A DNA stretch of 64,000 nucleotides from a virus, in the IMG/VR virus record IMGVR_UViG_3300028883_000046, positions 1-64,000 of that record, one strand, 5' to 3'. The position numbers and the translations under genes are program-made. Under the pieces are notes generated by a model. The model did not search any database and was not told the origin of the DNA. It saw only the letters and a program-made list of their open reading frames with translations. Position 1 is the first letter of the stretch. The number at the start of each line of letters is the position of its first letter. Below, piece by piece: positions 1-64,000 of the stretch.

Positions 1-17
1 CTGATTTCTTTTTTCAT
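1..17 (-). CDS. Start of a leftward gene running off the left edge
   Basis: Only the first five codons of this minus-strand gene lie in the window. The ATG (complement of 15-17) is preceded at normal spacing by a strong ribosome binding site of the type GGAGAAGTAA, the same extended form seen before many genes here. It follows the preceding gene by two bases, so it is the next cistron of the leftward operon. The product cannot be identified. Confidence 0.6.
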
Positions 18-19
18 TT

Positions 20-214
20 TTACTTCTCCTTTATAAGTTTTTCGGCAAAATCTTTTGCTTTCTTTAAACCATTAGGCTCGACAAAATAAGCTAACAATTG
101 ATAATCCTCGATATCGATAAGTTGATAGCAATCCCACAGTTTGATTATTTCGAAGTTTTCATAGACCCAAAATGGTCTTCCTTTGTGCGCTTGTCTTCTT
201 TTCCATTCTGCCAT
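20..214 (-). CDS. Hypothetical protein, 64 aa
   Basis: Small soluble protein without a recognised family. The N-terminus is basic (MAEWKRRQAHKGRPFWVYEN), the middle is rich in Tyr, Leu and Ile, and the C-terminus is a Lys/Ala helix. The start codon overlaps the end of the upstream gene in a GTAATGTAAATG arrangement, with a GAGGG ribosome binding site about nine bases upstream. This points to translational coupling with its neighbour in a leftward operon. Confidence 0.55.
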   Translation of the reverse strand: MAEWKRRQAHKGRPFWVYENFEIIKLWDCYQLIDIEDYQLLAYFVEPNGLKKAKDFAEKLIKEK

Positions 215-427
215 TTACATTACCCTCGCTTTTTTGATTAACATAATTCCTTTTTTCAAATTTCTTTTTGCCTTGATAGCTTTTTTTCTCGCAATTTCTT
301 TTCTAATCAATCTCTCCCAAGTAGCTTTTCTTTTCGGATCGTCAATTGATTTTACCGCTTTTGATAGTTGCTTCAACTGCTTTATCGAGTTTTTGGCAAG
401 AGTCTCTTTTAGGCTACAAGATTTCAT
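215..427 (-). CDS. Hypothetical small basic protein, 70 aa
   Basis: Lys/Arg-rich protein that is probably almost entirely helical, with repeated KAIKAKRNLKK-type segments near the C-terminus; nucleic-acid binding is possible but not shown. It has a good AAGGGAG ribosome binding site and is the first gene of the leftward operon, so its promoter should lie in the non-coding region to its right. No family is recognised. Confidence 0.55.
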   Translation of the reverse strand: MKSCSLKETLAKNSIKQLKQLSKAVKSIDDPKRKATWERLIRKEIARKKAIKAKRNLKKGIMLIKKARVM

Positions 428-454
428 AATAAAACTCCCTTGTTTTGAGTTAAA

Positions 455-510
455 GATCTTTTATAAACCCTCTATCCAAAGTAGAAGAGATAAAGGGCTT
501 GTAAAAGATC
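455..510. repeat. Imperfect inverted repeat upstream of the leftward operon
   Basis: The arm GATCTTTTATAAACCCTCT (from 455) is repeated inverted near 490-510 with three mismatches, most of them compatible with G-T pairing. The loop is about 15 bases. It lies 28 bp upstream of the first leftward gene, so it could be an operator, a leader hairpin of the leftward transcript or part of a processing site. No T-run follows, so a simple terminator is unlikely. Confidence 0.4.
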
Positions 511-1211
511 GAAAGCTTTACTTCCACAGATCTCTTTTTAGGAAAGTAAGTAACTTACTAACCGGGCAGTCAAGGCGATAAGTTTAAAGGAGCAGTCTAC
601 CACTCTTGCCATTATAGAAATTGCAAAAGAAAAGCTTTCGGATCAGTTTCCAATTTTTATTCACTTCATTGTTAAAGCAATGTTTCTTGTGCCGTTCTAC
701 AATTCATCTTGTCTTTACTTAGATCAAATCGGCTATGGCAAAGTCTTTGCCCATTCGGTTGTTATGCAATAGAGATTTTATTCAAGACAATCAACGGATG
801 AAGTGCGAGCTATCGGATATCAAATTAGCATAGTTGGCTCGCGCCAGGATGATTTGATATGCATGTTTGCTCTGGTGTTGAGAACGAAGAAACAACGCTT
901 GGAAGTAAAATTCAGTCGTAATCAGAAAACGACTTTAACGAAGCAGGACTCCCACTGGGTCGTGCTTTGTGCTGTAGAGATGTTTTTTAATGGGTTTACT
1001 CGCTGGGCTCGTTTCCCGTGGCCCTCTCTACATTCGCACTATGTCAAAGATCAAACTTGAGATACAAATATCTCACATCTATATAAGGCAAACAAGAAAA
1101 TTCGTCCTAATTCCTGTTTTTTTTAGCTTATTTGGTAAACATTGAAATCATTACATATTTTTTATATAAAAATCTTTAAAAATAGCGAAAATAAGCTTGG
1201 ATAAGGGGATT

Positions 1212-1243
1212 TTGACATATTAGCCAGGGAACATTGTTATAGT
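1212..1243 (+). promoter_or_regulatory. Possible late-operon promoter
   Basis: TTGACA at 1212-1217 is a perfect -35 hexamer. TATAGT at 1238-1243, preceded by TG one base upstream (an extended -10 pattern), lies downstream. The 20-bp spacing is longer than the usual 17, so the pair is imperfect and the extended -10 may carry the activity. It sits about 20 bp before the first rightward open frame and is the best promoter-like sequence there. Confidence 0.35.
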
Positions 1244-1259
1244 ACCCTGTATACAAAAG

Positions 1260-1475
1260 GTGACATTATGGACGATCCTTAGACTAATACTTCTCTTCCT
1301 AATACTTCTCTTCCTAATGAACTATCCTGCCTTTAAAAGCAAAAAATCTGCCTTATGTGAAGAAAAGAACTTTAAACTAAGTCATAACCTATCCGCTGAA
1401 ATATACTTGACTATTAAAGATATTGTATTTTATAGAGCTAAACGAGTGAGAGAAGAAAGGATATTAGATCAATGA
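1260..1475 (+). CDS. Possible small membrane protein upstream of terS, 71 aa
   Basis: The frame opens with GTG and encodes a hydrophobic stretch near the N-terminus (LRLILLFLILLFLMN) and a basic C-terminus. Its stop overlaps the terS start as ATGA, which favours real translation and coupling. Against this, the AAAGGTG that could serve as ribosome binding site is ideally placed for a different ATG at 1268, which opens only a four-codon frame (MDDP, stop). The hydrophobic part also lies over a 15-bp tandem repeat. It may be a short membrane protein, a damaged gene or leader sequence. Confidence 0.35.
   Translation: MTLWTILRLILLFLILLFLMNYPAFKSKKSALCEEKNFKLSHNLSAEIYLTIKDIVFYRAKRVREERILDQ
1284..1313 (+). 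repeat. Tandem 15-bp direct repeat
   Basis: CTAATACTTCTCTTC occurs twice in a row (1284-1298 and 1299-1313), followed by a partial third unit CTAATG. In the frame of the upstream open reading frame it encodes the hydrophobic Leu/Ile repeat. A recent slippage duplication is likely. Confidence 0.8.
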
Positions 1476-2038
1476 AAATAAGAAGAAGAGATAGCGCTCG
1501 GTTTGTAAGAAGACGTAAGCAAAAGCTTAACATGAATGGCAATGATGGTTTGTTCTGTACGAGAAGACAAAGACGGATCATCTATGCGGCATTAGAATTG
1601 AGATTGCCAATCTATAGAGCTATCGATCTTGCAGGTGTCACAGCCAACCAATATCATTATTGGATGAAAAGAGGTGTGGACAAAAAGAACAGGCGCTATT
1701 ATTACTTTAGGAAAAGAGTATTAGAATATAAAACACAAAAAGAGATTGAAGCCCTAAGGACGATTGAGGAAGCACAAAGAGGTGGATATCTTGTGAGAGA
1801 AACCAAGATCCATCGGGGTGGCAAGTATGGTAGAGAAGTAACCAAGACAAGAAAAACACTTGCACCAAAATGGACAGCCGCCGCTTGGTGGCTTGAAAGA
1901 ACTTATCCGGAAGAGTATGCGTTACGACCTGATAAAGCCGATGCTAATTTTGATCCAGTAGAAAAAGCAAAACAGATCCGTGCCGCATTAGAGGATATAG
2001 ATAATACTGTTCCTGACGAAGAAGACGAGGATATCTAA
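1472..2038 (+). CDS. terS: Terminase small subunit
   Basis: 188 aa. The small terminase subunit binds the packaging site and recruits the large subunit. Residues about 30-70 hold a helix-turn-helix (AIDLAGVTANQYHYWMKRG), a basic N-terminus precedes it, and the second half has the typical ending in which a WTAAAWWLERTYPEEY segment is followed by an acidic tail. Length and position directly before the large subunit fit the family. The ATG overlaps the stop of the upstream frame (ATGA) and has a GAAAGGA ribosome binding site; the terL start overlaps its own stop (TAATG). Confidence 0.88.
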   Translation: MKIRRRDSARFVRRRKQKLNMNGNDGLFCTRRQRRIIYAALELRLPIYRAIDLAGVTANQYHYWMKRGVDKKNRRYYYFRKRVLEYKTQKEIEALRTIEEAQRGGYLVRETKIHRGGKYGREVTKTRKTLAPKWTAAAWWLERTYPEEYALRPDKADANFDPVEKAKQIRAALEDIDNTVPDEEDEDI

Positions 2039-3429
2039 TGTTTTTATCGGATAGATGGTACAAGCTTAGACCTCATAAAAAGCAATCAAGAAGTATGAGG
2101 TCGAAGTATCGTTTTAATATTAACCACTCTGGAAGACGCTCTGGTAAAACAGAAATCTTTGGAAAGAGAAGAGTAATAAAAAAAGCCTTGATAGGGAACG
2201 ATTCATGCGACTGGAGAGGCTTTGTTTCCGCACCAACAAGAAATCAAGCGAAGAAAATATATTGGGCAGATCTGAAAGCATTATCACCTCCTTCAATGTT
2301 GGCAAGACGTCCTGACGAATCAAATCTAATCATATTCTATATTAACGGAAGTCAAATACACTGTCTTGGCATGGATCGACCAGAAAGAGTAGAAGGGCCA
2401 CCCTGGGATCATGGTGTACTTGACGAGTATGGAAACATGAAACCAAAGACTTGGCCCGAGCATGTTAGACCGGCATTATCAGATCGCAAAGGAAGCTGTG
2501 ATTTTGTTGGTGTACCAGAGGGAAGAAATCACTATTGGGAATTGGTTCAGACCGCAAAAGCAGACACAACCGAAAGTTGGAAAGTATGGCACTGGCCGAG
2601 TTGGGAGATAATCGATCCAGAAGAAGTAGAAGCCGCGAAAAGAGATCTTGACGAATTAGTGTTTAAACAAGAGTATGGGGGAGACTTTGTTTCCTATACA
2701 GGCGCGGCTTATTATGCTTTCAATGAGCATATTCATGTTGGCAAATATTCTCACCTTTACAATCCCACAAAACCGCTTGTCCTATGCTTTGACTTCAATG
2801 TGTCACCCGGAACTGCTTCGATTATCCAAGAGCTTGGACCAGATGTTTTTGACATTCCAGTAGGACAAACTGTAACGGTAGTAATGGACGAGGTTCACAT
2901 AAAAAGAAACTCTAACACTCCCATGGTTTGTAGAAAGATACTTGAAAACTGGAGCAAACATCCTGGGATAGTGATCTGCTATGGCGACTCAACCGGTGGC
3001 TCACAAGGTACCGCGAAAGTAAAAGGCAACGACTGGGACCTGATAAAGCAAAGCCTAATTCCATACTTTGGCGATAGACTTTACTTCAAAGTTCCCAAAC
3101 ACAATCCAAAAGAGCGGCAAAGAGTAAACGCGGTAAACTCACGCCTAAAGAGTTACAGCGGCTTGGTTAGGATGGTTATAGATGGCAAGAAGTGTCCAAA
3201 CATAGTAAAAGACTTTCAAGGCGTTAGAGTAATAGAGGGAAGCGCGGGAGAGATTGATAAGAAAAGAGATCCGATGTTATCGCATTTGACTGATGGCATT
3301 GGCTACTATATCCACAAAGAGTTTCCTGTGGGTGCTTTCTACAGTAGACAAGACGTTTTGGATATGATGGCCGCACATAACAAGGCAGAGATAGACAAAC
3401 AACTTCGCAAACAAAGAAAGGCCGCCTAA
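2038..3429 (+). CDS. terL: Terminase large subunit
   Basis: 463 aa, the packaging motor ATPase and nuclease. The N-terminal half has the P-loop variant SGRRSGKTE (around residue 32) and Walker B plus catalytic Glu in GVLDEYGNM (around 127). The C-terminal RNase H-like nuclease domain begins with the acidic motif CFDFNVSPG (around 250). A second acidic cluster near GDSTGG and a C-terminal HLTDGIGYYI segment fit the same fold. It is translationally coupled to terS and to the next gene through TAATG overlaps. Confidence 0.95.
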   Translation: MFLSDRWYKLRPHKKQSRSMRSKYRFNINHSGRRSGKTEIFGKRRVIKKALIGNDSCDWRGFVSAPTRNQAKKIYWADLKALSPPSMLARRPDESNLIIFYINGSQIHCLGMDRPERVEGPPWDHGVLDEYGNMKPKTWPEHVRPALSDRKGSCDFVGVPEGRNHYWELVQTAKADTTESWKVWHWPSWEIIDPEEVEAAKRDLDELVFKQEYGGDFVSYTGAAYYAFNEHIHVGKYSHLYNPTKPLVLCFDFNVSPGTASIIQELGPDVFDIPVGQTVTVVMDEVHIKRNSNTPMVCRKILENWSKHPGIVICYGDSTGGSQGTAKVKGNDWDLIKQSLIPYFGDRLYFKVPKHNPKERQRVNAVNSRLKSYSGLVRMVIDGKKCPNIVKDFQGVRVIEGSAGEIDKKRDPMLSHLTDGIGYYIHKEFPVGAFYSRQDVLDMMAAHNKAEIDKQLRKQRKAA

Positions 3430-3734
3430 TGATCATCTACATTTCGAAGTATAAAGAAATCCGCTACACCTTGCCAAATGGTATGAGCCTATTTGAATAC
3501 AATAGGTCATTGCGAAGAAAACAAGATGCGAGTAAAGAAGCATTGTTAAGGGACATTGGTATGCCTCTATCCGAGTTAAAAGAAATGCGGGAAGAGTTGG
3601 ATTGTAAGTTTTACTATAAACCTTCTCGTTATCGAGAAGACAAACATATTCCAGACAGTATTAAGGACGCATTTGAAGAAATGATAAGCCCGCTATCCCC
3701 ACATTTTTTCAGAGACAAGCCAATATTATGGTGA
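3429..3734 (+). CDS. Hypothetical protein, 101 aa
   Basis: A soluble, charged protein with no family I recognise. It starts by TAATG overlap with the terL stop, so it is co-translated with the terminase. It has an N-terminal beta segment (MIIYISKYKEIRYTLPNG), a central Arg/Lys helix and a proline-containing C-terminus. A role in packaging or head assembly is suggested only by position. Confidence 0.6.
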   Translation: MIIYISKYKEIRYTLPNGMSLFEYNRSLRRKQDASKEALLRDIGMPLSELKEMREELDCKFYYKPSRYREDKHIPDSIKDAFEEMISPLSPHFFRDKPILW

Positions 3735-3747
3735 AAGGAGAGAAGTA

Positions 3748-4044
3748 ATGGTCGAATCAGATAAAGAATGGCAGGCAAGAGACGATGCATGGACCTTGGC
3801 ACAAGCGAAGCAAATTGAGGCAGACAAGGAGAGATACGAAAGGGCCCAGGTTGCGGTTAAACAACTCGCTCAAGAAAAAATGGACGAGTATAAAGGGATA
3901 CTTCGCGCAATGAATAGGGGCAATATGCCAAAGTCTTTACCAGCTCAAGGCATCGATGATCTCAAGAGAGAAGCACGAATAGCTAACAGACAAGGCCGCC
4001 CACGCACCGGTACTGCGAGGTTTAACGTCTTCAAAAAGATATAA
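3748..4044 (+). CDS. Hypothetical coiled-coil protein, 98 aa
   Basis: Highly charged and probably helical over residues 1-60 (Glu/Lys/Gln-rich heptads), followed by a basic tail with RPRTGTARFN near the end. A perfect AAAGGAGAGAAGTA ribosome binding site precedes the ATG. It lies between terL and portal, where phages often carry small head-assembly proteins. No family is recognised. Confidence 0.6.
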   Translation: MVESDKEWQARDDAWTLAQAKQIEADKERYERAQVAVKQLAQEKMDEYKGILRAMNRGNMPKSLPAQGIDDLKREARIANRQGRPRTGTARFNVFKKI

Positions 4045-4071
4045 CCACACACAAAGACAGGGAGAAGTAAA

Positions 4072-5652
4072 ATGGCAAAACAGGGCTATTATGAAAAAGA
4101 ATTGACGGTGGGTGACCTCGTATCGACTCATAAAGAATATGATAAGAACTATGACGAATGGCGCTTTCTGAATGCAGTATATGACGGCATTAGGGAAATT
4201 ATCAGAAAGAACTTGATTACAAAACATGAAAGAGAAACCAAGATGGGCTTTCAAAGAAGACTGAAAGAGCTTTTTGGTTTCGGCTACAGTAAATCGGTGG
4301 TTGATATCTTTCATCTATTTCTTTTCAAGAAGTCTCCCACCAGAACCCTTGGGGGGCTTGCAGATGATAGCTTTTGGAAACTCTTCTTTAGGGATGCCAA
4401 TCTCTACGGTCAAGACTATGACAGTACTATTATGGAGATCGCTCTATATGCGGCCGTCCAAGGGCATATGGGTATCCTTGTAGACAAGGCAAGTAAAACA
4501 TTCAAAACGAAGAAAGAGCAATTGGACGCGGGAGTTTATCCCTATATTGCGAAGTATCATCCCGCGGCAATCCTTGACTGGCAATGGCAGAGAGACGAGT
4601 ATAACCGGCCGTTTCTTGCCTATCTGAAACTGGAAGATGATAACGAGCAATTTCGATTGTGGTTTCCAGATAGATGGGAGATATGGGAGCTACCAAAAGA
4701 CGATAAAGGCGAAACCGATAGAGACGCAGTACAAGAGAAAGCAGTATTTGTCGATTCCGGGCCAAACCCGGTTGGTATAATTCCCTTTCTATGGTTCTAC
4801 AACCATAGGTCAAGAGTACTCGGCATTGGCTCTTCTGATATTCATGAAGTATCAAGGATTGATTTGTCTATCATACGCAACATGAGCCAAATCGATGAAA
4901 CGATTTACTTCGGCGCTTTTCCAATGATGCGGAAACCCATGAGAGATGCCAAACCTACTGAAATCAACGCTCCGCAACAGGACGACGAAGTAGGCATTGA
5001 CGTAGTACTTGAGTTTGACCCAGAAAATCCAGAGAGTAAACCAGATTGGTTGAATTCAGAAGTGGCAGAACCGGTTAGAGCTACCTTGGATTCAGTAGAA
5101 AAGAAAATTGCAGAAATCTATAGAGCGGCAAACATAGGAGGCCTTGCTTCTACTGAGCCTACCGCCACGCCTCAATCGGGAGTCGCAAAAATAGTAGACT
5201 TCCAATTGTTGAATTCAAAAATCGTATCGAAAGGAACCAACCTCGAACATGCAGAGAATAAGATTATCGAGTTTTGGTTGAGATGGGAAGGCTTGTGGGA
5301 GCAGTATAAGGATACCGTGTTAATGAGTCGGTCCAAGTCTTATGACATTGAAGACTTGTCTGCCGCGCTTGAGGATGCGCTAACCTCAAAGACTTTGGTT
5401 ATCTCTGCCAAGTTTGACGAACTTATCCAGAAGCAAACGGCAAGATCTGTATTGCCTACCGCTACTGAAAAAGAACTTGAGGAAATAGACAAGCAAATTG
5501 AAGAGAACGTAAACAATCCTAAAAAAGAAGTGAACACGGACGAAATCGACAACCCGCCCACAAAGGAAAGCAAAGAGATAATTAATAATGGAATGACCGG
5601 TATCGGCTCAGAAGAGGAAGACCAAATCGACATAAACAATCCTAATGAATAG
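4072..5652 (+). CDS. Portal protein
   Basis: 526 aa. The portal forms the ring at the head vertex through which DNA is packaged and ejected and to which the tail attaches. Size, position directly after terL and the sequence pattern support this. The N-terminal domain carries the region around residues 30-110; the mid-section has HPAAILDWQW and the NPVGIIPFLWFYNHR core typical of one broad portal family (DUF4055-like); the stem-forming region around IDLSIIRNMSQIDETIYFG follows. The C-terminus is acidic (EEEDQIDINNPNE), as in many portals. A GGGAGAAGTAAA ribosome binding site precedes the start. Confidence 0.85.
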   Translation: MAKQGYYEKELTVGDLVSTHKEYDKNYDEWRFLNAVYDGIREIIRKNLITKHERETKMGFQRRLKELFGFGYSKSVVDIFHLFLFKKSPTRTLGGLADDSFWKLFFRDANLYGQDYDSTIMEIALYAAVQGHMGILVDKASKTFKTKKEQLDAGVYPYIAKYHPAAILDWQWQRDEYNRPFLAYLKLEDDNEQFRLWFPDRWEIWELPKDDKGETDRDAVQEKAVFVDSGPNPVGIIPFLWFYNHRSRVLGIGSSDIHEVSRIDLSIIRNMSQIDETIYFGAFPMMRKPMRDAKPTEINAPQQDDEVGIDVVLEFDPENPESKPDWLNSEVAEPVRATLDSVEKKIAEIYRAANIGGLASTEPTATPQSGVAKIVDFQLLNSKIVSKGTNLEHAENKIIEFWLRWEGLWEQYKDTVLMSRSKSYDIEDLSAALEDALTSKTLVISAKFDELIQKQTARSVLPTATEKELEEIDKQIEENVNNPKKEVNTDEIDNPPTKESKEIINNGMTGIGSEEEDQIDINNPNE

Positions 5653-5661
5653 GGAGCTAAT

Positions 5662-5880
5662 ATGAGAAGTAAAGAGCTTGTCTTAACCAAGGATATAGTG
5701 ATCCCTAAGGGTACCGTCTTCAAAACTTCACCAAACAAAACGACCTATTACTGCAACGATTTCTATGAAACGATAATAGGCCTTACCAATAACACTTTTG
5801 GAACTTTAAACTATTGCGTGGATAACAAAGAGGAACTCGCCGACTGGTTTAAAGAAAAAGAAGGGTTACAGGTAGAGTAG
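5662..5880 (+). CDS. Hypothetical protein, 72 aa
   Basis: Short protein, probably beta-rich (ELVLTKDIVIPKGTVFKT), placed between portal and the MuF-type protein; its stop codon directly abuts the ATG of the next gene. The pattern 'leads with a strand, then IPKGTVFK' occurs in small phage proteins of unknown function next to portals. No function can be assigned. Confidence 0.6.
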   Translation: MRSKELVLTKDIVIPKGTVFKTSPNKTTYYCNDFYETIIGLTNNTFGTLNYCVDNKEELADWFKEKEGLQVE

Positions 5881-7545
5881 ATGGACGAAAAACATATCCG
5901 GAAAGCCGCCGAGAATACCGATCGAGTCCTTGCTTTGAAGCAAAAAAAGCATATAAGGATGGTAGAGAAGAGTATTATCAACCTACAAAATAAAATTCTT
6001 GATAATATTACTCGCCTTAAAGTAACCGATTCTGGTAGAGTTGAAGGGTTAAAAGTAAATATAAAACAGGCTCAATCCATACATAAAAAGATCGAGCAAC
6101 TATTTGGATCGGAATTCTCAAAAACAACCCGCGAAATAGTAAATGACTTTGATGGTATTTCCACACTTATCGAAGACACCTATACCTATTTAGGCGAATC
6201 AGCAAAGTTTACAAGTATTGACAAAACGGCTATGGAAGTACTTAAAGATGGGTACTATCAAGAGTTTGCCGATATAGGTCAAAGACAAAAGAATAAAGTT
6301 ATCCAAACAATGTATAACGAAGTCATAGGGGGTGGGAACTTTTCAGATCTTGTAGGATCAATACAACAAGCGTTATTAGGAAGTACTTCTTCTATATCCA
6401 CTGGTCGCCCTCTTATAGGCTATGCGCGCCTGTATGCGCGGGACATGGTTATGGATTTCCATAACGAAGTAAATCTAAGGAAGGCAGAAGAAATTGATAT
6501 AAAACACTTCCTATATGTTGGTAACATCATGGCCACCTCAAGACCGTTTTGCAAGTCAAGAGCCGGTAAATACTATACAAGGAAGCAAATAGACTCTTGG
6601 ACATATGCATGGGCTGGCAAGAAAGGTCCTGCATTCACAAACCGAGGTGGTTATAATTGTCGTCATCATTGGCAACCGATTAGACCCGAATGGTTAGACG
6701 GAAAGAAAAAAGTAAATGTTGGTGATTGGGATTATGAGCAGAGGCAAAAGGGAGAAGTAAAGATACCCAAAACCAAGCCTCCCAAGACTCCTAAGGCTGT
6801 ACCGCCAAAGAAGACAAAGCCAAAAACGCCCGAAGAAAAGATAAACGCCGTGGCAGAAAGTCTTGAAAACAATTATAACATCCAATTGCAAGAGTCTTCG
6901 GTAAGTAATCACAAACCGTTTAGAACCAAAAAAGATCTTGAGTTAAAACAGGCAAGAATAGAAGCAATAGCAAGTGAGATGAAACGCATGGAAAAGAAAT
7001 TTCCAGGATTATCAACCTTTATTAGGGATAACTCTCCTGAAATACTTCTCCATATCGATAATAATAAAGACGTTTCTTATCTCTACACAAAGAGGCTACC
7101 GCGAGGCACTGGCGGTTGTCAGTACAAAAGCAATATACTATTAGGCGGGAGAAGACCGATATCATCGTCAAGGATAAATATACGCCCGAACTATAAAGAT
7201 CCTTATCCAAATAATTATCGTCCATGGACGGCAGAAGAAAACTTTAACGCAATTTGGCGACATGAGTTTGGACACAGATTTTCAGGCGTTATCGAGACCG
7301 GGTCCGGAGAAGTACTACAGGCGCGAAATCTAAACAATATATTTGGTGGTCTTGTTGACTCGGATGAAGTAACGAAGTGCTACAAAAAAATGAAGTCTGG
7401 CAATCCAGATTATTTTGTTTCCAGGTACGCACAAACAAACCAACATGAATACTTTGCGGAACTGTTTTCTGCATATACATCGCCGCATTACAAAAAGGGA
7501 ATGTTCCATCCTGACATGGAAGCGTTATTTAAAAATCTTGAATAG
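5881..7545 (+). CDS. Minor head protein (MuF-like) fused to a zincin-like domain
   Basis: 554 aa, longer than a simple Mu gpF/SPP1 gp7-type head morphogenesis protein. Residues about 1-280 are the MuF part: helical N-terminus, then RPFCKSRAGKYYTRKQIDSW and the hallmark GGYNCRHHWQPI before residue 270. A Pro/Lys linker (residues about 295-320) leads to a second domain with the metalloprotease motif HEFGH at 461-465 and a downstream HEYFAE (522-527) that could supply the third zinc ligand, as in lethal-factor-like zincins. MuF proteins are packaged in small numbers and can be ejected with DNA, so the C-terminal domain may act on a host or virion substrate (inference). It follows the 72-aa gene without a gap. 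Confidence 0.82.
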   Translation: MDEKHIRKAAENTDRVLALKQKKHIRMVEKSIINLQNKILDNITRLKVTDSGRVEGLKVNIKQAQSIHKKIEQLFGSEFSKTTREIVNDFDGISTLIEDTYTYLGESAKFTSIDKTAMEVLKDGYYQEFADIGQRQKNKVIQTMYNEVIGGGNFSDLVGSIQQALLGSTSSISTGRPLIGYARLYARDMVMDFHNEVNLRKAEEIDIKHFLYVGNIMATSRPFCKSRAGKYYTRKQIDSWTYAWAGKKGPAFTNRGGYNCRHHWQPIRPEWLDGKKKVNVGDWDYEQRQKGEVKIPKTKPPKTPKAVPPKKTKPKTPEEKINAVAESLENNYNIQLQESSVSNHKPFRTKKDLELKQARIEAIASEMKRMEKKFPGLSTFIRDNSPEILLHIDNNKDVSYLYTKRLPRGTGGCQYKSNILLGGRRPISSSRINIRPNYKDPYPNNYRPWTAEENFNAIWRHEFGHRFSGVIETGSGEVLQARNLNNIFGGLVDSDEVTKCYKKMKSGNPDYFVSRYAQTNQHEYFAELFSAYTSPHYKKGMFHPDMEALFKNLE

Positions 7546-7557
7546 AAAGGAAGCAAA

Positions 7558-7764
7558 ATGTTTTCGGAACCTAATTGCTCAAAAAGAAGATGTATTCATT
7601 TCCAGGGAGTAAAGCAGTTTGGAAACGAGGGAGAGATTGACCAACTATTGGTATGCAAGGCTTTCCCGAAAGGTATTCCCGAGGATATATCCTATGGTGA
7701 TAACAAACACACAAAGCCAATCAAAAATCAGAAAAACAAAATTGTCTATGAAAAAGCAAAGTAA
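7558..7764 (+). CDS. Small Cys-containing conserved phage protein, 68 aa
   Basis: Three cysteines (two near the N-terminus in NCSKRRCIHF, one in LVCKAFPKGIPEDI) and a downstream KHTKP segment give a pattern I associate with a widespread small phage protein ending in AFPxGIPxxI and a His-containing tail. Metal binding is possible. A GAAAGGAAG ribosome binding site precedes the ATG. It lies between the minor head protein and a Thr-tailed small protein. Confidence 0.7.
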   Translation: MFSEPNCSKRRCIHFQGVKQFGNEGEIDQLLVCKAFPKGIPEDISYGDNKHTKPIKNQKNKIVYEKAK

Positions 7765-7777
7765 AGGAGAATAGCTT

Positions 7778-7936
7778 ATGGCAAAAAAACCAGAATTAAA
7801 AAGGTTCAGGCTTGTTGGTATAAAGTCGATTTCTGTTCAAAAGAGAAGCGGCTATCATGGAGGTTCGGCAAAGCTTGCAAGAGAAAGATTTTTGGCTACC
7901 TCTACAACCACAACAACCACAACCACGACGGTTTAA
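7778..7936 (+). CDS. Small basic protein with a poly-Thr tail, 52 aa
   Basis: An ATG at 7778 with an excellent AAAGGAGAATAGCTT leader opens a 52-codon frame ending at TAA 7934-7936. Residues 1-40 are basic (MAKKPELKRFRLVGIKSISV begins it), and residues 41-52 are Thr with one Ser and a final Val. Thr codons alternate among ACA, ACC and ACG, so the tract is not a simple homopolymer. The same C-terminal tail type occurs on five other virion-module proteins. It may be a minor virion component. Confidence 0.72.
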   Translation: MAKKPELKRFRLVGIKSISVQKRSGYHGGSAKLARERFLATSTTTTTTTTTV

Positions 7937-7946
7937 GGAAAGATAA

Positions 7947-8447
7947 ATGTATTACAAACCAAAGTATTTCATACCAGAAGAGATCTTTCCGGAAAGTGTT
8001 GTACGGCTTCATACATTCCTTTCCAAAGGGAAAGTTATCGTATCAGAAAAAATATGGCGCCTTGTTGATAGCAGAGTCTTGATAACGCTCGATAGATTAA
8101 GAGACAGATTTGGCACAATTGTTGTGAATGACTACAGATGGGGCGGCAAGAATCAATATCGCGGATATAGACCGGCTCTTGATTTAATTGACAAATACTA
8201 CTTAGAAGAGACAGGGATATATCGACCCAAATGGAGCTCCTTTACTTCGCAACATTGCTTTGGAAGGGCTATCGATTGCAAGTTTAAATACAAAACTTCA
8301 CAAGAAGTTAGAGACGATATCAAAAAGAACTTTAGTGAATTGACTTATCAAGATATTACTGCTATTGAAGAAAGTGTTGATTGGTTTCACTTCGATGTTA
8401 GAAGTTGGGACCGCAAAACGAACGGAATATTGTTTTTCAGACCGTGA
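7947..8447 (+). CDS. M15-family peptidoglycan peptidase (endolysin or virion lysin)
   Basis: 166 aa. Zinc carboxypeptidases/endopeptidases of the M15 (VanY, D-Ala-D-Ala) family cleave peptide stems of peptidoglycan. The zinc and catalytic pattern is visible: SQHCFGRAID (His103, Asp110), then a Glu at 141/142 and His148 in VDWFHFD. The N-terminal 100 residues carry the substrate-groove region with NDYRWGGKNQYRGYRP. No signal peptide is present, so release needs a holin or the enzyme travels in the virion. Its place among head genes, about 20 kb from the holin candidate, is unusual for a lysis endolysin. Confidence 0.82.
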   Translation: MYYKPKYFIPEEIFPESVVRLHTFLSKGKVIVSEKIWRLVDSRVLITLDRLRDRFGTIVVNDYRWGGKNQYRGYRPALDLIDKYYLEETGIYRPKWSSFTSQHCFGRAIDCKFKYKTSQEVRDDIKKNFSELTYQDITAIEESVDWFHFDVRSWDRKTNGILFFRP

Positions 8448-8473
8448 CAACCTAAAAAAGAAAGGAGAATATT

Positions 8474-8580
8474 ATGCATTAGTTGGTAGAGGCAAAGAAC
8501 TTTTAACTGGCTTGAAAGAAATTCTGGATAGAAAAGTATTTGAGCCTAAACGAGCCCGGATGGGCCAAGGAGCTGGATAG
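8474..8580 (+). pseudogene. Broken small gene (one-base deletion near the start codon)
   Basis: A strong ribosome binding site (AAAGAAAGGAG, to 8466) precedes ATG at 8474-8476, but that ATG opens only MH-stop. The overlapping frame starting with GCA at 8476 runs open to TAG 8578-8580, encoding ALVGRGKELLTGLKEILDRK and then VFEPKRARMGQGAG. Adding one G after the ATG (ATGGCA) would join ribosome site, start and frame into a normal 35-residue protein. A natural frameshift, an assembly error or a non-AUG start are the alternatives. Confidence 0.5.
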
Positions 8581-8582
8581 CT

Positions 8583-9461
8583 ATGACTTGGAAAATTAAA
8601 ATAGACTCAGAAACAAAAGCACCGGTGATCGATGAACAGGGAAAGATTACCTATATCGATCCTGACGGGAAAGAACTGCCGCTCGATCCTCCCGCGATGT
8701 ACCAAAAAATCTCTCAACTGGGGAAAGAGAATCAAAACCATCGAAAGAAGTACGAAGATGTTTTGAACACTCTCAAACCTTTTGAGGGAGTGGAAGATAT
8801 CGCTACCTGGAAAGAAGAGGCAGACAAAGCGTTAGAAACCGTCAAAAACTTTAACGATAAAGATTGGATGAAAGCCGAAAAGGTCGAGGCCCTGAAAAAA
8901 GAAATGGCCCAAGCCTACGAAGAGAAGTTGAAGAAGAAAGATCTATCCTATGCAGAGAAGGAAAAGCTTTACGCGACCGAAAAGGATAAGCTTTCGAACC
9001 AAATCCGAAGACTTCTCGTATCCAACAAGTTCGCCGTATCAAAGTACTTTAGTGGTGGCGGCGATAGCTCAGTGACCATCTTACCCTCGCAAATTGCCGA
9101 AGACCATTTTGGAAAGTATTTCAAAGTGGAAGAAGGTAGCGACGGGATGCCGGTCATTAGGGCTTTTTATTCGAACGGCGATCCGATCATTTCGAAAATC
9201 AACCCTGGCGACAATGCGGATTTTGAAGAAGCAATCGGTCTCATTATCGACCAATATCCGGGGAAAGAAACCATCCTGCGAAGTACTTCTGGAGGCTCAG
9301 GAGGCGGCGGAGGTGGTGGTGCTGATGATCACAAAGAGTCTGGCGACATTGCTTCACTTCGAAAGCAGTACTCCCAGGCCCAACAGGAAGGGAACGCTCG
9401 ATTGGCTATCACTCTAAAAAATCGGATCTTCGAATTAGAGAAGGCAAAAAGAGTAGCATAA
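8583..9461 (+). CDS. Capsid scaffolding protein
   Basis: 292 aa immediately upstream of the major capsid gene. Residues about 40-150 are strongly charged coiled coil (KENQNHRKKYEDVLNTL and following heptads), then a compact domain containing ILPSQIAEDHFGKYF, a Gly-rich linker near residue 245, and a short helical C-terminal segment of the kind that contacts capsid protein. This organisation is typical of the scaffold found with this capsid family. Codon use is more G+C-rich than in neighbouring genes, as expected for a product made in bulk. Confidence 0.8.
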   Translation: MTWKIKIDSETKAPVIDEQGKITYIDPDGKELPLDPPAMYQKISQLGKENQNHRKKYEDVLNTLKPFEGVEDIATWKEEADKALETVKNFNDKDWMKAEKVEALKKEMAQAYEEKLKKKDLSYAEKEKLYATEKDKLSNQIRRLLVSNKFAVSKYFSGGGDSSVTILPSQIAEDHFGKYFKVEEGSDGMPVIRAFYSNGDPIISKINPGDNADFEEAIGLIIDQYPGKETILRSTSGGSGGGGGGGADDHKESGDIASLRKQYSQAQQEGNARLAITLKNRIFELEKAKRVA

Positions 9462-9481
9462 AATACCTCAATAGTTCGGGC

Positions 9482-9536
9482 CATGGTAGTTCTGCCTTAG
9501 CTCAAATCAAAAAAACCAAAGGAGAAAACTACCATG
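9482..9536 (+). promoter_or_regulatory. Hairpin that covers the major capsid start codon
   Basis: CATGGTAGTT at 9482-9491 is perfectly complementary to AACTACCATG at 9527-9536, whose last three bases are the capsid ATG. The 35-base loop holds the ribosome binding site AAAGGAG (9518-9524). In mRNA the start codon would be paired while the ribosome site is exposed. This could tune capsid translation or stabilise the 5' end; the effect is inferred. Confidence 0.6.
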
Positions 9537-10496
9537 TCTAATGTGAATGAAACCGCAACAATTTGGAACTGTCCCAACTACACCGGCGAGCTTTACATGA
9601 TCGGCGCCAACCAAACGCCTTTCCTCAACATGATCGGCGGATTGCAGGGTGGCAAGGTTCGGACCGTTTCTTCTTTCGAATTCGATCTTGCCCAACCGTG
9701 GTCGCTCGAAAGTGCTTCTCAACCCGACGTTAGCGAAACAACTTCCCTGTCCGCTCCCGATCCGTGGACCTATGTTCGCGGCCAGGATACAAACACCGTA
9801 CAGATCTTTCACCGTGCGGTTACCGTGTCCTATGCGAAGCAGTCGGTAACGGGAAGTATTGTCGCCGATGCAACAACCGGCCTTGCTGATGCAAATTCGA
9901 TGCAGCCGATCCAAAACGAGAAGGACTTCCAGATTACTGCTCATATGCGCCAAATTGCAGTAAACTCGGATTACACTTTCTTGAACGGCACATATCAGAA
10001 AGCAACCGATGCCGGTACTGCCGCCAAGTCTCGCGGCATTATTACTGCCTGTGTTTCGAACAGTGTTAATGCGTCCAACGCCGCCCTGTCCCGAACACTT
10101 CTCAATCAACTTATCCGCACCATGGCCGGCAACGGGGCCGAATTCATGAACCCGGTTATCTTCTGCAATGCTTTCCAGAAGCAAAAGATTTCCGAGCTTT
10201 ACGGTTACGCCCCGGACTCCAGGAACGTTGGCGGGCTTAATATCAACCAGATCGAAACCGACTTTGCAGTTGTTGGTGTTGTCTGGGCGCCGAATGTTCC
10301 CGCAAGTACTTTGCTTCTTGCCGACCTGGCAGTATGCAACCCGGTCTTCCTGCCCGTACCCGACAAGGGAGTGCTTTTCTATGAAGAGCTTTCCAAGACC
10401 GGTGCCGCAGAAAAAGGCCAGATCTACGGCCAAATCGGACTTGACTATGGCCCCGAAGAGTACCACGGTAAAATCACTTCGTTGGCCACCAGCTAA
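9534..10496 (+). CDS. Major capsid protein (SU10/DUF5309-like HK97 fold)
   Basis: 320 aa, directly after scaffold. The N-terminal ANQTPFLNMIGG followed by a domain with SFEFDLAQPW, a long helix-rich middle (NEKDFQITAHMRQIAVNSDY) and a late peptidase-like beta region match the DUF5309-type capsid proteins of SU10-like and related phages. There is no delta domain or maturation protease fusion, so a separate scaffold assists assembly. The gene uses clearly G+C-richer codons (many TTC, AAC, GCC) than average for this genome, consistent with the most abundant virion protein. Confidence 0.88.
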   Translation: MSNVNETATIWNCPNYTGELYMIGANQTPFLNMIGGLQGGKVRTVSSFEFDLAQPWSLESASQPDVSETTSLSAPDPWTYVRGQDTNTVQIFHRAVTVSYAKQSVTGSIVADATTGLADANSMQPIQNEKDFQITAHMRQIAVNSDYTFLNGTYQKATDAGTAAKSRGIITACVSNSVNASNAALSRTLLNQLIRTMAGNGAEFMNPVIFCNAFQKQKISELYGYAPDSRNVGGLNINQIETDFAVVGVVWAPNVPASTLLLADLAVCNPVFLPVPDKGVLFYEELSKTGAAEKGQIYGQIGLDYGPEEYHGKITSLATS

Positions 10497-10516
10497 ATCT
10501 CCTTGATTTGAGATTT
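10495..10516 (+). terminator. Weak hairpin after the major capsid gene
   Basis: AAATCTC (10495-10501) pairs with GAGATTT (10510-10516) around an eight-base loop and is followed by T, C and As rather than a long T-run. The stem begins on the stop codon. It may be a partial terminator or an mRNA 3'-end stabiliser behind the capsid gene. Confidence 0.35.
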
Positions 10517-10552
10517 TCAAAATACTTCTATTGAAGGGAAAGGAGATAAGTT

Positions 10553-10774
10553 ATGTCAAGTAAAGATAGATTGGAAATTCGGAACTGGGTTAAAACCAAC
10601 CAGGGTCTTCCGCCTCAATTGCGCGAGTTTTTCGAAGTACTTGATAGAGATCTTCGCGCTAATGACGTTTGGTCGACCACAACCACGACGACTTCCAGCA
10701 CGACCACGACCACTTCGTCTTCGTCAACGACAAGTTCAACGACAAGTTCGTCCACGACGACCACGACTGAGTAG
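10553..10774 (+). CDS. Small protein with 33-residue Thr/Ser tail, 73 aa
   Basis: Residues 1-40 form a small helical domain (NWVKTNQGLPPQLREFFEVL and on to DVW40); residues 41-73 are only Thr and Ser plus a final Glu. Nearly half the protein is therefore mucin-like. It has a GGGAAAGGAGATAAGTT ribosome binding site and lies directly downstream of the major capsid gene, a usual site for head decoration or stabilisation proteins. A surface-exposed, possibly O-glycosylated head or neck component is an inference. Confidence 0.75.
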   Translation: MSSKDRLEIRNWVKTNQGLPPQLREFFEVLDRDLRANDVWSTTTTTTSSTTTTTSSSSTTSSTTSSSTTTTTE

Positions 10775-10810
10775 ACTGTGTTACCGGAAGCGTTTGGGAG
10801 GTAAACCCAA

Positions 10811-11254
10811 ATGGCAACAAAAAGTAAAAGTAAACCCGTAGAAACCGCATGGCGGTTTTATCGATCTAACCTTGCAACGATAGTTTGGGATCCAAACTTG
10901 GACAAAGTACTTGCGGATTTCTCTACGGGAACGTTTATCACGGAAGATCCGAAAGTGGCGAAGAAAATCAGAGAGCTTGGTTATCCTGAGATACCGCTTG
11001 ACGCTACTTCACCACCGCCGGATATAATTATTCAACAACCTGCCTTTGCAATCGATGGCGACGTACCCATCATGGGAAAAGCAGTAGGCGAGAAGCTAAT
11101 GGAGCAAAAGATGAAATTGAAGACAAAGCAAGTTGGCGATCCCGCTCCGCAGGCTCCAGTAGTAAAGGCCGAAACGCCAAAAGCAAAAGCCTCGAAAGCA
11201 AAGCAGGAAGCTCCAAAAAAGAAGTTGAGAAGAAGAAAGAAAACCGCGGCATAG
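10811..11254 (+). CDS. Head-associated protein with Lys/Ala-rich tail, 147 aa
   Basis: Residues about 10-60 hold a small domain (WRFYRSNLATIVWDPN, then a FSTGTFITEDPKVAKKI segment) of the kind found in small phage proteins placed after the capsid gene; residues 110-147 are a Lys/Ala/Pro-rich basic tail. The tail could bind DNA or the acidic inner capsid. No catalytic motif is visible. It has a GGGAGG ribosome site about five bases upstream. Confidence 0.6.
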   Translation: MATKSKSKPVETAWRFYRSNLATIVWDPNLDKVLADFSTGTFITEDPKVAKKIRELGYPEIPLDATSPPPDIIIQQPAFAIDGDVPIMGKAVGEKLMEQKMKLKTKQVGDPAPQAPVVKAETPKAKASKAKQEAPKKKLRRRKKTAA

Positions 11255-11267
11255 GGAGAAATGAAAA

Positions 11268-11705
11268 ATGACGTATTGTGCGGACTCTGATTTATCCAAG
11301 TATCGTCCCAACATTTTAGCTCTCGGGGTGAATGACTGGACGGCTCAAAGGGAGGAAGCATACGCTCTTATTAATCGGGTCGTTTCAACTCGTTGGTATA
11401 GAAAAGTCGCTCCCGATATGGGTTATGATCCAAACATTACTACTTTCAATCCTCTTCTTATCCGAGAGGGAACGCTTACCAGGCTTGAGTCCTTTAAGGC
11501 GCTTGAACTTGCCTATATGTATCTTATGAAGGATTCACCTGAGGCAGATGGCTTCGAGCGAAATGTAAAACTATTTCGGGATCGGTACAACGAAGAGTTA
11601 GAGTTGGTACTTGCACAAGGTATTGACTACGATTGGTCCGATTCCGGAACGTTCGAGGACGACGAAGTATATCTCCGGACAACAAGAAGGCTCGTAAGAG
11701 GTTAG
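11268..11705 (+). CDS. Head-tail connector (head completion) protein
   Basis: 145 aa; mostly helical, beginning MTYCADSDLSKYRPNILALG and with a conserved-looking helix LESFKALELAYMYLMKD. Size, helical character and position between capsid and the neck/tail genes match gp6-like connector proteins that extend the portal. The C-terminus is acidic followed by a basic end. The next gene begins two bases after its stop. Confidence 0.65.
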   Translation: MTYCADSDLSKYRPNILALGVNDWTAQREEAYALINRVVSTRWYRKVAPDMGYDPNITTFNPLLIREGTLTRLESFKALELAYMYLMKDSPEADGFERNVKLFRDRYNEELELVLAQGIDYDWSDSGTFEDDEVYLRTTRRLVRG

Positions 11706-11707
11706 CC

Positions 11708-12181
11708 ATGGCAGTGAGCCAAGAAACCTATATTGATATAAGCGAATTGGAAGAAGTACTTCTAACTCGGCTGGAAAAGTTCGAGAAAAGAATTTTTTCC
11801 AAGGCTCTTATGACAGAAATTGGAAACTTCGCCATGACCAAAATCAAAGTTCGAACGAGCGAAGGAAAAGACGTAGAAGGAAGATATTTCAAACCCTACA
11901 CCGCAAAGTATAAAATGTTCAGGAGAGAAAAAGGTCTACCGACAAATGTGGTAGACCTGTTCCGTACGGGCTCAATGTTGTCTTCTATGACGTATGATCC
12001 TTATGAACGATATGTAAAGATCTTTTTTCTAAATACTTCTGATGAATTCAACGTAAAGAATCCGAAGAAAGCTTTTTTCCTGAATCAGAAAAGACGTTTT
12101 TTTGCCTTGTCTAAAGACGAGGTGGACAAGATTGTCAATATGTGTATCGATTACTATAACAACTTGCTCGACAATATGTAA
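11708..12181 (+). CDS. Neck / tail completion protein (Mu gpG- or gp10-like)
   Basis: 157 aa from the ATG at 11708 (ribosome site AAGAGG); an upstream in-frame start would lie deep in the previous gene. The pattern of an N-terminal helix, MTEIGNFAMTKIKVR, and then GRYFKPYTAKYKMFRREKG before LFRTGSMLSSM is typical of phage virion morphogenesis/neck proteins that complete heads for tail joining. The basic middle region fits contact with DNA or portal. Confidence 0.72.
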   Translation: MAVSQETYIDISELEEVLLTRLEKFEKRIFSKALMTEIGNFAMTKIKVRTSEGKDVEGRYFKPYTAKYKMFRREKGLPTNVVDLFRTGSMLSSMTYDPYERYVKIFFLNTSDEFNVKNPKKAFFLNQKRRFFALSKDEVDKIVNMCIDYYNNLLDNM

Positions 12182-12198
12182 CCGAGGGAGCCTATCTG

Positions 12199-12648
12199 AT
12201 GGCCGAGAATAGTAAGCGCGAGGCAATTATACTTTCCGATATAGCCTTGATTGAGTCTATACCGGCGATTAAAACGGTAGCAAGAAGACTGCCATCATTT
12301 TCTGATTTACAATCCTTTGCTTCCACTCAATTCCCAGCGGTAGCAGTAGTAGGGAGAATTCCCGTTCCTGTAAATCATGTTCAAAGTAGAAATGGCCAGG
12401 TAGATCTAATTGTTTCCGAGCTTCGCGTTGATGCCTATGTCTTCATTCATGAGAACGTAAACGCGGACGCGAAAATATCAAACATCCTGGACGACTTCTG
12501 GGCAGTACTTTATACCAACCCAACCAGAAATAATCTTTGTATGTTTACTTCTCTTGAGGCAACAGAAACAACCGAGACTTGGCCGCCATTTGTGGCTTTC
12601 CAGCTAACCTGTTTTCACAAATATCAACACTCTATTGGAGGAATTTAA
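12199..12648 (+). CDS. Tail terminator protein
   Basis: 149 aa, directly before the tail tube gene, where siphovirus tail terminators (lambda gpU-like) lie. The mixed alpha/beta pattern with the central segment FPAVAVVGRIPVPVNHV and the late AFQLTCFHKYQ strand fits the family fold. It caps the tail tube and provides the head-binding face. The assignment rests on order and size more than on individual motifs. Confidence 0.65.
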   Translation: MAENSKREAIILSDIALIESIPAIKTVARRLPSFSDLQSFASTQFPAVAVVGRIPVPVNHVQSRNGQVDLIVSELRVDAYVFIHENVNADAKISNILDDFWAVLYTNPTRNNLCMFTSLEATETTETWPPFVAFQLTCFHKYQHSIGGI

Positions 12649-12650
12649 TT

Positions 12651-13226
12651 ATGGAAGATGCCCATAGTACTTCTCTATATGCGCCTGCCGGAAGAGGTAT
12701 CTTGTGGATCGCGGAATGGGACGGTACCACACCGCCCACTGATCCTACAGATTATACCGAAATCGGTAACTGCCCGTCGTTTGAAGCGGAACCGACGGTA
12801 GAGCGGCGCCCACACTATTCAAGCCGGTCGGGTCTTCGCACAAGAGATCTTAACCCAATCGTCCAAACGGAATACAATATTACTTTCGAATGCGACGAAC
12901 TATCGGCGAAGAACCTTTCAAGATTTTTCCTGGGTACGTTGAACACTACCACAGGCAGAATCGCCGGGCTTCAAAACGCGGACAAAGAATACGCCTTGAA
13001 GTTCGTTTCCGACAACCCAATCGGGCCGAATGCTACCTATTACTTTCATCGGGTAACAATTGGTCCAAACGGATCTTTGCAACTTATCGGCGATGATTAT
13101 CTGGTCATGAGCTTTACCGGTGAAGGTCTTGCGGACGTGGCAAATCATGCTTCCAGCCCGTACTTCGATATCGCTTACCAGACCACGACCACCACGACAA
13201 CTTCTACTACCAGCACAACCGCTTAA
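12651..13226 (+). CDS. Major tail tube protein with Thr-rich C-terminus
   Basis: 191 aa from ATG 12651, which has the perfect GGAGGAATTTAATT leader; the longer frame from 12579 overlaps the terminator gene and is rejected. The body (SFEAEPTVERRPHYSSRSG, then NITFECDELSAKNLSRFFLG) has the strand-rich pattern of siphovirus tube proteins. The last 14 residues are Thr with two Ser and a final Ala. Because the tube protein is present in many hexameric rings, this tail would be displayed in several hundred copies along the tail. Confidence 0.8.
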   Translation: MEDAHSTSLYAPAGRGILWIAEWDGTTPPTDPTDYTEIGNCPSFEAEPTVERRPHYSSRSGLRTRDLNPIVQTEYNITFECDELSAKNLSRFFLGTLNTTTGRIAGLQNADKEYALKFVSDNPIGPNATYYFHRVTIGPNGSLQLIGDDYLVMSFTGEGLADVANHASSPYFDIAYQTTTTTTTSTTSTTA

Positions 13227-13240
13227 TCAGTGAAGCGGTT
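13217..13240 (+). promoter_or_regulatory. Hairpin over the tube gene stop codon
   Basis: AACCGCTT (13217-13224) and AAGCGGTT (13233-13240) form an 8-bp perfect stem around an eight-base loop, overlapping the tube stop codon. No T-run follows; the ribosome site of the chaperone gene (AGGGAG) begins three bases later. It may protect the abundant tube mRNA 3' end or lower expression of the chaperones downstream. Confidence 0.45.
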
Positions 13241-13254
13241 ATAGGGAGTAAAAC

Positions 13255-13653
13255 ATGAGGAAAAGAGAAGTCATTAAAATCGATGCCAGAGAGTATACCA
13301 TTAAAGAACTTACGGTGGAAGAAATAATCGAGCTGACGCAAGGCTCGGTTTTCTTCTCTGATACGTTAAAAGGTAATGAAAAACAAAAACTGCCGGACAG
13401 TGACGAAATCGGAAGAGTTAAGGGAGATCTTAAAAGAGTAATGGAGAAATGTTGTGATTTTACTCCCGACGATCTTGTAAAGCTCGCGCCATCAGAGATC
13501 AATACCCTTTACGATAAATTCAAGGAAGTAAATTCCGATTTTTTATCTTTTCTAAAAACGATGGGAGTAACAGAAATCCTGGGAAATATAAAAGAGCTGG
13601 TACTCAATCGCTTTTTAAAAACGCTTGTCACCTCATTGAGGCAGGACACTTAA
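13255..13653 (+). CDS. Tail assembly chaperone, short (G) form
   Basis: 132 aa. It lies between tube and tape measure, the invariant place for the G/GT chaperone pair of siphoviruses. The protein is charged and helical (ELTVEEIIELTQGSVFF, later FKEVNSDFLSFLKTMGV). It coats the tape measure protein during tail assembly and is not part of the virion. A TTTAAAA slippery heptamer near its end allows synthesis of the longer form. Confidence 0.82.
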   Translation: MRKREVIKIDAREYTIKELTVEEIIELTQGSVFFSDTLKGNEKQKLPDSDEIGRVKGDLKRVMEKCCDFTPDDLVKLAPSEINTLYDKFKEVNSDFLSFLKTMGVTEILGNIKELVLNRFLKTLVTSLRQDT

Positions 13654-13805
13654 ACGTTTTTCAGTATGGCTTCTCATATTTTCTCCATGCTTTAAACGAG
13701 CACCAAATCATCATGAATATAGAAAGAAAAAACATTGCCATAGCATTTAGAGTAGCACGTTATGCCACGCCAAGGGAATGGAAGAAATTCATGAAAAGGA
13801 AGTGA
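13255..13805 (+). CDS. Tail assembly chaperone, long (GT) form made by -1 frameshift
   Basis: At 13614-13620 the zero frame reads T TTA AAA. A -1 slip there continues in an open frame to TGA 13803-13805, adding about 62 residues that include EAGHLNVFQYGFSYFLHALN and end in ATPREWKKFMKRK. The extension has the Arg/aromatic character of T domains, which bind the tube protein, and ends five bases before the tape measure ATG. This is the established lambda-type G/GT arrangement. An internal ATG at about 13714 could also be used but lacks a ribosome site. Confidence 0.8.
13614..13620 (+). other. -1 ribosomal frameshift site (TTTAAAA)
   Basis: The heptamer TTTAAAA has the X XXY YYZ form in the chaperone frame (codons TTA AAA), slipping to TTT AAA. 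It lies 33 bases before the zero-frame stop at 13651-13653, and the -1 frame is open across it. The run CTTTTTAAAAACG gives additional slippage freedom. Confidence 0.78.
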
Positions 13806-13809
13806 AGCA

Positions 13810-16677
13810 ATGGCAGAAAACGTTGATATTATAGTTCGCCTAAAGGACGCGGCTTCCAAGGGTATAAGAGCAATTAAAGGAAGTATGGGAGAGCTTGAGA
13901 AGTCGGTCGGTAGTACAAGAAAAATATTAGGTTCAATGGTTGGGACGCTGGGAACCCTTGCCGCTACTATAGGAGCAGGGGCTTTCTTAGGAAGTGCTAT
14001 AAAGACTTTTGCAGATTTTGACACCGCTATCCGATCGGCGGGTGCGGTGTCGAATGCTACTGCCGAAGAGTTGAAGGATTTAAGCGATGCCGCAAAAGAG
14101 ATGGGCAAGACAACAAAGTTTTCCGCAGTACAAGCCGCGGATGGTCTTAAACTTCTCGGCATGGCTGGCTTTGAAACAAAAGAATCAATAGAAGCACTTC
14201 CTGGCGTGCTTAATCTTGCGGCCGCCGCAGGAACAGATATTGCTACCTCTGCCGATATTGCAACCAATGTTTTGTCTGGATTTGGCCTTGAAGTAGAAAA
14301 TCTTGGTCAAGTCAATGACGTACTTGTCAAAACATTTACTTCCTCGAATACCGCTGTCCAAGAGCTGGGCGAATCCTTTAAGTACGTTGGACCTTTGTTC
14401 AAAGCAGTCGGCGGTAACTTTGAAGAGTTATTCGCTACAATAGGAAAGCTTGGCGACGTAGGTATAAAAGGAAGTCAAGCTGGTACTGCTCTTAAAGGCG
14501 CTCTTCAACAACTTCTTAACGCTACCCCAGAACAGATCAAGCTCCAAAAAGAACTTGGCGAAAGAATTGGCCAAACTTCTTTAGAAGTACTTGACGCACA
14601 GGGAAGTTTTGTTGGCTATACAAGAATTGTAGAGCAACTATCAAAAGCGGGCGTGAACGGTTCTCAAATATTGAAGTTATTTGGTACAGAAGCGGGCCCA
14701 GCTATGGCCGCTCTTGTAGGGCAAGGCTCGGAATCAATAAAAGAACTACAAACCGCAATTGAAGAGGCAGGAGGTATATCAGAAGAAGTAGCAAAGAAAA
14801 TGGGAGCTGGCCTTGGTGGTGCAATATTAGAGGCTAAGTCCGCATTTGAAGCGGTAAAGATCGCCATTGGCGAAGCGTTTTCCGAAGATCTAATCCAAGG
14901 CATTAGAGTAGCAAGAGACTGGCTAATTGACCTTGTTGACGTTATTAAAGAACTTAAAGAAAATGGTACAATCGAGGCATGGGCAACGGTTACAAAGATC
15001 GGATTTGGAACAGTTACTACCTCGGCAAAGATTGCCTGGGCGGCCGTGAAAGAAGTAGTAAAGGTTTTTACCGCTCTTGGCTTGTTAGCAACCGGACAGG
15101 TGAGTGCCGCAGGAGAAGCGTTAAAGGATCTTGGTAGTGATTTTGTAGCGGTCGCAGAAAGTATGCGGCAAGAAGTAGAGAAGTCCGAAGGTACAAGATT
15201 TTTCAAAATCGATACAAGTACCGGAGAGATAACCGAGGAAGTAAACGCGGTTGGCGAGCTGATTAAAAAAGCAGTAAAGACCGGTCCAATTGGGCAAGGT
15301 GTAAAAGAGGCAAGTAAAGAACTATCCGAAGCGTTGGTGCCAAAGGCTGCTCCTGTAGAGGCTTTATTAAAGGCAGAAATGACAAAGCTTTCCGCCTTAC
15401 TTTCTTTAGAGTCTACAAAAATCGAGGATAGCTATGAAAGAGGATTGATTGATCTTGAAACCTATTACAACGAAAGAGCAAAGATCATTCAAAGAAAGAT
15501 GGAGCAGGAGATCCAACTTCTTAGCCAAAAAGCATCAAGCGAAACCGACCTCGGAAAGAAAGAACTACTAAACGCCCAAATCTTTGCTAAAGAGCAAGAA
15601 TTACAGGCCGCCCTTCTCAGCCTTGAGACTGAAAGATATAGAGAGCAAGACCGACTTGCTCAAGAAAGATTGTCTAAGGATCAAGCTCTAAACCAGCTCA
15701 AGCTGAAAGCAGAGCAGGCCCTTGCAGATCAAAAGAAAAGACTTGCAAACGATCCGGCATATGGATTGCAAGGACAGTTTAGCGAAGAGTTGGCAAATCT
15801 ACAAACCAAACACAATGCAGAACTTGAGGAAATAAATAACTTCTACGTCCGAAAACTCGATATGCTTCGCCAACAGAAAGCGGCAGAGGCAGAGATTGAA
15901 GCAATCGCCGATGAACAGAAGAAAATGATAGACGATCAGAAGCGGATGCAGAGGGAAGAAGAGTTTCGGCTGGAACAGGATCAACAAAGTAGACTTGTTA
16001 ATTTTCAATTAAACAATTATGCCAACCTTGCAGGAGGTATGGCTGATACTCTTTCCAATGCTTACGAATTGATTGGAAAAGAAAATAAAGAAATGTTTTA
16101 TGCAATGAAAGCGGCCGCCATTGCAGAGGCAGTTATAAAAACAGCTCAGGCGGTCGTGAGTGCTTATGCTACCGCCGGCAACCCATACTTGGGAATTGCA
16201 ATGGCCGCAATAGTTGGCGCGGCTGGTGCCGTTCAGGTAGCAAAGATCGCCTCCCAAAGCTATGCAGAAGGCGGCTTGATTGCCGGTCAATCTCCCACAA
16301 AGACTTCTGATGATAAACTTATAAATGCTACTTCTGGTGAATTCATGCAACCAGTGGACACGGTAGATTACTATGGGTTGGGAGTTATGGAAGCATTAAG
16401 AAGAAGAGCGATTCCGAAAGATATGTTTACCGGCTTTAACATGCCAAGTATCAAATATGGACATAGACAATTTGCAGAGGGTGGCGCGGTTACCCCCGCT
16501 TCTGGTATTCCCGATCCTAATGACGTTAAGAAAGAAGGACAGAAAACAAATATTGTTAACGTCCTCGATCCAGCAGTATTTGAGCAATGGTCGGCAAGTA
16601 CTCCTGGCCAAAAAAATATTATGAACGTTATCTCACAAAATGCTTTCGAAGTGCGCCAGATGATACTTGGCAACTAA
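13810..16677 (+). CDS. Tail tape measure protein
   Basis: 955 aa. The N-terminal 340 residues are the conserved TP901-type tape measure region (KTFADFDTAIRSAGAVSNAT, then LKLLGMAGFETKESIEALPG and GTALKGALQQLLNATPEQIK). A long coiled-coil part follows (about 560-760), then a hydrophobic, Ala-rich stretch (AAAIAEAVIKTAQAVVSAYA, about 770-815) that could cross the membrane during DNA ejection. At about 0.15 nm per residue the expected tail is near 140 nm. Position after the G/GT chaperones is standard. Confidence 0.93.
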   Translation: MAENVDIIVRLKDAASKGIRAIKGSMGELEKSVGSTRKILGSMVGTLGTLAATIGAGAFLGSAIKTFADFDTAIRSAGAVSNATAEELKDLSDAAKEMGKTTKFSAVQAADGLKLLGMAGFETKESIEALPGVLNLAAAAGTDIATSADIATNVLSGFGLEVENLGQVNDVLVKTFTSSNTAVQELGESFKYVGPLFKAVGGNFEELFATIGKLGDVGIKGSQAGTALKGALQQLLNATPEQIKLQKELGERIGQTSLEVLDAQGSFVGYTRIVEQLSKAGVNGSQILKLFGTEAGPAMAALVGQGSESIKELQTAIEEAGGISEEVAKKMGAGLGGAILEAKSAFEAVKIAIGEAFSEDLIQGIRVARDWLIDLVDVIKELKENGTIEAWATVTKIGFGTVTTSAKIAWAAVKEVVKVFTALGLLATGQVSAAGEALKDLGSDFVAVAESMRQEVEKSEGTRFFKIDTSTGEITEEVNAVGELIKKAVKTGPIGQGVKEASKELSEALVPKAAPVEALLKAEMTKLSALLSLESTKIEDSYERGLIDLETYYNERAKIIQRKMEQEIQLLSQKASSETDLGKKELLNAQIFAKEQELQAALLSLETERYREQDRLAQERLSKDQALNQLKLKAEQALADQKKRLANDPAYGLQGQFSEELANLQTKHNAELEEINNFYVRKLDMLRQQKAAEAEIEAIADEQKKMIDDQKRMQREEEFRLEQDQQSRLVNFQLNNYANLAGGMADTLSNAYELIGKENKEMFYAMKAAAIAEAVIKTAQAVVSAYATAGNPYLGIAMAAIVGAAGAVQVAKIASQSYAEGGLIAGQSPTKTSDDKLINATSGEFMQPVDTVDYYGLGVMEALRRRAIPKDMFTGFNMPSIKYGHRQFAEGGAVTPASGIPDPNDVKKEGQKTNIVNVLDPAVFEQWSASTPGQKNIMNVISQNAFEVRQMILGN

Positions 16678-16689
16678 GGAGAAAACAAA

Positions 16690-17994
16690 ATGACTTTAAA
16701 TGGAAAAACAACTTCTGGATCGGTTACTTCTTTTGCGGGCGCCACTGGTTTACTTCAAGCGCTACTTGACTTTGTTTCCGGTACAAAGTTAGAGGATCAA
16801 GCAACCGCAGGATCAAGTGTTGGACCGTATACCGATACGTTATCAACTCCCGTTGGTTTAGGATCAGTATTGATGAAGTATACCATTTCAGGTCTTGACT
16901 ATACAGCAAGAGACGATGGTGTTGGAGCTATAACGGGAGATTATATAGACTCTGCCTCAATCAACTATGATACAGGCGCATTAACCGTCACTCTTACAAC
17001 CACACCGGATGCAAACCCAACTTATGACTATGTATATGGCGAAGACGGCGGCGATTGGGAAGTAAAGATAAATCGAAATACAAGAAATGGTAACAAAACC
17101 TCTCCCTCGGAACCATTTGGAAGTAATTGTAAGGAAGTAATTCTACATAATAGAGGATTGAGCGGTGCAGAAAATATCTTGATCGGTATAAGAGAGTGGC
17201 AATATGTAGCGGCTAACGCATCTGGCTGGGATCTAACAGGCTTTACTTCTTATTCGGACGGCATGTATTTCGGTAGAACTTTTGAAGACCTTAGTTTAAC
17301 CTATGATACTACCTGGAACTGTTTTGAAAACGCTCCCAAACTACCGCTAATTGACGATACAATTTACTATTGGTTTTTCAGCAATAGGCAAAGAATAATA
17401 GTTATTGCGAAAGTTCAAAGTAATTACGAATCAATCTATCTTGGATTTGCCAATAGATATGGAAACCCAGAAGACTATCCTTATCCGCTCGTTATAAAAG
17501 GGAGCTTGTACGGGAAGAAAACCATTACAGAAACATCAGAGGCAAGCCATGCATTTATTCCCTATAGTACAACTTCCGGAACCAATATGCTTCATAATGT
17601 TTTGCCAGATGGTTCTTGGTCGTTGAATTGGGGAGCTTTTTCTTCGAATTACGCCACAATCCTTTTCCCTGTGTGCAATTGGAATTCTTCCAGTAGATTA
17701 CTATCCGAAACACCGAACAAAAAAGAAGTACTTCTATCACCTGTTATGTCCCTTAGCTTGGCAAATAATTCTGTACTGCATGAACTTGATGGTGTTCTAC
17801 ATGCGGCCGGCGTTGGCGTTCAATCTGAGGACGAAATCAGAGGGCACGATGGCATAAAATACTTGGCATTTCAAAATATATCGAGGATCGATTACGATGA
17901 TTTTATGGGAGTAGCAAATGAGGATTATACATCTACTTCCACAACAACCACAACGACGACCACGACCACGCTAACAACAACTACTACCGAATAA
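16690..17994 (+). CDS. Tail-associated protein with Thr-rich C-terminus, 434 aa
   Basis: Directly follows the tape measure gene with a GGAGAAAACAAA leader. The body is strand-rich and aromatic (Tyr, Trp), like proteins that decorate tail tips or bind receptors; residues about 414-434 are almost pure Thr with a Leu interruption. Its general layout resembles the products at 18014 and 24975 (short N-terminal alpha/beta region, long beta region, GxNxxS-type segment near the end), suggesting a paralogous set. No enzymatic motif is visible. Confidence 0.65.
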   Translation: MTLNGKTTSGSVTSFAGATGLLQALLDFVSGTKLEDQATAGSSVGPYTDTLSTPVGLGSVLMKYTISGLDYTARDDGVGAITGDYIDSASINYDTGALTVTLTTTPDANPTYDYVYGEDGGDWEVKINRNTRNGNKTSPSEPFGSNCKEVILHNRGLSGAENILIGIREWQYVAANASGWDLTGFTSYSDGMYFGRTFEDLSLTYDTTWNCFENAPKLPLIDDTIYYWFFSNRQRIIVIAKVQSNYESIYLGFANRYGNPEDYPYPLVIKGSLYGKKTITETSEASHAFIPYSTTSGTNMLHNVLPDGSWSLNWGAFSSNYATILFPVCNWNSSSRLLSETPNKKEVLLSPVMSLSLANNSVLHELDGVLHAAGVGVQSEDEIRGHDGIKYLAFQNISRIDYDDFMGVANEDYTSTSTTTTTTTTTTLTTTTTE

Positions 17995-18013
17995 AGTATA
18001 AGGAGAAGAAAAA

Positions 18014-18931
18014 ATGCCTTACGTCCTGTCCGAAGATATTCGTTACAACCCGACCGATACTATGGAAGCACTGGACTACATTCGCCAATTTGCTTTGACG
18101 ATTGGTTGGACCGTAGATAATTGGGACGGCTATCGCTTGCAACTCTTCTCTCCTGGTTATTCTATTCAAAATCTTTGTTACAGATTAGAAGTAGAAACGA
18201 TTGACGCCCAAGTCCAAACTCTTGAATATAGACCGGTCATACCAGGTCAAAGACTTGTAAATATGGAACTAATGACCTCAACTTATATTTGGAATACTTC
18301 TTCCTCATATGGCAAAGTCTCTCTTCCTGCAAGTTCTTTCGATGCGCTGTACCTCTATGGGAACTCGCATTTTATAGCCGCGATTTTTCATGTTGATCCG
18401 ATAGCGGTAATTACGGTTGCAATTGGCATCCCAGATCTATGGCCGTCTTGGTACTACTCTCTTGATTTCTCTTGCCACTTTCCTTGTAGCTACTATAGCG
18501 ATACTTCTTCATATCAGTGGTACAACATGGCAGACAATATTAGCAATTGGTATATGCCGTGGACTTACATGGTCTCTTATGTTTATTGCGCCTGGTTTCA
18601 GGGAGAAGCAATTAATTCAAATAACTTTACAGGAAACTATCTGCCAACCACAGCCGTTGCAATAGGAGCAGAGGCGGGATCATTTAACAAACTAAACGGA
18701 TTACTTCGTTATAACGAGTATACCAACAAGCGAATGGCTTTTCAATCAACGTACTTTGTTAAGTCGGAAACATTGGGCGTTTGGTACCCGATCGGTTTGT
18801 CACCCTTCGCCTGGATCAACGGAAGAGATCTTTCAATTGGTGAAGTAGTAGAGTTTGGAGCGGATCAATACAGATGTTTTCCAGCAGTATTCTCGCCAAA
18901 TGAAATTTGGCAAGCTTATAGGATATCCTAA
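18014..18931 (+). CDS. Tail-associated beta-rich protein, 305 aa
   Basis: N-terminal segment MEALDYIRQFALTIGWTVDN resembles the start of the 24975 product (FCEQMKDLMVAAGWTLHDD), so the two are probably related surface proteins. The rest is rich in Tyr, Trp and Ser and predicted to be beta. Unlike its relative it has no Thr tail. It has an AAGGAGAAGAAAAA ribosome site and lies between the tape measure and tail-tip genes; a role in the tail tip or in receptor binding is inferred. Confidence 0.6.
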   Translation: MPYVLSEDIRYNPTDTMEALDYIRQFALTIGWTVDNWDGYRLQLFSPGYSIQNLCYRLEVETIDAQVQTLEYRPVIPGQRLVNMELMTSTYIWNTSSSYGKVSLPASSFDALYLYGNSHFIAAIFHVDPIAVITVAIGIPDLWPSWYYSLDFSCHFPCSYYSDTSSYQWYNMADNISNWYMPWTYMVSYVYCAWFQGEAINSNNFTGNYLPTTAVAIGAEAGSFNKLNGLLRYNEYTNKRMAFQSTYFVKSETLGVWYPIGLSPFAWINGRDLSIGEVVEFGADQYRCFPAVFSPNEIWQAYRIS

Positions 18932-18932
18932 T

Positions 18933-20033
18933 ATGTCTACCTTAGATGGTATTATTCAAACGATATTTACCGCTGAGAGATTAAGCCAGCCTGTTCGACA
19001 GTATGATCTTGTGGTTGGTGACAAAAGCACTCATGAAAAGCTACCAACCGAATATTGGCAAACAGACGTTGGTGTGGGAAGTGATAATCAAATATGCGGA
19101 GAAGTAGTAAGACAAACGCAACCGGTAACACCTGGGTATGAAGATGGTATGCTTTCTACTTTTACCGGTTCAGATTTTTACTTCGAAAGAATTTGGGTTG
19201 AACCTATTCGGTTTGATCTACAGTTTATCGTTGAAGACTTAACCAGGGAGTTAAAAGTATGGAACGCCTGGAGAAGCAAAAACGTTCAATTGACCGACGT
19301 ACAAGTGTTAGAGCAAGAAGGAACTTATCTTGAATACCCGGATCTTCCAGATACGTTGGGAACCTTTGGTGACACTATATACACTTTAAATATATATGGT
19401 GACGGACCGCCCTTACAGGATACGCAATACAAATTAACAATCGATGGCTGGGAAGTAACCATCTACATAACCGGTGTTCGAATCATACCTTGGGATTTAA
19501 TGCCAAACTGGCAAGATCAATTAGAAATTTCCTATGAGTTTGCAACAACGATTTGGACGAACGATAGATTTAAAGAGCAGAGAAGAGCATTATCAAGAGA
19601 GAGTTGGTTTTTACTACAGGCAACATATGATGCTTCCGGGAATAGAAGTAGAAAGATTTTAAATCTTATTGGATATGGAAAAGACAAAGTATTTGGTCTA
19701 CCAGTCTATAACGAAATGCTAACCGCTTCCGAAATAAGCGGCACGACGATAACAGTAAATGAGGACTTTACCTATTATTATAATCTTATAAACAGAAGCA
19801 GTTATATCATTATCGTGGATCATGAGTTTGGTCTTGCAGAGATAAAGGAAATCTCTTCTGTAAACGCTCCAAATGAAATCGTCTTGAGCCAAACAATTTC
19901 AGAAACCTTCGATCCTAAATATACTATTATCTATCCTGCGGCATTCGTTATTATTGGATCGTATTCTGGAACAAATATCACCGATGATTTTGACGAAGTA
20001 AAAGTAGAATTTAAGGAATTCAAAAATGGATAG
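18933..20033 (+). CDS. Tail-tip protein, probable distal tail / baseplate component, 366 aa
   Basis: I place the start at ATG 18933, one base after the previous stop, rather than at the earlier in-frame codon inside that gene. The protein is beta-rich; residues about 45-140 contain VVRQTQPVTPGYEDGMLSTF and FYFERIWVEPIRFDLQF, the rest has alternating strands ending in a DFDEVKVEFKEFKNG tail. Position before the hub gene fits a distal tail or tip-ring component. The next gene overlaps its last eight bases. Confidence 0.55.
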   Translation: MSTLDGIIQTIFTAERLSQPVRQYDLVVGDKSTHEKLPTEYWQTDVGVGSDNQICGEVVRQTQPVTPGYEDGMLSTFTGSDFYFERIWVEPIRFDLQFIVEDLTRELKVWNAWRSKNVQLTDVQVLEQEGTYLEYPDLPDTLGTFGDTIYTLNIYGDGPPLQDTQYKLTIDGWEVTIYITGVRIIPWDLMPNWQDQLEISYEFATTIWTNDRFKEQRRALSRESWFLLQATYDASGNRSRKILNLIGYGKDKVFGLPVYNEMLTASEISGTTITVNEDFTYYYNLINRSSYIIIVDHEFGLAEIKEISSVNAPNEIVLSQTISETFDPKYTIIYPAAFVIIGSYSGTNITDDFDEVKVEFKEFKNG

Positions 20034-20658
20034 TCTACTTGATATTGGTGGCGAGACTGAGTTTCCTTTCCTCATGGATTGGAGCACCAACCCGATAAAC
20101 AAGTTTCAGATAACCAGAAACTTGTTTGAATATAGAGGCACAGCCTCAAAGATTGAACAGCAAAATCCAGAGACGCCTATAAATGTAGAAGCAGATTTTT
20201 ACTTCGAAAATAAAGAAGCGGAATATACCTTTCTTGATTTTATTCACGGCAGGATTGGCAAGACAAAACGTTTTTGGCTACGCCACCCAAAACAAATGTT
20301 CCGTTTGACCGAGGGAGTATCAAATGGATCGGTAGTAATGAGGTGCGAACCAAATAACTTTGATTTGTTTCATGTAGGACATGAAAGAATTTATATTGAA
20401 ATGAATACTGGCGATACACTCACAAGGCATGTAGAGAACGCTACCTATGACAGTGTAAACGAAGAGTTGAATTTAGAGATTGCCAGTGCAATTGATAGAA
20501 GTATTGATCTAACAAATTACTATATTATTGGAAGATATTATTTGATGCGTTTTGACGTTGATGCATTTCGGTTAAAGATTATTAGTAATACAAAGAGCCA
20601 AATCAGTCTCCGCTTTGTAGAAGTTATCCGAGACTATGACGCATTAGCGGCCGATTAA
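20026..20658 (+). CDS. Tail-tip minor protein (gene-transfer-agent gp12-like position), 210 aa
   Basis: Overlaps the previous gene by eight bases. The pattern with FQITRNLFEYRGTASKIEQQ at the front, then FLDFIHGRIGKTKRFWLRHP, and a final LRFVEVIRDYDALAAD resembles DUF2460/distal tail proteins that precede the DUF2163-type hub in gene-transfer-agent-like tails. It probably joins the tube end to the hub. Assignment is from order plus this pattern. Confidence 0.62.
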   Translation: MDSLLDIGGETEFPFLMDWSTNPINKFQITRNLFEYRGTASKIEQQNPETPINVEADFYFENKEAEYTFLDFIHGRIGKTKRFWLRHPKQMFRLTEGVSNGSVVMRCEPNNFDLFHVGHERIYIEMNTGDTLTRHVENATYDSVNEELNLEIASAIDRSIDLTNYYIIGRYYLMRFDVDAFRLKIISNTKSQISLRFVEVIRDYDALAAD

Positions 20659-20679
20659 GATTAATAAGAGGATAGAAAA

Positions 20680-21492
20680 ATGACGGAATTCGACGACAAC
20701 TTAGAAGGCATAGAAGTAGAACCTGTTCCTGAATTCTACGTTCTTACAACAGGAAGTACTGTAGAAAGATACACTTCCTACTCAAGATCTTTAACCTTTC
20801 TTGGTAACTACTATGCGGCCGCTTCCATAACAAGGGGCAACTTAAAACAGGATAACAACTTTGGCATAACTACTTTGACAGTGACAAGTCCGATAACTCC
20901 CTCGATTGCGAAGTATGTTCCTAATCAACCAATTGAGCCTGTCAATATAGTAGTATATCGAAGCCATATTGATAATCTGGATCAGTATGAGATTTTTTTC
21001 AAGGGAGAAATCAAATACGTTCAATTGCGCGGTCGGCTTGCATCCGCGCAATGCGAAGCAAAGAATAAATATATGTTAACAAAGATTCCTAACGTCATAT
21101 ATCAATCCGGTTGCAACCATGATATATACGACGATGGGTGTCAAGTAGATCCATTTCTATGGAGAAGAAGCGCTACCATCACTGGCATATCAGGGTCGAG
21201 CCTAACTTTTTCTTTTACTGACGGGTTATCCGCTGTGGCGGTAGAGTACTTCACGGGCGGTAGAATAAACTTTCAAAATGACGTTAGATTGATTACCGGC
21301 AATTCAGTTTTAAATACTTTAGATCTTCATATTCCTTTTGATTCAAGATTGTCGGTTGGCTCTTCTGTTTATTTATATCCTGGTTGTGACGGAAATCCCG
21401 CAACATGCAATGGGAAGTATAACAACCTAATACACTTCCTTGGGATGCCATATATACCTTCAACCAACCCAGTTATATGGGGGTTTAAATAA
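20680..21492 (+). CDS. Tail hub protein, DUF2163/BR0599-like
   Basis: 270 aa. The conserved cysteine-rich end is visible: CNHDIYDDGCQVD in the middle and YPGCDGNPATCNGKYNN followed by FLGMPYIPSTNP at the C-terminus. This is the signature of the hub protein that sits beside a NlpC/P60 peptidase in the gene-transfer agent and in related siphoviruses, where the cysteines can hold a metal centre. The stop overlaps the peptidase start (AATAATG). Confidence 0.82.
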   Translation: MTEFDDNLEGIEVEPVPEFYVLTTGSTVERYTSYSRSLTFLGNYYAAASITRGNLKQDNNFGITTLTVTSPITPSIAKYVPNQPIEPVNIVVYRSHIDNLDQYEIFFKGEIKYVQLRGRLASAQCEAKNKYMLTKIPNVIYQSGCNHDIYDDGCQVDPFLWRRSATITGISGSSLTFSFTDGLSAVAVEYFTGGRINFQNDVRLITGNSVLNTLDLHIPFDSRLSVGSSVYLYPGCDGNPATCNGKYNNLIHFLGMPYIPSTNPVIWGFK

Positions 21493-22007
21493 TGTTGATT
21501 CCTTTTTTTCATGAAGAAGAGAGATGGCAAGCCTTTAGTAAAGAAGTACAGTCTTGGGAGGGCACGCCATATCGTCACCAAACGATGATAAAAGGGCGTG
21601 GCGCAGATTGCACGATGTTTATCGGAGCTGTTTGGTTGAGTATGGGAATACTTACGGAAGTCAAATCTGATTACTATGCAAAAGATTGGCACTTGCATAA
21701 CAAAGAAGAGTTTGTCCTCGATCAATTTCACGAGCATTGGAACAAATTTGCCGGTGAAGGATTGAAAATAATAAAAGTAAACTCAAGGGAGATAGATACT
21801 TTTTATCGAGGCGACGTTCTTTGCTTCTCTTGCACACCTACAGGTATAACAAATCATGCCACCATTTGGTTCGGATATTTTGAGAAGACAAAAGAGAAAA
21901 ATCAAATGTATAACTCGATAAACGGGCATGGCGTTTGTCGTCTAACGTATGGAAGTTTTTGGCAAAAGAGATTGACCACAATTTTTAGAGTAGTATTGGA
22001 GGCATAG
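21492..22007 (+). CDS. NlpC/P60 cysteine peptidase of the tail tip
   Basis: 171 aa. The catalytic Cys40 lies in GRGADCTMFIGAVW and the His122 in ITNHATIWFG, the order expected for NlpC/P60 papain-like peptidases. In gene-transfer-agent-like tails this protein is part of the tip and cuts peptidoglycan peptides locally during DNA entry. No signal peptide is present, fitting a virion-borne role. It lies between hub and the large tip protein, exactly as in that gene order. Confidence 0.85.
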   Translation: MLIPFFHEEERWQAFSKEVQSWEGTPYRHQTMIKGRGADCTMFIGAVWLSMGILTEVKSDYYAKDWHLHNKEEFVLDQFHEHWNKFAGEGLKIIKVNSREIDTFYRGDVLCFSCTPTGITNHATIWFGYFEKTKEKNQMYNSINGHGVCRLTYGSFWQKRLTTIFRVVLEA

Positions 22008-22008
22008 G

Positions 22009-24948
22009 ATGGCTGTATATCTACTCGTTATTGCGTTGGTAGTACTTGCAGCCGGTTTGTATATGGCTTCAATGAACCAACCAGATCAAAATCAGCAGGA
22101 CATGGCTCCGAACGGGATTGACTCTTTCAAGGCAACGACAAACCAGGAAGGAGCAGTAGTTCCCGTTATGATAGGTGAAGGAAGACTTTCTGCCAATTTA
22201 CTTTGGTTTGGAAATCTTGTAACAGAAGAAATTGTAGAAGAGATGGAAACGGGAGGCAAGGGCGGAGGAGGTGGCGGAAATGAGGACGTAGTAACAGGCT
22301 ATAGATATTATATGGATGTTTGGGAAGCAATTTGTGTTGGGCCAGATGTAGAAATAGTCCAAGTTTTCCAAAACGACAAACCAATAAATCTTATTGGAAC
22401 CTTAAACCCTGGAGATACTCTTTACTTCCCAACCGAGGCTGGTCAATACTCTGCGCCTTTAAATCCTGTAGCGCATGTTTTTATGAGCCGTCAATGGATA
22501 GGAGATAATGTAAGCTCCGTTCCAACTTATCACTGGGCAGTAAAGAAAACAAGCAATGCGCCTTTAAATCATGCGAACCTAACGAATGGTACAAACCCTG
22601 CGGCCGCAATATATGACATTTTGATAATGTCTGGAACCAAGGCTTCTTCTTTTGTTTTAAGTTCTTTCCAGGATGCCGCGGACTACTGGTACGATAAGGG
22701 CTATGGAATAAATCTTGCTTTGAACAAACAAGAAGAAACAAGGAATATTATAAAAAGAATTTTTACCTATGTTGATGGAAATTTGAGAGTAGATAACCAG
22801 GACAGATTTGAATTGGTCGCCTGGAAAGATACGGATACCTATCAATATGAAATTGACGAAGAAGACCTAAAAGATTTTAATTTTAGGAGAAGAAGTTGGT
22901 ATGACGTATATACCGACTTTAGAGCCAATTTTATTTACAAACAAAAGAATTACACCCAAAGAACTTTACGGGTAAGAAATACTGCCGTTAAAGATATCAT
23001 TGGGCAAGACAAACAAATTACTATTGACCTAACCGCTTTCAACGATATAACTGCCGCCTCGAAAAGACTTTGGGAGTTAATGAAACAACTATCCTATCCA
23101 GAAGCGGAAGCCTCTGCCAAGGTTAGTTTAAAATATTCAAAAGTAAAAGTTGGTGACGTTGTTAGAGTAAGTTACTCTCCATATGAAATAACAAACATGG
23201 ATTTTAGAGTAATAGGGATTGACGTAGCAAAAGCAGATAGTAATGAAATCTCTTGGAACATGCGCCAATTGACTACTACTCTATTTGATACGAATTTTGG
23301 ATTGGGCGGTGAGCCGCAATGGGTCGAACCCGACTACTCACCACAAGAGCCTTTGGACGTAGAGTTTTTCGAGCTTCCATATACTTCCAGAATTGAATAT
23401 GACTACACAGCTAAATTTAGAGTTTCCTATTTGGTACTTGTAGCAAGAGCAGGAAACGAAACGGGCTTTCAAGTTCATACTTCCGGAAGCGGAAGTAATT
23501 ACTCAAGAGCCCAAACCATGTCAACGTTCTCTCAGGTAGGAACGCTTGACGAAGATTATCCGGCAGACACTTACAGTATTGACGACGAAACTGGAATTCT
23601 TTACACTCCCGAAAGAGAGGACCCGAAGTTTGGGAGTCTTTTCAGAAATGAACTTTTTACAAAGTTAAGATTTGCAATTATAGACGAAGAGATTCTTGCC
23701 TTTCAAACTGTAGATTACGAGGGAGAAGAAAGTATCAGGCTAACGGGAGTAATTCGCGGCATACTAAATACACCCATAGAAACACATACCGCAGGATCGA
23801 AGATATGGATAACAAGTTTCAGAAATAATATTTTAAGTGAGACCGAATATCACGAGTTTAATGCCAAGGTAGTAACCACTTTTGGAGGCGAAGTATTTGA
23901 TATATCCGAAGTATCGCCAATTACTGTTACAGAAACGCAGAAAGCCGCGCAACCTTGGACGCCTTGGAATGCTTATGCAGAAAGAGACGGCGTAACCATT
24001 AACGTTACCGTGGCGCACACCACAAAGGCTACAGATGGCGCTGGTGTACTTCCCGCAGAATCGCAAAAAACAGTAGAAAAGCAATTAGCCGAAGGGTTTG
24101 TCCTTTGGTGGACAAGTGTTGACTCTACCGTAAATGAAGAGAGATATGGGAAGTTCGACTATATCAACGGCTCGGCCGGAAATCATACTCTTTACATAGC
24201 TCAAATAAACAGCCTTGGATTCCAAACGGACACAATAGAGATAGTTGTTGGTCCTGACGATGGCGACTATTTCTGCGACGATCACTTGACCGAAAATTAT
24301 TCTTTCGAAAAAATTCAATATGGTTCGCAAAACTGGATCGATATTATGAACAGGAACGCAACCAGATTGAATGACGAAGTTTTGAAAATTTCAGGATTGA
24401 TTGACGTTGATTTGTCCGGTATAGCTGATACAAATGCAATAGCCTGGAATAGTACTTCCGAGAAATACGAGCCGGTCGACTGGTTAACAACGTTCCCGAC
24501 TTCTACTACTACCAGCACTACCAGCACAACCAACACGCAGTCAACCACAACCAACACACAGTCTACCACAACGTCAAGTACTTCGACCACAACGTCAAGT
24601 TCCAGCACAACCAACACGCAATCGACCACAACGTCAAGTACTTCGACAACGACCGAGTCGCAAACGTCAACCTCGACTGTTACCAACACGGGGACAACGA
24701 CAACCAACACGCAATCGACAACGAGTAGTAGTTCAACGACAACGACTCAAACCAGCTCTACCAGTACGACTTCTACCAGCACGACAACAACCAACACGGT
24801 AACAGAAAGTACTTCTACCTCGACCACAAGTACCAGCTCTTCCAGCACGACAACAACAACGACGCCTCCTGGCGCGGGCGGAGCCTATGAGGGCGAAGAC
24901 GTTATGAGTGATGCATTTTATATTGATGGGATTATGATCCCAGCCTAA
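22009..24948 (+). CDS. Large tail tip / host-specificity protein with 120-residue Thr/Ser domain
   Basis: 979 aa. Residues 3-20 are hydrophobic (VYLLVIALVVLAAGLYMA). The body has a Gly-rich loop near 85, then the gpJ/gene-transfer-agent gp15-like domains (NRQDRF-type region, KVSLKYSKVKVGDVVRVSYS). Near residue 780 comes a module NWIDIMNRNATRLNDEVLK through YEPVDW shared with two small genes downstream. Residues about 829-951 are a Thr/Ser/Asn/Gln low-complexity tract, followed by a short PPGAGGAYEGEDV end. The tract should be exposed and is the largest potential O-glycosylation target in the window. Confidence 0.8.
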   Translation: MAVYLLVIALVVLAAGLYMASMNQPDQNQQDMAPNGIDSFKATTNQEGAVVPVMIGEGRLSANLLWFGNLVTEEIVEEMETGGKGGGGGGNEDVVTGYRYYMDVWEAICVGPDVEIVQVFQNDKPINLIGTLNPGDTLYFPTEAGQYSAPLNPVAHVFMSRQWIGDNVSSVPTYHWAVKKTSNAPLNHANLTNGTNPAAAIYDILIMSGTKASSFVLSSFQDAADYWYDKGYGINLALNKQEETRNIIKRIFTYVDGNLRVDNQDRFELVAWKDTDTYQYEIDEEDLKDFNFRRRSWYDVYTDFRANFIYKQKNYTQRTLRVRNTAVKDIIGQDKQITIDLTAFNDITAASKRLWELMKQLSYPEAEASAKVSLKYSKVKVGDVVRVSYSPYEITNMDFRVIGIDVAKADSNEISWNMRQLTTTLFDTNFGLGGEPQWVEPDYSPQEPLDVEFFELPYTSRIEYDYTAKFRVSYLVLVARAGNETGFQVHTSGSGSNYSRAQTMSTFSQVGTLDEDYPADTYSIDDETGILYTPEREDPKFGSLFRNELFTKLRFAIIDEEILAFQTVDYEGEESIRLTGVIRGILNTPIETHTAGSKIWITSFRNNILSETEYHEFNAKVVTTFGGEVFDISEVSPITVTETQKAAQPWTPWNAYAERDGVTINVTVAHTTKATDGAGVLPAESQKTVEKQLAEGFVLWWTSVDSTVNEERYGKFDYINGSAGNHTLYIAQINSLGFQTDTIEIVVGPDDGDYFCDDHLTENYSFEKIQYGSQNWIDIMNRNATRLNDEVLKISGLIDVDLSGIADTNAIAWNSTSEKYEPVDWLTTFPTSTTTSTTSTTNTQSTTTNTQSTTTSSTSTTTSSSSTTNTQSTTTSSTSTTTESQTSTSTVTNTGTTTTNTQSTTSSSSTTTTQTSSTSTTSTSTTTTNTVTESTSTSTTSTSSSSTTTTTTPPGAGGAYEGEDVMSDAFYIDGIMIPA
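24500..24862 (+). repeat. Imperfect ACN-rich coding repeat (Thr/Ser tract)
   Basis: Short units such as ACGTCAAGTACTTCGACCAC and ACCAACACGCAGTCAACCAC recur with variations. All are in frame and encode Thr, Ser, Asn and Gln. Thr codons ACA, ACC and ACG are mixed while neighbouring genes use all four, so the tract avoids pure homopolymers. Related sequence occurs at the 3' ends of the genes at 7778, 10553, 12651, 16690 and 24975, giving chances for recombination among them. Confidence 0.85.
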
Positions 24949-24974
24949 TTAGTACAATAAAAGGAGAAGAGAAA

Positions 24975-26243
24975 ATGACGTTTAAAAGACTTGTTGCCTA
25001 CAATGCTTCAAACACCGCCGACTTCTGCGAACAAATGAAGGATCTCATGGTTGCCGCTGGTTGGACTCTTCATGATGATTTGTCTTCTGCTACACCACCA
25101 AGATATATTATGAAGACAAATGGTGAAGCACCCGAAACAAAGTGTCCTTGCTATCTTGAAATAAAATGGGACGCAAGTTATGCCGATAAAATTTCCATGT
25201 TGATGTACCTCTATTGGAATAACTCTACTCATTCGGGAGTAGTACAAATTGGATCTGAAACTGGCAACTATATGTATTCGGACGACGATGCTTCCTTTTA
25301 TGGGTGGATTTATACAAGTAAAGATTTTGTAATCATCATAACAAAAATTGGCGCTACCTACTATGGAGGTTGGTGCTCACGTTTCCAGCCTGGATATCAA
25401 TTTATTGGTTTTCTACAGTCAAGCGCTTCTGCGGGATCGAGTGTTACACTTCAACTTGGAAAAGGACAAACACGCGGAGCAGTAGTTGGCGCGAAGTGTA
25501 TGGTGGTATGTTACGATGGCACAGTTGGGAGAGATCACGATTGCGAAATTACTGCCGTTGACGATGATAACAACCAAATAACGGTTGACGCTTTAACCTA
25601 TACTTTCCCTGCGGGATCCTCGGTTGGATTTGTTCCCTATCCTTGGTTGTTATCCAGATTTTCGAATAGTGCTTCTCAATACAGCCTTTGGGGTGCTTCT
25701 GGAACGAGCGCATACACTACCGGTGGAAATGCTCTTCAAACTTTGACCTATCAATATGTTGATCCAGAAGAGTTAACCGGAATGTATATGCTTCTTCCTT
25801 ATTGTTTGCTTCGCTCCGGTGCTGGGTATGCCGGATTTATAGATAGATGGTTGCTCGGCGATGCTTTTACAACAAGCTCTTATGAAGACACAGTAGGAGT
25901 GGGAGTAATTCAGGGAGACACGGTAGCAACTGGTGGTGGAAGTAATACTCTTGCCGATACAAATCAATCTTGGGAAGTTGATGCTCTCATTGATTATGCC
26001 GTGATTATCATATCAGGCACTGGTGCTGGTCAAATTAGGACGATTTCTGATAACACGGCAATAGGATTGACGGTTGACGATAATTGGAGCGTACAGCCAG
26101 ACAGTACTTCCCATTATATTATTTGTAGCGAAGCCTATAGACACTTTGGCTTCAACTCTACTTCCTATTCGAAAAGTATATTTGAAGGCGGGCATTATAC
26201 CCCCGCATTGTGTTATGAAATTACGACAACCACTACCGTTTAG
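24975..26243 (+). CDS. Tail surface protein with short Thr tail, 422 aa
   Basis: N-terminal ADFCEQMKDLMVAAGWTLHDD parallels the 18014 product. The middle contains a jelly-roll-like or beta-sandwich region with GKGQTRGAVVGAKCMVVCYD and GAGQIRTISDNTAIGLTVDD. The C-terminal part has RHFGFNSTSYSKSIFEGGHY and ends ITTTTTV. It has an AAAGGAGAAGAGAAA ribosome site. Likely a fibre or receptor-binding component next to the large tip protein; the specific role is unknown. Confidence 0.62.
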   Translation: MTFKRLVAYNASNTADFCEQMKDLMVAAGWTLHDDLSSATPPRYIMKTNGEAPETKCPCYLEIKWDASYADKISMLMYLYWNNSTHSGVVQIGSETGNYMYSDDDASFYGWIYTSKDFVIIITKIGATYYGGWCSRFQPGYQFIGFLQSSASAGSSVTLQLGKGQTRGAVVGAKCMVVCYDGTVGRDHDCEITAVDDDNNQITVDALTYTFPAGSSVGFVPYPWLLSRFSNSASQYSLWGASGTSAYTTGGNALQTLTYQYVDPEELTGMYMLLPYCLLRSGAGYAGFIDRWLLGDAFTTSSYEDTVGVGVIQGDTVATGGGSNTLADTNQSWEVDALIDYAVIIISGTGAGQIRTISDNTAIGLTVDDNWSVQPDSTSHYIICSEAYRHFGFNSTSYSKSIFEGGHYTPALCYEITTTTTV

Positions 26244-26254
26244 GAGAAGAAGTA

Positions 26255-27055
26255 ATGACGCATTATAACGCTATGCTATTATCCCTTGAAAGCCCTGCGA
26301 GTCGCGCTTTTGCGAATGCTTCTTTAACGCCTTTGCCTGACAATTTCGGGATTGAATATTTGTTAAGGACGCAAACTTCGCACAATATCAATTATATGTT
26401 TAATGACTTCTCAGCCGCACCAATAGGCAATAAAATTTTGGTACAGGGATATCAAGACTCGCAGTATCCAGGGCTGGTAGTAAATCATCCGTCGGTAATT
26501 CACACAAGGTCAAAGTATCAATACGAGGCAGTGGTACCAAATACTGATTATTGCGGCGTAAGAAATGAAAATTCAAACAGTGTGGCGGCTTATACTTATA
26601 ATCTGACGGGTACAACTTATTACTATTCCGGAATTGACGGGTGGGATCCGGGTGTAGATCTCACGATTTGCCGCGTCCATGCGGCAATGTTGAGATACGG
26701 AAGCTTTGATGGATTAGGTAGATCGGTGTACTTTACTATATGGTCAAAGGATGGTAATGATCTGGATGAAGTATTGTACGAAACTTCTTTTCCTATGACT
26801 GACGAAGTATCAAATAGCGGAGTGAAATTTTACCCGTTTTATATTACTCCCAATTATACTCTTTTAAACGGCACAACCTACGCCTTTACACTTTCGACAA
26901 AGGCGGTTGATAGTAGTCATTATATAAAAACTTATAGAGGTGGTGTAAGTAGCGGCTTATTTGGTATAACGGCCGCTTGGAATAGTAGTAAGGTAAGAAC
27001 TGCCACAAATACTTTTAGACCAAGTTTCATCTTTTATACAAGGACTGGATCATGA
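26255..27055 (+). CDS. Tail fibre-like protein, 266 aa
   Basis: Beta-rich protein with an N-terminal NAMLLSLESPASRAFANASL, a C-terminal half (LTICRVHAAMLRYGSFDGLG and YFTIWSKDG) of the type seen in exported or fibre-associated beta-sandwich domains with bounded strands and a TFRPSFIFYTR end. No signal peptide. Its stop overlaps the next start as ATGA. A surface-display or receptor-binding role is inferred from position. Confidence 0.58.
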   Translation: MTHYNAMLLSLESPASRAFANASLTPLPDNFGIEYLLRTQTSHNINYMFNDFSAAPIGNKILVQGYQDSQYPGLVVNHPSVIHTRSKYQYEAVVPNTDYCGVRNENSNSVAAYTYNLTGTTYYYSGIDGWDPGVDLTICRVHAAMLRYGSFDGLGRSVYFTIWSKDGNDLDEVLYETSFPMTDEVSNSGVKFYPFYITPNYTLLNGTTYAFTLSTKAVDSSHYIKTYRGGVSSGLFGITAAWNSSKVRTATNTFRPSFIFYTRTGS

Positions 27056-27258
27056 CTATTTTATCTACCGGTTTAGAAACTTTTGATTATAGCGCGCCAG
27101 GCTGGAATCACATTTACAATAGGAACATGGAATTGCTTGACGCAGAACTTTTAAAACTAAATGCTTTACATGACGTTGATACCTCTGCATTGGCAGATGG
27201 TGCCGTCCTTTTATATAACTCTACAACCGCAACCTGGGAAGTAAAGGTGAATTCATGA
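27052..27258 (+). CDS. Small fibre module protein, 68 aa
   Basis: Nearly the whole protein is one copy of a module also present near residue 780 of the large tip protein and in the next gene: an aromatic-N-x-I-x-NRN helix start, LDAELLKLNALHDVD, then LLYNSTTATWEV. Linked by ATGA overlaps to both neighbours, so it is made in ratio with them. It may attach to, or trimerise with, fibre proteins. Confidence 0.65.
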   Translation: MTILSTGLETFDYSAPGWNHIYNRNMELLDAELLKLNALHDVDTSALADGAVLLYNSTTATWEVKVNS

Positions 27259-27467
27259 GCAGTACTTTAAACCCTTCTGGGCTAATAATAAACAGTTATG
27301 GCGAGGATTGGGCGATACACCAAAACTCAAATATTACTTCTTTAAATGGAACTCTTCTAACGTTATCCGGCTTAGGCGACGTTGAAACTACAGCTTTGAC
27401 TACCGACGATGCGCTCCAGTATGATTCTGCCGGAGAAAGATTTATAAACGTAAATACTGCCTCTTGA
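27255..27467 (+). CDS. Small fibre module protein, 70 aa
   Basis: Second free-standing copy of the module: EDWAIHQNSNITSLNGTLLT, then LSGLGDVETTAL and ALQYDSAGERFINV. It starts by ATGA overlap with the preceding gene. The two genes probably arose by duplication, with the tip protein carrying a third, fused copy. Confidence 0.65.
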   Translation: MSSTLNPSGLIINSYGEDWAIHQNSNITSLNGTLLTLSGLGDVETTALTTDDALQYDSAGERFINVNTAS

Positions 27468-27491
27468 TATTTCTAACAACAGGTGAACGAA

Positions 27492-27749
27492 ATGACAGAT
27501 CAAATCATCAAAGAAGCAACCGGGTTAATGAAAATCATAAACGACCCTATATTAATTGTTTTAACGGTCGTAATTTTTGCTCTTTTAGTTTTTATTTACT
27601 ATATGGCGCGGCAAGCCGATGGGAAAGAAAAAAGATATTTTGATTATACAAAGATCTTGAACGAAGAGATCCACGCCAATAGTCAAACACTCGTTAAACT
27701 TACCACATTGATCGAAGTACTTGTCCACGGCAGAGGAAAGAACTCGTAA
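27492..27749 (+). CDS. Small membrane protein (one TM), 85 aa
   Basis: The ATG at 27492 fits the ACAGGTGAACGAA leader better than the GTG at 27483. Residues about 18-40 form one hydrophobic helix (ILIVLTVVIFALLVFIYYMA) followed by a charged helical C-terminus. The layout matches small phage membrane proteins near lysis genes (holin-like or antiholin-like), but no family can be fixed. Confidence 0.62.
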   Translation: MTDQIIKEATGLMKIINDPILIVLTVVIFALLVFIYYMARQADGKEKRYFDYTKILNEEIHANSQTLVKLTTLIEVLVHGRGKNS

Positions 27750-27793
27750 CCTTAGGATTGATAGTAATGCAATAAAGAACGGGTTAAATTAAA

Positions 27794-28024
27794 ATGAGAA
27801 AAATTATGAACTTTCTAAAAAGAAAAGTCTCTGTTAAATCTCTTGGTAGAGAAGAGAAGACGGAAATTATGTTGAGTACTGCCCAGGAAGAGGCAAAAAA
27901 GGCAAGAAAAATTGCAGAAGAAAAAATAGACAATATCTATGCCCAACTAAACGGTTGTGGTGATAGATGGTTTCTAATGCCAAAAAAGACGATTGATAGT
28001 TGTAAAGAGGAGGAAAATAATTAA
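27794..28024 (+). CDS. Hypothetical charged helical protein, 76 aa
   Basis: A basic N-terminus (MRKIMNFLKRKVSVKSLGRE) then an Ala/Lys/Glu helix; two Cys near the end. The final TAATGG overlaps the next start, so it is coupled to the membrane response-regulator gene. No family is recognised. Confidence 0.55.
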   Translation: MRKIMNFLKRKVSVKSLGREEKTEIMLSTAQEEAKKARKIAEEKIDNIYAQLNGCGDRWFLMPKKTIDSCKEEENN

Positions 28025-28821
28025 TGGACGCTCTAATGTTCTTTAATCTTTCAACCGCTGTAATCTCATTTTTCGGTTTTATGATTTTTGTTCAATGGTG
28101 GGTCACAACGAGAAAGGCGACGATAGTATATATCTATATCCTTTTACTTATCTTTGCCATAGGTGTGGAAAATCTTATAGAGTTTTACTTCCGGTATAAC
28201 CATTATGATGCCATACAACAACTTGCCTCGGCAGGTTGCTCGGTATGCGCTCATCTTTTTGATAAATATTGGATGTTTAAGGGATTGCTTGTGTTTGTTG
28301 TTATTAGCATATTCATGCTTCATATGATCCAAAGAATTTACCATACGATGTTTAAAATAAAAAAAATACAAAGCGAGGTAGAAAAGTATTACAACCCAAA
28401 TGCCTCGTTTTTTGTTTTGATAGTAGAAGACGATCTTTTAATACCTGCTATCCTTGGCGAATACATTTCAAAGAAATCTAAGGGCGCAAGTGTTGTTGTT
28501 AGATCCTCAGCCGAAGAAGCACTCGAATACCTTGGAAAAGATCCTTCAATAAATATGATTCTATGCGATATAGCGCTGAAAGGCAAAATGACCGGCTTTG
28601 ATTTAATTAGAACAGTAAAGAAAAGCTATCCTTGGATAATCAATATCTGTATGACAGGCTATCCTGGAAGATATAGTCTTCACGATGCAAGAAAAGAGGG
28701 CTTCGATGATTACTTCATTAAACCGTTTAGGCTTGACGATATTGCCAAATCGATGAATTATCACAGGCAGAAAATGGTAAGATGGGGTAATATTACAAAT
28801 AGAGCGGATCGAGTAGTATAA
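28024..28821 (+). CDS. Membrane-anchored response-regulator receiver protein
   Basis: 265 aa. Residues 1-110 hold three predicted membrane helices (about 7-27, 33-57 and 86-106), with two Cys in the loop between the second and third. Residues about 129-250 are a complete CheY-like receiver: acidic pair Asp136/Asp137 (VLIVEDD), phosphoacceptor Asp182 (ILCDIALKG), Thr211 (MTGYPG) and Lys233 (FIKPF). All residues needed for phosphorylation are present. No kinase or output domain is visible. It starts by TAATGG overlap with the previous gene, upstream of the holin. Phosphorylation by host kinases, or titration of host phosphosignals, is a possible role. Confidence 0.85.
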   Translation: MDALMFFNLSTAVISFFGFMIFVQWWVTTRKATIVYIYILLLIFAIGVENLIEFYFRYNHYDAIQQLASAGCSVCAHLFDKYWMFKGLLVFVVISIFMLHMIQRIYHTMFKIKKIQSEVEKYYNPNASFFVLIVEDDLLIPAILGEYISKKSKGASVVVRSSAEEALEYLGKDPSINMILCDIALKGKMTGFDLIRTVKKSYPWIINICMTGYPGRYSLHDARKEGFDDYFIKPFRLDDIAKSMNYHRQKMVRWGNITNRADRVV

Positions 28822-28840
28822 AAAAGAAAGGAGAAGTAAA

Positions 28841-29242
28841 ATGGAATACGGTGAGATTATTCAAAGATTTTTTATCGAAGTGGTATTTCCAATTCTTGGC
28901 GCGGTCGTTCTATCTCTTATTGGCCTGGTTATCAAAAAGATATCCGCGAAACTCGGCAATGAAGAGATCTTGAAACATCAGACCCAGATTGAAGAGCTGG
29001 CAATATCTGCAATTGGATATGCAGAAGAAAAAGCTCTTGAGCGCATGAAAAAAGGACCTCAAGATAAAATCACAGGTGAACAAAAGCTTGATATGGCTAT
29101 TGGCTGGCTTATGTCCAAAGCAAAGGCGGTCGATAGAGATCAAGCAAGAGAATGGATAGAGGGCACCATACCCAAGCTTGCTGGTATGGGAGCTACTGGC
29201 GAGAAGACAATAAAAAAGATAGAGGAGGATTGCGATGTTTAA
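28841..29242 (+). CDS. Holin, LLH-type candidate
   Basis: 133 aa: an N-terminal hydrophobic helix (FPILGAVVLSLIGLVIKKIS, about 15-35), then a helical charged region with ISAIGYAEEKALER and KLDMAIGWLMSKAK typical of LLH-family phage holins. Holins perforate the inner membrane at a set time to release the endolysin. An AAAGGAGAAGTAAA ribosome site precedes the start; the lipoprotein gene downstream overlaps its end. Confidence 0.72.
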   Translation: MEYGEIIQRFFIEVVFPILGAVVLSLIGLVIKKISAKLGNEEILKHQTQIEELAISAIGYAEEKALERMKKGPQDKITGEQKLDMAIGWLMSKAKAVDRDQAREWIEGTIPKLAGMGATGEKTIKKIEEDCDV

Positions 29243-29606
29243 GACAAGGAAGAGTATTTTTTTGATTTGTTTGGTGGTTATGTTTTTTCTTTCCGCATGT
29301 TCTACAATGCAGACAATTCAAACACCGAAAGAGAAAGCCATCTGGATGTTTTCTATTTACAATGCCCAGTATAGCGACTACCAAACGCTAACCGGCCATG
29401 TATTCGACACCGAAAAAAATGATTGGGTCAAAGTCTCTTCGCCTGATTTGTCCGAGGATCAAAAAAAGATCTTGAACGAAAAGAAGAAAGTATTGACCGA
29501 GGTTTACCCGCTTATTCTTTTGTATGATTCTTATGTATCGACAAATACCGTTCCAAGCGAGGAGGTGGAACAGAAAATCATCGGCTTATTGAACAGTATT
29601 AAATAA
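29235..29606 (+). CDS. Lipoprotein, possible outer-membrane spanin or exclusion protein
   Basis: 123 aa with a signal sequence and lipobox: FFLSACS places the lipidated Cys near residue 22. The mature part is helical and charged. It follows the holin candidate with an eight-base overlap. An outer-membrane spanin or a superinfection-exclusion lipoprotein are both consistent; the mature length (about 100 aa) is longer than many o-spanins. The lipobox points to a bacterial, probably Gram-negative, envelope. Confidence 0.68.
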   Translation: MFKTRKSIFLICLVVMFFLSACSTMQTIQTPKEKAIWMFSIYNAQYSDYQTLTGHVFDTEKNDWVKVSSPDLSEDQKKILNEKKKVLTEVYPLILLYDSYVSTNTVPSEEVEQKIIGLLNSIK

Positions 29607-29639
29607 GAGATTAAAACAGTATAATGAAGGGAGAAGTAA

Positions 29640-29804
29640 ATGGACACAAGTCAAGTTTTGGTTGAGTTGGCAAAGGTTGCGGTGAATTCTTTTTTCACCT
29701 ACATGAAATTGGCAAACAAAACACAGGAGGAAATTGAAGAGATTTTTAAGGCAGAGGAAAGGAAGTTTCTTTTAAACGATCCAAGCAAACTCGAAGACGT
29801 ATAG
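29640..29804 (+). CDS. Small helical protein, 54 aa
   Basis: ATG 29640 has the ideal AAGGGAGAAGTAA leader and opens a 54-residue frame ending at TAG 29802-29804. It begins MDTSQVLVELAKVAVNSFFT, an amphipathic helix, and continues with an acidic/Lys helix. The next gene begins 11 bases on, with its GGAGG site overlapping this stop. No family is recognised; a lysis-associated role is suggested by place only. Confidence 0.65.
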   Translation: MDTSQVLVELAKVAVNSFFTYMKLANKTQEEIEEIFKAEERKFLLNDPSKLEDV

Positions 29805-29815
29805 GAGGTTTTGAA

Positions 29816-30520
29816 ATGAGAAAGATTGTTTTGCTTCTCATGATTCTATTTTTTATCCCATGTTTTTTCATTCTGCCATATTCGGCAATAGCCGGTACTG
29901 TTACACTGGCATGGGATGCAAACGACCCGCAACCCGACGGTTATCTTCTCTACCAAAGAGATAGTGATCAAAATTATAATTACGACACTCCCGTTGCAAA
30001 TCTCCCAGGTAGTGAAACAACCGTAACATTGAATAACCTGGGAGAAATTGGCAAAAGTATTACCTATTATTGGGTCGTGCGGGCTTATCTTGATAAACCG
30101 TCAGGCTTAGACGTAAGCGGCGACTCAAACGAGGTAAGCAATACTTATGATTATACCTTGCCACAATCCGCGACAGGATTAGAAGCAACATACAACGAAG
30201 CGGACGAAACCATTACGGTAGCTTGGCAACAAGACAATCCTGGTGAAGTAGTAAATTGGAAAATATATACTTCTGAAACTCAGGGCGGCCCTTATGTGCT
30301 TTTTGATACGGTCGCAAATACAGGACAAACCACGCCAACAACTACTAAGGCAATATCCGTTCCCGAAGGTACAAGGAAAACGATTTACTTCGTTGTTGTT
30401 TCTTTTAAATCCGAAGAAATCTATAGTGGAAACTCTTCCGAGGTATTCGTTATTGTAGACAAGCGAGTGGTTGTTCCGCCCGTCTTGCGAATTACCGCGA
30501 CGATCCCAGTAACCGATTAG
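29816..30520 (+). CDS. Secreted protein with two fibronectin type III-like domains
   Basis: 234 aa. Residues 1-26 are a signal peptide (KIVLLLMILFFIPCFFILPY, then AIAG). Two beta-sandwich domains follow: the first with TVTLAWDANDPQPDGYLLYQ, the second with ETITVAWQQDNPGEVVNWKI, both with the W-x-x-x and YYWVVRA/YFVVVSF pattern of FN3 domains. Exported FN3 proteins of phages may bind cell-surface sugars. It is the last gene before a clear terminator. Confidence 0.72.
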   Translation: MRKIVLLLMILFFIPCFFILPYSAIAGTVTLAWDANDPQPDGYLLYQRDSDQNYNYDTPVANLPGSETTVTLNNLGEIGKSITYYWVVRAYLDKPSGLDVSGDSNEVSNTYDYTLPQSATGLEATYNEADETITVAWQQDNPGEVVNWKIYTSETQGGPYVLFDTVANTGQTTPTTTKAISVPEGTRKTIYFVVVSFKSEEIYSGNSSEVFVIVDKRVVVPPVLRITATIPVTD

Positions 30521-30538
30521 TAAGTTCAACAAATCCTT

Positions 30539-30598
30539 TATCTGCTCTTTCACAATTGCACCACGACGATGGAAAGCAAAGTGGAAGAGCAGATTTTT
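30539..30598 (+). terminator. Rho-independent terminator after the late/lysis genes
   Basis: ATCTGCTCTTTCAC and GTGGAAGAGCAGAT form a 14-bp stem with one G-T wobble and a 27-base loop, followed by TTTTTATT. It separates the structural and lysis genes from the glycan cluster. Partial read-through would explain the absence of an obvious promoter before 30626. Confidence 0.72.
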
Positions 30599-30625
30599 AT
30601 TAACTCAAGAAAGGAAATATAAGAA

Positions 30626-32086
30626 ATGAAAAAAGATCACAAAACAATCGGCATTTTTACCAACTTCCAAGAATTCAAACCAGGATACAGCCTTACAGGC
30701 ATTGCGGTAGATCAAGCGTTAATGCTTCTCAGAAACGGCCACAAAGTTTGCATGTTTGTCAACGAGCGTTTCAACAAGGAGAAAAACAAAGAAGCCGGCA
30801 TCCAATTCCTCGAGGACACCTATCCAAATCTTTTCTTCGTTATCAAAAAATCGAAATTCATGCATTTGACCGATTACGAAACCCAAACGACCTTGTCCGA
30901 GAGTCATAAAAGAGACTCGATTATTGCCGCTCAGATGTATACGGAAGAAATAGTAAAACACGACATTGACATATGTTATACCCACGATTTTATATTTGTA
31001 GGCTGGAATCTCCCTTACTCTCTTGCAGTAAAAGCGGCCGATAATATGTTGAAGAAAATCGGCAAGATGGTTTATTGGCTTCACTGGATCCATAGTGTAC
31101 CTTCGCCCGAGGGTAAAGACTGGTGGGATATCAATACTTATGGTGATAACCATCTTATTGTGTTCCCAAACAATGTTGAAGTCGTGAGAGTGGCAGAGAG
31201 TTTCAATACAAACCCTTCCAGAATAAGAATTATTCCTCATATAAAAGATATTCGATCCTGGTATGAATTCTCTCAAAATTCATGGAATTTTATTGATCGG
31301 TATCCAAATATACTTCAATCAAATGTGGTTCAAGTCTATCCTTGCTCTACCGATAGACTTTCAGCCAAACAGCTTGAGCTTGTTATAAAGATCTTTGGCT
31401 ATATGAAGAAAGCAAAGGTTAAAGTCTTCTTGTGTGCCGCGAATCAATGGGCTACCGGTCGTCATAGAAAAGAAGACGTAAACAAATATATTGATTTGGC
31501 TGAATACGTCGGTCTCAGATATGGCGAGGATTTTGTTTTTACTTCCGAATATTCGACAAATCAAAATCTATCCAAAATCATAAAATCCGCAAGTGATTTT
31601 GAAGACCTTGAGGTTGATCTAAATCTGGGAGGTTATCCAGAAGTAAGCAAAACCATTAACAAAGAAAAGGATTTCGAAGAAGAGAAAACAAGACTTTTAG
31701 AAATACTTCAACCTTATTCCACAGGCATCGATAAAAGAATGCTTAGGGAACTGCAATTACTTTCGAACGTTTTTATCTTTCCTACAAGAGAAGAAAGCTT
31801 TGGGCTTGTTGGTCCTGAAAGTTCTTTTTCAGGTGCTCTTGTTGTTTCAAACAAAAGCCTATCAATGATGTATGAAGTATTAGGCACGATGGCCCCAGCT
31901 TTTGAATTCGGGTCACACCATCAAACGACTCCCGCAGTAAAGAGCGAGAAATACATTAAAGGCGTATCCTTTGCCATCCTAAATCGGATCTATTCAAACG
32001 AGGCAATTATGACCAAGACCTATACAAAAAATCGTTACAATATGGATTCGATTTATCAAAGATACTATCTTCCTTTCGCAGTATAA
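30626..32086 (+). CDS. GT-B glycosyltransferase (family 4-like)
   Basis: 486 aa. The N-terminal lobe has FQEFKPGYSLTGIAVDQALM and the C-terminal lobe has the GT4-type nucleotide-sugar segment VFIFPTREESFGLVGPESSF (residues about 385-405), including the EESFG-x-x-GPE pattern. These enzymes move an activated sugar to an acceptor glycan, lipid or protein. It heads the cluster that continues to 38.4 kb and probably works with the other transferases there. Confidence 0.85.
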   Translation: MKKDHKTIGIFTNFQEFKPGYSLTGIAVDQALMLLRNGHKVCMFVNERFNKEKNKEAGIQFLEDTYPNLFFVIKKSKFMHLTDYETQTTLSESHKRDSIIAAQMYTEEIVKHDIDICYTHDFIFVGWNLPYSLAVKAADNMLKKIGKMVYWLHWIHSVPSPEGKDWWDINTYGDNHLIVFPNNVEVVRVAESFNTNPSRIRIIPHIKDIRSWYEFSQNSWNFIDRYPNILQSNVVQVYPCSTDRLSAKQLELVIKIFGYMKKAKVKVFLCAANQWATGRHRKEDVNKYIDLAEYVGLRYGEDFVFTSEYSTNQNLSKIIKSASDFEDLEVDLNLGGYPEVSKTINKEKDFEEEKTRLLEILQPYSTGIDKRMLRELQLLSNVFIFPTREESFGLVGPESSFSGALVVSNKSLSMMYEVLGTMAPAFEFGSHHQTTPAVKSEKYIKGVSFAILNRIYSNEAIMTKTYTKNRYNMDSIYQRYYLPFAV

Positions 32087-32111
32087 AAAACACAAAAAAA
32101 AGAGGTTCAAA

Positions 32112-32801
32112 ATGCTAATTGCTCTTATCCCAACTATGGATGTTGCCGGGTCTTTGCCTTTGGTCCGAAGTATTTTGAATTGCAAAGACAGACCAGAAGA
32201 GACCTATATCATAAATAACGGTAAGCGAGTAGGTGAGCAAGTAATCAAAGATGTTCAATCAGGCATCTGTTTAATACAATTTGATAAAAACATAGGTGTG
32301 AATGCTTCTTGGAATGTCGGCTTGAATATTGCAGAAGACAAAAAGGCTCACTTGTCTATCCTGAATGATGATATCCAAATCAAATACACTTTTTTTAGCC
32401 GAATTAGAAAACTACTTCGCACCGATAACCACACTCCTGTTTTTTGCCCAAGTACTATTCACGATCTTGATAAGTTTTTTAACCTTCCAAGTTTTTCTAC
32501 TGCGCCAAGTAGCATAACCACTATGCGGCGCAAAGAGGGTTGGGCATTTACGATAAGAGATTCCTACGTTAAAAAAATACCTGCAATCCCAAAAGAACTT
32601 TTTACTTTTTGCGGTGATGATTGGATTTGGGATCATACGGTTTCCTATGGCGGTAGATGGATAAAAGATATAAGTAATGTTATCTATCATCGCATTGGAA
32701 AAACATTGCGGCAAATGCCAGAATTGAGATCCCGATTGAGAGAAGAAAAACAAATTTACAAAAGAATAAAACAAAAGGGAAAGCACTCATGGGAAGAGTA
32801 A
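32112..32801 (+). CDS. GT-A glycosyltransferase (family 2-like)
   Basis: 229 aa. The fold markers of a small GT2 enzyme are visible: a front strand MLIALIPTMDVAGSLPLVRS, the GVNASWNVGLNIAED helix, and a metal-binding DxD-like SILNDDIQ around residue 80. A later CGDDWIWDHTVSYGGRW segment supplies the acceptor-side acidic motif. The next gene overlaps its end by 13 bases. Confidence 0.78.
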   Translation: MLIALIPTMDVAGSLPLVRSILNCKDRPEETYIINNGKRVGEQVIKDVQSGICLIQFDKNIGVNASWNVGLNIAEDKKAHLSILNDDIQIKYTFFSRIRKLLRTDNHTPVFCPSTIHDLDKFFNLPSFSTAPSSITTMRRKEGWAFTIRDSYVKKIPAIPKELFTFCGDDWIWDHTVSYGGRWIKDISNVIYHRIGKTLRQMPELRSRLREEKQIYKRIKQKGKHSWEE

Positions 32802-33304
32802 CGATGGGTAGACATAGCTATGGCAAGATAAAAGTAATTGGACAACGTTGCCATGTATATGTTGGCCGATTTACTTCAATTGCCGACGATGTAAAGGTAA
32901 TTACTTTAGGTCACGATCCTAAAAACGTTTCTACCTTTCCATTCAATAAATTTAAAGGTTGGGATAGAGCATTAAACTCTACTACCCATCCTAAAGTTTA
33001 TGGTGACGTTCAAATTGGTCACGATGTTTGGATCGGATATGGTAGTACTATTATGGGAGGCGTGAAAATCCTTGATGGTGCTATAGTTGCCGCTGGTTCA
33101 GTAGTAATAAAGGACGTTTCTGCTTATTCTATTGTGGGAGGTGTTCCTGCTCAACATATAAAGTGGCGCTTTCCAATCGAGGATATTCAAACTCTTCTAA
33201 AAATAAAATGGTGGGATTGGGAGGACGATAAAATAAGAACAAATGCAGATATACTTTGTTCGCATAATATCGATTATTTTTTAACCACACATGGAGGGAA
33301 GTAA
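32789..33304 (+). CDS. Hexapeptide-repeat acyltransferase (CatB/LbH type)
   Basis: 171 aa with left-handed beta-helix repeats (VYVGRFTSIADDVKVI, then IGHDVWIGYGSTIMGGVKIL and GAIVAAGSVVIKDV) and the closing IVGGVPAQHIKWRF motif of the xenobiotic/sugar O-acetyltransferase family. Such enzymes acetylate sugars; here it probably decorates the glycan built by the neighbouring transferases. The start overlaps the GT2 gene by 13 bases. Confidence 0.88.
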   Translation: MGRVTMGRHSYGKIKVIGQRCHVYVGRFTSIADDVKVITLGHDPKNVSTFPFNKFKGWDRALNSTTHPKVYGDVQIGHDVWIGYGSTIMGGVKILDGAIVAAGSVVIKDVSAYSIVGGVPAQHIKWRFPIEDIQTLLKIKWWDWEDDKIRTNADILCSHNIDYFLTTHGGK

Positions 33305-33305
33305 A

Positions 33306-33974
33306 ATGGAAGAAGCGCCCAAAAAATTCAAAACGCCGAAGCAATACAGGGAAATGGAATTCAGACAACTACTTGTAGAGCTAACAAAACTTTTGAAGCC
33401 TAAAGTCTATGTGGAGATTGGCATTAAAAAGTGTTATACTTTTAACCAAATCTCACCGCTTGTAGATTTGGCAATTGGCGTTGATATCAACGAATCAAGC
33501 TGGCAGTATATGGAAATAGCAAAAGAAAATGATATCTTTCTTTGCATGGATAGTAAAGGGTTTGCCGAATGGGTTAAGCAATATAAGCCGGAACTTAAAA
33601 TCGATTTTCTTTTTATCGATGGCGACCATCACCATGAAGCTATTCTGGACGATATCGATGCCTGTATTGGTCTTCTCAAGCCTTATGAAAGCATGGTTTT
33701 CCTTCATGATACATATCCTGCGAACGAAAATTTATTGGCAAAGGGATATTGCTTCGATGCATGGAAAGCCGCAAGCTTCATTCGAAAGTTCGCAAAAGAC
33801 GATTTTGAAATAACTACTTTGCCTGGACCCTGGGCCGGTATGTCAATACTTCGATTCGCGCCAGATTACTGCCATGGCTGGATGGAAGAGGACATATCGA
33901 AAATGTTCCAAAAACAAAAATATTACAACGAAAGGAAAACTACACTTGGTAAATTTAACCCTTCGGATTTGTGA
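33306..33974 (+). CDS. SAM-dependent methyltransferase (Methyltransf_24/CmcI-like)
   Basis: 222 aa. The ATG at 33306 directly follows GGAGGGAAGTAAA and is preferred over the in-frame start at 33291 within the previous gene. The Rossmann core reads VYVEIGIKKCYTFNQISP, then GVDINESS, and the family motif FLFIDGDHHHEAILDDIDAC. Enzymes of this group methylate sugars or small molecules. It probably caps a sugar of the glycan made in this cluster. Confidence 0.78.
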   Translation: MEEAPKKFKTPKQYREMEFRQLLVELTKLLKPKVYVEIGIKKCYTFNQISPLVDLAIGVDINESSWQYMEIAKENDIFLCMDSKGFAEWVKQYKPELKIDFLFIDGDHHHEAILDDIDACIGLLKPYESMVFLHDTYPANENLLAKGYCFDAWKAASFIRKFAKDDFEITTLPGPWAGMSILRFAPDYCHGWMEEDISKMFQKQKYYNERKTTLGKFNPSDL

Positions 33975-34001
33975 TAATTATAACGAAAAGGAGAGCTACA
34001 A

Positions 34002-34181
34002 TTGATAGCGTTAACCGCATTACTTCTCGGATTTGTGATAGGTCTCTTGATAGCAACAACAAGATTTAAGGGAAATGCTTTCAAGGAAAGTTATTTTCAA
34101 TTTAGAGATGGCAAATATAAAGTGGTAAAACTTGATAGCTTGGAATCGATTGAGCTATTGGAAAGGATAAACGTGGTATGA
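34002..34181 (+). CDS. Small membrane protein with TTG start, 59 aa
   Basis: AAAAGGAGAGCTACAA precedes TTG at 34002; the frame runs to TGA 34179-34181, overlapping the next ATG as ATGA. Residues 1-20 are one membrane helix (IALTALLLGFVIGLLIATT), the rest is a charged tail with FQFRDGKYKVVKLDSLESIE. Membrane anchoring of the glycan enzymes is a possible job. Confidence 0.62.
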   Translation: MIALTALLLGFVIGLLIATTRFKGNAFKESYFQFRDGKYKVVKLDSLESIELLERINVV

Positions 34182-35296
34182 AAGTAGTATTTCTTTTCAT
34201 GTCGCAAGGGTGCGCCTCGCCAGGTTCTACAGAAAGAACTTATCCAAAACATCAGTGTGGTACGAAGTATATGGATGATTTTGCGGGCGAGGGATATTTT
34301 AAACTTCTTGACGCCTTGGTTAAAAACGAGACGATAACAGATTTAAAGATATTTTTTGAATCAAACGTCCAACCGGGTCTCGCAAGTTGGGTAACGGGCG
34401 AAAACGTATATTGCGAAGTAATTCCCGAAATTCGGTTTGTGGAAGAGTATATTGACAAAGACACGATTATCTTTGCAAGAGGCGGGTTTAAACATTGGCA
34501 TGATTTTCTTTTGAAGTATAAAGGCAAAAACTGGCTAATGCTTTATGCCGCTAATACTGGTAGACAACGGTGGACGTTCTGGGATATTATCCTTGACGAT
34601 TTGAGAGATTTTCACTCGATTGATAAGTACGGAAGATATTACTTCCCTTTCGTCAAGCCTATCAATGAGGATATGTTCTATCCAAAAAACGATACGCCTA
34701 TTGAATGGGATTTTTGTATTGGTGCCTCCCATATTCATGATCGAAAAGGACAGTGGAGAGCATTAGAAGCAATTATTGAGTATAACAGAAAGTATGGTGA
34801 AATCAGAGCCGTTATGCCTGGTGCGCCAAGAAGAAGTATAAAGACTCATGAAATGCTTTTAAGATTAGATGAAATGCGATGGGTAGAAACTCCCGGTCAT
34901 GTTCACAGGACGCAACTTAGGGAGATATTGAATGGGTCGAAGTATTTCATTCATCTTGGCGCGCACGGTCAAAACGATAGAGGCCCGCTTGAAGCTCTTG
35001 CCTGCGGTACTTCAACCATAATTGCTTCTCCAGGTTATCATGCTCCCTTTCTAACGGATTGTTGTTTTACTGGTTGCAATCTTGACGATAAGGAATCAAT
35101 TGCCAACAGTATGCATTTTTTAAGAAATGCCTGGACGCCTCAGGACAAAATAAAAACGTATAACTTCTACAAGAAAAAAAGCGGATTTGAAGGAGTGGTG
35201 ATTCCAAAAATGACCTCCCTATTTTCTTTGCTTTCGATGGCACATCCTTGTTTGCAAGCAAAGAAAGAAATAAGACAAATCTTTTTGGAAAGGTGA
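34178..35296 (+). CDS. GT-B glycosyltransferase, 372 aa
   Basis: The N-terminal lobe begins MKVVFLFMSQGCASPGSTER; the C-terminal lobe has FDxxIG-like WDFCIGASHIHDRKGQWRAL and the GT4-type end RGPLEALACGTSTIIASPGY (about residue 270-290). Both lobes fit a glycosyltransferase of the GT-B fold; donor and acceptor are unknown. It is coupled to the small membrane protein upstream through an ATGA overlap. Confidence 0.8.
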   Translation: MKVVFLFMSQGCASPGSTERTYPKHQCGTKYMDDFAGEGYFKLLDALVKNETITDLKIFFESNVQPGLASWVTGENVYCEVIPEIRFVEEYIDKDTIIFARGGFKHWHDFLLKYKGKNWLMLYAANTGRQRWTFWDIILDDLRDFHSIDKYGRYYFPFVKPINEDMFYPKNDTPIEWDFCIGASHIHDRKGQWRALEAIIEYNRKYGEIRAVMPGAPRRSIKTHEMLLRLDEMRWVETPGHVHRTQLREILNGSKYFIHLGAHGQNDRGPLEALACGTSTIIASPGYHAPFLTDCCFTGCNLDDKESIANSMHFLRNAWTPQDKIKTYNFYKKKSGFEGVVIPKMTSLFSLLSMAHPCLQAKKEIRQIFLER

Positions 35297-35301
35297 CAAT
35301 T

Positions 35302-35901
35302 ATGAACAACCTGCATAGTCTTTACAACGAAAGTTTTTTTTATCGAAGAAAAAATCTTTTGTGGCGCGCACCCATCCTATGTGACATAATCAAAAGAGTA
35401 TTTCCAAACATGATTAGCGTTATAGATGTCGGATGCGCTATTGGCGAGTTTGTTCAAGAGTTTCAAAACATGGGAATGGTCGCCATGGGTATTGAGGGAA
35501 GCACAAGTGCCAAAAAGTACTTCTTGCCTGATATTCATGTATCCTTGTGGGATATGAGGCAAATGCTACCTCCATCAAAGGTTAACTTTTATGATCTTTG
35601 TATGTGTCTTGAGGTTGCGGAGCACATAGAAGAAGAGTATTCCGATATATTTGTTAACAATCTATGTAGCCTATCAAAGACTGTTTTAATATCTGCCGCA
35701 GTACCAGGACAACAAGGTCATGGCCATTTTAATTGCCAACCAAACGAGTATTGGGAAATAAAATTTGGTATAAGAAAGTACAAAAGAAATTGCGACAAAG
35801 AAAATCAATTCAGGCAATTGCTTGAGAAGTACAAGACTAAAAAAGGATTAAACGCCTATTATTCAAATACAATGATCTATGAAAAGAAAATAGGTTTTTA
35901 A
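35302..35901 (+). CDS. SAM-dependent methyltransferase (UbiG-like)
   Basis: 199 aa from ATG 35302 (GGTGACAATT leader); the longer frame from 35248 overlaps the glycosyltransferase gene. Motif I is VIDVGCAIGEFVQEFQ, followed by MGIEGSTSAKKY (motif II) and LCMCLEVAEHIEEEY (post-II). The GQQGHGHFNCQPNEYW segment near residue 145 resembles sugar or nucleotide methyltransferases with an HxN motif. Likely part of glycan tailoring. Confidence 0.75.
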   Translation: MNNLHSLYNESFFYRRKNLLWRAPILCDIIKRVFPNMISVIDVGCAIGEFVQEFQNMGMVAMGIEGSTSAKKYFLPDIHVSLWDMRQMLPPSKVNFYDLCMCLEVAEHIEEEYSDIFVNNLCSLSKTVLISAAVPGQQGHGHFNCQPNEYWEIKFGIRKYKRNCDKENQFRQLLEKYKTKKGLNAYYSNTMIYEKKIGF

Positions 35902-35921
35902 GACTGAAAGGAAGACCTAAA

Positions 35922-36200
35922 ATGATTAAAGTAAATCCTAAAGTTTGTAAAAGGTGCGCACGACATAATCTTGCCTGGATGGCTACCGCACGACAACCGT
36001 TATCAATGATAAAGCTTAGGTATAGAATGCTTTTGGAATGCTCAAGAGCATTACTTCGCAATTTAACATTGCCGTGCCCGGTTGTTTTCTTTAGGGACGA
36101 AGAAGTAAATCCATATGGTTATTCAAAATTGTCTTCGCTAACAGGTAGTGTTCCTCGTTGGTGCCCATATGCAGTACAACATAAATACGAAATTTTTTGA
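35922..36200 (+). CDS. Small Cys-rich protein, 92 aa
   Basis: Cysteines at KVCKRCARH near the N-terminus, one at LECSR and LPCPV in the middle, and WCPYAVQHK near the C-terminus suggest one zinc site. Such small proteins with a closing CPYxxxH motif recur in phage genomes without known function. It lies between a methyltransferase and a glycosyltransferase. Confidence 0.6.
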   Translation: MIKVNPKVCKRCARHNLAWMATARQPLSMIKLRYRMLLECSRALLRNLTLPCPVVFFRDEEVNPYGYSKLSSLTGSVPRWCPYAVQHKYEIF

Positions 36201-36222
36201 ATAGAAAAAGGAGAGAATATCA

Positions 36223-37029
36223 ATGGAGAACCATCAGAAATTTGACTTGACCTGTACGGCAACCCTGAGGCCCGAGCTTTTGGATATTACTCTTTCAACA
36301 TTTACAAAGAATTTTTTTAGAGAGAGGATAAGTTGTGCGAGGCTTATAATCAACATTGATATGGCAGGTGTTGAAGAAGAAAGAGAAAAGCAAGAGAAGT
36401 ATCAGGATGTTTTGTCCATCATAGAAAAGTATCCGTTTTATGAGAAAGAAATTAGAGTTGGGAACGATCCTCACTTCCCAACAGCCTTTTGTTGGTGTAT
36501 GAGCGAGCTTGAAAACGAATACTTTTTTCATCTTGAGGAAGATTGGCGAATGTTGATACCTCTTGACTTTGAAGAAATGTGGACCATCTTTTCCAAATAT
36601 GAAACCTTGGCCCACCTTCGTTTGTCGCAATTTAAAAGCGAAGAAAAAGAGTGTAAGAATTGGAACAAATTCCTACCCTGGAATGGCGAGTTTTTCGAAG
36701 TGAAAGAAGAAGAGAAGGGAGTTATTGGCTGGGCTGGTCACCCTTCGTTGAATAGATCCTCGTTTATGAAGGAGTGTTTGAAATACATTGACCCTATGGT
36801 TAATCCAGAGAAGCAAATCAAAGGGAGAAGATATACCCATCCTATGAATGAAATACTTTCATGGCACAGATTTGGTAGCTATCACCCGCAAAATTCTGCT
36901 CCCGCAATTATGGATATCGGCAGAAACTGGATGATTCAACATGGGTGGATCAAAGAAGGTTCGAAAGCATTTTTCACAAACTGGATTAAAGAGAAGAAAG
37001 ATTATGAGGATTACATTTTGGAAACATAG
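36223..37029 (+). CDS. Glycosyltransferase (GT2-like), 268 aa
   Basis: Starts FDLTCTATLRPELLDITLST, a GT2-like donor strand, with metal-binding EED in EYFFHLEEDWRMLIPLDF (residues about 98-115) in place of the DxD. A second motif PSLNRSSFMKECLKYID and the late TNWIKEKKDYEDY match the small glycosyltransferases that accompany capsule-type clusters. A GGAGAGAATATCA leader precedes the ATG. Confidence 0.7.
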   Translation: MENHQKFDLTCTATLRPELLDITLSTFTKNFFRERISCARLIINIDMAGVEEEREKQEKYQDVLSIIEKYPFYEKEIRVGNDPHFPTAFCWCMSELENEYFFHLEEDWRMLIPLDFEEMWTIFSKYETLAHLRLSQFKSEEKECKNWNKFLPWNGEFFEVKEEEKGVIGWAGHPSLNRSSFMKECLKYIDPMVNPEKQIKGRRYTHPMNEILSWHRFGSYHPQNSAPAIMDIGRNWMIQHGWIKEGSKAFFTNWIKEKKDYEDYILET

Positions 37030-37195
37030 ATTTGGAATGTTTACCTTCACAGTAAAAGAGTTTCGGTGCTGTGGAAACGTATGGCAACTACTGCTTTCCA
37101 AAAACTGGCCAGAAAGATATCTTTGGAAGCCAAGATGCCCAACATGCGGTAAACCCATAAGAAGAAGGAAGAAAAGAAATGGGAAACGAGGTTAA
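37004..37195 (+). CDS. Small zinc-ribbon protein, 63 aa
   Basis: Starts at ATG 37004 within the end of the previous gene (26-base overlap). RCCGNVWQL and RCPTCGKPI give two Cys pairs for one zinc ribbon; the C-terminus is poly-basic (RRRKKRNGKR). It may bind nucleic acid. A longer frame from 36941 has no ribosome site. Confidence 0.55.
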   Translation: MRITFWKHRFGMFTFTVKEFRCCGNVWQLLLSKNWPERYLWKPRCPTCGKPIRRRKKRNGKRG

Positions 37196-37364
37196 CAAAC
37201 AATTGATTTTTGATATTAAACAGTTGATTACCAAATATGAAAAAGAAATGGGAGGATTGAGAATAAAAGAAATTCACATATTCTGGAATAATCATGGCGT
37301 AGACAATCTTTTATTTATCACATCCGCAGTCAAGAATCTATCGTTACACCCAAAACAATTTTAA
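37179..37364 (+). CDS. Hypothetical protein, 61 aa
   Basis: Overlaps the end of the zinc-ribbon gene by 17 bases and has an AAGAAGGAAGAAAAGAA leader. Helix (NKQLIFDIKQLITKYEKEMG) then strand-turn-strand (IKEIHIFWNNHGVDNLLFIT). No family is recognised. Confidence 0.5.
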   Translation: MGNEVNKQLIFDIKQLITKYEKEMGGLRIKEIHIFWNNHGVDNLLFITSAVKNLSLHPKQF

Positions 37365-37380
37365 AAAAGGAAGGCTAAAA

Positions 37381-38442
37381 ATGAAAAAAGATCTATCTAT
37401 TATTATCCCTTTCGTTGGTGAGTATCCCCAGGTACTCTTTACTATCCAATCTATTGCCCAAAGTCTTTTAGGATCGTCAATTGATTTTGAGATAGTAGCC
37501 GTCAATAACTATTGCTTAAAGGTTCAAGACCAGGCAAGAATTGCGGCAGAAAAACAAATGAAAGTACTTTGGCAAAAGATCTTTAATGATAACGAGGAAT
37601 TTTGTGTTGAGGACATATACTCAATTCGAAAAAATACCATGCCAACATTCGAAGACAAAAGCGGCCCTGCGATTGCGGCTTGCGTGAAGGGAAACGAGTG
37701 GTTGAAGTATATTCACTATGACGAAAGATTGTCACACTGGCAAGCCAAAAGAGCAGGGGTTGACGCCTCAAGCGGCCAGGTTTTAATGTTCGTTGACGCG
37801 CACACAACGCCTTCACACAATGCAATCGAAGGAATGTATAATGCATATACCACAAACTATTCGAAGCTTGGATCGATTCATCTTCCTTTGACATACAAGA
37901 TCCTTGAGTGGCATAAATTGATTTATAAGCCTCTTGTTGAAGAGAAATACTTCTACTCCTATAAATTTACAGGGTTTAGGGAATCGCCCGACCCTTATGA
38001 GGTAGCTTGTATGTCTACTTGTGGCATGATGATAGATAGAGATATTTATGACGCAATTGGCGGTTGGCCAGTTGGTCTGGGAGTATACGGAGGTGGCGAG
38101 AATTTCATGAATTATACTTTGGCAGTATGCGGCTACAAGAAGTATATATATCCTGATGGAATTCTTTTTCACCATGGAGAGAAAAGAGATTACCATTATT
38201 ACTATGACGATTTTGTAACCAATAGGCTGATAGCTCATTATTTGTTTGGCGGAAAAGATTTGCTTCACAAACTTAAAACAGTAATGAAAGGAAGACCAGA
38301 GACTTTGGAAATGTTTTGCCATGAAGTAGAAAAACAACATTCCGATCAAAGGCAAAAAATAAAAGCAATTCAAAAAGAGAACGTAGAAGACTGGATAAAA
38401 GCATGGTACAAACAAGACGAGGGAGAAGAAAATGGACTTTAA
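37381..38442 (+). CDS. Polypeptide-GalNAc-transferase-like glycosyltransferase (GT2/GT27)
   Basis: 353 aa. The N-terminal strand LSIIIPFVGEYPQVLFTIQS is GT-A. Then R-x-x-x-W-x-A-K-R-A-G with ASSGQVLMFVDAH gives the DxH metal motif (Asp139, His141), where GT27 enzymes have FLDSH. The acceptor-side motif IGGWPVGLGVYGGGENF (GGEN at 238-241) and the later His264/His265 match the Gly/Glu/Asn and His residues of mucin-type GalNAc transferases. It lacks their lectin domain and signal anchor. This makes it a candidate to start O-glycans on the Thr/Ser tracts of the tail proteins; other GT2 activities remain possible. Confidence 0.78.
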   Translation: MKKDLSIIIPFVGEYPQVLFTIQSIAQSLLGSSIDFEIVAVNNYCLKVQDQARIAAEKQMKVLWQKIFNDNEEFCVEDIYSIRKNTMPTFEDKSGPAIAACVKGNEWLKYIHYDERLSHWQAKRAGVDASSGQVLMFVDAHTTPSHNAIEGMYNAYTTNYSKLGSIHLPLTYKILEWHKLIYKPLVEEKYFYSYKFTGFRESPDPYEVACMSTCGMMIDRDIYDAIGGWPVGLGVYGGGENFMNYTLAVCGYKKYIYPDGILFHHGEKRDYHYYYDDFVTNRLIAHYLFGGKDLLHKLKTVMKGRPETLEMFCHEVEKQHSDQRQKIKAIQKENVEDWIKAWYKQDEGEENGL

Positions 38443-38818
38443 TGAATATCTGAAAGATTTTGAAAGCAAGATCGTCGTAGGTGGTTTTACTTCTGGCATT
38501 TTTAGTGCCAAGGAGCATGTTGTGCCTCTTCGTCCAGGGAAACTTTCCAATTCTGAGTTTGGGCAGTTTGTTGGAGAAGTATTTGAGGCGGACGATATTT
38601 TTGCAATCAACTATTATGGATTGTATAAGTTGTCCGAGAAGATCATAACCGTTTCCAATGACGCTATGAATATCTTTGGTACGATTAGATCTATAAAATG
38701 CCCTGTGGTCTACTTCAACTCGATTAAGTTTGAAACGGTTAAGAAACTCTCTCCTGAGCTTTACGAGAATTTTGCCGAATTCAAAAAGTATGTTGTGGAT
38801 CTCAGGTGGGGAAAGTAA
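38432..38818 (+). CDS. Hypothetical protein, 128 aa
   Basis: Overlaps the GT27-like gene by 11 bases and is the last rightward gene before the bidirectional terminator. An alpha/beta pattern with MDFNEYLKDFESKIVVGGFT, a central strand IKCPVVYFNSIKF and a charged helix EVFEADDIFAINYYG. No family or motif is recognised. Confidence 0.6.
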   Translation: MDFNEYLKDFESKIVVGGFTSGIFSAKEHVVPLRPGKLSNSEFGQFVGEVFEADDIFAINYYGLYKLSEKIITVSNDAMNIFGTIRSIKCPVVYFNSIKFETVKKLSPELYENFAEFKKYVVDLRWGK

Positions 38819-38840
38819 AAGAGAGTCAAAAAAAGGGCCA

Positions 38841-38880
38841 AAAAAAAAGGGAGCGATTTTTTAGGTCGCTCCCTTTTTTT
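38841..38880. terminator. Bidirectional terminator between convergent operons
   Basis: GGGAGCGA (38849-38856) pairs with TCGCTCCC (38866-38873) around a nine-base loop. The stem is flanked by A8 on the left and T7 on the right, so a T-run follows in both directions. It ends the rightward late/glycan transcript (last gene ends 38818) and the leftward replication transcript (last gene ends 38891). Confidence 0.9.
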
Positions 38881-38890
38881 ATACTTCTTT

Positions 38891-39280
38891 TTAGGCAAGC
38901 TTGTTTAGATACTCGACAAACTTGCCCATCATTTCGTAAAACTCCGTCCTAATTACGGATCCGAAACCATTTTTCCAAAAAAATATATTTTCTTCTTCCG
39001 GTGTTCTTTTCGTAAAACAAGCCGTTTTATACACTGGCCATTTTGGAAATGGACTTTCCCGCAAAACCCTGTTAACGTCTCTTTTTGTTTTGCAGTCTAC
39101 CAATAGGCGTTTAAGTCTATTTAAGTAGTACTCTTGAGCGTCTCTTACAGAAAGACCAAAGCCTTCGTTATACCAGTGCGCTTGAAATTCAGTTTCTTTA
39201 AGAGTTGGTGTAACAGGCTGAAGGATTTGCATAGCTTCCGACAACGTTTCTTTGTCAAAGTATTTAACTTTTTTTGCCAC
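38891..39280 (-). CDS. Hypothetical protein, 129 aa (GTG start)
   Basis: Last gene of the leftward module. It opens at GTG 39280, with AAAGGAAGAAAACA upstream, inside the end of the preceding gene. Charged and helical, with DAQEYYLNRLKRLLVDCKTK and a hydrophobic C-terminus. No family is recognised. Confidence 0.55.
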   Translation of the reverse strand: MAKKVKYFDKETLSEAMQILQPVTPTLKETEFQAHWYNEGFGLSVRDAQEYYLNRLKRLLVDCKTKRDVNRVLRESPFPKWPVYKTACFTKRTPEEENIFFWKNGFGSVIRTEFYEMMGKFVEYLNKLA

Positions 39281-39554
39281 TGTTTTCTTCCTTTCCTATT
39301 TTGAAGTGATAGATTATTTTTGATCTCAAATAATCAAGAGCGTCTGCTATTTCTTTTGGCCCTGCCGGCTCTTTAACTTCTACTGCCATGTGATAGTCGT
39401 TATCCCAATCTATTCTAAGTTCCAAGGTCGTTTTGGTTGTTTTTTCGAAAAGAGAATAAACCTTGTTTTCTTTTTTGAATGAATCGCGTGAAGACTTTAG
39501 ATTAATGATTTTGTGATTTGTATAGATCTCCTCAACTCTTGGTAGACGGCTCAT
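39264..39554 (-). CDS. Hypothetical protein, 96 aa
   Basis: Alpha/beta protein: RVEEIYTNHKIINLKSSRDS then KTTLELRIDWDNDYHMAVEV and a C-terminal helix (IADALDYLRSKIIYHF). The pattern of a conserved strand with WDNDYHMAV followed by a helix may be an adapter domain, but no function can be assigned. Confidence 0.55.
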   Translation of the reverse strand: MSRLPRVEEIYTNHKIINLKSSRDSFKKENKVYSLFEKTTKTTLELRIDWDNDYHMAVEVKEPAGPKEIADALDYLRSKIIYHFKIGKEENSGKKS

Positions 39555-39569
39555 TTTTTTTCTTCTCCA

Positions 39570-40151
39570 TTAGTGTTTGAAAAATTGATATCCTTCTGGT
39601 TGTTTTTCAATTTCTTTTTGTTTCTTTACTGCCTCTTTGGGCGTTTTACTTTTATCTGCCATTCTCAATTTTTCAAGATCTTCCATAGTGAGAGAAATTT
39701 CATTTGTAGAGTTCTCGAGGACTTTTTCGACCGATTTGGAAAGCGCTCTTTTTTGTTCCCAATAACCTCTATATGAAGCGGCAAACTTTTCAGGAGTTGG
39801 CACATATCCTCTAATGACTTGAAAGGTACACATAAAAAGTAGATTGAAAATGTCGTTTGGGTCTTCGATGAAAAATCTCTCCTTCATATGACCATACAGT
39901 GCTGAGTCTTTACTTCTCAATCCCCAACCATCTTTCAGAAAGCCAAAAGTAATTCTTGCTCTTCTGGCAAACTCTTCTGCCGTCATTGCTTCGGGTTCGT
40001 CAAGTTTTATTCTTTCAACAAGGATTATCAAGGATTTTATTGCTTCCTCATATGTTGTTGGCTTGACAACCTTAACAACGTCCGCACCCGAAAAAAGAAT
40101 TGCTATGGCGTTATATATGGATTTAAATAAGGTTTTAATTCGTTTCATCAT
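39570..40151 (-). CDS. Hypothetical protein, 193 aa
   Basis: Starts with ATGATG behind GAGGATAAGG and overlaps the previous gene by 17 bases. Mostly helical: KTLFKSIYNAIAILFSGADV, AEEFARRARITFGFLKDGWG and a long charged C-terminus. There is no metal or nucleotide motif. It probably belongs to the replication/nucleotide operon by position only. Confidence 0.55.
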   Translation of the reverse strand: MMKRIKTLFKSIYNAIAILFSGADVVKVVKPTTYEEAIKSLIILVERIKLDEPEAMTAEEFARRARITFGFLKDGWGLRSKDSALYGHMKERFFIEDPNDIFNLLFMCTFQVIRGYVPTPEKFAASYRGYWEQKRALSKSVEKVLENSTNEISLTMEDLEKLRMADKSKTPKEAVKKQKEIEKQPEGYQFFKH

Positions 40152-40551
40152 CCTTATCCTCCTCTTTGTAAATAAGATCGAGAGACGTATTTTTTATTAC
40201 TTCTTTTTGCGTATCACTAACCGAAAAATAGTGAATAACTTTTTTCTCCCTCAGATCGGGTCTAAGTTTGGAAATAATTTCTTTTGCTACTTTTAAAAGG
40301 ATCTCTTCGTCAAAGGTAAACAATTCAGTTTTGCCTATAGAACTTACAGAATTGCTTTCCTCTATTTCTTTTTTGCTTGATTTGTTCCATCTTTCCCGAA
40401 ATTGAAAAAGTTTTTCTTCTATACTATCCAATATTTTTCGTAAAGATTTTTTGGATAGGTACATGCCAAGCTTGCCGTCGGTAAAATCGACCACTTCGGA
40501 CATTACTTTTTTATCATTGGATAGTATTTGAAGCTCTATTTTCAGTTTCAT
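40135..40551 (-). CDS. Hypothetical protein, 138 aa
   Basis: N-terminal strand pair LKIELQILSNDKKVMSEVVD and a central Lys/Glu helical stretch, ending in an acidic tail. It is coupled to the gene downstream (overlap) and follows the zinc-ribbon gene by four bases. No family is recognised. Confidence 0.5.
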   Translation of the reverse strand: MKLKIELQILSNDKKVMSEVVDFTDGKLGMYLSKKSLRKILDSIEEKLFQFRERWNKSSKKEIEESNSVSSIGKTELFTFDEEILLKVAKEIISKLRPDLREKKVIHYFSVSDTQKEVIKNTSLDLIYKEEDKDDETN

Positions 40552-40555
40552 ATCA

Positions 40556-40813
40556 TCAAGTCTTCAAAAAGGTTTTTGGATTAAGTTCTTTTATTACTCT
40601 TGAGATGCATTGAAGTATTCCGTTTAACCTTGGGTGAACAAGGATCATAATGGCAACATGCAATTCGCCACCGCATTGAATACAATTATCTCTATAAATC
40701 TTTGAAACGTCTCTTTCGAAAATGCTTAGGTCCAGCTCTTGAATTTTCCCACACAAAGGACATTGAATTCTCGGCTTAGACTCTTCCCGCGTTATTTTAA
40801 TCAACTCTCCCAT
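40556..40813 (-). CDS. Zinc-ribbon protein, 85 aa
   Basis: CPLCGKIQ and NCIQCGGE give a classic two-CxxC zinc ribbon, followed by LHVAIMILVHPRLNGILQCI. Small phage zinc-ribbon proteins of this type often act on transcription or on partner enzymes, but a specific role is not visible. It overlaps the next gene upstream by 17 bases. Confidence 0.65.
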   Translation of the reverse strand: MGELIKITREESKPRIQCPLCGKIQELDLSIFERDVSKIYRDNCIQCGGELHVAIMILVHPRLNGILQCISRVIKELNPKTFLKT

Positions 40814-41117
40814 CGATCTCTCCTTTTTCTTCGGTTAATGTTATTTTTATTCTATCCAAAATTGATTGAATTTTTTGTTGATCTTCTACTACACTTTTTA
40901 GAGCTTCCGAAAAGTTGTTAACTTTTATACCTCTCTTTCCTTGAAAGAAATCTCTTATTGTTTCTTTTACAAAAAATGATGCATTCATTTTGTTGATAGA
41001 TTTATTTTTTGAATCTGCCAATTTGAATTGTTTTCTTGCTATAAGTACTCTTTCCGAATAGATAGCATCAGGCGAAGAGTCGTCCTCTATTTTTATTTCG
41101 ATTGACATTAAAGGCAT
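40797..41117 (-). CDS. Hypothetical protein, 106 aa
   Basis: Two ATGs follow an AAAGGAGG ribosome site; the second (41117) has the better spacing. The first strand is IEIKIEDDSSPDAIYSERVL, then helical with INKMNASFFVKETIRDFFQG, and a Lys/Glu-rich C-terminus. It starts on the stop of the dCMP deaminase gene, so it is coupled to it. No family is recognised. Confidence 0.5.
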   Translation of the reverse strand: MPLMSIEIKIEDDSSPDAIYSERVLIARKQFKLADSKNKSINKMNASFFVKETIRDFFQGKRGIKVNNFSEALKSVVEDQQKIQSILDRIKITLTEEKGEIDGRVD

Positions 41118-41668
41118 CATAGCCTCCTTTGCGAAGTGTTACCAATTAAGACTTTATAGATCTTTTGCAGATCGTCGTTGGTTAGCTCTATCTGTTTATA
41201 TTTTACTTTATATTCTTTTGCCTTTCTAAACCAATAATCGTCTCTTTCTTTATCGTCGCTATGATACTTCATTTCATAGAAAACACTTTGAATGCCAACC
41301 GAGCTGATATTCTTTAGGCACATAATGCATGGTTGTAGAGTACAATAAACCTTTGCACCAGATAGATCCCCTAAACCTCCCAAAGAAGTAATTTGATTCA
41401 AGGCATTTTGTTCTGCATGTATTGCCGGACACTCTTGATATTTTTTATCTCCCTTATCATCTACTTTTAAAGATCTTCTGTGGCAGTATTTTGGGCCGTT
41501 GTCGGTACACTGAGGCTGGCCAGGCAAGCTTCCGTTGTAACCTGTGGCTATTACTCTTTTGCCAAGGACGATTACTGCTCCGGTTGGTCTTGAATTGCAA
41601 CCAGATCTAATGGCGGCAAGTTTTGCAAGAGCCATAAAATATTTGTCCCAAGGAATTCTATTATTCAT
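41117..41668 (-). CDS. dCMP deaminase
   Basis: 183 aa from ATG 41668, which has a GGAGAG leader and overlaps the tiny upstream frame as ATGA. Zinc site: HAEQNA (His84, Glu86) and PCIMC (Cys114, Cys117), with the usual GYNGSLPG substrate loop near residue 44. The enzyme converts dCMP to dUMP, the substrate of thymidylate synthase encoded just upstream. A CHRRSLKVDDKG segment between them matches phage dCMP deaminases. Confidence 0.9.
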   Translation of the reverse strand: MNNRIPWDKYFMALAKLAAIRSGCNSRPTGAVIVLGKRVIATGYNGSLPGQPQCTDNGPKYCHRRSLKVDDKGDKKYQECPAIHAEQNALNQITSLGGLGDLSGAKVYCTLQPCIMCLKNISSVGIQSVFYEMKYHSDDKERDDYWFRKAKEYKVKYKQIELTNDDLQKIYKVLIGNTSQRRL

Positions 41669-41751
41669 ATACACTCTCCAAGATATGCAACAAATATTGA
41701 GGCAGAAATAAGGATAATCCAAACTAAAATTGACTCCCAATCAATTCTCAT
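41665..41751 (-). CDS. Mini membrane peptide, 28 aa
   Basis: ATG 41751 is preceded by AAGGAATAGTAAA, in which the ribosome site overlaps the thymidylate synthase stop. The 28-codon frame starts MRIDWESILVWIILISASIF and ends in a TGA that overlaps the dCMP deaminase ATG as ATGA. It has one hydrophobic helix and an acidic start. The tight fit between two nucleotide enzymes and both couplings support translation; it could anchor them to the membrane. Confidence 0.6.
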   Translation of the reverse strand: MRIDWESILVWIILISASIFVAYLGECI

Positions 41752-41755
41752 TTTA

Positions 41756-42502
41756 CTATTCCTTATTCAAATAATGCATTACAGCGCCGAGTTGATAATC
41801 ATAACAATGGAGCCCTTGAGAAGCAAAGGAGAGCGGGCCGGGATCAATGGATAGCTCTTCTGCTATGTATTGATTTAGCAAAGCAAAGCCACCCATGTTT
41901 TCGGGAAAACCTGCATATAAATCCCAGGATCGATATATGATGCCAAGAAGTACTTTGTTATCCTTGATTTTGATATCGATGCCGCGAAGACAAGGAGAGG
42001 TTCTCCGATCGGTTTCGTTTTTATAAGGGAAGTCATAATTGAAGTTTATTGTCGGATCGCCAATTGTAATAAAGCAATGATTATTTCCAAATCCTTTTTC
42101 TTTGAAATGACGGATGCACCACCCGAGCTGTGATTCGTTATATTTGGAATCTTTATGAAGCGGAACGCTTGGGTTGAAGTATTCGCCATTGATCCAGGTT
42201 GAGTAGCGATACTCTTCATTCGGTGAGAGATTGGGATCCATGAGATAGTTGGCAAAGTACTCTTCTATTTTTTCATCCGTAGTAGTTGGCGGTATCCCTG
42301 CGGGCATAATAGGGGCAAGCGGTCTTGTGTGCGGGTATCGAATAAAGCCGGCTGCAAAAGGAATTTCTACTCTCTTGCCTCCCTTGTTTGATCCTTCTGT
42401 TATTTTAAATTCATATCCATAATCATAGCAATGACTAATCAGTTGGAAGTAGGCATCGTCAATATTGTTTGCTTCTATCAGTGCTGGTTTAAGATCTTTC
42501 AT
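41756..42502 (-). CDS. Thymidylate synthase homologue
   Basis: 248 aa, shorter than bacterial ThyA (264 or more). The core is clear: catalytic Cys171 in TSPCLRGIDIKI, phosphate-site RSWD (191-194), Asn202 in GFPENMGGFALL, and His232/Tyr234 in GLHCYDYQ. Asn at the GxPxN position is the residue that selects dUMP, whereas dCMP hydroxymethylases carry Asp there. It should make dTMP (or a dUMP derivative) from the product of the deaminase encoded downstream. The N-terminal third diverges from standard ThyA. Confidence 0.82.
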   Translation of the reverse strand: MKDLKPALIEANNIDDAYFQLISHCYDYGYEFKITEGSNKGGKRVEIPFAAGFIRYPHTRPLAPIMPAGIPPTTTDEKIEEYFANYLMDPNLSPNEEYRYSTWINGEYFNPSVPLHKDSKYNESQLGWCIRHFKEKGFGNNHCFITIGDPTINFNYDFPYKNETDRRTSPCLRGIDIKIKDNKVLLGIIYRSWDLYAGFPENMGGFALLNQYIAEELSIDPGPLSFASQGLHCYDYQLGAVMHYLNKE

Positions 42503-42504
42503 TT

Positions 42505-42759
42505 TTACTTTCCTCCCTTTTTCATTCCTTCAACAAAGTTCTTTTTAAGTGCTTCTTGCATTTCGTGGAGGCATGTACCGCAAATGCGCGGCATGCGCGA
42601 GTATTGATTTTCCCCTTGCCAAAGAAATTGCCATAGCGAAGTACTTGGCAACTCTATTACATGGGAGCTGAAATCGTTGCAAAAGTCGCAAGGGTTGTCC
42701 ATACTAAAATCGTCTTCTTTTACTCTTTCGTTATGAAGGACTATAAAACTTGGTTTCAT
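42505..42759 (-). CDS. Small zinc-binding protein, 84 aa
   Basis: CDFCNDFS and ICGTCLHEM form two Cys pairs separated by about 35 residues with a hydrophobic FLWQGENQYS between; one zinc site is likely. It lies two bases upstream of the thymidylate synthase gene in the same operon. Function unknown. Confidence 0.62.
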   Translation of the reverse strand: MKPSFIVLHNERVKEDDFSMDNPCDFCNDFSSHVIELPSTSLWQFLWQGENQYSRMPRICGTCLHEMQEALKKNFVEGMKKGGK

Positions 42760-42772
42760 GAAAAATCTCCTT

Positions 42773-43369
42773 TTATTTTTTGTCTTCGAATGTAAAATTG
42801 GTTGAGTTTAAATCCTCAATTAATTTTTTGAATTGGGAAGAAATCAAAGAGAGATCTACTTCTCCCATTATTAGTTTCATCAAGGTTTCTCTGCCCTTCA
42901 TGATATGTTTTTTCTTGAATTTTACTGCCATTTGGCTTTTCTTTGTTAAAACACCGGTGAACAAATGATAAGTATTCCACCAATAGGCATAGACGAATTG
43001 CAGTTTTTGGCGGATCAATATGAAGTCTTCGTCTTGAACGTCCTTTAGTTCTTTTATTCTACCCCTCAAAACTTTATTGAAGCTATTGCTCCATGTGCCG
43101 AATTGTCTCTCTATGTCCTCGCAAACAAGAAGCCACTTAACACGGGAGTTTTTTGCTTCTCCTTTCTTCTTTTCTTTCCGAAATCTATTCAACATTGCCT
43201 CAATTTCGGAAACAACAATATCAATTTGGACCATTAACTCTACCGGATGCATTTGTTTAAGCTTATCCTTGTCTTTTTCAACACCTTCGAATTTCAGCTT
43301 GTAAACTACTACAAGCTTGTCAAGTAGAGCTTCTATATTCTCTTCTTTTTTAATCTCTGCCATTGTCAT
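42773..43369 (-). CDS. Hypothetical protein, 198 aa
   Basis: Three close ATGs follow an AAAGGGAG site; the second (43369) is best spaced. The protein is strongly charged and helical, including LDKLVVVYKLKFEGVEKDKD and WWNTYHLFTGVLTKKSQMAV, and ends in a Lys/Asn-rich tail. Phage coiled-coil proteins of this type next to nucleotide genes have no known function. Confidence 0.55.
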   Translation of the reverse strand: MTMAEIKKEENIEALLDKLVVVYKLKFEGVEKDKDKLKQMHPVELMVQIDIVVSEIEAMLNRFRKEKKKGEAKNSRVKWLLVCEDIERQFGTWSNSFNKVLRGRIKELKDVQDEDFILIRQKLQFVYAYWWNTYHLFTGVLTKKSQMAVKFKKKHIMKGRETLMKLIMGEVDLSLISSQFKKLIEDLNSTNFTFEDKK

Positions 43370-43371
43370 TA

Positions 43372-43578
43372 TCATCTCCCTTTCCCAAACACAGTTTTAA
43401 ATTTTTCACTTCTAAGGGTAACGTATAATCCCCATGGCCAAACGAGTCCAATCAAAAACGTGCTTAACAAAACTATCCACGTTTTGTAGCGATACATTTC
43501 CTCTTTGATTTTTATATATAGGTAAAGAGAAGCAATAACAGAAATAGCCAAATAGATAATCAAAAAGGTTAATATCAT
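43372..43578 (-). CDS. Small membrane protein (two TM), 68 aa
   Basis: Two hydrophobic segments: ILTFLIIYLAISVIASLYLY (2-21) and WIVLLSTFLIGLVWPWGLYV (34-53), separated by a basic loop. Overlaps the genes on both sides by four bases (ATGA). Small phage membrane proteins of this layout may act in holin-like or exclusion roles, but this is not evident here. Confidence 0.6.
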   Translation of the reverse strand: MILTFLIIYLAISVIASLYLYIKIKEEMYRYKTWIVLLSTFLIGLVWPWGLYVTLRSEKFKTVFGKGR

Positions 43579-43997
43579 TTTTCCTCCTTTGGTTTGATCC
43601 CAATTTTAAGATTTGTTTTCATTCTTAACCTTAGTTGTTGTTTGCTTCCTATTTCTGTGAAGTCTTGGATAAATGTTTTATCTTCCTTATGATAGATTGT
43701 TTTGCTGATAAATCTCTTGCCGTGGTTGCTGTCTTTATAGGCAATATATTCGAAAGTATAAACGATATAGTTTCCTCTATCTTCCATGTTGTCTGAGCCA
43801 TCGATTATAATGACTTTACTTTCTCTTGCATAGTTCGACTCATAAAGAGCTATAAGCGCTTGCCTTTTCATTACCTCTTGCGCGATTTGATTACATTCGT
43901 TTGCATTTAAACGAATGGAAAACGAATCTACAAGGAAAATTATGAGATAGAGAATTAGGGAAAAGCATAACATCATAGGCAAAAGACTTTTCTTCAT
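43575..43997 (-). CDS. Membrane-anchored hypothetical protein, 140 aa
   Basis: Residues about 5-27 are a signal-anchor helix (LLPMMLCFSLILYLIIFLVD); the rest is soluble and alpha/beta, with SKVIIIDGSDNMEDRGNYIV and a basic end. The charge arrangement predicts the large domain outside the cytoplasm. No enzyme motif is visible. It overlaps its neighbour by ATGA. Confidence 0.6.
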   Translation of the reverse strand: MKKSLLPMMLCFSLILYLIIFLVDSFSIRLNANECNQIAQEVMKRQALIALYESNYARESKVIIIDGSDNMEDRGNYIVYTFEYIAYKDSNHGKRFISKTIYHKEDKTFIQDFTEIGSKQQLRLRMKTNLKIGIKPKEEK

Positions 43998-44293
43998 TGA
44001 TCGCCTCCTTTATGTTCAAGTATTTGGAAGTTAAACTCTTCGATAAAATTTAATGCTATCTTTCGGCAAGACACTATCGAATCATATTCTTTTTTCTCAG
44101 GCGAGCAAATAGTAAAGGCGTGTTTTTTACCCATTGGTCCTCTACCAAATACTTTTATTTTCCAGGTAAAGAAAAAATCTCCCGGCTCGTTACTTCTTTG
44201 ATTTTTGTCGATATAGATCTTGCAATTTCTTCCTCGGCTATCGGCTCTTTTTTCTTTTAGCCTATATCTTTGGTTGAAGTTCATTTTATCCAT
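43994..44293 (-). CDS. Hypothetical protein, 99 aa
   Basis: A small basic protein, probably alpha/beta: GRNCKIYIDKNQRSNEPGDF then FFTWKIKVFGRGPMGKKHAF and a C-terminal helix. The strand pattern with a GRGPMGKKH loop suggests a small single-domain fold. No family is recognised. Confidence 0.55.
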   Translation of the reverse strand: MDKMNFNQRYRLKEKRADSRGRNCKIYIDKNQRSNEPGDFFFTWKIKVFGRGPMGKKHAFTICSPEKKEYDSIVSCRKIALNFIEEFNFQILEHKGGDQ

Positions 44294-44296
44294 ATC

Positions 44297-45079
44297 CTAT
44301 TTTGAATTTTTTATTTTCTTTCCTGCATATTTTCCCTTCTCCCATGATCTTCTTCTTCTTACCTTTTTTAACTTCTTGAAAAACGCTTGTGGTCTGCACC
44401 ATGCGAAGAAGTCCTCGAGCCGCGCAACAACAAACTCCCATTTGTCATACCAAACAGTCACAAGAGGACCGCAATGTGGATAGACCCATCTGCCATTGTT
44501 TTCTCTTAATAGTTCAAAAGTTTTTTTGGAAAGAACTATGCAGGATTGTTTTTTATCTCTTTTGAAAATGAGAATAACTTCCTTGATTTTGTTTTGCTTT
44601 GCCTCTGCATATGCTTTTTCGAGCCATTGAATTAGGATTGGCGGCTTAGACTTCCTCTGCTTTTGATATACAAATTTATCGACAATATCCATCAAAGATA
44701 TTCCCGTTTGAACCGAATTCGTTTCTTTCCCGGTCTTCTTCGATCTCCTGGTAATTACTTTATTGCCATAGCCTCTTTTTATTTCTATCAAATAATTCGA
44801 GGTAAGAGGGTATCCGCTCTTATCAAGGGCACAAACATCTCCGGCAGAATTGGTAGTCAAACATGATCTTTTCATTCGTTGGGTGGCTCTTGCGCCGCTT
44901 CCAGCAGTACGCCAGAAAATATCATCATTTTCGTTTTCGCTATACCACTTGGAAAGTTGTTTGCATATGTCTCGCTCGTAATTACTACCTTTCCTTTTGT
45001 TTGCGCCTCCCTTGCCTTTCTTTTTCTTTTCAACCGGTTTTGCTTTCACAGGATCTTTTACTCTTCTTTTAATCGCCAT
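44297..45079 (-). CDS. PD-(D/E)XK nuclease, Holliday-junction-resolvase-like
   Basis: 260 aa. After a Lys-rich N-terminus comes GSNYERDICKQLSKWYS (Glu in helix 1), then AGDVCALDKS (Asp) and NYLIEIKRGYG (E-x-K), the order and spacing of archaeal Hjc-like/PD-(D/E)XK nucleases. It probably resolves branched recombination intermediates produced by the RecA and Rad50/Mre11-like genes upstream in this operon. The C-terminal third is very basic. Confidence 0.75.
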   Translation of the reverse strand: MAIKRRVKDPVKAKPVEKKKKGKGGANKRKGSNYERDICKQLSKWYSENENDDIFWRTAGSGARATQRMKRSCLTTNSAGDVCALDKSGYPLTSNYLIEIKRGYGNKVITRRSKKTGKETNSVQTGISLMDIVDKFVYQKQRKSKPPILIQWLEKAYAEAKQNKIKEVILIFKRDKKQSCIVLSKKTFELLRENNGRWVYPHCGPLVTVWYDKWEFVVARLEDFFAWCRPQAFFKKLKKVRRRRSWEKGKYAGKKIKNSK

Positions 45080-45707
45080 CTTTGAATCTCCTATTTCTTC
45101 TAATCGTTTTTATTCTCGATTTTCCGTTGATATGGTCAACCTTGAATATCTTATCCGCTATGGCTATTAAATTGTCGTCGTGCGTTATAAGTATAACTTG
45201 AAAATTGAACTTCTTTGAAAGTTCTTTTAAAATTAAACCTGTAACCTGAGATAACTTGCCGGTCCATTTAAAAGGCTCGTCCAGAATAAAAACATTTCTT
45301 GCTTTATAGGATGACATTTGCCACATTACTATCCTAAAGGACATTGAAATAATATCAAGAATACTTCCTCCCAAATCGTCTTTGGGTTCGAGTTCCTCGC
45401 CATTTTCTTTTATGATGATATATGAAGAGATGCCATCTCTCATCTCTTTATAGACAAGCTCTAAAGTGAGGTCCCTATTAAAGATTTGTCGAATCGCTCC
45501 CGTTATTATTTTTTCGATTTCTACCTTGAACTTTTGATGAATCATTCGGATAGAGTTATTTAAAATATCCCTTGCCTCGATATAATTCTGTAACTCTTCC
45601 TCAGCGCCTCTTATCTCCCTGTCAATGTATTTGTTTTTCATTAGACAGGTGGCTTTTTTGACAACTAAGGAATCGTATTCTCTTTTTATTTGTTCATACT
45701 CTTTCAT
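45069..45707 (-). CDS. Rad50/SbcC-like ATPase, C-terminal half
   Basis: 212 aa. Residues 1-60 are coiled coil; then the ABC signature DDLGGSILDIISMSFR (residues 110-125), Walker B FILDEPFKW (Asp143/Glu144) and H-loop ILITHDD (His176). The N-terminal half with Walker A is a different gene at 46847-47812, so two polypeptides must join to make one ATPase. The Mre11-like nuclease and a 79-aa coiled coil are encoded in between. Confidence 0.85.
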   Translation of the reverse strand: MKEYEQIKREYDSLVVKKATCLMKNKYIDREIRGAEEELQNYIEARDILNNSIRMIHQKFKVEIEKIITGAIRQIFNRDLTLELVYKEMRDGISSYIIIKENGEELEPKDDLGGSILDIISMSFRIVMWQMSSYKARNVFILDEPFKWTGKLSQVTGLILKELSKKFNFQVILITHDDNLIAIADKIFKVDHINGKSRIKTIRRNRRFKDGD

Positions 45708-45711
45708 GTTG

Positions 45712-45951
45712 TTAATCCTCTAAATCGATCAAAGATAAAAAGTCTTTTGCCTTCTTTTTAAGTTTAAAGGACTCTTCCTCTAATTCCTCTAATTCCTTGT
45801 CCATTTTTTTCAATGCTTTTCGAGCGCTTTTAACCGTGGTTATTTCATACTTCGAAAGCTTTTTCTTCTGTTCCTGAACATACTTTTTTTCTACCGCGAT
45901 ACTTATTTTTACTTCCTGGATTTTGTCTTGTAAATCTTGGATACTGGTCAT
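45712..45951 (-). CDS. Coiled-coil protein, 79 aa (possible part of split Rad50)
   Basis: Almost entirely heptad-type helix (IQDLQDKIQEVKISIAVEKK and onward to ELEELEEESFKLKKKAKDF). It lies between the Mre11-like gene and the Rad50 C-terminal half, four bases upstream of the latter. It is well placed to supply part of the arm that the two halves lack. No other motif is visible. Confidence 0.6.
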   Translation of the reverse strand: MTSIQDLQDKIQEVKISIAVEKKYVQEQKKKLSKYEITTVKSARKALKKMDKELEELEEESFKLKKKAKDFLSLIDLED

Positions 45952-45954
45952 GTC

Positions 45955-46869
45955 TCAGCCTTTCGGTACGAATTCATGGAAAGCATTTCCTATTGTTTTG
46001 GAAAGTAGTTTATATACCTTTTTTGGATTGGAAGACTTTTCTATAAGCTCATGAATAATTTCCACAACGCTCATATTGTCAAGATTAGGCATTTCAAACA
46101 TATCGCCAATATTTTTTTCTTCTTTCTCTTTTGCATCCTTGTTTATATTTTTTCTTAATACTTCGAACCAAGGCTTGCACGGAATCTCTACCTCTCCAAT
46201 CTCTGAGGAAGAGTTATAGACGTATACTCTTGGATTGTGTTTTCTCATAAAGTCGGACGACTCAAGGCGCATAAGCGGGCCAGTGTTACAGACAATCTTT
46301 CCTTTTTTCTTTTCCATAAAGTTTCTATGAATATCTCCGCAAATTGTGAGATTGAAATCTTTTACTTTTCTTCGAAACTCTTTTAGCCTAATAAACGAAT
46401 GCCCAGGGAATAGAGCGTTTAGATATACAGGCGCATGGATTGAAAGAATATTTGTTTCCTTGCTTTCTTTTACTTTCGGGATATCCTCTCGCCAACTACA
46501 TCCATACAGATTGACACCTTTAAGCTTGTATGGTTTCTTGCCAAGTACTATTGCGCTATTTGTCTTCTCCAGTATACCAATATTGGTTACCACGTTTTTA
46601 TTTCTAAAATATAGATCATGTTGTCCGTATACAGTGAAGAAAAGAGTTTTTGGATATTTATTTTTTAGCGTCAAGAAAGTAAATAGAGCGGTGATATCTC
46701 TCGGCGTATCGAAGAGATCTCCGGCACATATTATTGGCGCATTGCGTAACCTCAAAGATAGATCGAAAATAAATTTTAATTTAGCTTTTGCATCCTTGAG
46801 AGGATCGCCAATTCTACCTCTTGGAATTCTACTCGTTATGTGCGGATCAGATATTAGAATAAAATTCAT
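45955..46869 (-). CDS. Mre11/SbcD-like nuclease
   Basis: 304 aa metallophosphoesterase with the metal motifs ISDPHITS (Asp8, His10), CAGDLFDTP, VYGQHD, LSIHAPV and CGDIHRNF, then a C-terminal capping region. With Rad50 it processes DNA ends for recombination and replication. It overlaps the Rad50 N-terminal half by 23 bases and precedes the coiled-coil gene by three. T4 gp47 is the functional analogue. Confidence 0.88.
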   Translation of the reverse strand: MNFILISDPHITSRIPRGRIGDPLKDAKAKLKFIFDLSLRLRNAPIICAGDLFDTPRDITALFTFLTLKNKYPKTLFFTVYGQHDLYFRNKNVVTNIGILEKTNSAIVLGKKPYKLKGVNLYGCSWREDIPKVKESKETNILSIHAPVYLNALFPGHSFIRLKEFRRKVKDFNLTICGDIHRNFMEKKKGKIVCNTGPLMRLESSDFMRKHNPRVYVYNSSSEIGEVEIPCKPWFEVLRKNINKDAKEKEEKNIGDMFEMPNLDNMSVVEIIHELIEKSSNPKKVYKLLSKTIGNAFHEFVPKG

Positions 46870-47812
46870 CTTTCATCCTTTTAACGGTTGACTGCTTTAT
46901 GGCAGATAAACAAACAGGACATTTTTTACTCTTCTTCAATCCTTCAATAAGTTTGTCGGTTAGATCAAAGAATTTATTTTTAAGATTGCCAACATTTCTT
47001 GAGGCTTTTATAAAGTTAAGGATGTCTTCTTTTAGGCTTTCTAAATTCTCTTTTCTCTCTTCGATTTCCTTTAGCTTGTCTACTACCCCAACCGCTTGCA
47101 ATGCTTTTTTTAACCTTTTTGTTTTTCTTTCCGATGCAATGATATTAGCCATCGTAGTTTCTATCATATAAATTTTCTTTTCCAGATTTCTTTTTCTTCT
47201 TTCTACTCTTCCCAACTTGCTTATTGTAGGATCAATTTTATGTATATCCTTGACGACTTCAAGGGTGTCAAGGATCTTTGCTTTTTCCTTTAGCAGATCG
47301 GTCAAAATCAAATCACTACTTTTTATTGCATCTTTAACGGCTCTTATCCAATTGTCTATCATGTTAATATTGGTAATTTGATTTATCTCTTTTGTCACAT
47401 TTGGAGGACTGCTTAGAACCATATAGGGAGGGTCTAACTGTCTCTGAACATTAATCGCTCTTATACCAAGTACGTTGTAAACCTTGTTTGGTACGTTTCT
47501 ATTTAGCTTTCGAAATTTCCAAGTTTTATCTTTTTCAAGATCTTTTACTATATATTCGGTCTCTTTTCCTCTGATTAGTTTTACTTCTTTGTTATCCGTT
47601 GTCCTTAAAGTTATTTCTGTTTGGGCGTCTTCATCGGCGAAATTACTTTTCCAACGATTGAAAGGGCGAAGCTTCCGCAACATTTCAATCGCCCTAATGA
47701 TATTTGTTTTGCCGGCCATTCCTTCGCCAACTATTGCGTTTACTCTTTTTGAGAATACTATCTTGGTATCCTCGTAACTTCTAAAATTCTTTAGAGTCAA
47801 ATACTTTATCAT
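46847..47812 (-). CDS. Rad50/SbcC-like ATPase, N-terminal half with zinc hook
   Basis: 321 aa from ATG 47812 (ribosome site AGGTGA); the GTG three codons earlier lacks spacing. Walker A is VGEGMAGKTNIIRAIEML (about 28-45). A coiled coil runs through about 195-290. The zinc-hook motif CPVC is at 298-301, only 20 residues before the stop. The gene thus stops right after the hook; signature and Walker B are in a separate gene. Confidence 0.85.
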   Translation of the reverse strand: MIKYLTLKNFRSYEDTKIVFSKRVNAIVGEGMAGKTNIIRAIEMLRKLRPFNRWKSNFADEDAQTEITLRTTDNKEVKLIRGKETEYIVKDLEKDKTWKFRKLNRNVPNKVYNVLGIRAINVQRQLDPPYMVLSSPPNVTKEINQITNINMIDNWIRAVKDAIKSSDLILTDLLKEKAKILDTLEVVKDIHKIDPTISKLGRVERRKRNLEKKIYMIETTMANIIASERKTKRLKKALQAVGVVDKLKEIEERKENLESLKEDILNFIKASRNVGNLKNKFFDLTDKLIEGLKKSKKCPVCLSAIKQSTVKRMKDEFYSNI

Positions 47813-48107
47813 AGACTTCACCTATCTTTTTTATTCTATCCAGTCTTCGTTGCCTTTTCCTATGTTTTTGAAACAAGGAAACAACTCTTCTTAATTCGTT
47901 AGAATATGTTCGAAGTATAGCCAGTTTTTTTCTTAAAAGAACTTTTGCCGCTTCTGCTCCAACGTCTTCGTCTATTGCTATAAATTGCGGCGTCATACCG
48001 TCAACCAACTCGATCAAATATTTAAAATGTTTTTTTATAGAACCCGTTTTTATTGCTTCCTCTACCTCTTTATCGATATCAAGGATCGTCCTTGGATTTT
48101 GTGGCAT
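47781..48107 (-). CDS. Hypothetical protein, 108 aa
   Basis: Helical and basic C-terminus (ELRRVVSLFQKHRKRQRRLD); the N-terminal PQNPRTILDIDKEVEEAIK is acidic. It overlaps the Rad50 N-terminal half by 32 bases. No family is recognised; a link to end processing is suggested by operon position only. Confidence 0.55.
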   Translation of the reverse strand: MPQNPRTILDIDKEVEEAIKTGSIKKHFKYLIELVDGMTPQFIAIDEDVGAEAAKVLLRKKLAILRTYSNELRRVVSLFQKHRKRQRRLDRIKKIGEVYDKVFDSKEF

Positions 48108-48111
48108 TTTC

Positions 48112-48996
48112 TTAATCCTTTAAAAAAGCATTCTCCCATTTTTGAAACTCTTCCTTTTCCAAGAAGCTTCTCAGACCGTATTTTGAAAATGTTTGGATAA
48201 ACGCTTTTCTGCTATATCTATTCCGCCTTATTACTTTGCTTAGGTTATCATCAAGCGGTAGCTTCACCAGCGAGAGATTTTTCTTTATTGTATCTTTGCC
48301 CTGCTTTGAAGTGATTCGCTCGTATATCTTGCCGGCAATCAATTCCTTTCTGACATATTTAAGCGCTTTGGACTTCGGTTGTTTCGGATCACTCGCACCT
48401 TTAATGCCTATAACGTTGTCACCAGAGCAACCGCCAATAGCTTTACATAAAGGCCATTGGGAAGGATCAACTTTATACTTCTCTAAAAAATCTTTTTTGG
48501 TAAACTTTTTAAGTTTCTTTGGCGATACTATATCACAATCGTTTAGGCACTGGAACATATCGTTGTCCGCGCTTACCATGATTACTTTTTTTGCCTTCAA
48601 CTTTTCGCATATGTAGGCCATTAGGTCGTCGCCTTCATAACCTTTCTGAATAAACAAATTTCGGAAACCCATGCTTTTCAAGGCGAAGTCTCGTAACTCT
48701 ACTTCCTGATTAAATTTGTGGTTGAAAAGTTCAAGGTCTTCCTTGCTAAGTTCTTTCCTGTGTTTTACTCTTTGCGCTTTGTAGACCGGGTCGATTTGCT
48801 TTCTGTAGTTTACCGAATGATCAAAGCAAAAATAGAAATGATTTGTTTCAAACTTTTTGGCAATGGCCAATACCTTTTTTAAAAATCCGTAAATTACTCC
48901 CGTTGGTTTGTTATCATATGAGAGGACACCATAAGAGAAAAACGCTTGATATATAAGTCCGGATGAATCGACTATGATATGATTTTTGTTTTTCAT
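48112..48996 (-). CDS. 5'-3' exonuclease / flap nuclease (T4 RNase H-like)
   Basis: 294 aa. The PIN/FLAP-type motifs are visible: N-terminal HIIVDSSGLIYQAF, FDHSVNYRKQIDPVYKAQR, the acid cluster GYEGDDLMAYI, SADNDMFQCL and the H3TH-like GGCSGDNVIGIKG. The enzyme should remove RNA primers and 5' flaps during lagging-strand synthesis. It overlaps the downstream small gene's end by one base. Confidence 0.88.
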   Translation of the reverse strand: MKNKNHIIVDSSGLIYQAFFSYGVLSYDNKPTGVIYGFLKKVLAIAKKFETNHFYFCFDHSVNYRKQIDPVYKAQRVKHRKELSKEDLELFNHKFNQEVELRDFALKSMGFRNLFIQKGYEGDDLMAYICEKLKAKKVIMVSADNDMFQCLNDCDIVSPKKLKKFTKKDFLEKYKVDPSQWPLCKAIGGCSGDNVIGIKGASDPKQPKSKALKYVRKELIAGKIYERITSKQGKDTIKKNLSLVKLPLDDNLSKVIRRNRYSRKAFIQTFSKYGLRSFLEKEEFQKWENAFLKD

Positions 48997-49175
48997 TATC
49001 TCTCCGAGGCTCGTTTAAATATTTGTTCTAATACTTCGTATTGATTTTCCGTCAATCTGCCGTTTCTTTGAAAAAATTGTTCGTAATCAATAACAAGATT
49101 TTCTTCGTTTTCCGTTAGATTATCGTATTCCATAAATCTGAAAATATGCTCAATTCTTTCCTCTACTTCTTTCAT
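48996..49175 (-). CDS. Small acidic helical protein, 59 aa
   Basis: I use the ATG at 49175, which overlaps the recombinase stop as TAATG; the longer frame from 49298 lies inside the recombinase gene. The protein is acidic and helical, including IEHIFRFMEYDNLTENEENL. It sits between the recombinase and exonuclease genes. No family is recognised. Confidence 0.6.
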   Translation of the reverse strand: MKEVEERIEHIFRFMEYDNLTENEENLVIDYEQFFQRNGRLTENQYEVLEQIFKRASER

Positions 49176-50272
49176 TATAACCCCCTGTATTCTCTTTCCT
49201 CTACCTCTTCTTGGAAAAGATCCTCGATATCGTTCCATATTTTTTCTACTTCTTTGGCAAGTTTTTTCTGTAACCCTCTTTCTTCTACTGCCAAACAAAA
49301 GTCATGAAGCTTTCCTTCAAGCTTTATGCCCTCCCATTTTTTCTTGCCTTTCTTTTTCAAATACATTGCATTGGATAGAATATCATCCATTCCATAGTCA
49401 AATAGGAAAGCAAACTCGGCAGATCTAAAGGATAATCCTACTTTGCTTCTTTCAACTTTTAATTCACAATGCATCCCGTAAACTTTGCTTTCCTTGTTTT
49501 TTGTTTTTGAGAGTTTTTGAACAACTCTAATCCAGGGTACCAAGTGAGTGTAGAAGTTTAAAGCATCTCCGCCGGTTCTGTATTTCTTCTTCCCAAATAC
49601 AACGCCAATTTTTTGTTTCGTTTGGCTTATAACAATAAGTGTTGCGTCCGTGTTATTGTCTTCTAACATTTCGCACGCCTCGGAAAAGAAGGACCAGGCG
49701 AATTGCTGTTTTTTCATATTGAAACCTTTTATAATGTCTTCGTCTTTTTCTTCCAAAATCTTTGTATCATGAATGCTTTTGAAGCTGTCCCAAGAATCAA
49801 TGATGTAAAGAAGCGCTTCGTTTTCTTTTAGCTTCTTACACTCTTCCATATAATCTCTTCCAACCGATTCTATTGTTTTGCTTCTTCGCCATTTTATCGA
49901 GTCTATGAATTTTTGTCCATACATTTTTTCAAGCGGGAAGTCCATAACACCTTCGCCGTTGTTGTATATGACTTTGGGCACTTTATTGCTTCCGAATATT
50001 TTACTTTTCATTTTTGGTATTGTTTTAAGAAAGGATAGGCAAGTTTCTAATGCTATAAGAGTTTTGCCGCTTGAGCCATCGCCCACAAAGTTTGTAACCC
50101 GACAACGAGGCACGCCGTTCTTTCTCTTTCCTGAGACTGCAAGATTTATCATCGTGCAACCACTTGAAAAAAATTCAACGTTTACTTTCCTTAGTTTGGA
50201 ACGTTTTTTGATCTCATTCTTTATTTGTTTGGCGGCTCTATCAAATTTATTTCTTTTTCTTCTTTTTATCAT
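49175..50272 (-). CDS. RecA/UvsX-like recombinase
   Basis: 365 aa. Walker A is VGDGSSGKTLIAL (residues 64-71), Walker B LLYIIDSWDS (about 155), and the L2 DNA-binding region SQTKQKIGVVFGKKKYRTGG (about 235-255) is preserved. A basic N-terminus precedes the core. It should catalyse strand exchange with the gp32-like SSB encoded upstream. A terminator separates the two genes. The C-terminus is acidic (EEVEEREYRG). Confidence 0.9.
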   Translation of the reverse strand: MIKRRKRNKFDRAAKQIKNEIKKRSKLRKVNVEFFSSGCTMINLAVSGKRKNGVPRCRVTNFVGDGSSGKTLIALETCLSFLKTIPKMKSKIFGSNKVPKVIYNNGEGVMDFPLEKMYGQKFIDSIKWRRSKTIESVGRDYMEECKKLKENEALLYIIDSWDSFKSIHDTKILEEKDEDIIKGFNMKKQQFAWSFFSEACEMLEDNNTDATLIVISQTKQKIGVVFGKKKYRTGGDALNFYTHLVPWIRVVQKLSKTKNKESKVYGMHCELKVERSKVGLSFRSAEFAFLFDYGMDDILSNAMYLKKKGKKKWEGIKLEGKLHDFCLAVEERGLQKKLAKEVEKIWNDIEDLFQEEVEEREYRGL

Positions 50273-50290
50273 GGCTCAATCCTATGAACA

Positions 50291-50329
50291 AAAACGCTCT
50301 TCCCTAAGTAAATAGAAGAAGAGCGTTTT
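50291..50329 (-). terminator. Terminator between ssb and recombinase genes
   Basis: AAAACGCTCTTC (50291-50302) and GAAGAGCGTTTT (50318-50329) form a perfect 12-bp stem with a 15-base loop. Leftward transcripts meet a T5 run after the stem. It likely reduces expression of the recombination genes relative to SSB. Confidence 0.8.
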
Positions 50330-50347
50330 GTCCTTATTTAGAAATGG

Positions 50348-51604
50348 TTAGATTTGCTCTTCTATGATCTCTTCTATCAGATCGTCCTTGTCTGATTTGC
50401 CATAGTAGCTAAGATCGATATCGAGCTTGTGTTTTTTAACGTACTTCTTCAATTTGATGAAACTCATTTTTTCAAGGGTTTCCCGAAGTTCGTCTTCCTC
50501 GTCGTCCTCCTCGTCTTCGTCCTCATCTTCGTCCTCATCGTCTTCCTCTTCGTCTTCGTCTTCATCTTCTTTGGAGATAAACGGCGGCACAGACCGGTCT
50601 TCGTCCTCGTCGTCCTCGTCGTCCTCGTCTTCCTCGTCTTCGAGCATTTCCTCGATTTGTTTTTTTACTTTCTTTTTCTCTTTTCTGAACTTGCCATCCT
50701 CGTCAATCTCAATATCAATTTCGTTTTCTTCGACAAATTCAGCCAGATCCTCAAGATCCTCAATTTCGTCCAAATCTTCCAACAATCCTTCGACTACTTC
50801 TTCCAAAGATTTTTTCTTTTTTGCTTTCTTGCCGGTTTTCTTCTTTTTGTCGTCCTCGTCTTCTCCGCTAAACATGGCGTTTTTCATTTCTTCGTATGAG
50901 GCGAGTTGGACAAGCTCATCCAAGGCGTGGGCAGTCTTGAGGATCTTTATATCGATTTCATAATTGCGGTCGTCAAAAGCATGTCCGACGTATTTAGGAT
51001 AATCGTCTTTACTCTTTGCTTTTTCTACCGTAAAAGAAATTGATTTGCCATTTTCAGGATCGATAAAGTTGACAGTCTTGTCTTCTTTGCCTTGACGGGA
51101 AGGTTTTCTACTGATGGCCATCAAAGGTTTTTCAAAATAGAAATTTGCTACATCCCAAACCTGGACGCCTTTCTTCGTCTCTTTCTTATCATCGTAGGAT
51201 ATGACGTTATACATATTCCTCGTCTTGGGCCACCACTTCTTATAGTTGTCGTCGTCGTTCTCTCTCAACTTCTCCCTATGTTCGCAGGCCGGGCACTTCT
51301 TCCCATACATGCGCGGGCAAACATATTCGATATTGTTTGGTCCGAGGCGATGCATTTGGTATTCGAAAGTGTACGTTTGGGCACCCTCTTCTACCGCTGG
51401 ATCGTTACTGCCAGCGAAGTAAGGAATAATATCGATGATATGTGTGCCCTCTTTAGGGAAGTAAAAGCTTACGTTCAAATCATCTTTAAAGACGTTTGAT
51501 TTGTAGCCTTTTGCCTTCTCTTGGTTCTTTTTAATTCTCTTTACCAACTCGTCTTGCTGAAACATCCTTTTCTTGCGGTTGATCTTTTTCTTGTTTTTCT
51601 TCAT
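50348..51604 (-). CDS. gp32-like single-stranded DNA-binding protein with acidic/SAP-like C-terminus
   Basis: 418 aa from ATG 51604 behind TTGGAGGAAGAA; the earlier in-frame ATG at 51646 has no such site. Residues about 50-230 are the T4 gp32-type core with the zinc motif YVCPRMYGKKCPACEHREK and FHxxxR-like segments. Then come a Lys tract and long Asp/Glu blocks, interrupted by two helical repeats (EDLEDLAEFVEENEIDI and SFIKLKKYVKKHKLDIDLSY) that resemble SAP/HeH motifs. The acidic tail should recruit partner proteins as in T4; the SAP-like units are unusual and might bind DNA. Codon use is G+C-rich. Confidence 0.85.
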   Translation of the reverse strand: MKKNKKKINRKKRMFQQDELVKRIKKNQEKAKGYKSNVFKDDLNVSFYFPKEGTHIIDIIPYFAGSNDPAVEEGAQTYTFEYQMHRLGPNNIEYVCPRMYGKKCPACEHREKLRENDDDNYKKWWPKTRNMYNVISYDDKKETKKGVQVWDVANFYFEKPLMAISRKPSRQGKEDKTVNFIDPENGKSISFTVEKAKSKDDYPKYVGHAFDDRNYEIDIKILKTAHALDELVQLASYEEMKNAMFSGEDEDDKKKKTGKKAKKKKSLEEVVEGLLEDLDEIEDLEDLAEFVEENEIDIEIDEDGKFRKEKKKVKKQIEEMLEDEEDEDDEDDEDEDRSVPPFISKEDEDEDEEEDDEDEDEDEDEEDDEEDELRETLEKMSFIKLKKYVKKHKLDIDLSYYGKSDKDDLIEEIIEEQI

Positions 51605-51746
51605 TTCTTCCTCCAAAGTTTTCTTTGATGGTTCTGACAATTGCAAGTGTTATTAACCTTGACAAGGTGTAAAAGAATACAAAAACGGCAAATAGCCCGC
51701 CGATTGATAGGATTGTGATAGACAATATGTTGAATAGTTGCTCCAT
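51531..51746 (-). CDS. Small membrane protein, 71 aa
   Basis: One hydrophobic segment, LFNILSITILSIGGLFAVFV continuing to FFYTL (about 4-28), and a charged tail that overlaps the start of the SSB gene by 74 bases in another frame. The ribosome site is weak (AAGAAGA). It follows the upstream gene by one base, so it is possibly a real coupled gene. Confidence 0.5.
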   Translation of the reverse strand: MEQLFNILSITILSIGGLFAVFVFFYTLSRLITLAIVRTIKENFGGRNEEKQEKDQPQEKDVSARRVGKEN

Positions 51747-51747
51747 G

Positions 51748-52224
51748 TTATCGTCTTCTTATAGAGTGTTTTTGATTTAGCTCTTCTTCGATTTGTTTCC
51801 TTGTTTGTCGATTGAATTGCTTTTCGTATTCTCTCGGTACTCTTACCTCAGAATTTTTCTCCCTGTGAATATGGTAGAGGTAACTTTCCAACATTCTCTT
51901 TCTTTGTTCGAATGCTTTTTCGGCTTTATAAATAAGCTTATAATTGTTTCTTGCCTTGTTAAATCGTTTTAAAGCAATCTTTACTCTTTGATTGGAAGCC
52001 ACTTCTGATTTAATCGCGCCCTCGGTGGTTTTATCTCCTTTCTTTCTGATTTTCTTCTCAACCTCGATAACGATTAAATCATAAGCATCCTTGGCCTTGT
52101 CTTTTTCTACTTCCGCTTCTGCGGCAAGTTGTGCCCAATCGTAATACTTTTGGGCTTGCTCTAACAATTCCTTGTCAATCTTGTATTTATTAATTGACAA
52201 GTCGGCCCTTGAGTTTGTCTTCAA
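51748..52224 (-). CDS. Helical charged protein, possible recombination mediator, 158 aa
   Basis: The start TNSRADLSINKYKIDKELLE and following QAQKYYDWAQLAAEAEVEKD match a pattern I associate with phage proteins encoded near RecA and SSB, some of which act like UvsY. The rest is a long Lys/Glu helix ending in a basic tail. Loading of the recombinase on SSB-coated DNA would fit, but is unproved. Confidence 0.58.
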   Translation of the reverse strand: MKTNSRADLSINKYKIDKELLEQAQKYYDWAQLAAEAEVEKDKAKDAYDLIVIEVEKKIRKKGDKTTEGAIKSEVASNQRVKIALKRFNKARNNYKLIYKAEKAFEQRKRMLESYLYHIHREKNSEVRVPREYEKQFNRQTRKQIEEELNQKHSIRRR

Positions 52225-52239
52225 AATTACCTCCTTTCA

Positions 52240-52752
52240 TTAATTCCCAAAAACTTCTCTTTTAAGTATTTCCAAATCGCTTTTCATTTCGTTCATTATT
52301 GAAATGAAATGAAATCTGAATTCGTTCATATTTTTTGAATTTTGCCTTGCCAATTCTAAATCTGATTCCAGTCTACTGTTTTCTTTCTGTAGTCTTTCCT
52401 GTTCCAATTCTGCCGTTTTGACTGTAAAGGTGTAGTTCATTTTCTCTTCGTCAAACTTCTTTGCTTCCTCTTCCAACCGATTATCAATCTTCCTATCCTC
52501 TTCATCGGAACGCAAGCCTTCCTCTATTCGATTCATACGGATAGATAAGTTGTCTAATTTGGCAAACAGTTTTTTAATTTGCTTTTTTTGACTTTCAATT
52601 GCTTCTCTTTGGCTTACAATGGCAATATTTATTTCAGATTTTACAAAGCCCTTGTTGGCTATAAACCTATTTGCCAATTGTTTTGTAACCTCTTCGGTTG
52701 TAATGCTTCGCAAATACTTTTCAAAATTTCTGGCAAAATCTTTCGAATTCAT
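52240..52752 (-). CDS. Coiled-coil protein, 170 aa
   Basis: The ATG at 52752 has the perfect AAAAGGAGAAAAAC leader; the longer frame from 52797 would overlap the polymerase gene. It is a long coiled coil over residues about 45-160, including ESQKKQIKKLFAKLDNLSIR. No domain is recognised; an assembly or scaffolding role is possible. Confidence 0.6.
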   Translation of the reverse strand: MNSKDFARNFEKYLRSITTEEVTKQLANRFIANKGFVKSEINIAIVSQREAIESQKKQIKKLFAKLDNLSIRMNRIEEGLRSDEEDRKIDNRLEEEAKKFDEEKMNYTFTVKTAELEQERLQKENSRLESDLELARQNSKNMNEFRFHFISIMNEMKSDLEILKREVFGN

Positions 52753-52793
52753 GTTTTTCTCCTTTTCTTCTTCTATATAATTATAGAAGATTT

Positions 52794-55700
52794 TCAAAGT
52801 TTGTCTTTTGCTAATGATTTAAGCAACTTTCTAAACTTCTTCATTCCTGTTTTGAAATAAACTTCGTTTTCGGGATTGTGCAACTTGGCGGCTGGGTGGA
52901 TACAATATACTATCCAACAACCGAACTTTTCGGACCATATTGTCTTGCCACTCATTTTAGATATTCCAGTTTTCTTTCCTTCAAAGAATTCCAAAGAAGT
53001 ATTACCAAAGGCCAGGATCAAACAAGGTTTGATTTGCTGTAACTCTTGAGTTAGATAGAGATCGGCGCAAGTTTTTATCTGTTTTGAATTCGGCTTTCTA
53101 CTCTTTGATGGGAAACACTTGGCAACATTCGTAACGTGAAATAACTCTCTTGGATATTTAACCGCGGTCCATACTTCTTTACCAGATCTACCAACAAACC
53201 CTTTCCCTTTTTCGTCTTCTTCTTTTCCAGGTGCTTCTCCGACTATTGCAACATTCAACTCGCCAGGTGAAGGCTTCACGGGCTTTCTACACTCTTCGCA
53301 TAGTTCGCATTTTTTACAATCAACGAAATTTTCAATTGGGTTATATGCGGGAGAGTCGTAAGGCTTAAAAGATTTTCTTTTTGCTATACTGCCAAGCTTT
53401 TTAATATCTTTTACTTCTCCGGCTAAAATATCGTCTAATCGATCAAGTCTTATAGAGCCACCAAACAGTTTATAAAGTCTTGAGTAATTGCTTTTTGGAT
53501 TGGATACGATTCGAAACTTAAAAAGATCTTTAACCTCTTCTGTAATTGCCGCGCTATTGTTTGGATCATTCGCACCAATCAAAAGTAGCTTCTTTTCAAG
53601 ACTACTAATATCCTTTGATGCTTTCTTCTTTTTTGGTTTCTTAGAAAAGAACTTTGTTAATGCACCATCCTCAATTTTTGTAAATTTAAATTGAGAAGCC
53701 TCAAGTGCCGTCTTTTGTCCTAAACCTTTTACTTCCACAAAAGGCACGAGTAATTTATTATCTCTTGCTTTCCATTCGAAAGGATCGTTTATATCGACTT
53801 TGGGAAGCTGAAGGATCAATCCAAGTCTATATGCTTCTTCTATCAACTCAGGTTTCTTTTTATCGTCACCAAACGAAAGGGAAGAGCAAACAAACTCGGT
53901 TGGAAAGTAGTATTTCAGCCATGCGCACCAATATGCGAGCATGGCATATTCAACACTATGGGCAAGATTAAATGAATATCTTGAATGTTCATGAAGTCCT
54001 GTCCAAAACTCTTTCGCTTCTCTTTTGGAAATGATCTTTGTTTTCTTACAGGCGTCAATAAATATATCTTCATACTCGTCAAACTCTTTAACGTCTCTTT
54101 TCTTTCCAATTATCTTTCTTATTTTGTCGGCCGTAGAATAAGGCAGACCGGCTACTTTATAAATAACCTCCATAACCTGCTCTTGAAAAAGTATTACGCC
54201 ATAAGTATCTTTGGTTAGCTCTTCGTAAATTGGATGCTTCTTTTCCCATCTCTTGCCGTGTTTTCTTTCGATGTATTGGGCAGTCATTCCGCTATTCATT
54301 GGCCCAGGTCTAACAAGTGCTACCGAGTCAACTATGTGCCTAAATTTATCCACTCCCATCTCTCTTATTAAGTTGGTCATTGAATAAGTATTTAATTGAA
54401 AAACTCCCGTGTTATTACCCTTGCTTATTTCTTTCAATACGGCTTTATCATTTAGGTTAAGCTTTTCAAGATTAATATCTTTGCCGTGATTTTCTCGAAT
54501 TAAGGTTAAAACATTACTCAAAATAGAAAGAAGTTTTAATCCAAGGGAGTCGAGCTTCATAAACCCCATATATTCTGCGTCTTCTTTTTCCCAGTTTATA
54601 AGTTTTACGCCATTTCTTTCTATTAGGTTACATCTTCCACTCTTCGCTATATCAACCATTGATATTACTATAGCGGCCGCATGTTGACCGTAACCTCTAA
54701 CCTGTCCCGCTAATTTCTTCGCAAGATTGATAACTTTAGGATAGTTATTATAAAACTCTTGGCATTCACGATAGTTTGCAATTGCGCTTTCGATTTTTTC
54801 CGCTTCGGAAACCGGCTCGATATCATCTATCAATTTTGTGAAGGCGTTTACTTCGGATTGCTTTACGTCAAATACTCTTGCAACATCTTGAACCGCGGCT
54901 CTTGCTTTCATCCTATTAAAAGAAGAAACGCCGGCGATATTATTCTCTCCATATAACTCTTCCAAATGTTCTTTTATTAAATGCCTTTTTGAGTCTTCAA
55001 AATCAATATCAATGTCTGGATAGTCAATTCTATCCTCGTTGATAAATCGAGCAAAGTAAAGTTTATGAACGATAGGATCAACCGAAGTAATGTTCATAAG
55101 ATATGCAATGAGACTTCCACCAACAGATCCTCTACCTGGACCGATTAGGATTTTGTTTTCTCTACACCAATTACATAGTTCCCAAACTATTAAAAAATAT
55201 CTTGAAAAGTTTTTACTCTTAATAATTCCATACTCTTCTTTTAACCTTTCAAAATATATCTTTTGCTTTTTTATGGATTCGCCAAATCTTTTCTTAAATC
55301 CTTTAACACAAAGTCTCCAGAGGAATTTGTCTTCTTCGTCAGGCGCGATACCTTCTACCTCAGGCAATTCTATTTCTTGCTGTTTGATTCTAAAATCGCA
55401 ACATTTCTTTGCCAACTCTATGGTATTATCCAAATACTCTTTTTTATAAATTTTTGCTTTCTTTAGAACCCTTATCATTTCTTTTTCAGATCTTAGGTGA
55501 AGACCCTTAATATCAAATTTAAATCTGTTAGGATCGTCCCATTTTACTTTCCGTTGAATTGCCAACATTACTTCCTGAACTTTATGATCCGATGGTCTAA
55601 TATAATGACAGTCGTTTGTTGCAATTATTTTTGTATTGGTTCGCTTTGCCAGCTTGATAATACGACGATTATACTTTCGTTGAATCTCCATATCATGCGG

Positions 55701-56192
55701 CATGATTTCTGCATACAAATCGTCTCCCATTTTCTTCTTCAATTTTTCAAAAAACTTTTCACCTCCCTGTATGTTTACAAAACTACCTAAACAAGCTGTT
55801 CCAAATATCAAACCCCTTCGGTATTTTAAAAGAGTTTTAAAATCTATTCTTGGTTTGTAGTAATACCCTTCAAGGTTGGCAATCGAAAGCATTTTACAAA
55901 GATTTTTAAATCCTGATTTGTTCTTAACCCAGATTGTGATATGGCCAATCTGTGCTTTTTTCTTATACTCTTTTACAAGATATCCTTCACAACCAAGGAT
56001 AGGATTAATTCCTTCTTTGTCGCAGGCTTTTTGAAATTTAATAAGACAATCAATGTTGCCGTGATCCGTACAAGCCATATACTTCATGCCAAGCTTTTTG
56101 GCTCTTTTTGCAAAGTCTTCTGGAAAACCAAAGCCGTCCAATTTGCTTTGGGTAGTATGTAAATGCAGATGGCAGAAATTACTTTTATTCAT
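52794..56192 (-). CDS. dnaE: DNA polymerase III alpha fused to a family-4 uracil-DNA glycosylase
   Basis: 1132 aa. Residues 1-270 are the PHP domain (CHLHLHTTQSKLDG and ACTDHGN). The C-family catalytic core follows: GPGRGSVGGSLIAYLMNIT, the two catalytic Asp in YPDIDIDFED, the third in MKLDSLGLKLL, and the finger motif GVFQLNTYSMTNLIREM. A helix-hairpin-helix lies near 815. Residues about 950-1132 are a complete family-4 uracil-DNA glycosylase: 4Fe-4S cysteines near 959-968 plus Cys1026 and Cys1042, motif GEAPGKEEDEKGKGFVG (from 985) and HPAA (1099-1102). It replaces the usual tau-binding C-terminus. Polymerase and uracil repair are therefore in one chain. Confidence 0.9.
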   Translation of the reverse strand: MNKSNFCHLHLHTTQSKLDGFGFPEDFAKRAKKLGMKYMACTDHGNIDCLIKFQKACDKEGINPILGCEGYLVKEYKKKAQIGHITIWVKNKSGFKNLCKMLSIANLEGYYYKPRIDFKTLLKYRRGLIFGTACLGSFVNIQGGEKFFEKLKKKMGDDLYAEIMPHDMEIQRKYNRRIIKLAKRTNTKIIATNDCHYIRPSDHKVQEVMLAIQRKVKWDDPNRFKFDIKGLHLRSEKEMIRVLKKAKIYKKEYLDNTIELAKKCCDFRIKQQEIELPEVEGIAPDEEDKFLWRLCVKGFKKRFGESIKKQKIYFERLKEEYGIIKSKNFSRYFLIVWELCNWCRENKILIGPGRGSVGGSLIAYLMNITSVDPIVHKLYFARFINEDRIDYPDIDIDFEDSKRHLIKEHLEELYGENNIAGVSSFNRMKARAAVQDVARVFDVKQSEVNAFTKLIDDIEPVSEAEKIESAIANYRECQEFYNNYPKVINLAKKLAGQVRGYGQHAAAIVISMVDIAKSGRCNLIERNGVKLINWEKEDAEYMGFMKLDSLGLKLLSILSNVLTLIRENHGKDINLEKLNLNDKAVLKEISKGNNTGVFQLNTYSMTNLIREMGVDKFRHIVDSVALVRPGPMNSGMTAQYIERKHGKRWEKKHPIYEELTKDTYGVILFQEQVMEVIYKVAGLPYSTADKIRKIIGKKRDVKEFDEYEDIFIDACKKTKIISKREAKEFWTGLHEHSRYSFNLAHSVEYAMLAYWCAWLKYYFPTEFVCSSLSFGDDKKKPELIEEAYRLGLILQLPKVDINDPFEWKARDNKLLVPFVEVKGLGQKTALEASQFKFTKIEDGALTKFFSKKPKKKKASKDISSLEKKLLLIGANDPNNSAAITEEVKDLFKFRIVSNPKSNYSRLYKLFGGSIRLDRLDDILAGEVKDIKKLGSIAKRKSFKPYDSPAYNPIENFVDCKKCELCEECRKPVKPSPGELNVAIVGEAPGKEEDEKGKGFVGRSGKEVWTAVKYPRELFHVTNVAKCFPSKSRKPNSKQIKTCADLYLTQELQQIKPCLILAFGNTSLEFFEGKKTGISKMSGKTIWSEKFGCWIVYCIHPAAKLHNPENEVYFKTGMKKFRKLLKSLAKDKL

Positions 56193-56215
56193 TTCTTCTC
56201 CTTCAACCTTTGCTT

Positions 56216-56884
56216 CTATAATTTTTTTTGATAATTTTTAAGTTTATTAAATTCTTTTATGAACGTACTTTTACCGGACTGTCTGCTTATTTTAAGATGA
56301 TATTTTCTCTCTTGAATGAGTGCTCTTTTCTTAAAATCATCAAATTCTCTTTTTAAATCATCTACTTTTTCTCTTTTTAAATCATCTACTTTTTGTTGGA
56401 ACTCTTTTAATTTTTTATCGTTTATTTCTTTTTTATAAAATTTTGACGCGATTTCTTTACCTAAAATAGCTTCAATGTTTTTTTCTGTAATTGTAGCAAT
56501 TTGAGGATGTTCAAATCTATTTTCACCTTCGATTACTCCTTTTATCTTGATTTCTCTACAATGCAGATCGTCCTCAACATCGATATATTTTTTAATCTCT
56601 TCCAAATAGCTTTCGGATATTTTCATATTCAAATAGATTTGGATTACTTCATGAATATTTTTTAACGAATAGAATATTCTTTGATTTACTTCTGGAATAT
56701 ATTCTGGCATATATTGATCTTTGCCCCACCAAACATGAGACATTGTTTCTCCGCAACATCTACAAGTAATTAGAAATGGGGTAACTCCATCTCTGCTATT
56801 CCATATTTTTTCTACAACACCACAATCACCATTTTCGCATTTATAATGCATTAAACAAAATGCTTCTGAGTGTATATGCTTCAT
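56216..56884 (-). CDS. Zinc-binding protein with coiled-coil tail, 222 aa
   Basis: Residues 1-60 carry four or more Cys (HYKCENGDCGV, TCRCCGETM) with the WNSRDGVTPF segment common in a small family of phage zinc proteins. Residues about 150-222 are coiled coil with a duplicated eight-residue unit (KVDDLKRE twice). It lies directly upstream of the polymerase gene. No function is known. Confidence 0.65.
   Translation of the reverse strand: MKHIHSEAFCLMHYKCENGDCGVVEKIWNSRDGVTPFLITCRCCGETMSHVWWGKDQYMPEYIPEVNQRIFYSLKNIHEVIQIYLNMKISESYLEEIKKYIDVEDDLHCREIKIKGVIEGENRFEHPQIATITEKNIEAILGKEIASKFYKKEINDKKLKEFQQKVDDLKREKVDDLKREFDDFKKRALIQERKYHLKISRQSGKSTFIKEFNKLKNYQKKL
56347..56394 (-). repeat. Tandem 24-bp repeat inside the zinc/coiled-coil gene
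   Basis: The unit CTCTTTTTAAATCATCTACT plus TTTT occurs twice in exact tandem (56347-56370, 56371-56394). It encodes eight residues on the minus strand, so length change keeps the frame. Confidence 0.85.
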
Positions 56885-56896
56885 TTTCTTTATCTC

Positions 56897-56966
56897 CTAA
56901 TATTTTATATCATCTTCGATAAAGTTTCTTTTACTCTTTAAAAATCTATCCGGGTCAAATTCGCAT
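56897..56966 (-). pseudogene. Remnant copy of the 3' end of the 77-aa gene
   Basis: This stretch repeats 57169-57238 with about ten mismatches over 66 bases. In its old frame it still reads FDPDRFLKSKRNFIEDDIKY and a stop, against FDPDRFLKSKKKFVEDDVKY in the intact gene. It has no start codon, and an in-frame stop lies just upstream. The 73-aa gene now ends inside it in another frame. Confidence 0.72.
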
Positions 56967-57159
56967 TTCTTCTCCTAATCGATTTCAAAGTTTTTAACGG
57001 GCACCAAAACGGAATTTTGTATCCCTTGTTAAAAGTCTTCATAACCAATCCACACATATAGTTGGCGCCCATTGGATGATGTATCATTGAAAAGTGTGGA
57101 CAGTCCATACACTTCGTTATAATCAAAATCTTTTTTACTTCTCGCTTTCTTCTTTTCAT
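56938..57159 (-). CDS. Small Cys-rich protein, 73 aa
   Basis: CMDCPHFSMI, YMCGLV and FWCPL give a four-Cys pattern common in small phage proteins (CxxCPH followed by CG and KIPxWCPL), probably one zinc. Its last residues (NLTRIDF) are encoded by the remnant of another gene in a shifted frame, so the C-terminus was probably rebuilt by recombination. Confidence 0.62.
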   Translation of the reverse strand: MKRRKREVKKILIITKCMDCPHFSMIHHPMGANYMCGLVMKTFNKGYKIPFWCPLKTLKSIRRRNANLTRIDF

Positions 57160-57168
57160 GTTCGCCTC

Positions 57169-57402
57169 TTAATATTTTACATCGTCTTCAACAAACTTCT
57201 TTTTACTCTTTAAAAATCTATCCGGATCGAACTCGTCCTTGCCTCTTAACTCTGCCTGTTCTATTTGCTTTTTTAAAAAAAGATATTCTTTTATTGCCAA
57301 ATCAAGCCTTTTGATCTCTCTTACAATCGTCTTAATCCTGAGTTTCAGAGTATAGCGCCTGTTTTTCAAATGTTCTTTATGTAATTCTATGGATAGCTTC
57401 AT
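57169..57402 (-). CDS. Charged helical protein, 77 aa
   Basis: The start at ATG 57402 follows GGAGATATTT; the longer frame from 57435 overlaps the clamp loader gene. It is a long basic helix (KLSIELHKEHLKNRRYTLKL) followed by the FDPDRFLKSKKKFVEDDVKY tail that was duplicated downstream. The acidic/aromatic tail could be a protein-binding peptide. It directly follows the clamp loader gene. Confidence 0.6.
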   Translation of the reverse strand: MKLSIELHKEHLKNRRYTLKLRIKTIVREIKRLDLAIKEYLFLKKQIEQAELRGKDEFDPDRFLKSKKKFVEDDVKY

Positions 57403-57412
57403 AAATATCTCC

Positions 57413-58330
57413 TTAATCAGAATAAATAGAGGCAATAGTTAGAATTATCGCAGGCATTCCTATCTCTAATGTTTTGCAATGATAGAAGTACTCTCCAATG
57501 GCAAGTGCGTTTTCATTCATTTTGCCAGAAATAAGAATTTTTGACATATATCCACAAATTGCTCTTTTGATTGTTTCGGGAGGCTCTTTTATCTGCTTTA
57601 ATAAATCACATATAGTTTTGTACTTTTCCCTCCTTAGAAGTAATTGACATAATTCCACCAATTCTTTGCTTACCATTTCATCGATATATTCATATCCTTC
57701 AATTATCTTTTTGATTTGTTTTTTCGACTTCATGTTGGATATTGAATCGAGGATAAGAAGAAGTTTTCTTGGTATGCCGTTGGAAGACAAAATAATGTCT
57801 CTATATAAACTCTTGTCTATGGTTAGCTTTTCTTTTTTAATTATTCTTTTTAATAGTGTTTTTGATTCTCCATAATCAAGCTTGTTAAGCTTGTGAATAA
57901 CACATCTTGATTTTACTGCCGGAAGTAATTTTTGCGGATCAGTAGTACAAAGAACAAAAAGAACGTCTTTGGGAGGCTCTTCAAGTATTTCGAGCATGGC
58001 GTCCTGAAATTGTTTTGTGGCTTCATGGCATTCGTTTAATACTATTGTTTTGCCTGTTCCCAATAAGGAGTGAGTTTGCACGGAATCTATAATTGCTCTT
58101 GCGTTTTCAATTCCTCTTGTTTTGGAAATATTCAACTCTATCAATTCTGATTTTCTTATTTTCCCAATTATTCTTGCAATGGTTGTTTTACCACAACCAG
58201 TCTCTCCAACAAGAAGTATAGAGGATGGCCATTTTTCGACATTCGAAATATATTCCTTTATCGAGTCGTTTCCTAAAATTCTTTTGATGTTTTTTACTCT
58301 ATGCTTTTTATCGAAGGTTAAATCTTCCAT
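57413..58330 (-). CDS. Clamp loader ATPase subunit (DnaX/RFC-like)
   Basis: 305 aa. AAA+ motifs: Walker A VGETGCGKTTIARIIG (about 37-52), Walker B TIVLNECHEAT with the Glu, sensor CTTDPQKLL, and the arginine-finger SRCV typical of clamp loaders (about 140). The C-terminal collar region is shorter than in DnaX. It should load the sliding clamp encoded immediately upstream. No separate delta subunit is recognised. Confidence 0.88.
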   Translation of the reverse strand: MEDLTFDKKHRVKNIKRILGNDSIKEYISNVEKWPSSILLVGETGCGKTTIARIIGKIRKSELIELNISKTRGIENARAIIDSVQTHSLLGTGKTIVLNECHEATKQFQDAMLEILEEPPKDVLFVLCTTDPQKLLPAVKSRCVIHKLNKLDYGESKTLLKRIIKKEKLTIDKSLYRDIILSSNGIPRKLLLILDSISNMKSKKQIKKIIEGYEYIDEMVSKELVELCQLLLRREKYKTICDLLKQIKEPPETIKRAICGYMSKILISGKMNENALAIGEYFYHCKTLEIGMPAIILTIASIYSD

Positions 58331-58343
58331 TTTACTCTCCTTT

Positions 58344-59369
58344 TTAGACGTTTAAGGCGATTACATGCTTAAACTCTTCCTGTTCAAAAATTATTCTATT
58401 GGAGGAATAATAAAAAATAACGTTTCTACTGGAAATCTTTTTTAGAATATCGATAAGATAGCTTGGATTAACTATCATTTCTATATCCTCTTTTATTTTC
58501 GATTTCATCCTGCCTTTTTCTAAACTTGATCCAAAATCATTTTTGGATGAAATTTCAAACTTTTTGTTTTTTTGAATAACTATACTTATTTCCTCTTTTT
58601 TCAATGACTCTCCGGAGGCAAATATTTTGCACCTTTCTATCGCCTTTAAAAATCCTATTCTGTTTGTTTCCAGTTTTACTTCCTTTTCGAAAATTTCTTC
58701 TTTTATTTTTGGATACTCCGCAACAAGAAGAGGAATCTTGATATAATACTTTTCGCTTTTAAACTCTATACTCTTCTTTCCAACATGATAGAAATCCAAT
58801 CCAAGATTTTCTATTAAGGAAACGCATTGACTTGATAGAACAAAATCTTTGGAAAGCGGATTAGAAAACGGATAATAGGAGCATCTATTTTCATCTGTAG
58901 TTATCAACCCATCCTCAAATATCCCAAAATAAGTCAATATCCAGTTAATACTTTCTTTTGACAAAGATATTTTACAGAAAGATAAGGCCGGAAAGAAGTT
59001 TTTCGGGATTGCTTCCCATTTCTTTGTTTTCTTGATTTTTGGGAAATCAATCTCTTCTTCTACAAAGGGAATTTTTGCTACTATTTTACCTTTGTCCTTA
59101 TGTTTTATTTTTATAAAATTTTCGCTCGATACAATTTCAATTTCCTTTTTTGGATTAAGGCTTTCAAGTAGTTTTTGAAACTTATCAAACATGATTACGC
59201 AATCCTTAATATCATGTTTTAATTTTGCCTCAATATACATCTCTTGACTTTTTGTGATTAGTTTATTCTCAGAGAATTTTAAATAAGAAGTATTTATGGA
59301 CGTATCCGAAGAAGAGATATTAAAAAGATTTTTTGTTAACTCTGAAATGTTTTCAACTATTGCCTTCAT
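58344..59369 (-). CDS. dnaN: Sliding clamp (DnaN-like)
   Basis: 341 aa with three-domain beta-clamp organisation: an N-terminal VENISELTKNLFNISSSDTS, then a middle domain with FPALSFCKISLSKESINWIL, and a C-terminal domain FLKAIERCKIFASGESLKKE, closing with FEQEEFKHVIALNV, the usual end of DnaN. Its start overlaps the preceding gene's stop by four bases. It holds the polymerase on DNA together with the clamp loader next door. Confidence 0.82.
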   Translation of the reverse strand: MKAIVENISELTKNLFNISSSDTSINTSYLKFSENKLITKSQEMYIEAKLKHDIKDCVIMFDKFQKLLESLNPKKEIEIVSSENFIKIKHKDKGKIVAKIPFVEEEIDFPKIKKTKKWEAIPKNFFPALSFCKISLSKESINWILTYFGIFEDGLITTDENRCSYYPFSNPLSKDFVLSSQCVSLIENLGLDFYHVGKKSIEFKSEKYYIKIPLLVAEYPKIKEEIFEKEVKLETNRIGFLKAIERCKIFASGESLKKEEISIVIQKNKKFEISSKNDFGSSLEKGRMKSKIKEDIEMIVNPSYLIDILKKISSRNVIFYYSSNRIIFEQEEFKHVIALNV

Positions 59370-60550
59370 ATCATTTCCCTTCCCTCAATTAGTTGATAGG
59401 CTTTTTTATTGTCTTTGAATTCTGGGCCAATGTATTCGAATATCGCGCACGGGCGGGAGACTGCTTTCCTAAGCTTTGAAACCGATCTATCGGAGATTGT
59501 CTCAACTTTTAAAAAAGAATCGATATCAAGCTTGGTATACTGCATAATATCAGCTTTTTTGGTTTGTTTCCACTCTTCCGATCTCTTGAAAGATTTTATA
59601 AGAGCAGGATGTGCCGGATACGTTTTCAACCTGTAACCAATTGACTTATACGCTCCTGCAAGTGCTTTTAGCAAAATCATTGATAGACCTAATCCTTGCC
59701 AGTCGGGAAGAGTAACAAGTCTTGATACTCCCAAAAGATTTTGATGTTTTGATCTGGATATAGGTCTGTTAAGAATTCCCGCAAAGGATACAACTTCTTC
59801 ATTTATGAATAAGCCAAAACACTTCGCTCCTTTATTTAGTTTGGCAGTTAAATAGTGAAACGGAGCGAAAATTTCCCATGTTGCATAGGGCACTCTTCGG
59901 ACTTCGCAATCAATAAGTGGTCGGTGGATTTGTTGAAGTAACCCCCTTGGTCTGAAAGTCATTGTGGCAGGTTCAAATACCCAATCCGGGTTGAGCCACT
60001 CTTCAATATCGTTATGACAAGATATTGCCACAAATTGTTTTTTACTTTTTCTTCTGATATATTTTTGAATGGCAAAAGAACAAATATTTGCCACTTGTCT
60101 ATCAACAACGGATGAAAATTCATCTACAACAATAGGAGATGGAAGTTCCAAAATTCTTCTTGCCATCTCTACTCTGAATTTTTCACCCATAGACAAAACC
60201 TTATAAGGACGAAGCCATGCGGGAATAGTGTTAAAGCCTACAGCCTGACAAGCCATTGATATATCCTCTATTGAAAGCGACTTGTCAAAATCATCTATAA
60301 CCGACTTTCTCTTCCACTCCAAATTCTTATGATAATTTTCTTTAAATATCTCTTTACCAATTACTGATTTGCCACAACCGCTTGGGCCTGTAATAAGTCC
60401 TATTGACCAATCCATGTTGTCTATAGGCAAGCTTCCTTTCCATTTTATCGTTTTGTTTTTCTTTGATGGTACATCAAACATCGATTCCAATTGACGGCAC
60501 CTGATAGATCTGCTTTGCTCGTAATCTATAGCGATATTAATAGTTGGCAT
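59366..60550 (-). CDS. ABC-type ATPase fused to a GNAT acyltransferase
   Basis: 394 aa. Residues 1-205 are a complete ABC ATPase: Walker A GPSGCGKS (55-62), signature LSMGEKFRVEMARR (119-132), Walker B SPIVVDEFSSVVDR (from 138), H-loop AISCHNDI (His179) and a WLNPDWVFEP end. Residues about 218-394 are GNAT-like: APFHYLTAKLNKGAKCFGLF, then SRLVTLPDWQGLGLS with the acetyl-CoA-binding Q-G-x-G loop (285-288). There is no transmembrane segment, so it is not a transporter. The GNAT fold includes phage Mu Mom, which modifies adenine in DNA; that link is only a hypothesis. The gene starts inside the small gene upstream and overlaps the clamp gene. Confidence 0.8.
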   Translation of the reverse strand: MPTINIAIDYEQSRSIRCRQLESMFDVPSKKNKTIKWKGSLPIDNMDWSIGLITGPSGCGKSVIGKEIFKENYHKNLEWKRKSVIDDFDKSLSIEDISMACQAVGFNTIPAWLRPYKVLSMGEKFRVEMARRILELPSPIVVDEFSSVVDRQVANICSFAIQKYIRRKSKKQFVAISCHNDIEEWLNPDWVFEPATMTFRPRGLLQQIHRPLIDCEVRRVPYATWEIFAPFHYLTAKLNKGAKCFGLFINEEVVSFAGILNRPISRSKHQNLLGVSRLVTLPDWQGLGLSMILLKALAGAYKSIGYRLKTYPAHPALIKSFKRSEEWKQTKKADIMQYTKLDIDSFLKVETISDRSVSKLRKAVSRPCAIFEYIGPEFKDNKKAYQLIEGREMI

Positions 60551-60723
60551 TTTAAACCTCTCTTTTCAAATTCTTTTAATAATCGTCTTTGTTGTTTTTC
60601 TCCTTCGCAGCTTATTACTATTTTATAGTTATATTTATCATCAAAAGAAATCTTCTTTTTGGATTTGATTTTTGCTTCTTTAAAGAAACTTGATAGAGGA
60701 GAGCTTTTATTTTCCTTTGACAT
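60526..60723 (-). CDS. Small protein coupled to the ABC-GNAT gene, 65 aa
   Basis: The ATG at 60723 with a GGGAGAT site is chosen; the earlier in-frame start lies in the terminator stem. The C-terminal half YNYKIVISCEGEKQQRRLLK followed by EFEKRGLKCQLL is a small alpha/beta unit. Its end overlaps the ABC-GNAT start by 25 bases, indicating joint translation and possibly a partner subunit. Confidence 0.62.
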   Translation of the reverse strand: MSKENKSSPLSSFFKEAKIKSKKKISFDDKYNYKIVISCEGEKQQRRLLKEFEKRGLKCQLLISL

Positions 60724-60749
60724 AGTTTTTATCTCCCTATAAACAAAAA

Positions 60750-60780
60750 AAGCGGTGGTTGATTTTCGCAACCACCGCTT
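60750..60780 (-). terminator. Rho-independent terminator after the block-polyampholyte gene
   Basis: AAGCGGTGGTTG (60750-60761) and CAACCACCGCTT (60769-60780) form a perfect 12-bp stem with a seven-base loop. On the leftward transcript a T7 run follows. It isolates the highly expressed gene at 60817 from the genes after it. Confidence 0.92.
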
Positions 60781-60816
60781 TATAGGATAATTTCTACATA
60801 TTAGGACCGATGCTTT

Positions 60817-61659
60817 TTATTTGTTCAGCTTGTAAACATCTTTCTTCTCGTTGTGATCGATGGCACCGATGATAACGCAGGCGGTGATAATGATCTTCAC
60901 GAAGTTTTTGATTGCGCTTGTTGTCTCGCCCATCTCTTCGCGTTTTGCTTTGGCAAGATCCACAATATCCTTCATTTTGAAGGCTTTCTTCTGTGAGGCG
61001 ATCACGTTGGCAACGACTTCGGGGATGGTGGCGCCCTTCTTCTTCTTTTCGAACCCGCGGCCGGAGCTCTTCTTGCCTTTCTTGCCTTTCTTGCTTTTCT
61101 TCTTGGATGATTTTTCTTCCTCTTCATCCTCATCCTCGTCTTCGTCCTCGTCTTCGTCTTCGTCTTCCTTGGCGGCTTTCTTGCTTTTCTTGCCGGCTTT
61201 TTTCTTGCCCTTGGCTTTCTTCTTGCCCTTGGCTTTCTTGGCCGGCTTCTCTTCTTCTTCCTCTTCGTCCTCGTCCTCGTCTTCGTCTTCATCCTCGTCT
61301 TCGTCTTCGTCGTCTTCGTCTTCGTCTTCGTCGTCCTCGTCTTCGTCGTCCTCGTCCTCATTCTCATCTTTCTTGGATTTCTTGGCGGACTTCTTGCCCT
61401 TGGCTTTTTTGATTTCTTCGGGCTCGTCCTCTTCTTCCTGCTCTTCGACATATTCAAGGACGGTATCATAGTACTTGAGGATCTTTTTGCTTACCTCGTC
61501 GATTTTCCCGTCGTCGTCGATCTCTTCAATGGCGGATACGAAATCTTCGGCCAGCTCATCCACATCCTTGGTCTTGGTGTCGATTGCTTCGGTGAGATCC
61601 AACTTGTTGAGTGCCTTTGCCATCTTTACCAGATCTTTAAGCTGAATTTTTTTTGCCAT
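60817..61659 (-). CDS. Acidic/basic block protein (polyampholyte), 280 aa
   Basis: Residues 1-75 are a helical domain (IQLKDLVKMAKALNKLDLTE). Residues about 75-205 are blocks of Asp/Glu alternating with Lys/Ala/Gly blocks (KAKGKKKAKGKKKAGKKSKK). The last 60 residues (EVVANVIASQKKAFKMKDIV and after) look like a small winged-helix-type domain. It has its own strong promoter, a GGAGAAGTAAAATC leader, G+C-rich codons and a strong terminator, so it is probably abundant. Histone H1-like DNA compaction, SSB-like recruitment or DNA mimicry are possible; none is shown. Confidence 0.75.
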   Translation of the reverse strand: MAKKIQLKDLVKMAKALNKLDLTEAIDTKTKDVDELAEDFVSAIEEIDDDGKIDEVSKKILKYYDTVLEYVEEQEEEDEPEEIKKAKGKKSAKKSKKDENEDEDDEDEDDEDEDEDDEDEDEDEDEDEDEDEEEEEEKPAKKAKGKKKAKGKKKAGKKSKKAAKEDEDEDEDEDEDEDEEEEKSSKKKSKKGKKGKKSSGRGFEKKKKGATIPEVVANVIASQKKAFKMKDIVDLAKAKREEMGETTSAIKNFVKIIITACVIIGAIDHNEKKDVYKLNK

Positions 61660-61806
61660 GATTTTACTTCTCCTAAGTTTTTTTGATGAATGTTTTTGGT
61701 TATCCTCTTTTGTCTACAATTACTAATTGCCCATGAACCTCCTTTTTTAATTAAGTAAGTTGCCAAGCAAGTATCACAGTTTCCTGCCTCAATTTCATTC
61801 AAATAC

Positions 61807-61815
61807 ATTATAGCA
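61807..61815 (-). promoter_or_regulatory. Extended -10 promoter for the block-protein gene
   Basis: On the minus strand the sequence reads TGCTATAAT, a perfect extended -10 (TGn plus TATAAT). The -35 region 17 bp upstream (AATTGT) is poor, as extended -10 promoters allow. Transcription should start near 61800. Confidence 0.72.
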
Positions 61816-61828
61816 GATTAATCAAAAA

Positions 61829-61861
61829 AACAATTGTTTCAAAAACAAGGCAACAATTGTT
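61829..61861. promoter_or_regulatory. Twin palindromic operator candidates (AACAATTGTT)
   Basis: The 10-bp palindrome AACAATTGTT occurs at 61829-61838 and 61852-61861, centres 23 bp apart, about two helical turns. The nearer copy covers the -35 region of the extended -10 promoter. This is the layout of a dimer-binding regulator that could act cooperatively. Confidence 0.6.
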
Positions 61862-61876
61862 ATCCTAACCATTATC

Positions 61877-62320
61877 CTAATCAAGGAGGCCTGTTATTTT
61901 ATTATATGCCTCGCTTCTCTCGCCTGTTAGATAAATATGAAGGTTATTGTCTTGATAATAAATTTTGTAGTACGGGAAAAGATCTTTTAGAGAAGTAATG
62001 ATTTTGCGACTTGCTAATCTCATGATTAATCTTTCAACCTGATAATTATAAAAAAAACTTTTCGTTCCGTTTACATAATAGCGGTTCATATTAAAAAAAA
62101 TATTCATAAAGGATAGCCTTATAACACTTTTGCCAATGTAGAAAACACTTTTATCATAAAATCTTATTTTCATTTTGGCAATTTTTCTTTTAAGGTTATC
62201 CTTAACAGCACCAATATTTTTTATTTCATTGCCTATACAGTTTTTAATAACATCTTTTGCCACAAGGCGAAGATAATCCATTTCAACAAACAGGTTTTCT
62301 TCTACAAAATTTCTTTTCAT
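61877..62320 (-). CDS. Hypothetical protein, 147 aa
   Basis: Start at ATG 62320 (GGAGTGAGGTT leader); the longer frame overlaps the helicase gene. Basic, Lys/Phe/Tyr/Ile-rich and probably alpha/beta: FVEMDYLRLVAKDVIKNCIG, then MKIRFYDKSVFYIGKSVIRL, then YYKIYYQDNNLHIYLTGE. It follows the helicase gene by four bases. No family is recognised; primase or helicase-loader roles cannot be excluded. Confidence 0.6.
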   Translation of the reverse strand: MKRNFVEENLFVEMDYLRLVAKDVIKNCIGNEIKNIGAVKDNLKRKIAKMKIRFYDKSVFYIGKSVIRLSFMNIFFNMNRYYVNGTKSFFYNYQVERLIMRLASRKIITSLKDLFPYYKIYYQDNNLHIYLTGERSEAYNKITGLLD

Positions 62321-62324
62321 AACC

Positions 62325-63965
62325 TCACTCCTTTTTTTCTTTCGAAACGGGATAATGCGTATTGTAGTTATGCCAAAATTCACTATCCAACATCGCATGG
62401 CACGTTTCGAGGCGCTGGGTTAACATTACTTCTGAGTTAAGAAGTCTCCCTTTCCGTTTGAAAAGCATTCCTACCCTTTGTAAACCAAGTTCTTTTTCTA
62501 ATTCGGAACTATTTATTGTGATTCTCATATCAAGATGGGCGTCCTTAGTTTTACTTTCACTTGTGTCCATTACGCCGATGGATCTTTTACCTCTTGCTGA
62601 TTTTATTGTTTGATCTGCTAACAGTATAAGGGCGTCCAGCTCTTGAGATAAACCCGCGCACTTCTTCCAATTGTAGTCGATATTAAATCTATCCATCAAG
62701 TTGCCCTCTATAGGTCGCATAATGTCTGGATAGTCGATCATGATTATATCTGGTTTAAAGTTCTTTTTAGAGGTATAAGTTTTTATGTAGGTTATTACAT
62801 CGTCGAGAGTGGCAGAAAAGCGCGGGAAGCATCTCATTCGGTAATTGTTTATACCAAAAGGGATAAATTTCTTTACTGTGTTTATTATTCTCTTCTCGCT
62901 TATAGGTTTTATTTTTATTACTTTGAACCAAATTGCAGGAATAAATCTTTTTGTTTTCTTCGCTCTTTTATCTTGCTTGTTTCTACACTTTTGGCAAACT
63001 CTCCAATCTCTTCTTTCATTGTAGGAAACCAAATCGTCTATCGAGTAAAGTAAATCTTTTGCGTTTAATTTTCTTTTTCTAACCTCGCATGTTCCAAACT
63101 GATTATTTTCACAATCAAAAACGGGTATAATTAACTCTCCTGCATGTTCATGGTCTAATGCATAGTTGCCAAGTCTTTGCCACAATCTTTCTTGTTTGTC
63201 TTCAATTGGCATTTCAAGATTTATATCCAATATTTTTAGCTTATGATGAATTACTCCTCTATATCCTACTTCTTGCATAAAGTGAGTCTTGCCAGATTTT
63301 TCAACACCGGTTATTGCTATTAGCTTCGATCTTGAAAATGGCCCTATAAAACTACCTATAGCTCCTGGAAGTCTAAACAATTCGTTTTTGTCTTTTTCTT
63401 CTCCATAATATTTTCTTACCGCTCTAATACTTGCCGGCTTTACTGTCCCAAGCTCTGGATCAAAATCCTCTTCTACTATAGGATTATATTCTTTTATTAT
63501 CTTGTCTATATCCTCGATTTTATTTGATTGGATTTTTGCCTGCAAATTTGAAATGACTATTTCCGCTTCCTGTCTTTTTACAAATCGTGGTATTATCTCT
63601 TTCTTTATAAACTCAGGATTAACTCCCACCTCTTGAGTTTTGGCGAACTCTTCTGCAAGTCTATCCAAATACTCTTCAACAATCCTTGCGGTATCTTTGT
63701 TTAAGGATTTGCTATAGCTTCTAAAAACTTCTTTGATAGTTTGTTTGGGAGCTTTTGAATAGTCGCCGTGGTACTTCATTAGCCATCTAAATATAGGCTG
63801 AAAGTATTGTCCAAAGTGCTTTGTCTTTATCTGGCCCGACTTGTATTTCTCGTAAACAAAAAGAAGTATTTCGTCAAACATGATCGAGTAAGACAATATG
63901 AACCATTCGTCCTCATAGATATCCTGCGACTCAAGTTCCAATATGTCGCTTAACTTTCTTCCCAT
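62325..63965 (-). CDS. DnaB-like replicative helicase
   Basis: 546 aa. The N-terminal region is helical; Walker A GVEKSGKTHFMQEVGYRG (220-227 core), a DINLEMP segment (motif 1a), Walker B PDIIMIDYPDIMRP (about 415) and the late LILLADQTIKSARG give the RecA-type core of DnaB/gp41-like helicases. Between Walker A and B is an insertion with a CQKCRNKQ zinc-like motif and basic residues. The ATG at 63965 (AAGAAAGG leader) is preferred over the TTG two codons earlier. It unwinds DNA at the fork and is the first replication gene seen in this window. Confidence 0.82.
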   Translation of the reverse strand: MGRKLSDILELESQDIYEDEWFILSYSIMFDEILLFVYEKYKSGQIKTKHFGQYFQPIFRWLMKYHGDYSKAPKQTIKEVFRSYSKSLNKDTARIVEEYLDRLAEEFAKTQEVGVNPEFIKKEIIPRFVKRQEAEIVISNLQAKIQSNKIEDIDKIIKEYNPIVEEDFDPELGTVKPASIRAVRKYYGEEKDKNELFRLPGAIGSFIGPFSRSKLIAITGVEKSGKTHFMQEVGYRGVIHHKLKILDINLEMPIEDKQERLWQRLGNYALDHEHAGELIIPVFDCENNQFGTCEVRKRKLNAKDLLYSIDDLVSYNERRDWRVCQKCRNKQDKRAKKTKRFIPAIWFKVIKIKPISEKRIINTVKKFIPFGINNYRMRCFPRFSATLDDVITYIKTYTSKKNFKPDIIMIDYPDIMRPIEGNLMDRFNIDYNWKKCAGLSQELDALILLADQTIKSARGKRSIGVMDTSESKTKDAHLDMRITINSSELEKELGLQRVGMLFKRKGRLLNSEVMLTQRLETCHAMLDSEFWHNYNTHYPVSKEKKE

Positions 63966-64000
63966 ATTCAACCTTTCTTTGGCTAACTTGCCAGATATTT

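What the first reader, a model, noticed from the sequence alone, without database searches (positions are those of the whole stretch)
52794..56192. DNA polymerase III alpha fused to a family-4 uracil-DNA glycosylase
One 1132-residue chain has an intact PHP plus C-family polymerase and, at 951-1132, a complete 4Fe-4S uracil glycosylase (GEAPG and HPAA motifs, four cluster cysteines). Uracil glycosylases are known as separate enzymes or as fusions to family-A polymerases in some phages; fusion to DnaE, replacing its C-terminus, looks rare. It would couple uracil removal or sensing to synthesis, and matches the neighbouring dCMP deaminase and thymidylate synthase that handle dUMP.
Basis: seen in the sequence. 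Interest (0 to 1): 0.8.

Follow-up and report, generated by a model that had tools for sequence, protein, structure and literature searches.

The report
Phage replicative polymerase carrying uracil glycosylase
A bacterial virus fuses its main DNA-copying enzyme to a repair enzyme that cuts out uracil; the fusion is real and recurs in dozens of uncultivated viruses with its cutting site intact, although the bare architecture was briefly described in 2013.

Summary
Minus-strand ORF 52794-56192 encodes one 1132-residue chain: PHP, C-family polymerase, a tandem HhH region, then a family-4-type uracil-DNA glycosylase (UDG, ~955-1132) where DnaE normally has OB and CTD domains. It is not an assembly artefact: IMG/VR scans found 80 single-frame DnaE-UDG ORFs (73 distinct, 65 UDG clusters at 90%). 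All polymerases over 40% identical to this one are fused; the 76 next-nearest (34-38%) are not. In a 26-row set the four Fe-S cysteines and catalytic residues are almost invariant, as are PHP metal ligands and polymerase aspartates. AlphaFold gives DnaE (Z 40-45) plus TthUDG (Z 22.4, 2.0 A).

The architecture is not new: Timinskas et al. (PMC3919608) reported it as an extra DnaE in Yersinia pestis and Salmonella. The related phage-plasmid proteins read here have a degenerate UDG that lost catalytic residues. So this is a distinct, catalytically intact lineage of a known fusion.

Most likely it is the phage replicase excising uracil at the fork; activity and coupling are inferred.

The parts
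52794..56192 (-). DnaE-UDG fusion, single ORF of 1132 aa, ATG start at 56192
   Evidence: same architecture in 80 viral ORFs
55704..56171 (-). PHP domain (residues 8-163 by Pfam); ligands H10, H12, D19, H44, E69, H84, C134, D194, H196 all present (D194 and H196 lie just beyond the Pfam hit)
   Evidence: invariant in every aligned fused sequence with a residue there
54039..55325 (-). C-family polymerase palm/thumb/fingers (residues 290-718), catalytic D393, D395, D548
   Evidence: Pfam PF07733 and PF17657; Asp triad invariant 26/26; fold Z 40-45 to DnaE
53568..53750 (-). HhH region (residues about 815-875), with VKGLG and LLLIGAND motifs
   Evidence: alignments; position as in DnaE (PMC3919608); assignment partly by inspection
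53520..53534 (-). candidate weak beta-clamp binding motif VKDLF (residues 887-891), consensus xxx[LYF]F in the fused family
   Evidence: by position and pattern only, not tested
52797..53330 (-). family-4-type UDG domain (residues 955-1132): C959, C962, C1026, C1042; E986, E992, F999, N1022, H1099
   Evidence: TthUDG fold Z 22.4, rmsd 2.0 A over residues 943-1128
57413..58330 (-). phage clamp loader (DnaX/delta-prime-like AAA+)
   Evidence: near the fusion gene in several relatives
58344..59369 (-). phage sliding clamp (DnaN-like)
   Evidence: phrog_947 1.5e-24
62325..63971 (-). DnaB-like replicative helicase
   Evidence: phrog_19 9.7e-26
51748..52224 (-). conserved small protein beside the fusion gene, function unknown
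   Evidence: found beside the fusion gene in many of the loci examined
50348..51646 (-). SSB-like acidic protein; no significant family, function inferred from position and composition
   Evidence: syntenic in relatives
49175..50272 (-). RecA/UvsX-like recombinase
   Evidence: syntenic
48112..48996 (-). 5'-3' exonuclease
   Evidence: syntenic
45955..47821 (-). SbcD-like and SbcC/Rad50-like pair
   Evidence: syntenic
41117..42502 (-). dCMP deaminase (41117-41740) and divergent thymidylate synthase (41756-42502): context only, not a conserved companion
   Evidence: distribution

Best explanation
This is the phage's own replicative C-family polymerase, working with a phage clamp, clamp loader and DnaB-like helicase, to which a catalytically competent family-4-type UDG is tethered where DnaE has its OB and CTD domains. 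As the replicase moves, the tethered UDG excises uracil (deaminated cytosine or incorporated dUMP) from phage DNA close to the fork. The resulting abasic sites are then processed by host AP endonuclease, by the phage recombination genes, or conceivably by the PHP domain of the same chain. Shown: single chain, domain identities, retention of active-site residues, replication-cassette context, recurrence in a viral clade. Inferred: glycosylase activity, action at the fork, the fate of the abasic site.
For: Single ORF with the Pfam domains named. Eight of nine pre-named Fe-S/catalytic UDG positions are conserved in at least 25 of 26 sequences, and the ninth (E986) is E in 24 and Q in 2; only 20 of 168 UDG columns are that conserved (hypergeometric P 8e-8 against other columns of the same domain; this shows retention, not activity). 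Of 65 clusters at 90%, 60 match a strict G[EQ]xPG motif pattern and 63 the N..KC.P pattern. TthUDG fold Z 22.4 and DnaE fold Z 40-45. PHP ligands and polymerase aspartates invariant. SSB-like, RecA/UvsX, exonuclease, SbcCD, clamp and clamp loader genes recur nearby. It is the only DnaE and the only UDG found in the record. A related phage contig, L048, has PHP, UDG and DnaE as three consecutive genes, an unfused version of the same set.
Against: No assay. In enterobacterial and Acinetobacter phage-plasmids the fused UDG-like domain has lost motif 1, the motif-2 His and most cysteines, yet the domain remains, so it can have a non-catalytic role. A UDG acting on the template at a fork would make replication-blocking abasic sites, and no AP endonuclease was found in this record (only one sub-threshold hit in 11 records). 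TS, dCMP deaminase and dUTPase are not consistent companions. NCBIfam family-4 cut-offs are not reached.
Confidence: 0.6

Rival explanations
1. Uracil sensor or brake: the UDG domain reads the incoming template, binds uracil and stalls or signals (functionally comparable to uracil read-ahead by archaeal family-B polymerases), with excision secondary or absent.
For: Tethering right after the HhH/clamp-motif region places it near DNA (geometry inferred). Stalling ahead of U avoids copying it as T. Two rows of the first alignment (L018, L024) carry GQDPG instead of GEAPG.
Against: The other catalytic positions, including N1022 and H1099, are invariant, more than binding alone obviously needs. No structural evidence for a template path through the UDG pocket.
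Confidence: 0.2
2. Structural replacement: the UDG fold was recruited mainly as a DNA-binding module in place of the OB domain; glycosylase activity is incidental.
For: OB and CTD are absent here; in phage-plasmids of Enterobacteria and Acinetobacter a degenerate UDG-like domain is kept at the same place. Some fused relatives have about 160 residues instead of about 65 between the clamp-motif region and the UDG, with predicted OB-like strand order.
Against: In the window's own lineage the catalytic residues are retained almost without exception. The OB identity of the long linkers was not supported by profile comparison or fold search.
Confidence: 0.15
3. Artefact: a missed stop or sequencing error joins two genes.
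For: Single metagenomic record. One relative, L031, has the frames split.
Against: 80 fused ORFs in viral contigs, 65 UDG clusters at 90% identity, plus one MAG contig (L177).
Confidence: 0.01
4. Offence or exclusion: the fused UDG attacks uracil-bearing DNA of rival phages or of the host.
For: UDG is toxic to uracil-containing phage genomes (established knowledge of PBS-type phages).
Against: Fusion to the replicase predicts action in cis on replicating DNA; no associated defence genes were looked for or seen.
Confidence: 0.03

Closest known systems
DnaE-UDG variant (DnaEX) of some Yersinia pestis and Salmonella enterica strains, Timinskas et al. (PMC3919608)
   Same: PHP-Pol3-HhH core with OB and CTD replaced by a PF03167 UDG domain at the C-terminus.
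   Different: Related proteins on phage-plasmids of Escherichia, Cronobacter, Klebsiella and Acinetobacter read here have a degenerate UDG without the catalytic motifs. That these are the paper's variant is inferred from hosts and architecture; the Y. pestis gene was not fetched. The window's lineage keeps the whole active site and its polymerase is only about 30% identical. One common origin is neither shown nor rejected (AU p 0.37).
Family-A phage polymerases with N-terminal UDG (PaBG gp205, PMC7412058; phiLo PolA, PDB 9qhs; phrog_17)
   Same: UDG of the same superfamily fused to a phage DNA polymerase.
   Different: Other polymerase family, other terminus; UDG domains fall on another branch of the UDG tree (100*).
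Stand-alone family-4 UDG, e.g. Thermus thermophilus TthUDG (1ui0)
   Same: Fe-S cluster cysteines, E41/E47/F54/N80/H155 equivalents, fold.
   Different: Fused to a polymerase; about 30% identity; below NCBIfam family-4 cut-offs.
Phage DnaE without UDG (Streptomyces phage Wakanda and others)
   Same: Polymerase 34-39% identical, similar replication genes.
   Different: No UDG; a different C-terminal region.

Membership tests
C-family DNA polymerase, DnaE type | PHP + Pol3 core with catalytic Asp triad | tested here: met
   Pfam, TIGR00594 above its cut-off, D393/D395/D548 invariant, fold
C-family DNA polymerase, DnaE type | nine PHP metal ligands (proofreading-competent PHP) | tested here: met
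   all nine present and invariant; activity not tested
C-family DNA polymerase, DnaE type | beta-clamp binding motif after the HhH region | tested here: inconclusive
   VKDLF, weak xxxLF type, by pattern only
C-family DNA polymerase, DnaE1 typical architecture | C-terminal OB and CTD domains | tested here: not met
   about 65 residues between the motif region and the UDG; UDG fills the C-terminus
DnaE-UDG variant of Timinskas et al. | PHP-Pol3-HhH followed by a PF03167 domain instead of OB and CTD | tested here: met
Family-4 UDG | four Fe-S cysteines | tested here: met
   C959, C962, C1026, C1042
Family-4 UDG | GE(A/G)PG motif, E47/F54/N80/H155 equivalents | tested here: met
   E986, E992, F999, N1022, H1099 by alignment to TthUDG
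Family-4 UDG | NCBIfam curated score (a database rule, not a biochemical definition) | tested here: not met
   TIGR00758 102.0 against 125.3; NF040953 102.8 against 250; hence 'family-4-type', a divergent branch
Family-4 UDG | uracil excision activity | not testable with these tools
   needs protein
UdgX (covalent uracil-DNA binder) | R-loop insertion GKRRIH with reactive His109 | tested here: not met
   alignment to UdgX 8iir shows the insertion absent and no His
PolA-UDG phage fusion | family-A polymerase with N-terminal UDG | tested here: not met
   C-family polymerase, C-terminal UDG

The most novel reading that the evidence does not exclude
A one-chain base-excision-repair replicase: UDG removes uracil, the PHP domain incises the abasic site or trims the 3' end (AP-endonuclease activity is reported for the PHP domain of Bacillus PolX; own knowledge), and the polymerase refills, so that uracil repair is completed by the replicase itself. 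L048, with PHP, UDG and polymerase as three consecutive genes, fits.
Probability: 0.12. Interest if true: 0.85.

Novelty: new variant of a known kind. Interest (0 to 1): 0.52.

Why it matters
Bacterial replicases are thought to copy uracil unnoticed and leave it to separate repair enzymes. A viral lineage whose replicase permanently carries an intact uracil glycosylase makes coupling of uracil surveillance to replication directly testable. The contrast with phage-plasmid relatives, where the same domain has lost its active site, offers a natural experiment on catalysis against scaffold roles. It also extends the record: the architecture, mentioned once for two bacterial species, is a widespread viral replicase type.

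Tried and rejected
Artefact by frame error: rejected by 80 fused ORFs. UdgX identity: rejected, no R-loop His. Companion TS/dCMP deaminase/dUTPase as explanation: not general. AP endonuclease as phage-encoded partner: PF03372 none in 11 records, PF01261 one sub-threshold hit, none in G000. A single-protein scan with the UDG alone found nothing, probably because its patterns were too specific; alignment queries were needed. That the longer linkers of L017, L020, L023, L026, L028, L030, L033, L035 are OB domains: the predicted strand order fits, but hhalign to non-fused phage DnaE C-termini, a PDB profile search and Pfam gave nothing and the fold searches listed UDG-fold hits apart from a weak PolD row, so it is left open. 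Order of events (UDG gained, OB-like part lost): the tree needs one change between long and short linkers, but its direction and support (47/87) do not settle it. Independent origin of L067 or of the phage-plasmid fusions: suggested by the free tree, but a single origin is not rejected (AU p 0.11 and 0.37). Paper searches for DnaE-UDG in phages found nothing specific; the library lacks most subscription papers, so earlier reports may exist.

Full report
WHAT IS THERE. The window is part of a 75,717-base virus record; terminase, portal, tape-measure and tail genes mark a tailed phage. On the minus strand, 52794-56192 is one ATG-initiated frame of 1132 codons. Pfam places PHP at 8-163, the C-family polymerase at 290-551 and 555-718, and UDG at 978-1115. 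The best UDG models in NCBIfam are family 4, below their curated cut-offs. Aligned to Thermus thermophilus UDG, the four cluster cysteines are C959, C962, C1026 and C1042, and the equivalents of E41, E47, F54, N80 and H155 are E986, E992, F999, N1022 and H1099.

IS IT REAL. No record among 50,697 phages covers 80% of the protein, although 1379 match it in part; 28 match the UDG, and the five opened hold no DnaE beside it. IMG/VR is different. A UDG-alignment scan brought in contigs in which the same frame holds DnaE and UDG, a DnaE-alignment scan added three more, and a scan with the fused UDG family raised the total to 80 fused ORFs, 73 distinct, 65 UDG clusters at 90% identity. In the DnaE scan, every polymerase above 40% identity was fused and none of the 76 others (34-38%) was. 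On the polymerase tree 25 of the 26 fused proteins form one clade (SH-aLRT 96*). In the genome collection one fused gene appeared, on a 4-kb contig of a Syntrophaceae MAG, followed by a clamp loader; this may be a phage contig binned with the host. A sequencing error joining two genes is excluded.

IS THE UDG INTACT. In the fused proteins, whose UDG columns have a mean conservation of about 0.57, C962, C1026, C1042, E992, F999, N1022 and H1099 never vary, C959 varies once and E986 is Q in two. In the larger set, 60 of 65 clusters match a strict G[EQ]xPG pattern; several exceptions keep GEAP-like residues and one or two may be alignment failures. The nine PHP ligands and three polymerase aspartates are invariant where present. 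The AlphaFold model (mean pLDDT 86.7, pTM 0.73) matches DnaE at Z 40-45 over about 1-900 and TthUDG at Z 22.4, 2.0 A over 943-1128. The UdgX R-loop with its reactive His is absent. Retention of residues implies selection on the active site; it does not show activity.

SURROUNDINGS. The gene sits in a replication cassette: 5'-3' exonuclease, RecA/UvsX, an SSB-like acidic protein, a small conserved protein, clamp loader, clamp, DnaB-like helicase and SbcCD-like genes. Much of this order recurs around fused relatives. It is the only DnaE and only UDG found in the record, so it is very probably the phage replicase. The dCMP deaminase and divergent thymidylate synthase are present but are detected in only 3 of 19 fused records each, and dUTPase in 1 (many records are fragments). 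They do not explain the fusion.

WHAT IS KNOWN. Timinskas et al. (PMC3919608) described, as an unusual DnaEX variant in some Y. pestis and S. enterica strains, a DnaE whose OB and CTD are replaced by a PF03167 UDG. The architecture is therefore not new. Phage-plasmids of Escherichia, Cronobacter, Klebsiella and Acinetobacter carry DnaE with a UDG-like C-terminus, recognised by the fused-family profile at E 1e-9 to 1e-17. There motif 1 reads LDNANG or SDCPT, HP reads NP and most cysteines are gone. I take these as the same variant, by inference. So one branch keeps the domain without its chemistry, while the window's branch keeps the chemistry. UDG at the N-terminus of family-A phage polymerases is a separate known fusion (PaBG, PMC7412058; phiLo 9qhs), whose UDGs sit on another branch. 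L048 shows PHP, UDG and DnaE as three adjacent genes.

HOW IT MOST LIKELY WORKS. The simplest reading is a replicase that carries its own uracil remover in the place of OB and CTD, acting on phage DNA near the fork. Shown: the chain, the domains, residue retention and the context. Inferred: excision, position relative to the template, and the fate of the abasic site. The weak point is that an abasic site at the fork is harmful and no AP endonuclease was found in this record. Host enzymes, recombination or, speculatively, the PHP domain could deal with it. The sensor and scaffold rivals remain open, the second helped by the degenerate relatives.

OPEN. Eight fused relatives have about 160 rather than about 65 residues before the UDG, with an OB-like strand order in a model of moderate confidence, but no profile or fold match supports OB. 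Whether L067 and the phage-plasmid fusions arose separately is undecided.

VERDICT. A real, conserved, catalytically intact-looking lineage of a briefly described fusion: a new variant of a known kind, of moderate to good interest because its central claim is easy to test.

Noticed in passing
L024:34-3429 and L018 (UDG domain): UDG motif 1 reads GQDPG instead of GEAPG, resembling the GQDPYH motif of family-1 UDG, with the rest of the active site kept; 3 of 65 clusters in the larger set.
   Followed up: partly
L048:791-5380: PHP domain, UDG and DnaE core encoded by three consecutive genes in a phage contig; the UDG has KH where the family has the third cluster Cys (KC).
   Followed up: partly
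L092:4944-9196 and L093:1920-6163: Phage-plasmid dnaE split in the finger region, with another gene (annotated NUMOD4 endonuclease in Acinetobacter) between the two parts, in both Klebsiella and Acinetobacter elements.
   Followed up: no
window 59366-60550 (-): ATPase-like N-terminal part joined to a GNAT acetyltransferase-like C-terminal part in one ORF (phrog_11143, unknown function), next to the clamp gene.
   Followed up: no
window 50348-51646 (-): SSB-like protein with a very long Asp/Glu-rich stretch near the C-terminus and a zinc-finger-like Cys region; no clear family match.
   Followed up: no
window 41756-42502 (-): Very divergent thymidylate synthase (PF00303 E 6.5e-6) keeping a PC catalytic Cys and a P-x-N motif; whether it is a methylase or a hydroxymethylase is unclear.
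   Followed up: partly
L264:1900-6567: A fused DnaE-UDG ORF of 1556 aa, some 400 residues longer than the others, with RC in place of KC in the UDG.
   Followed up: no
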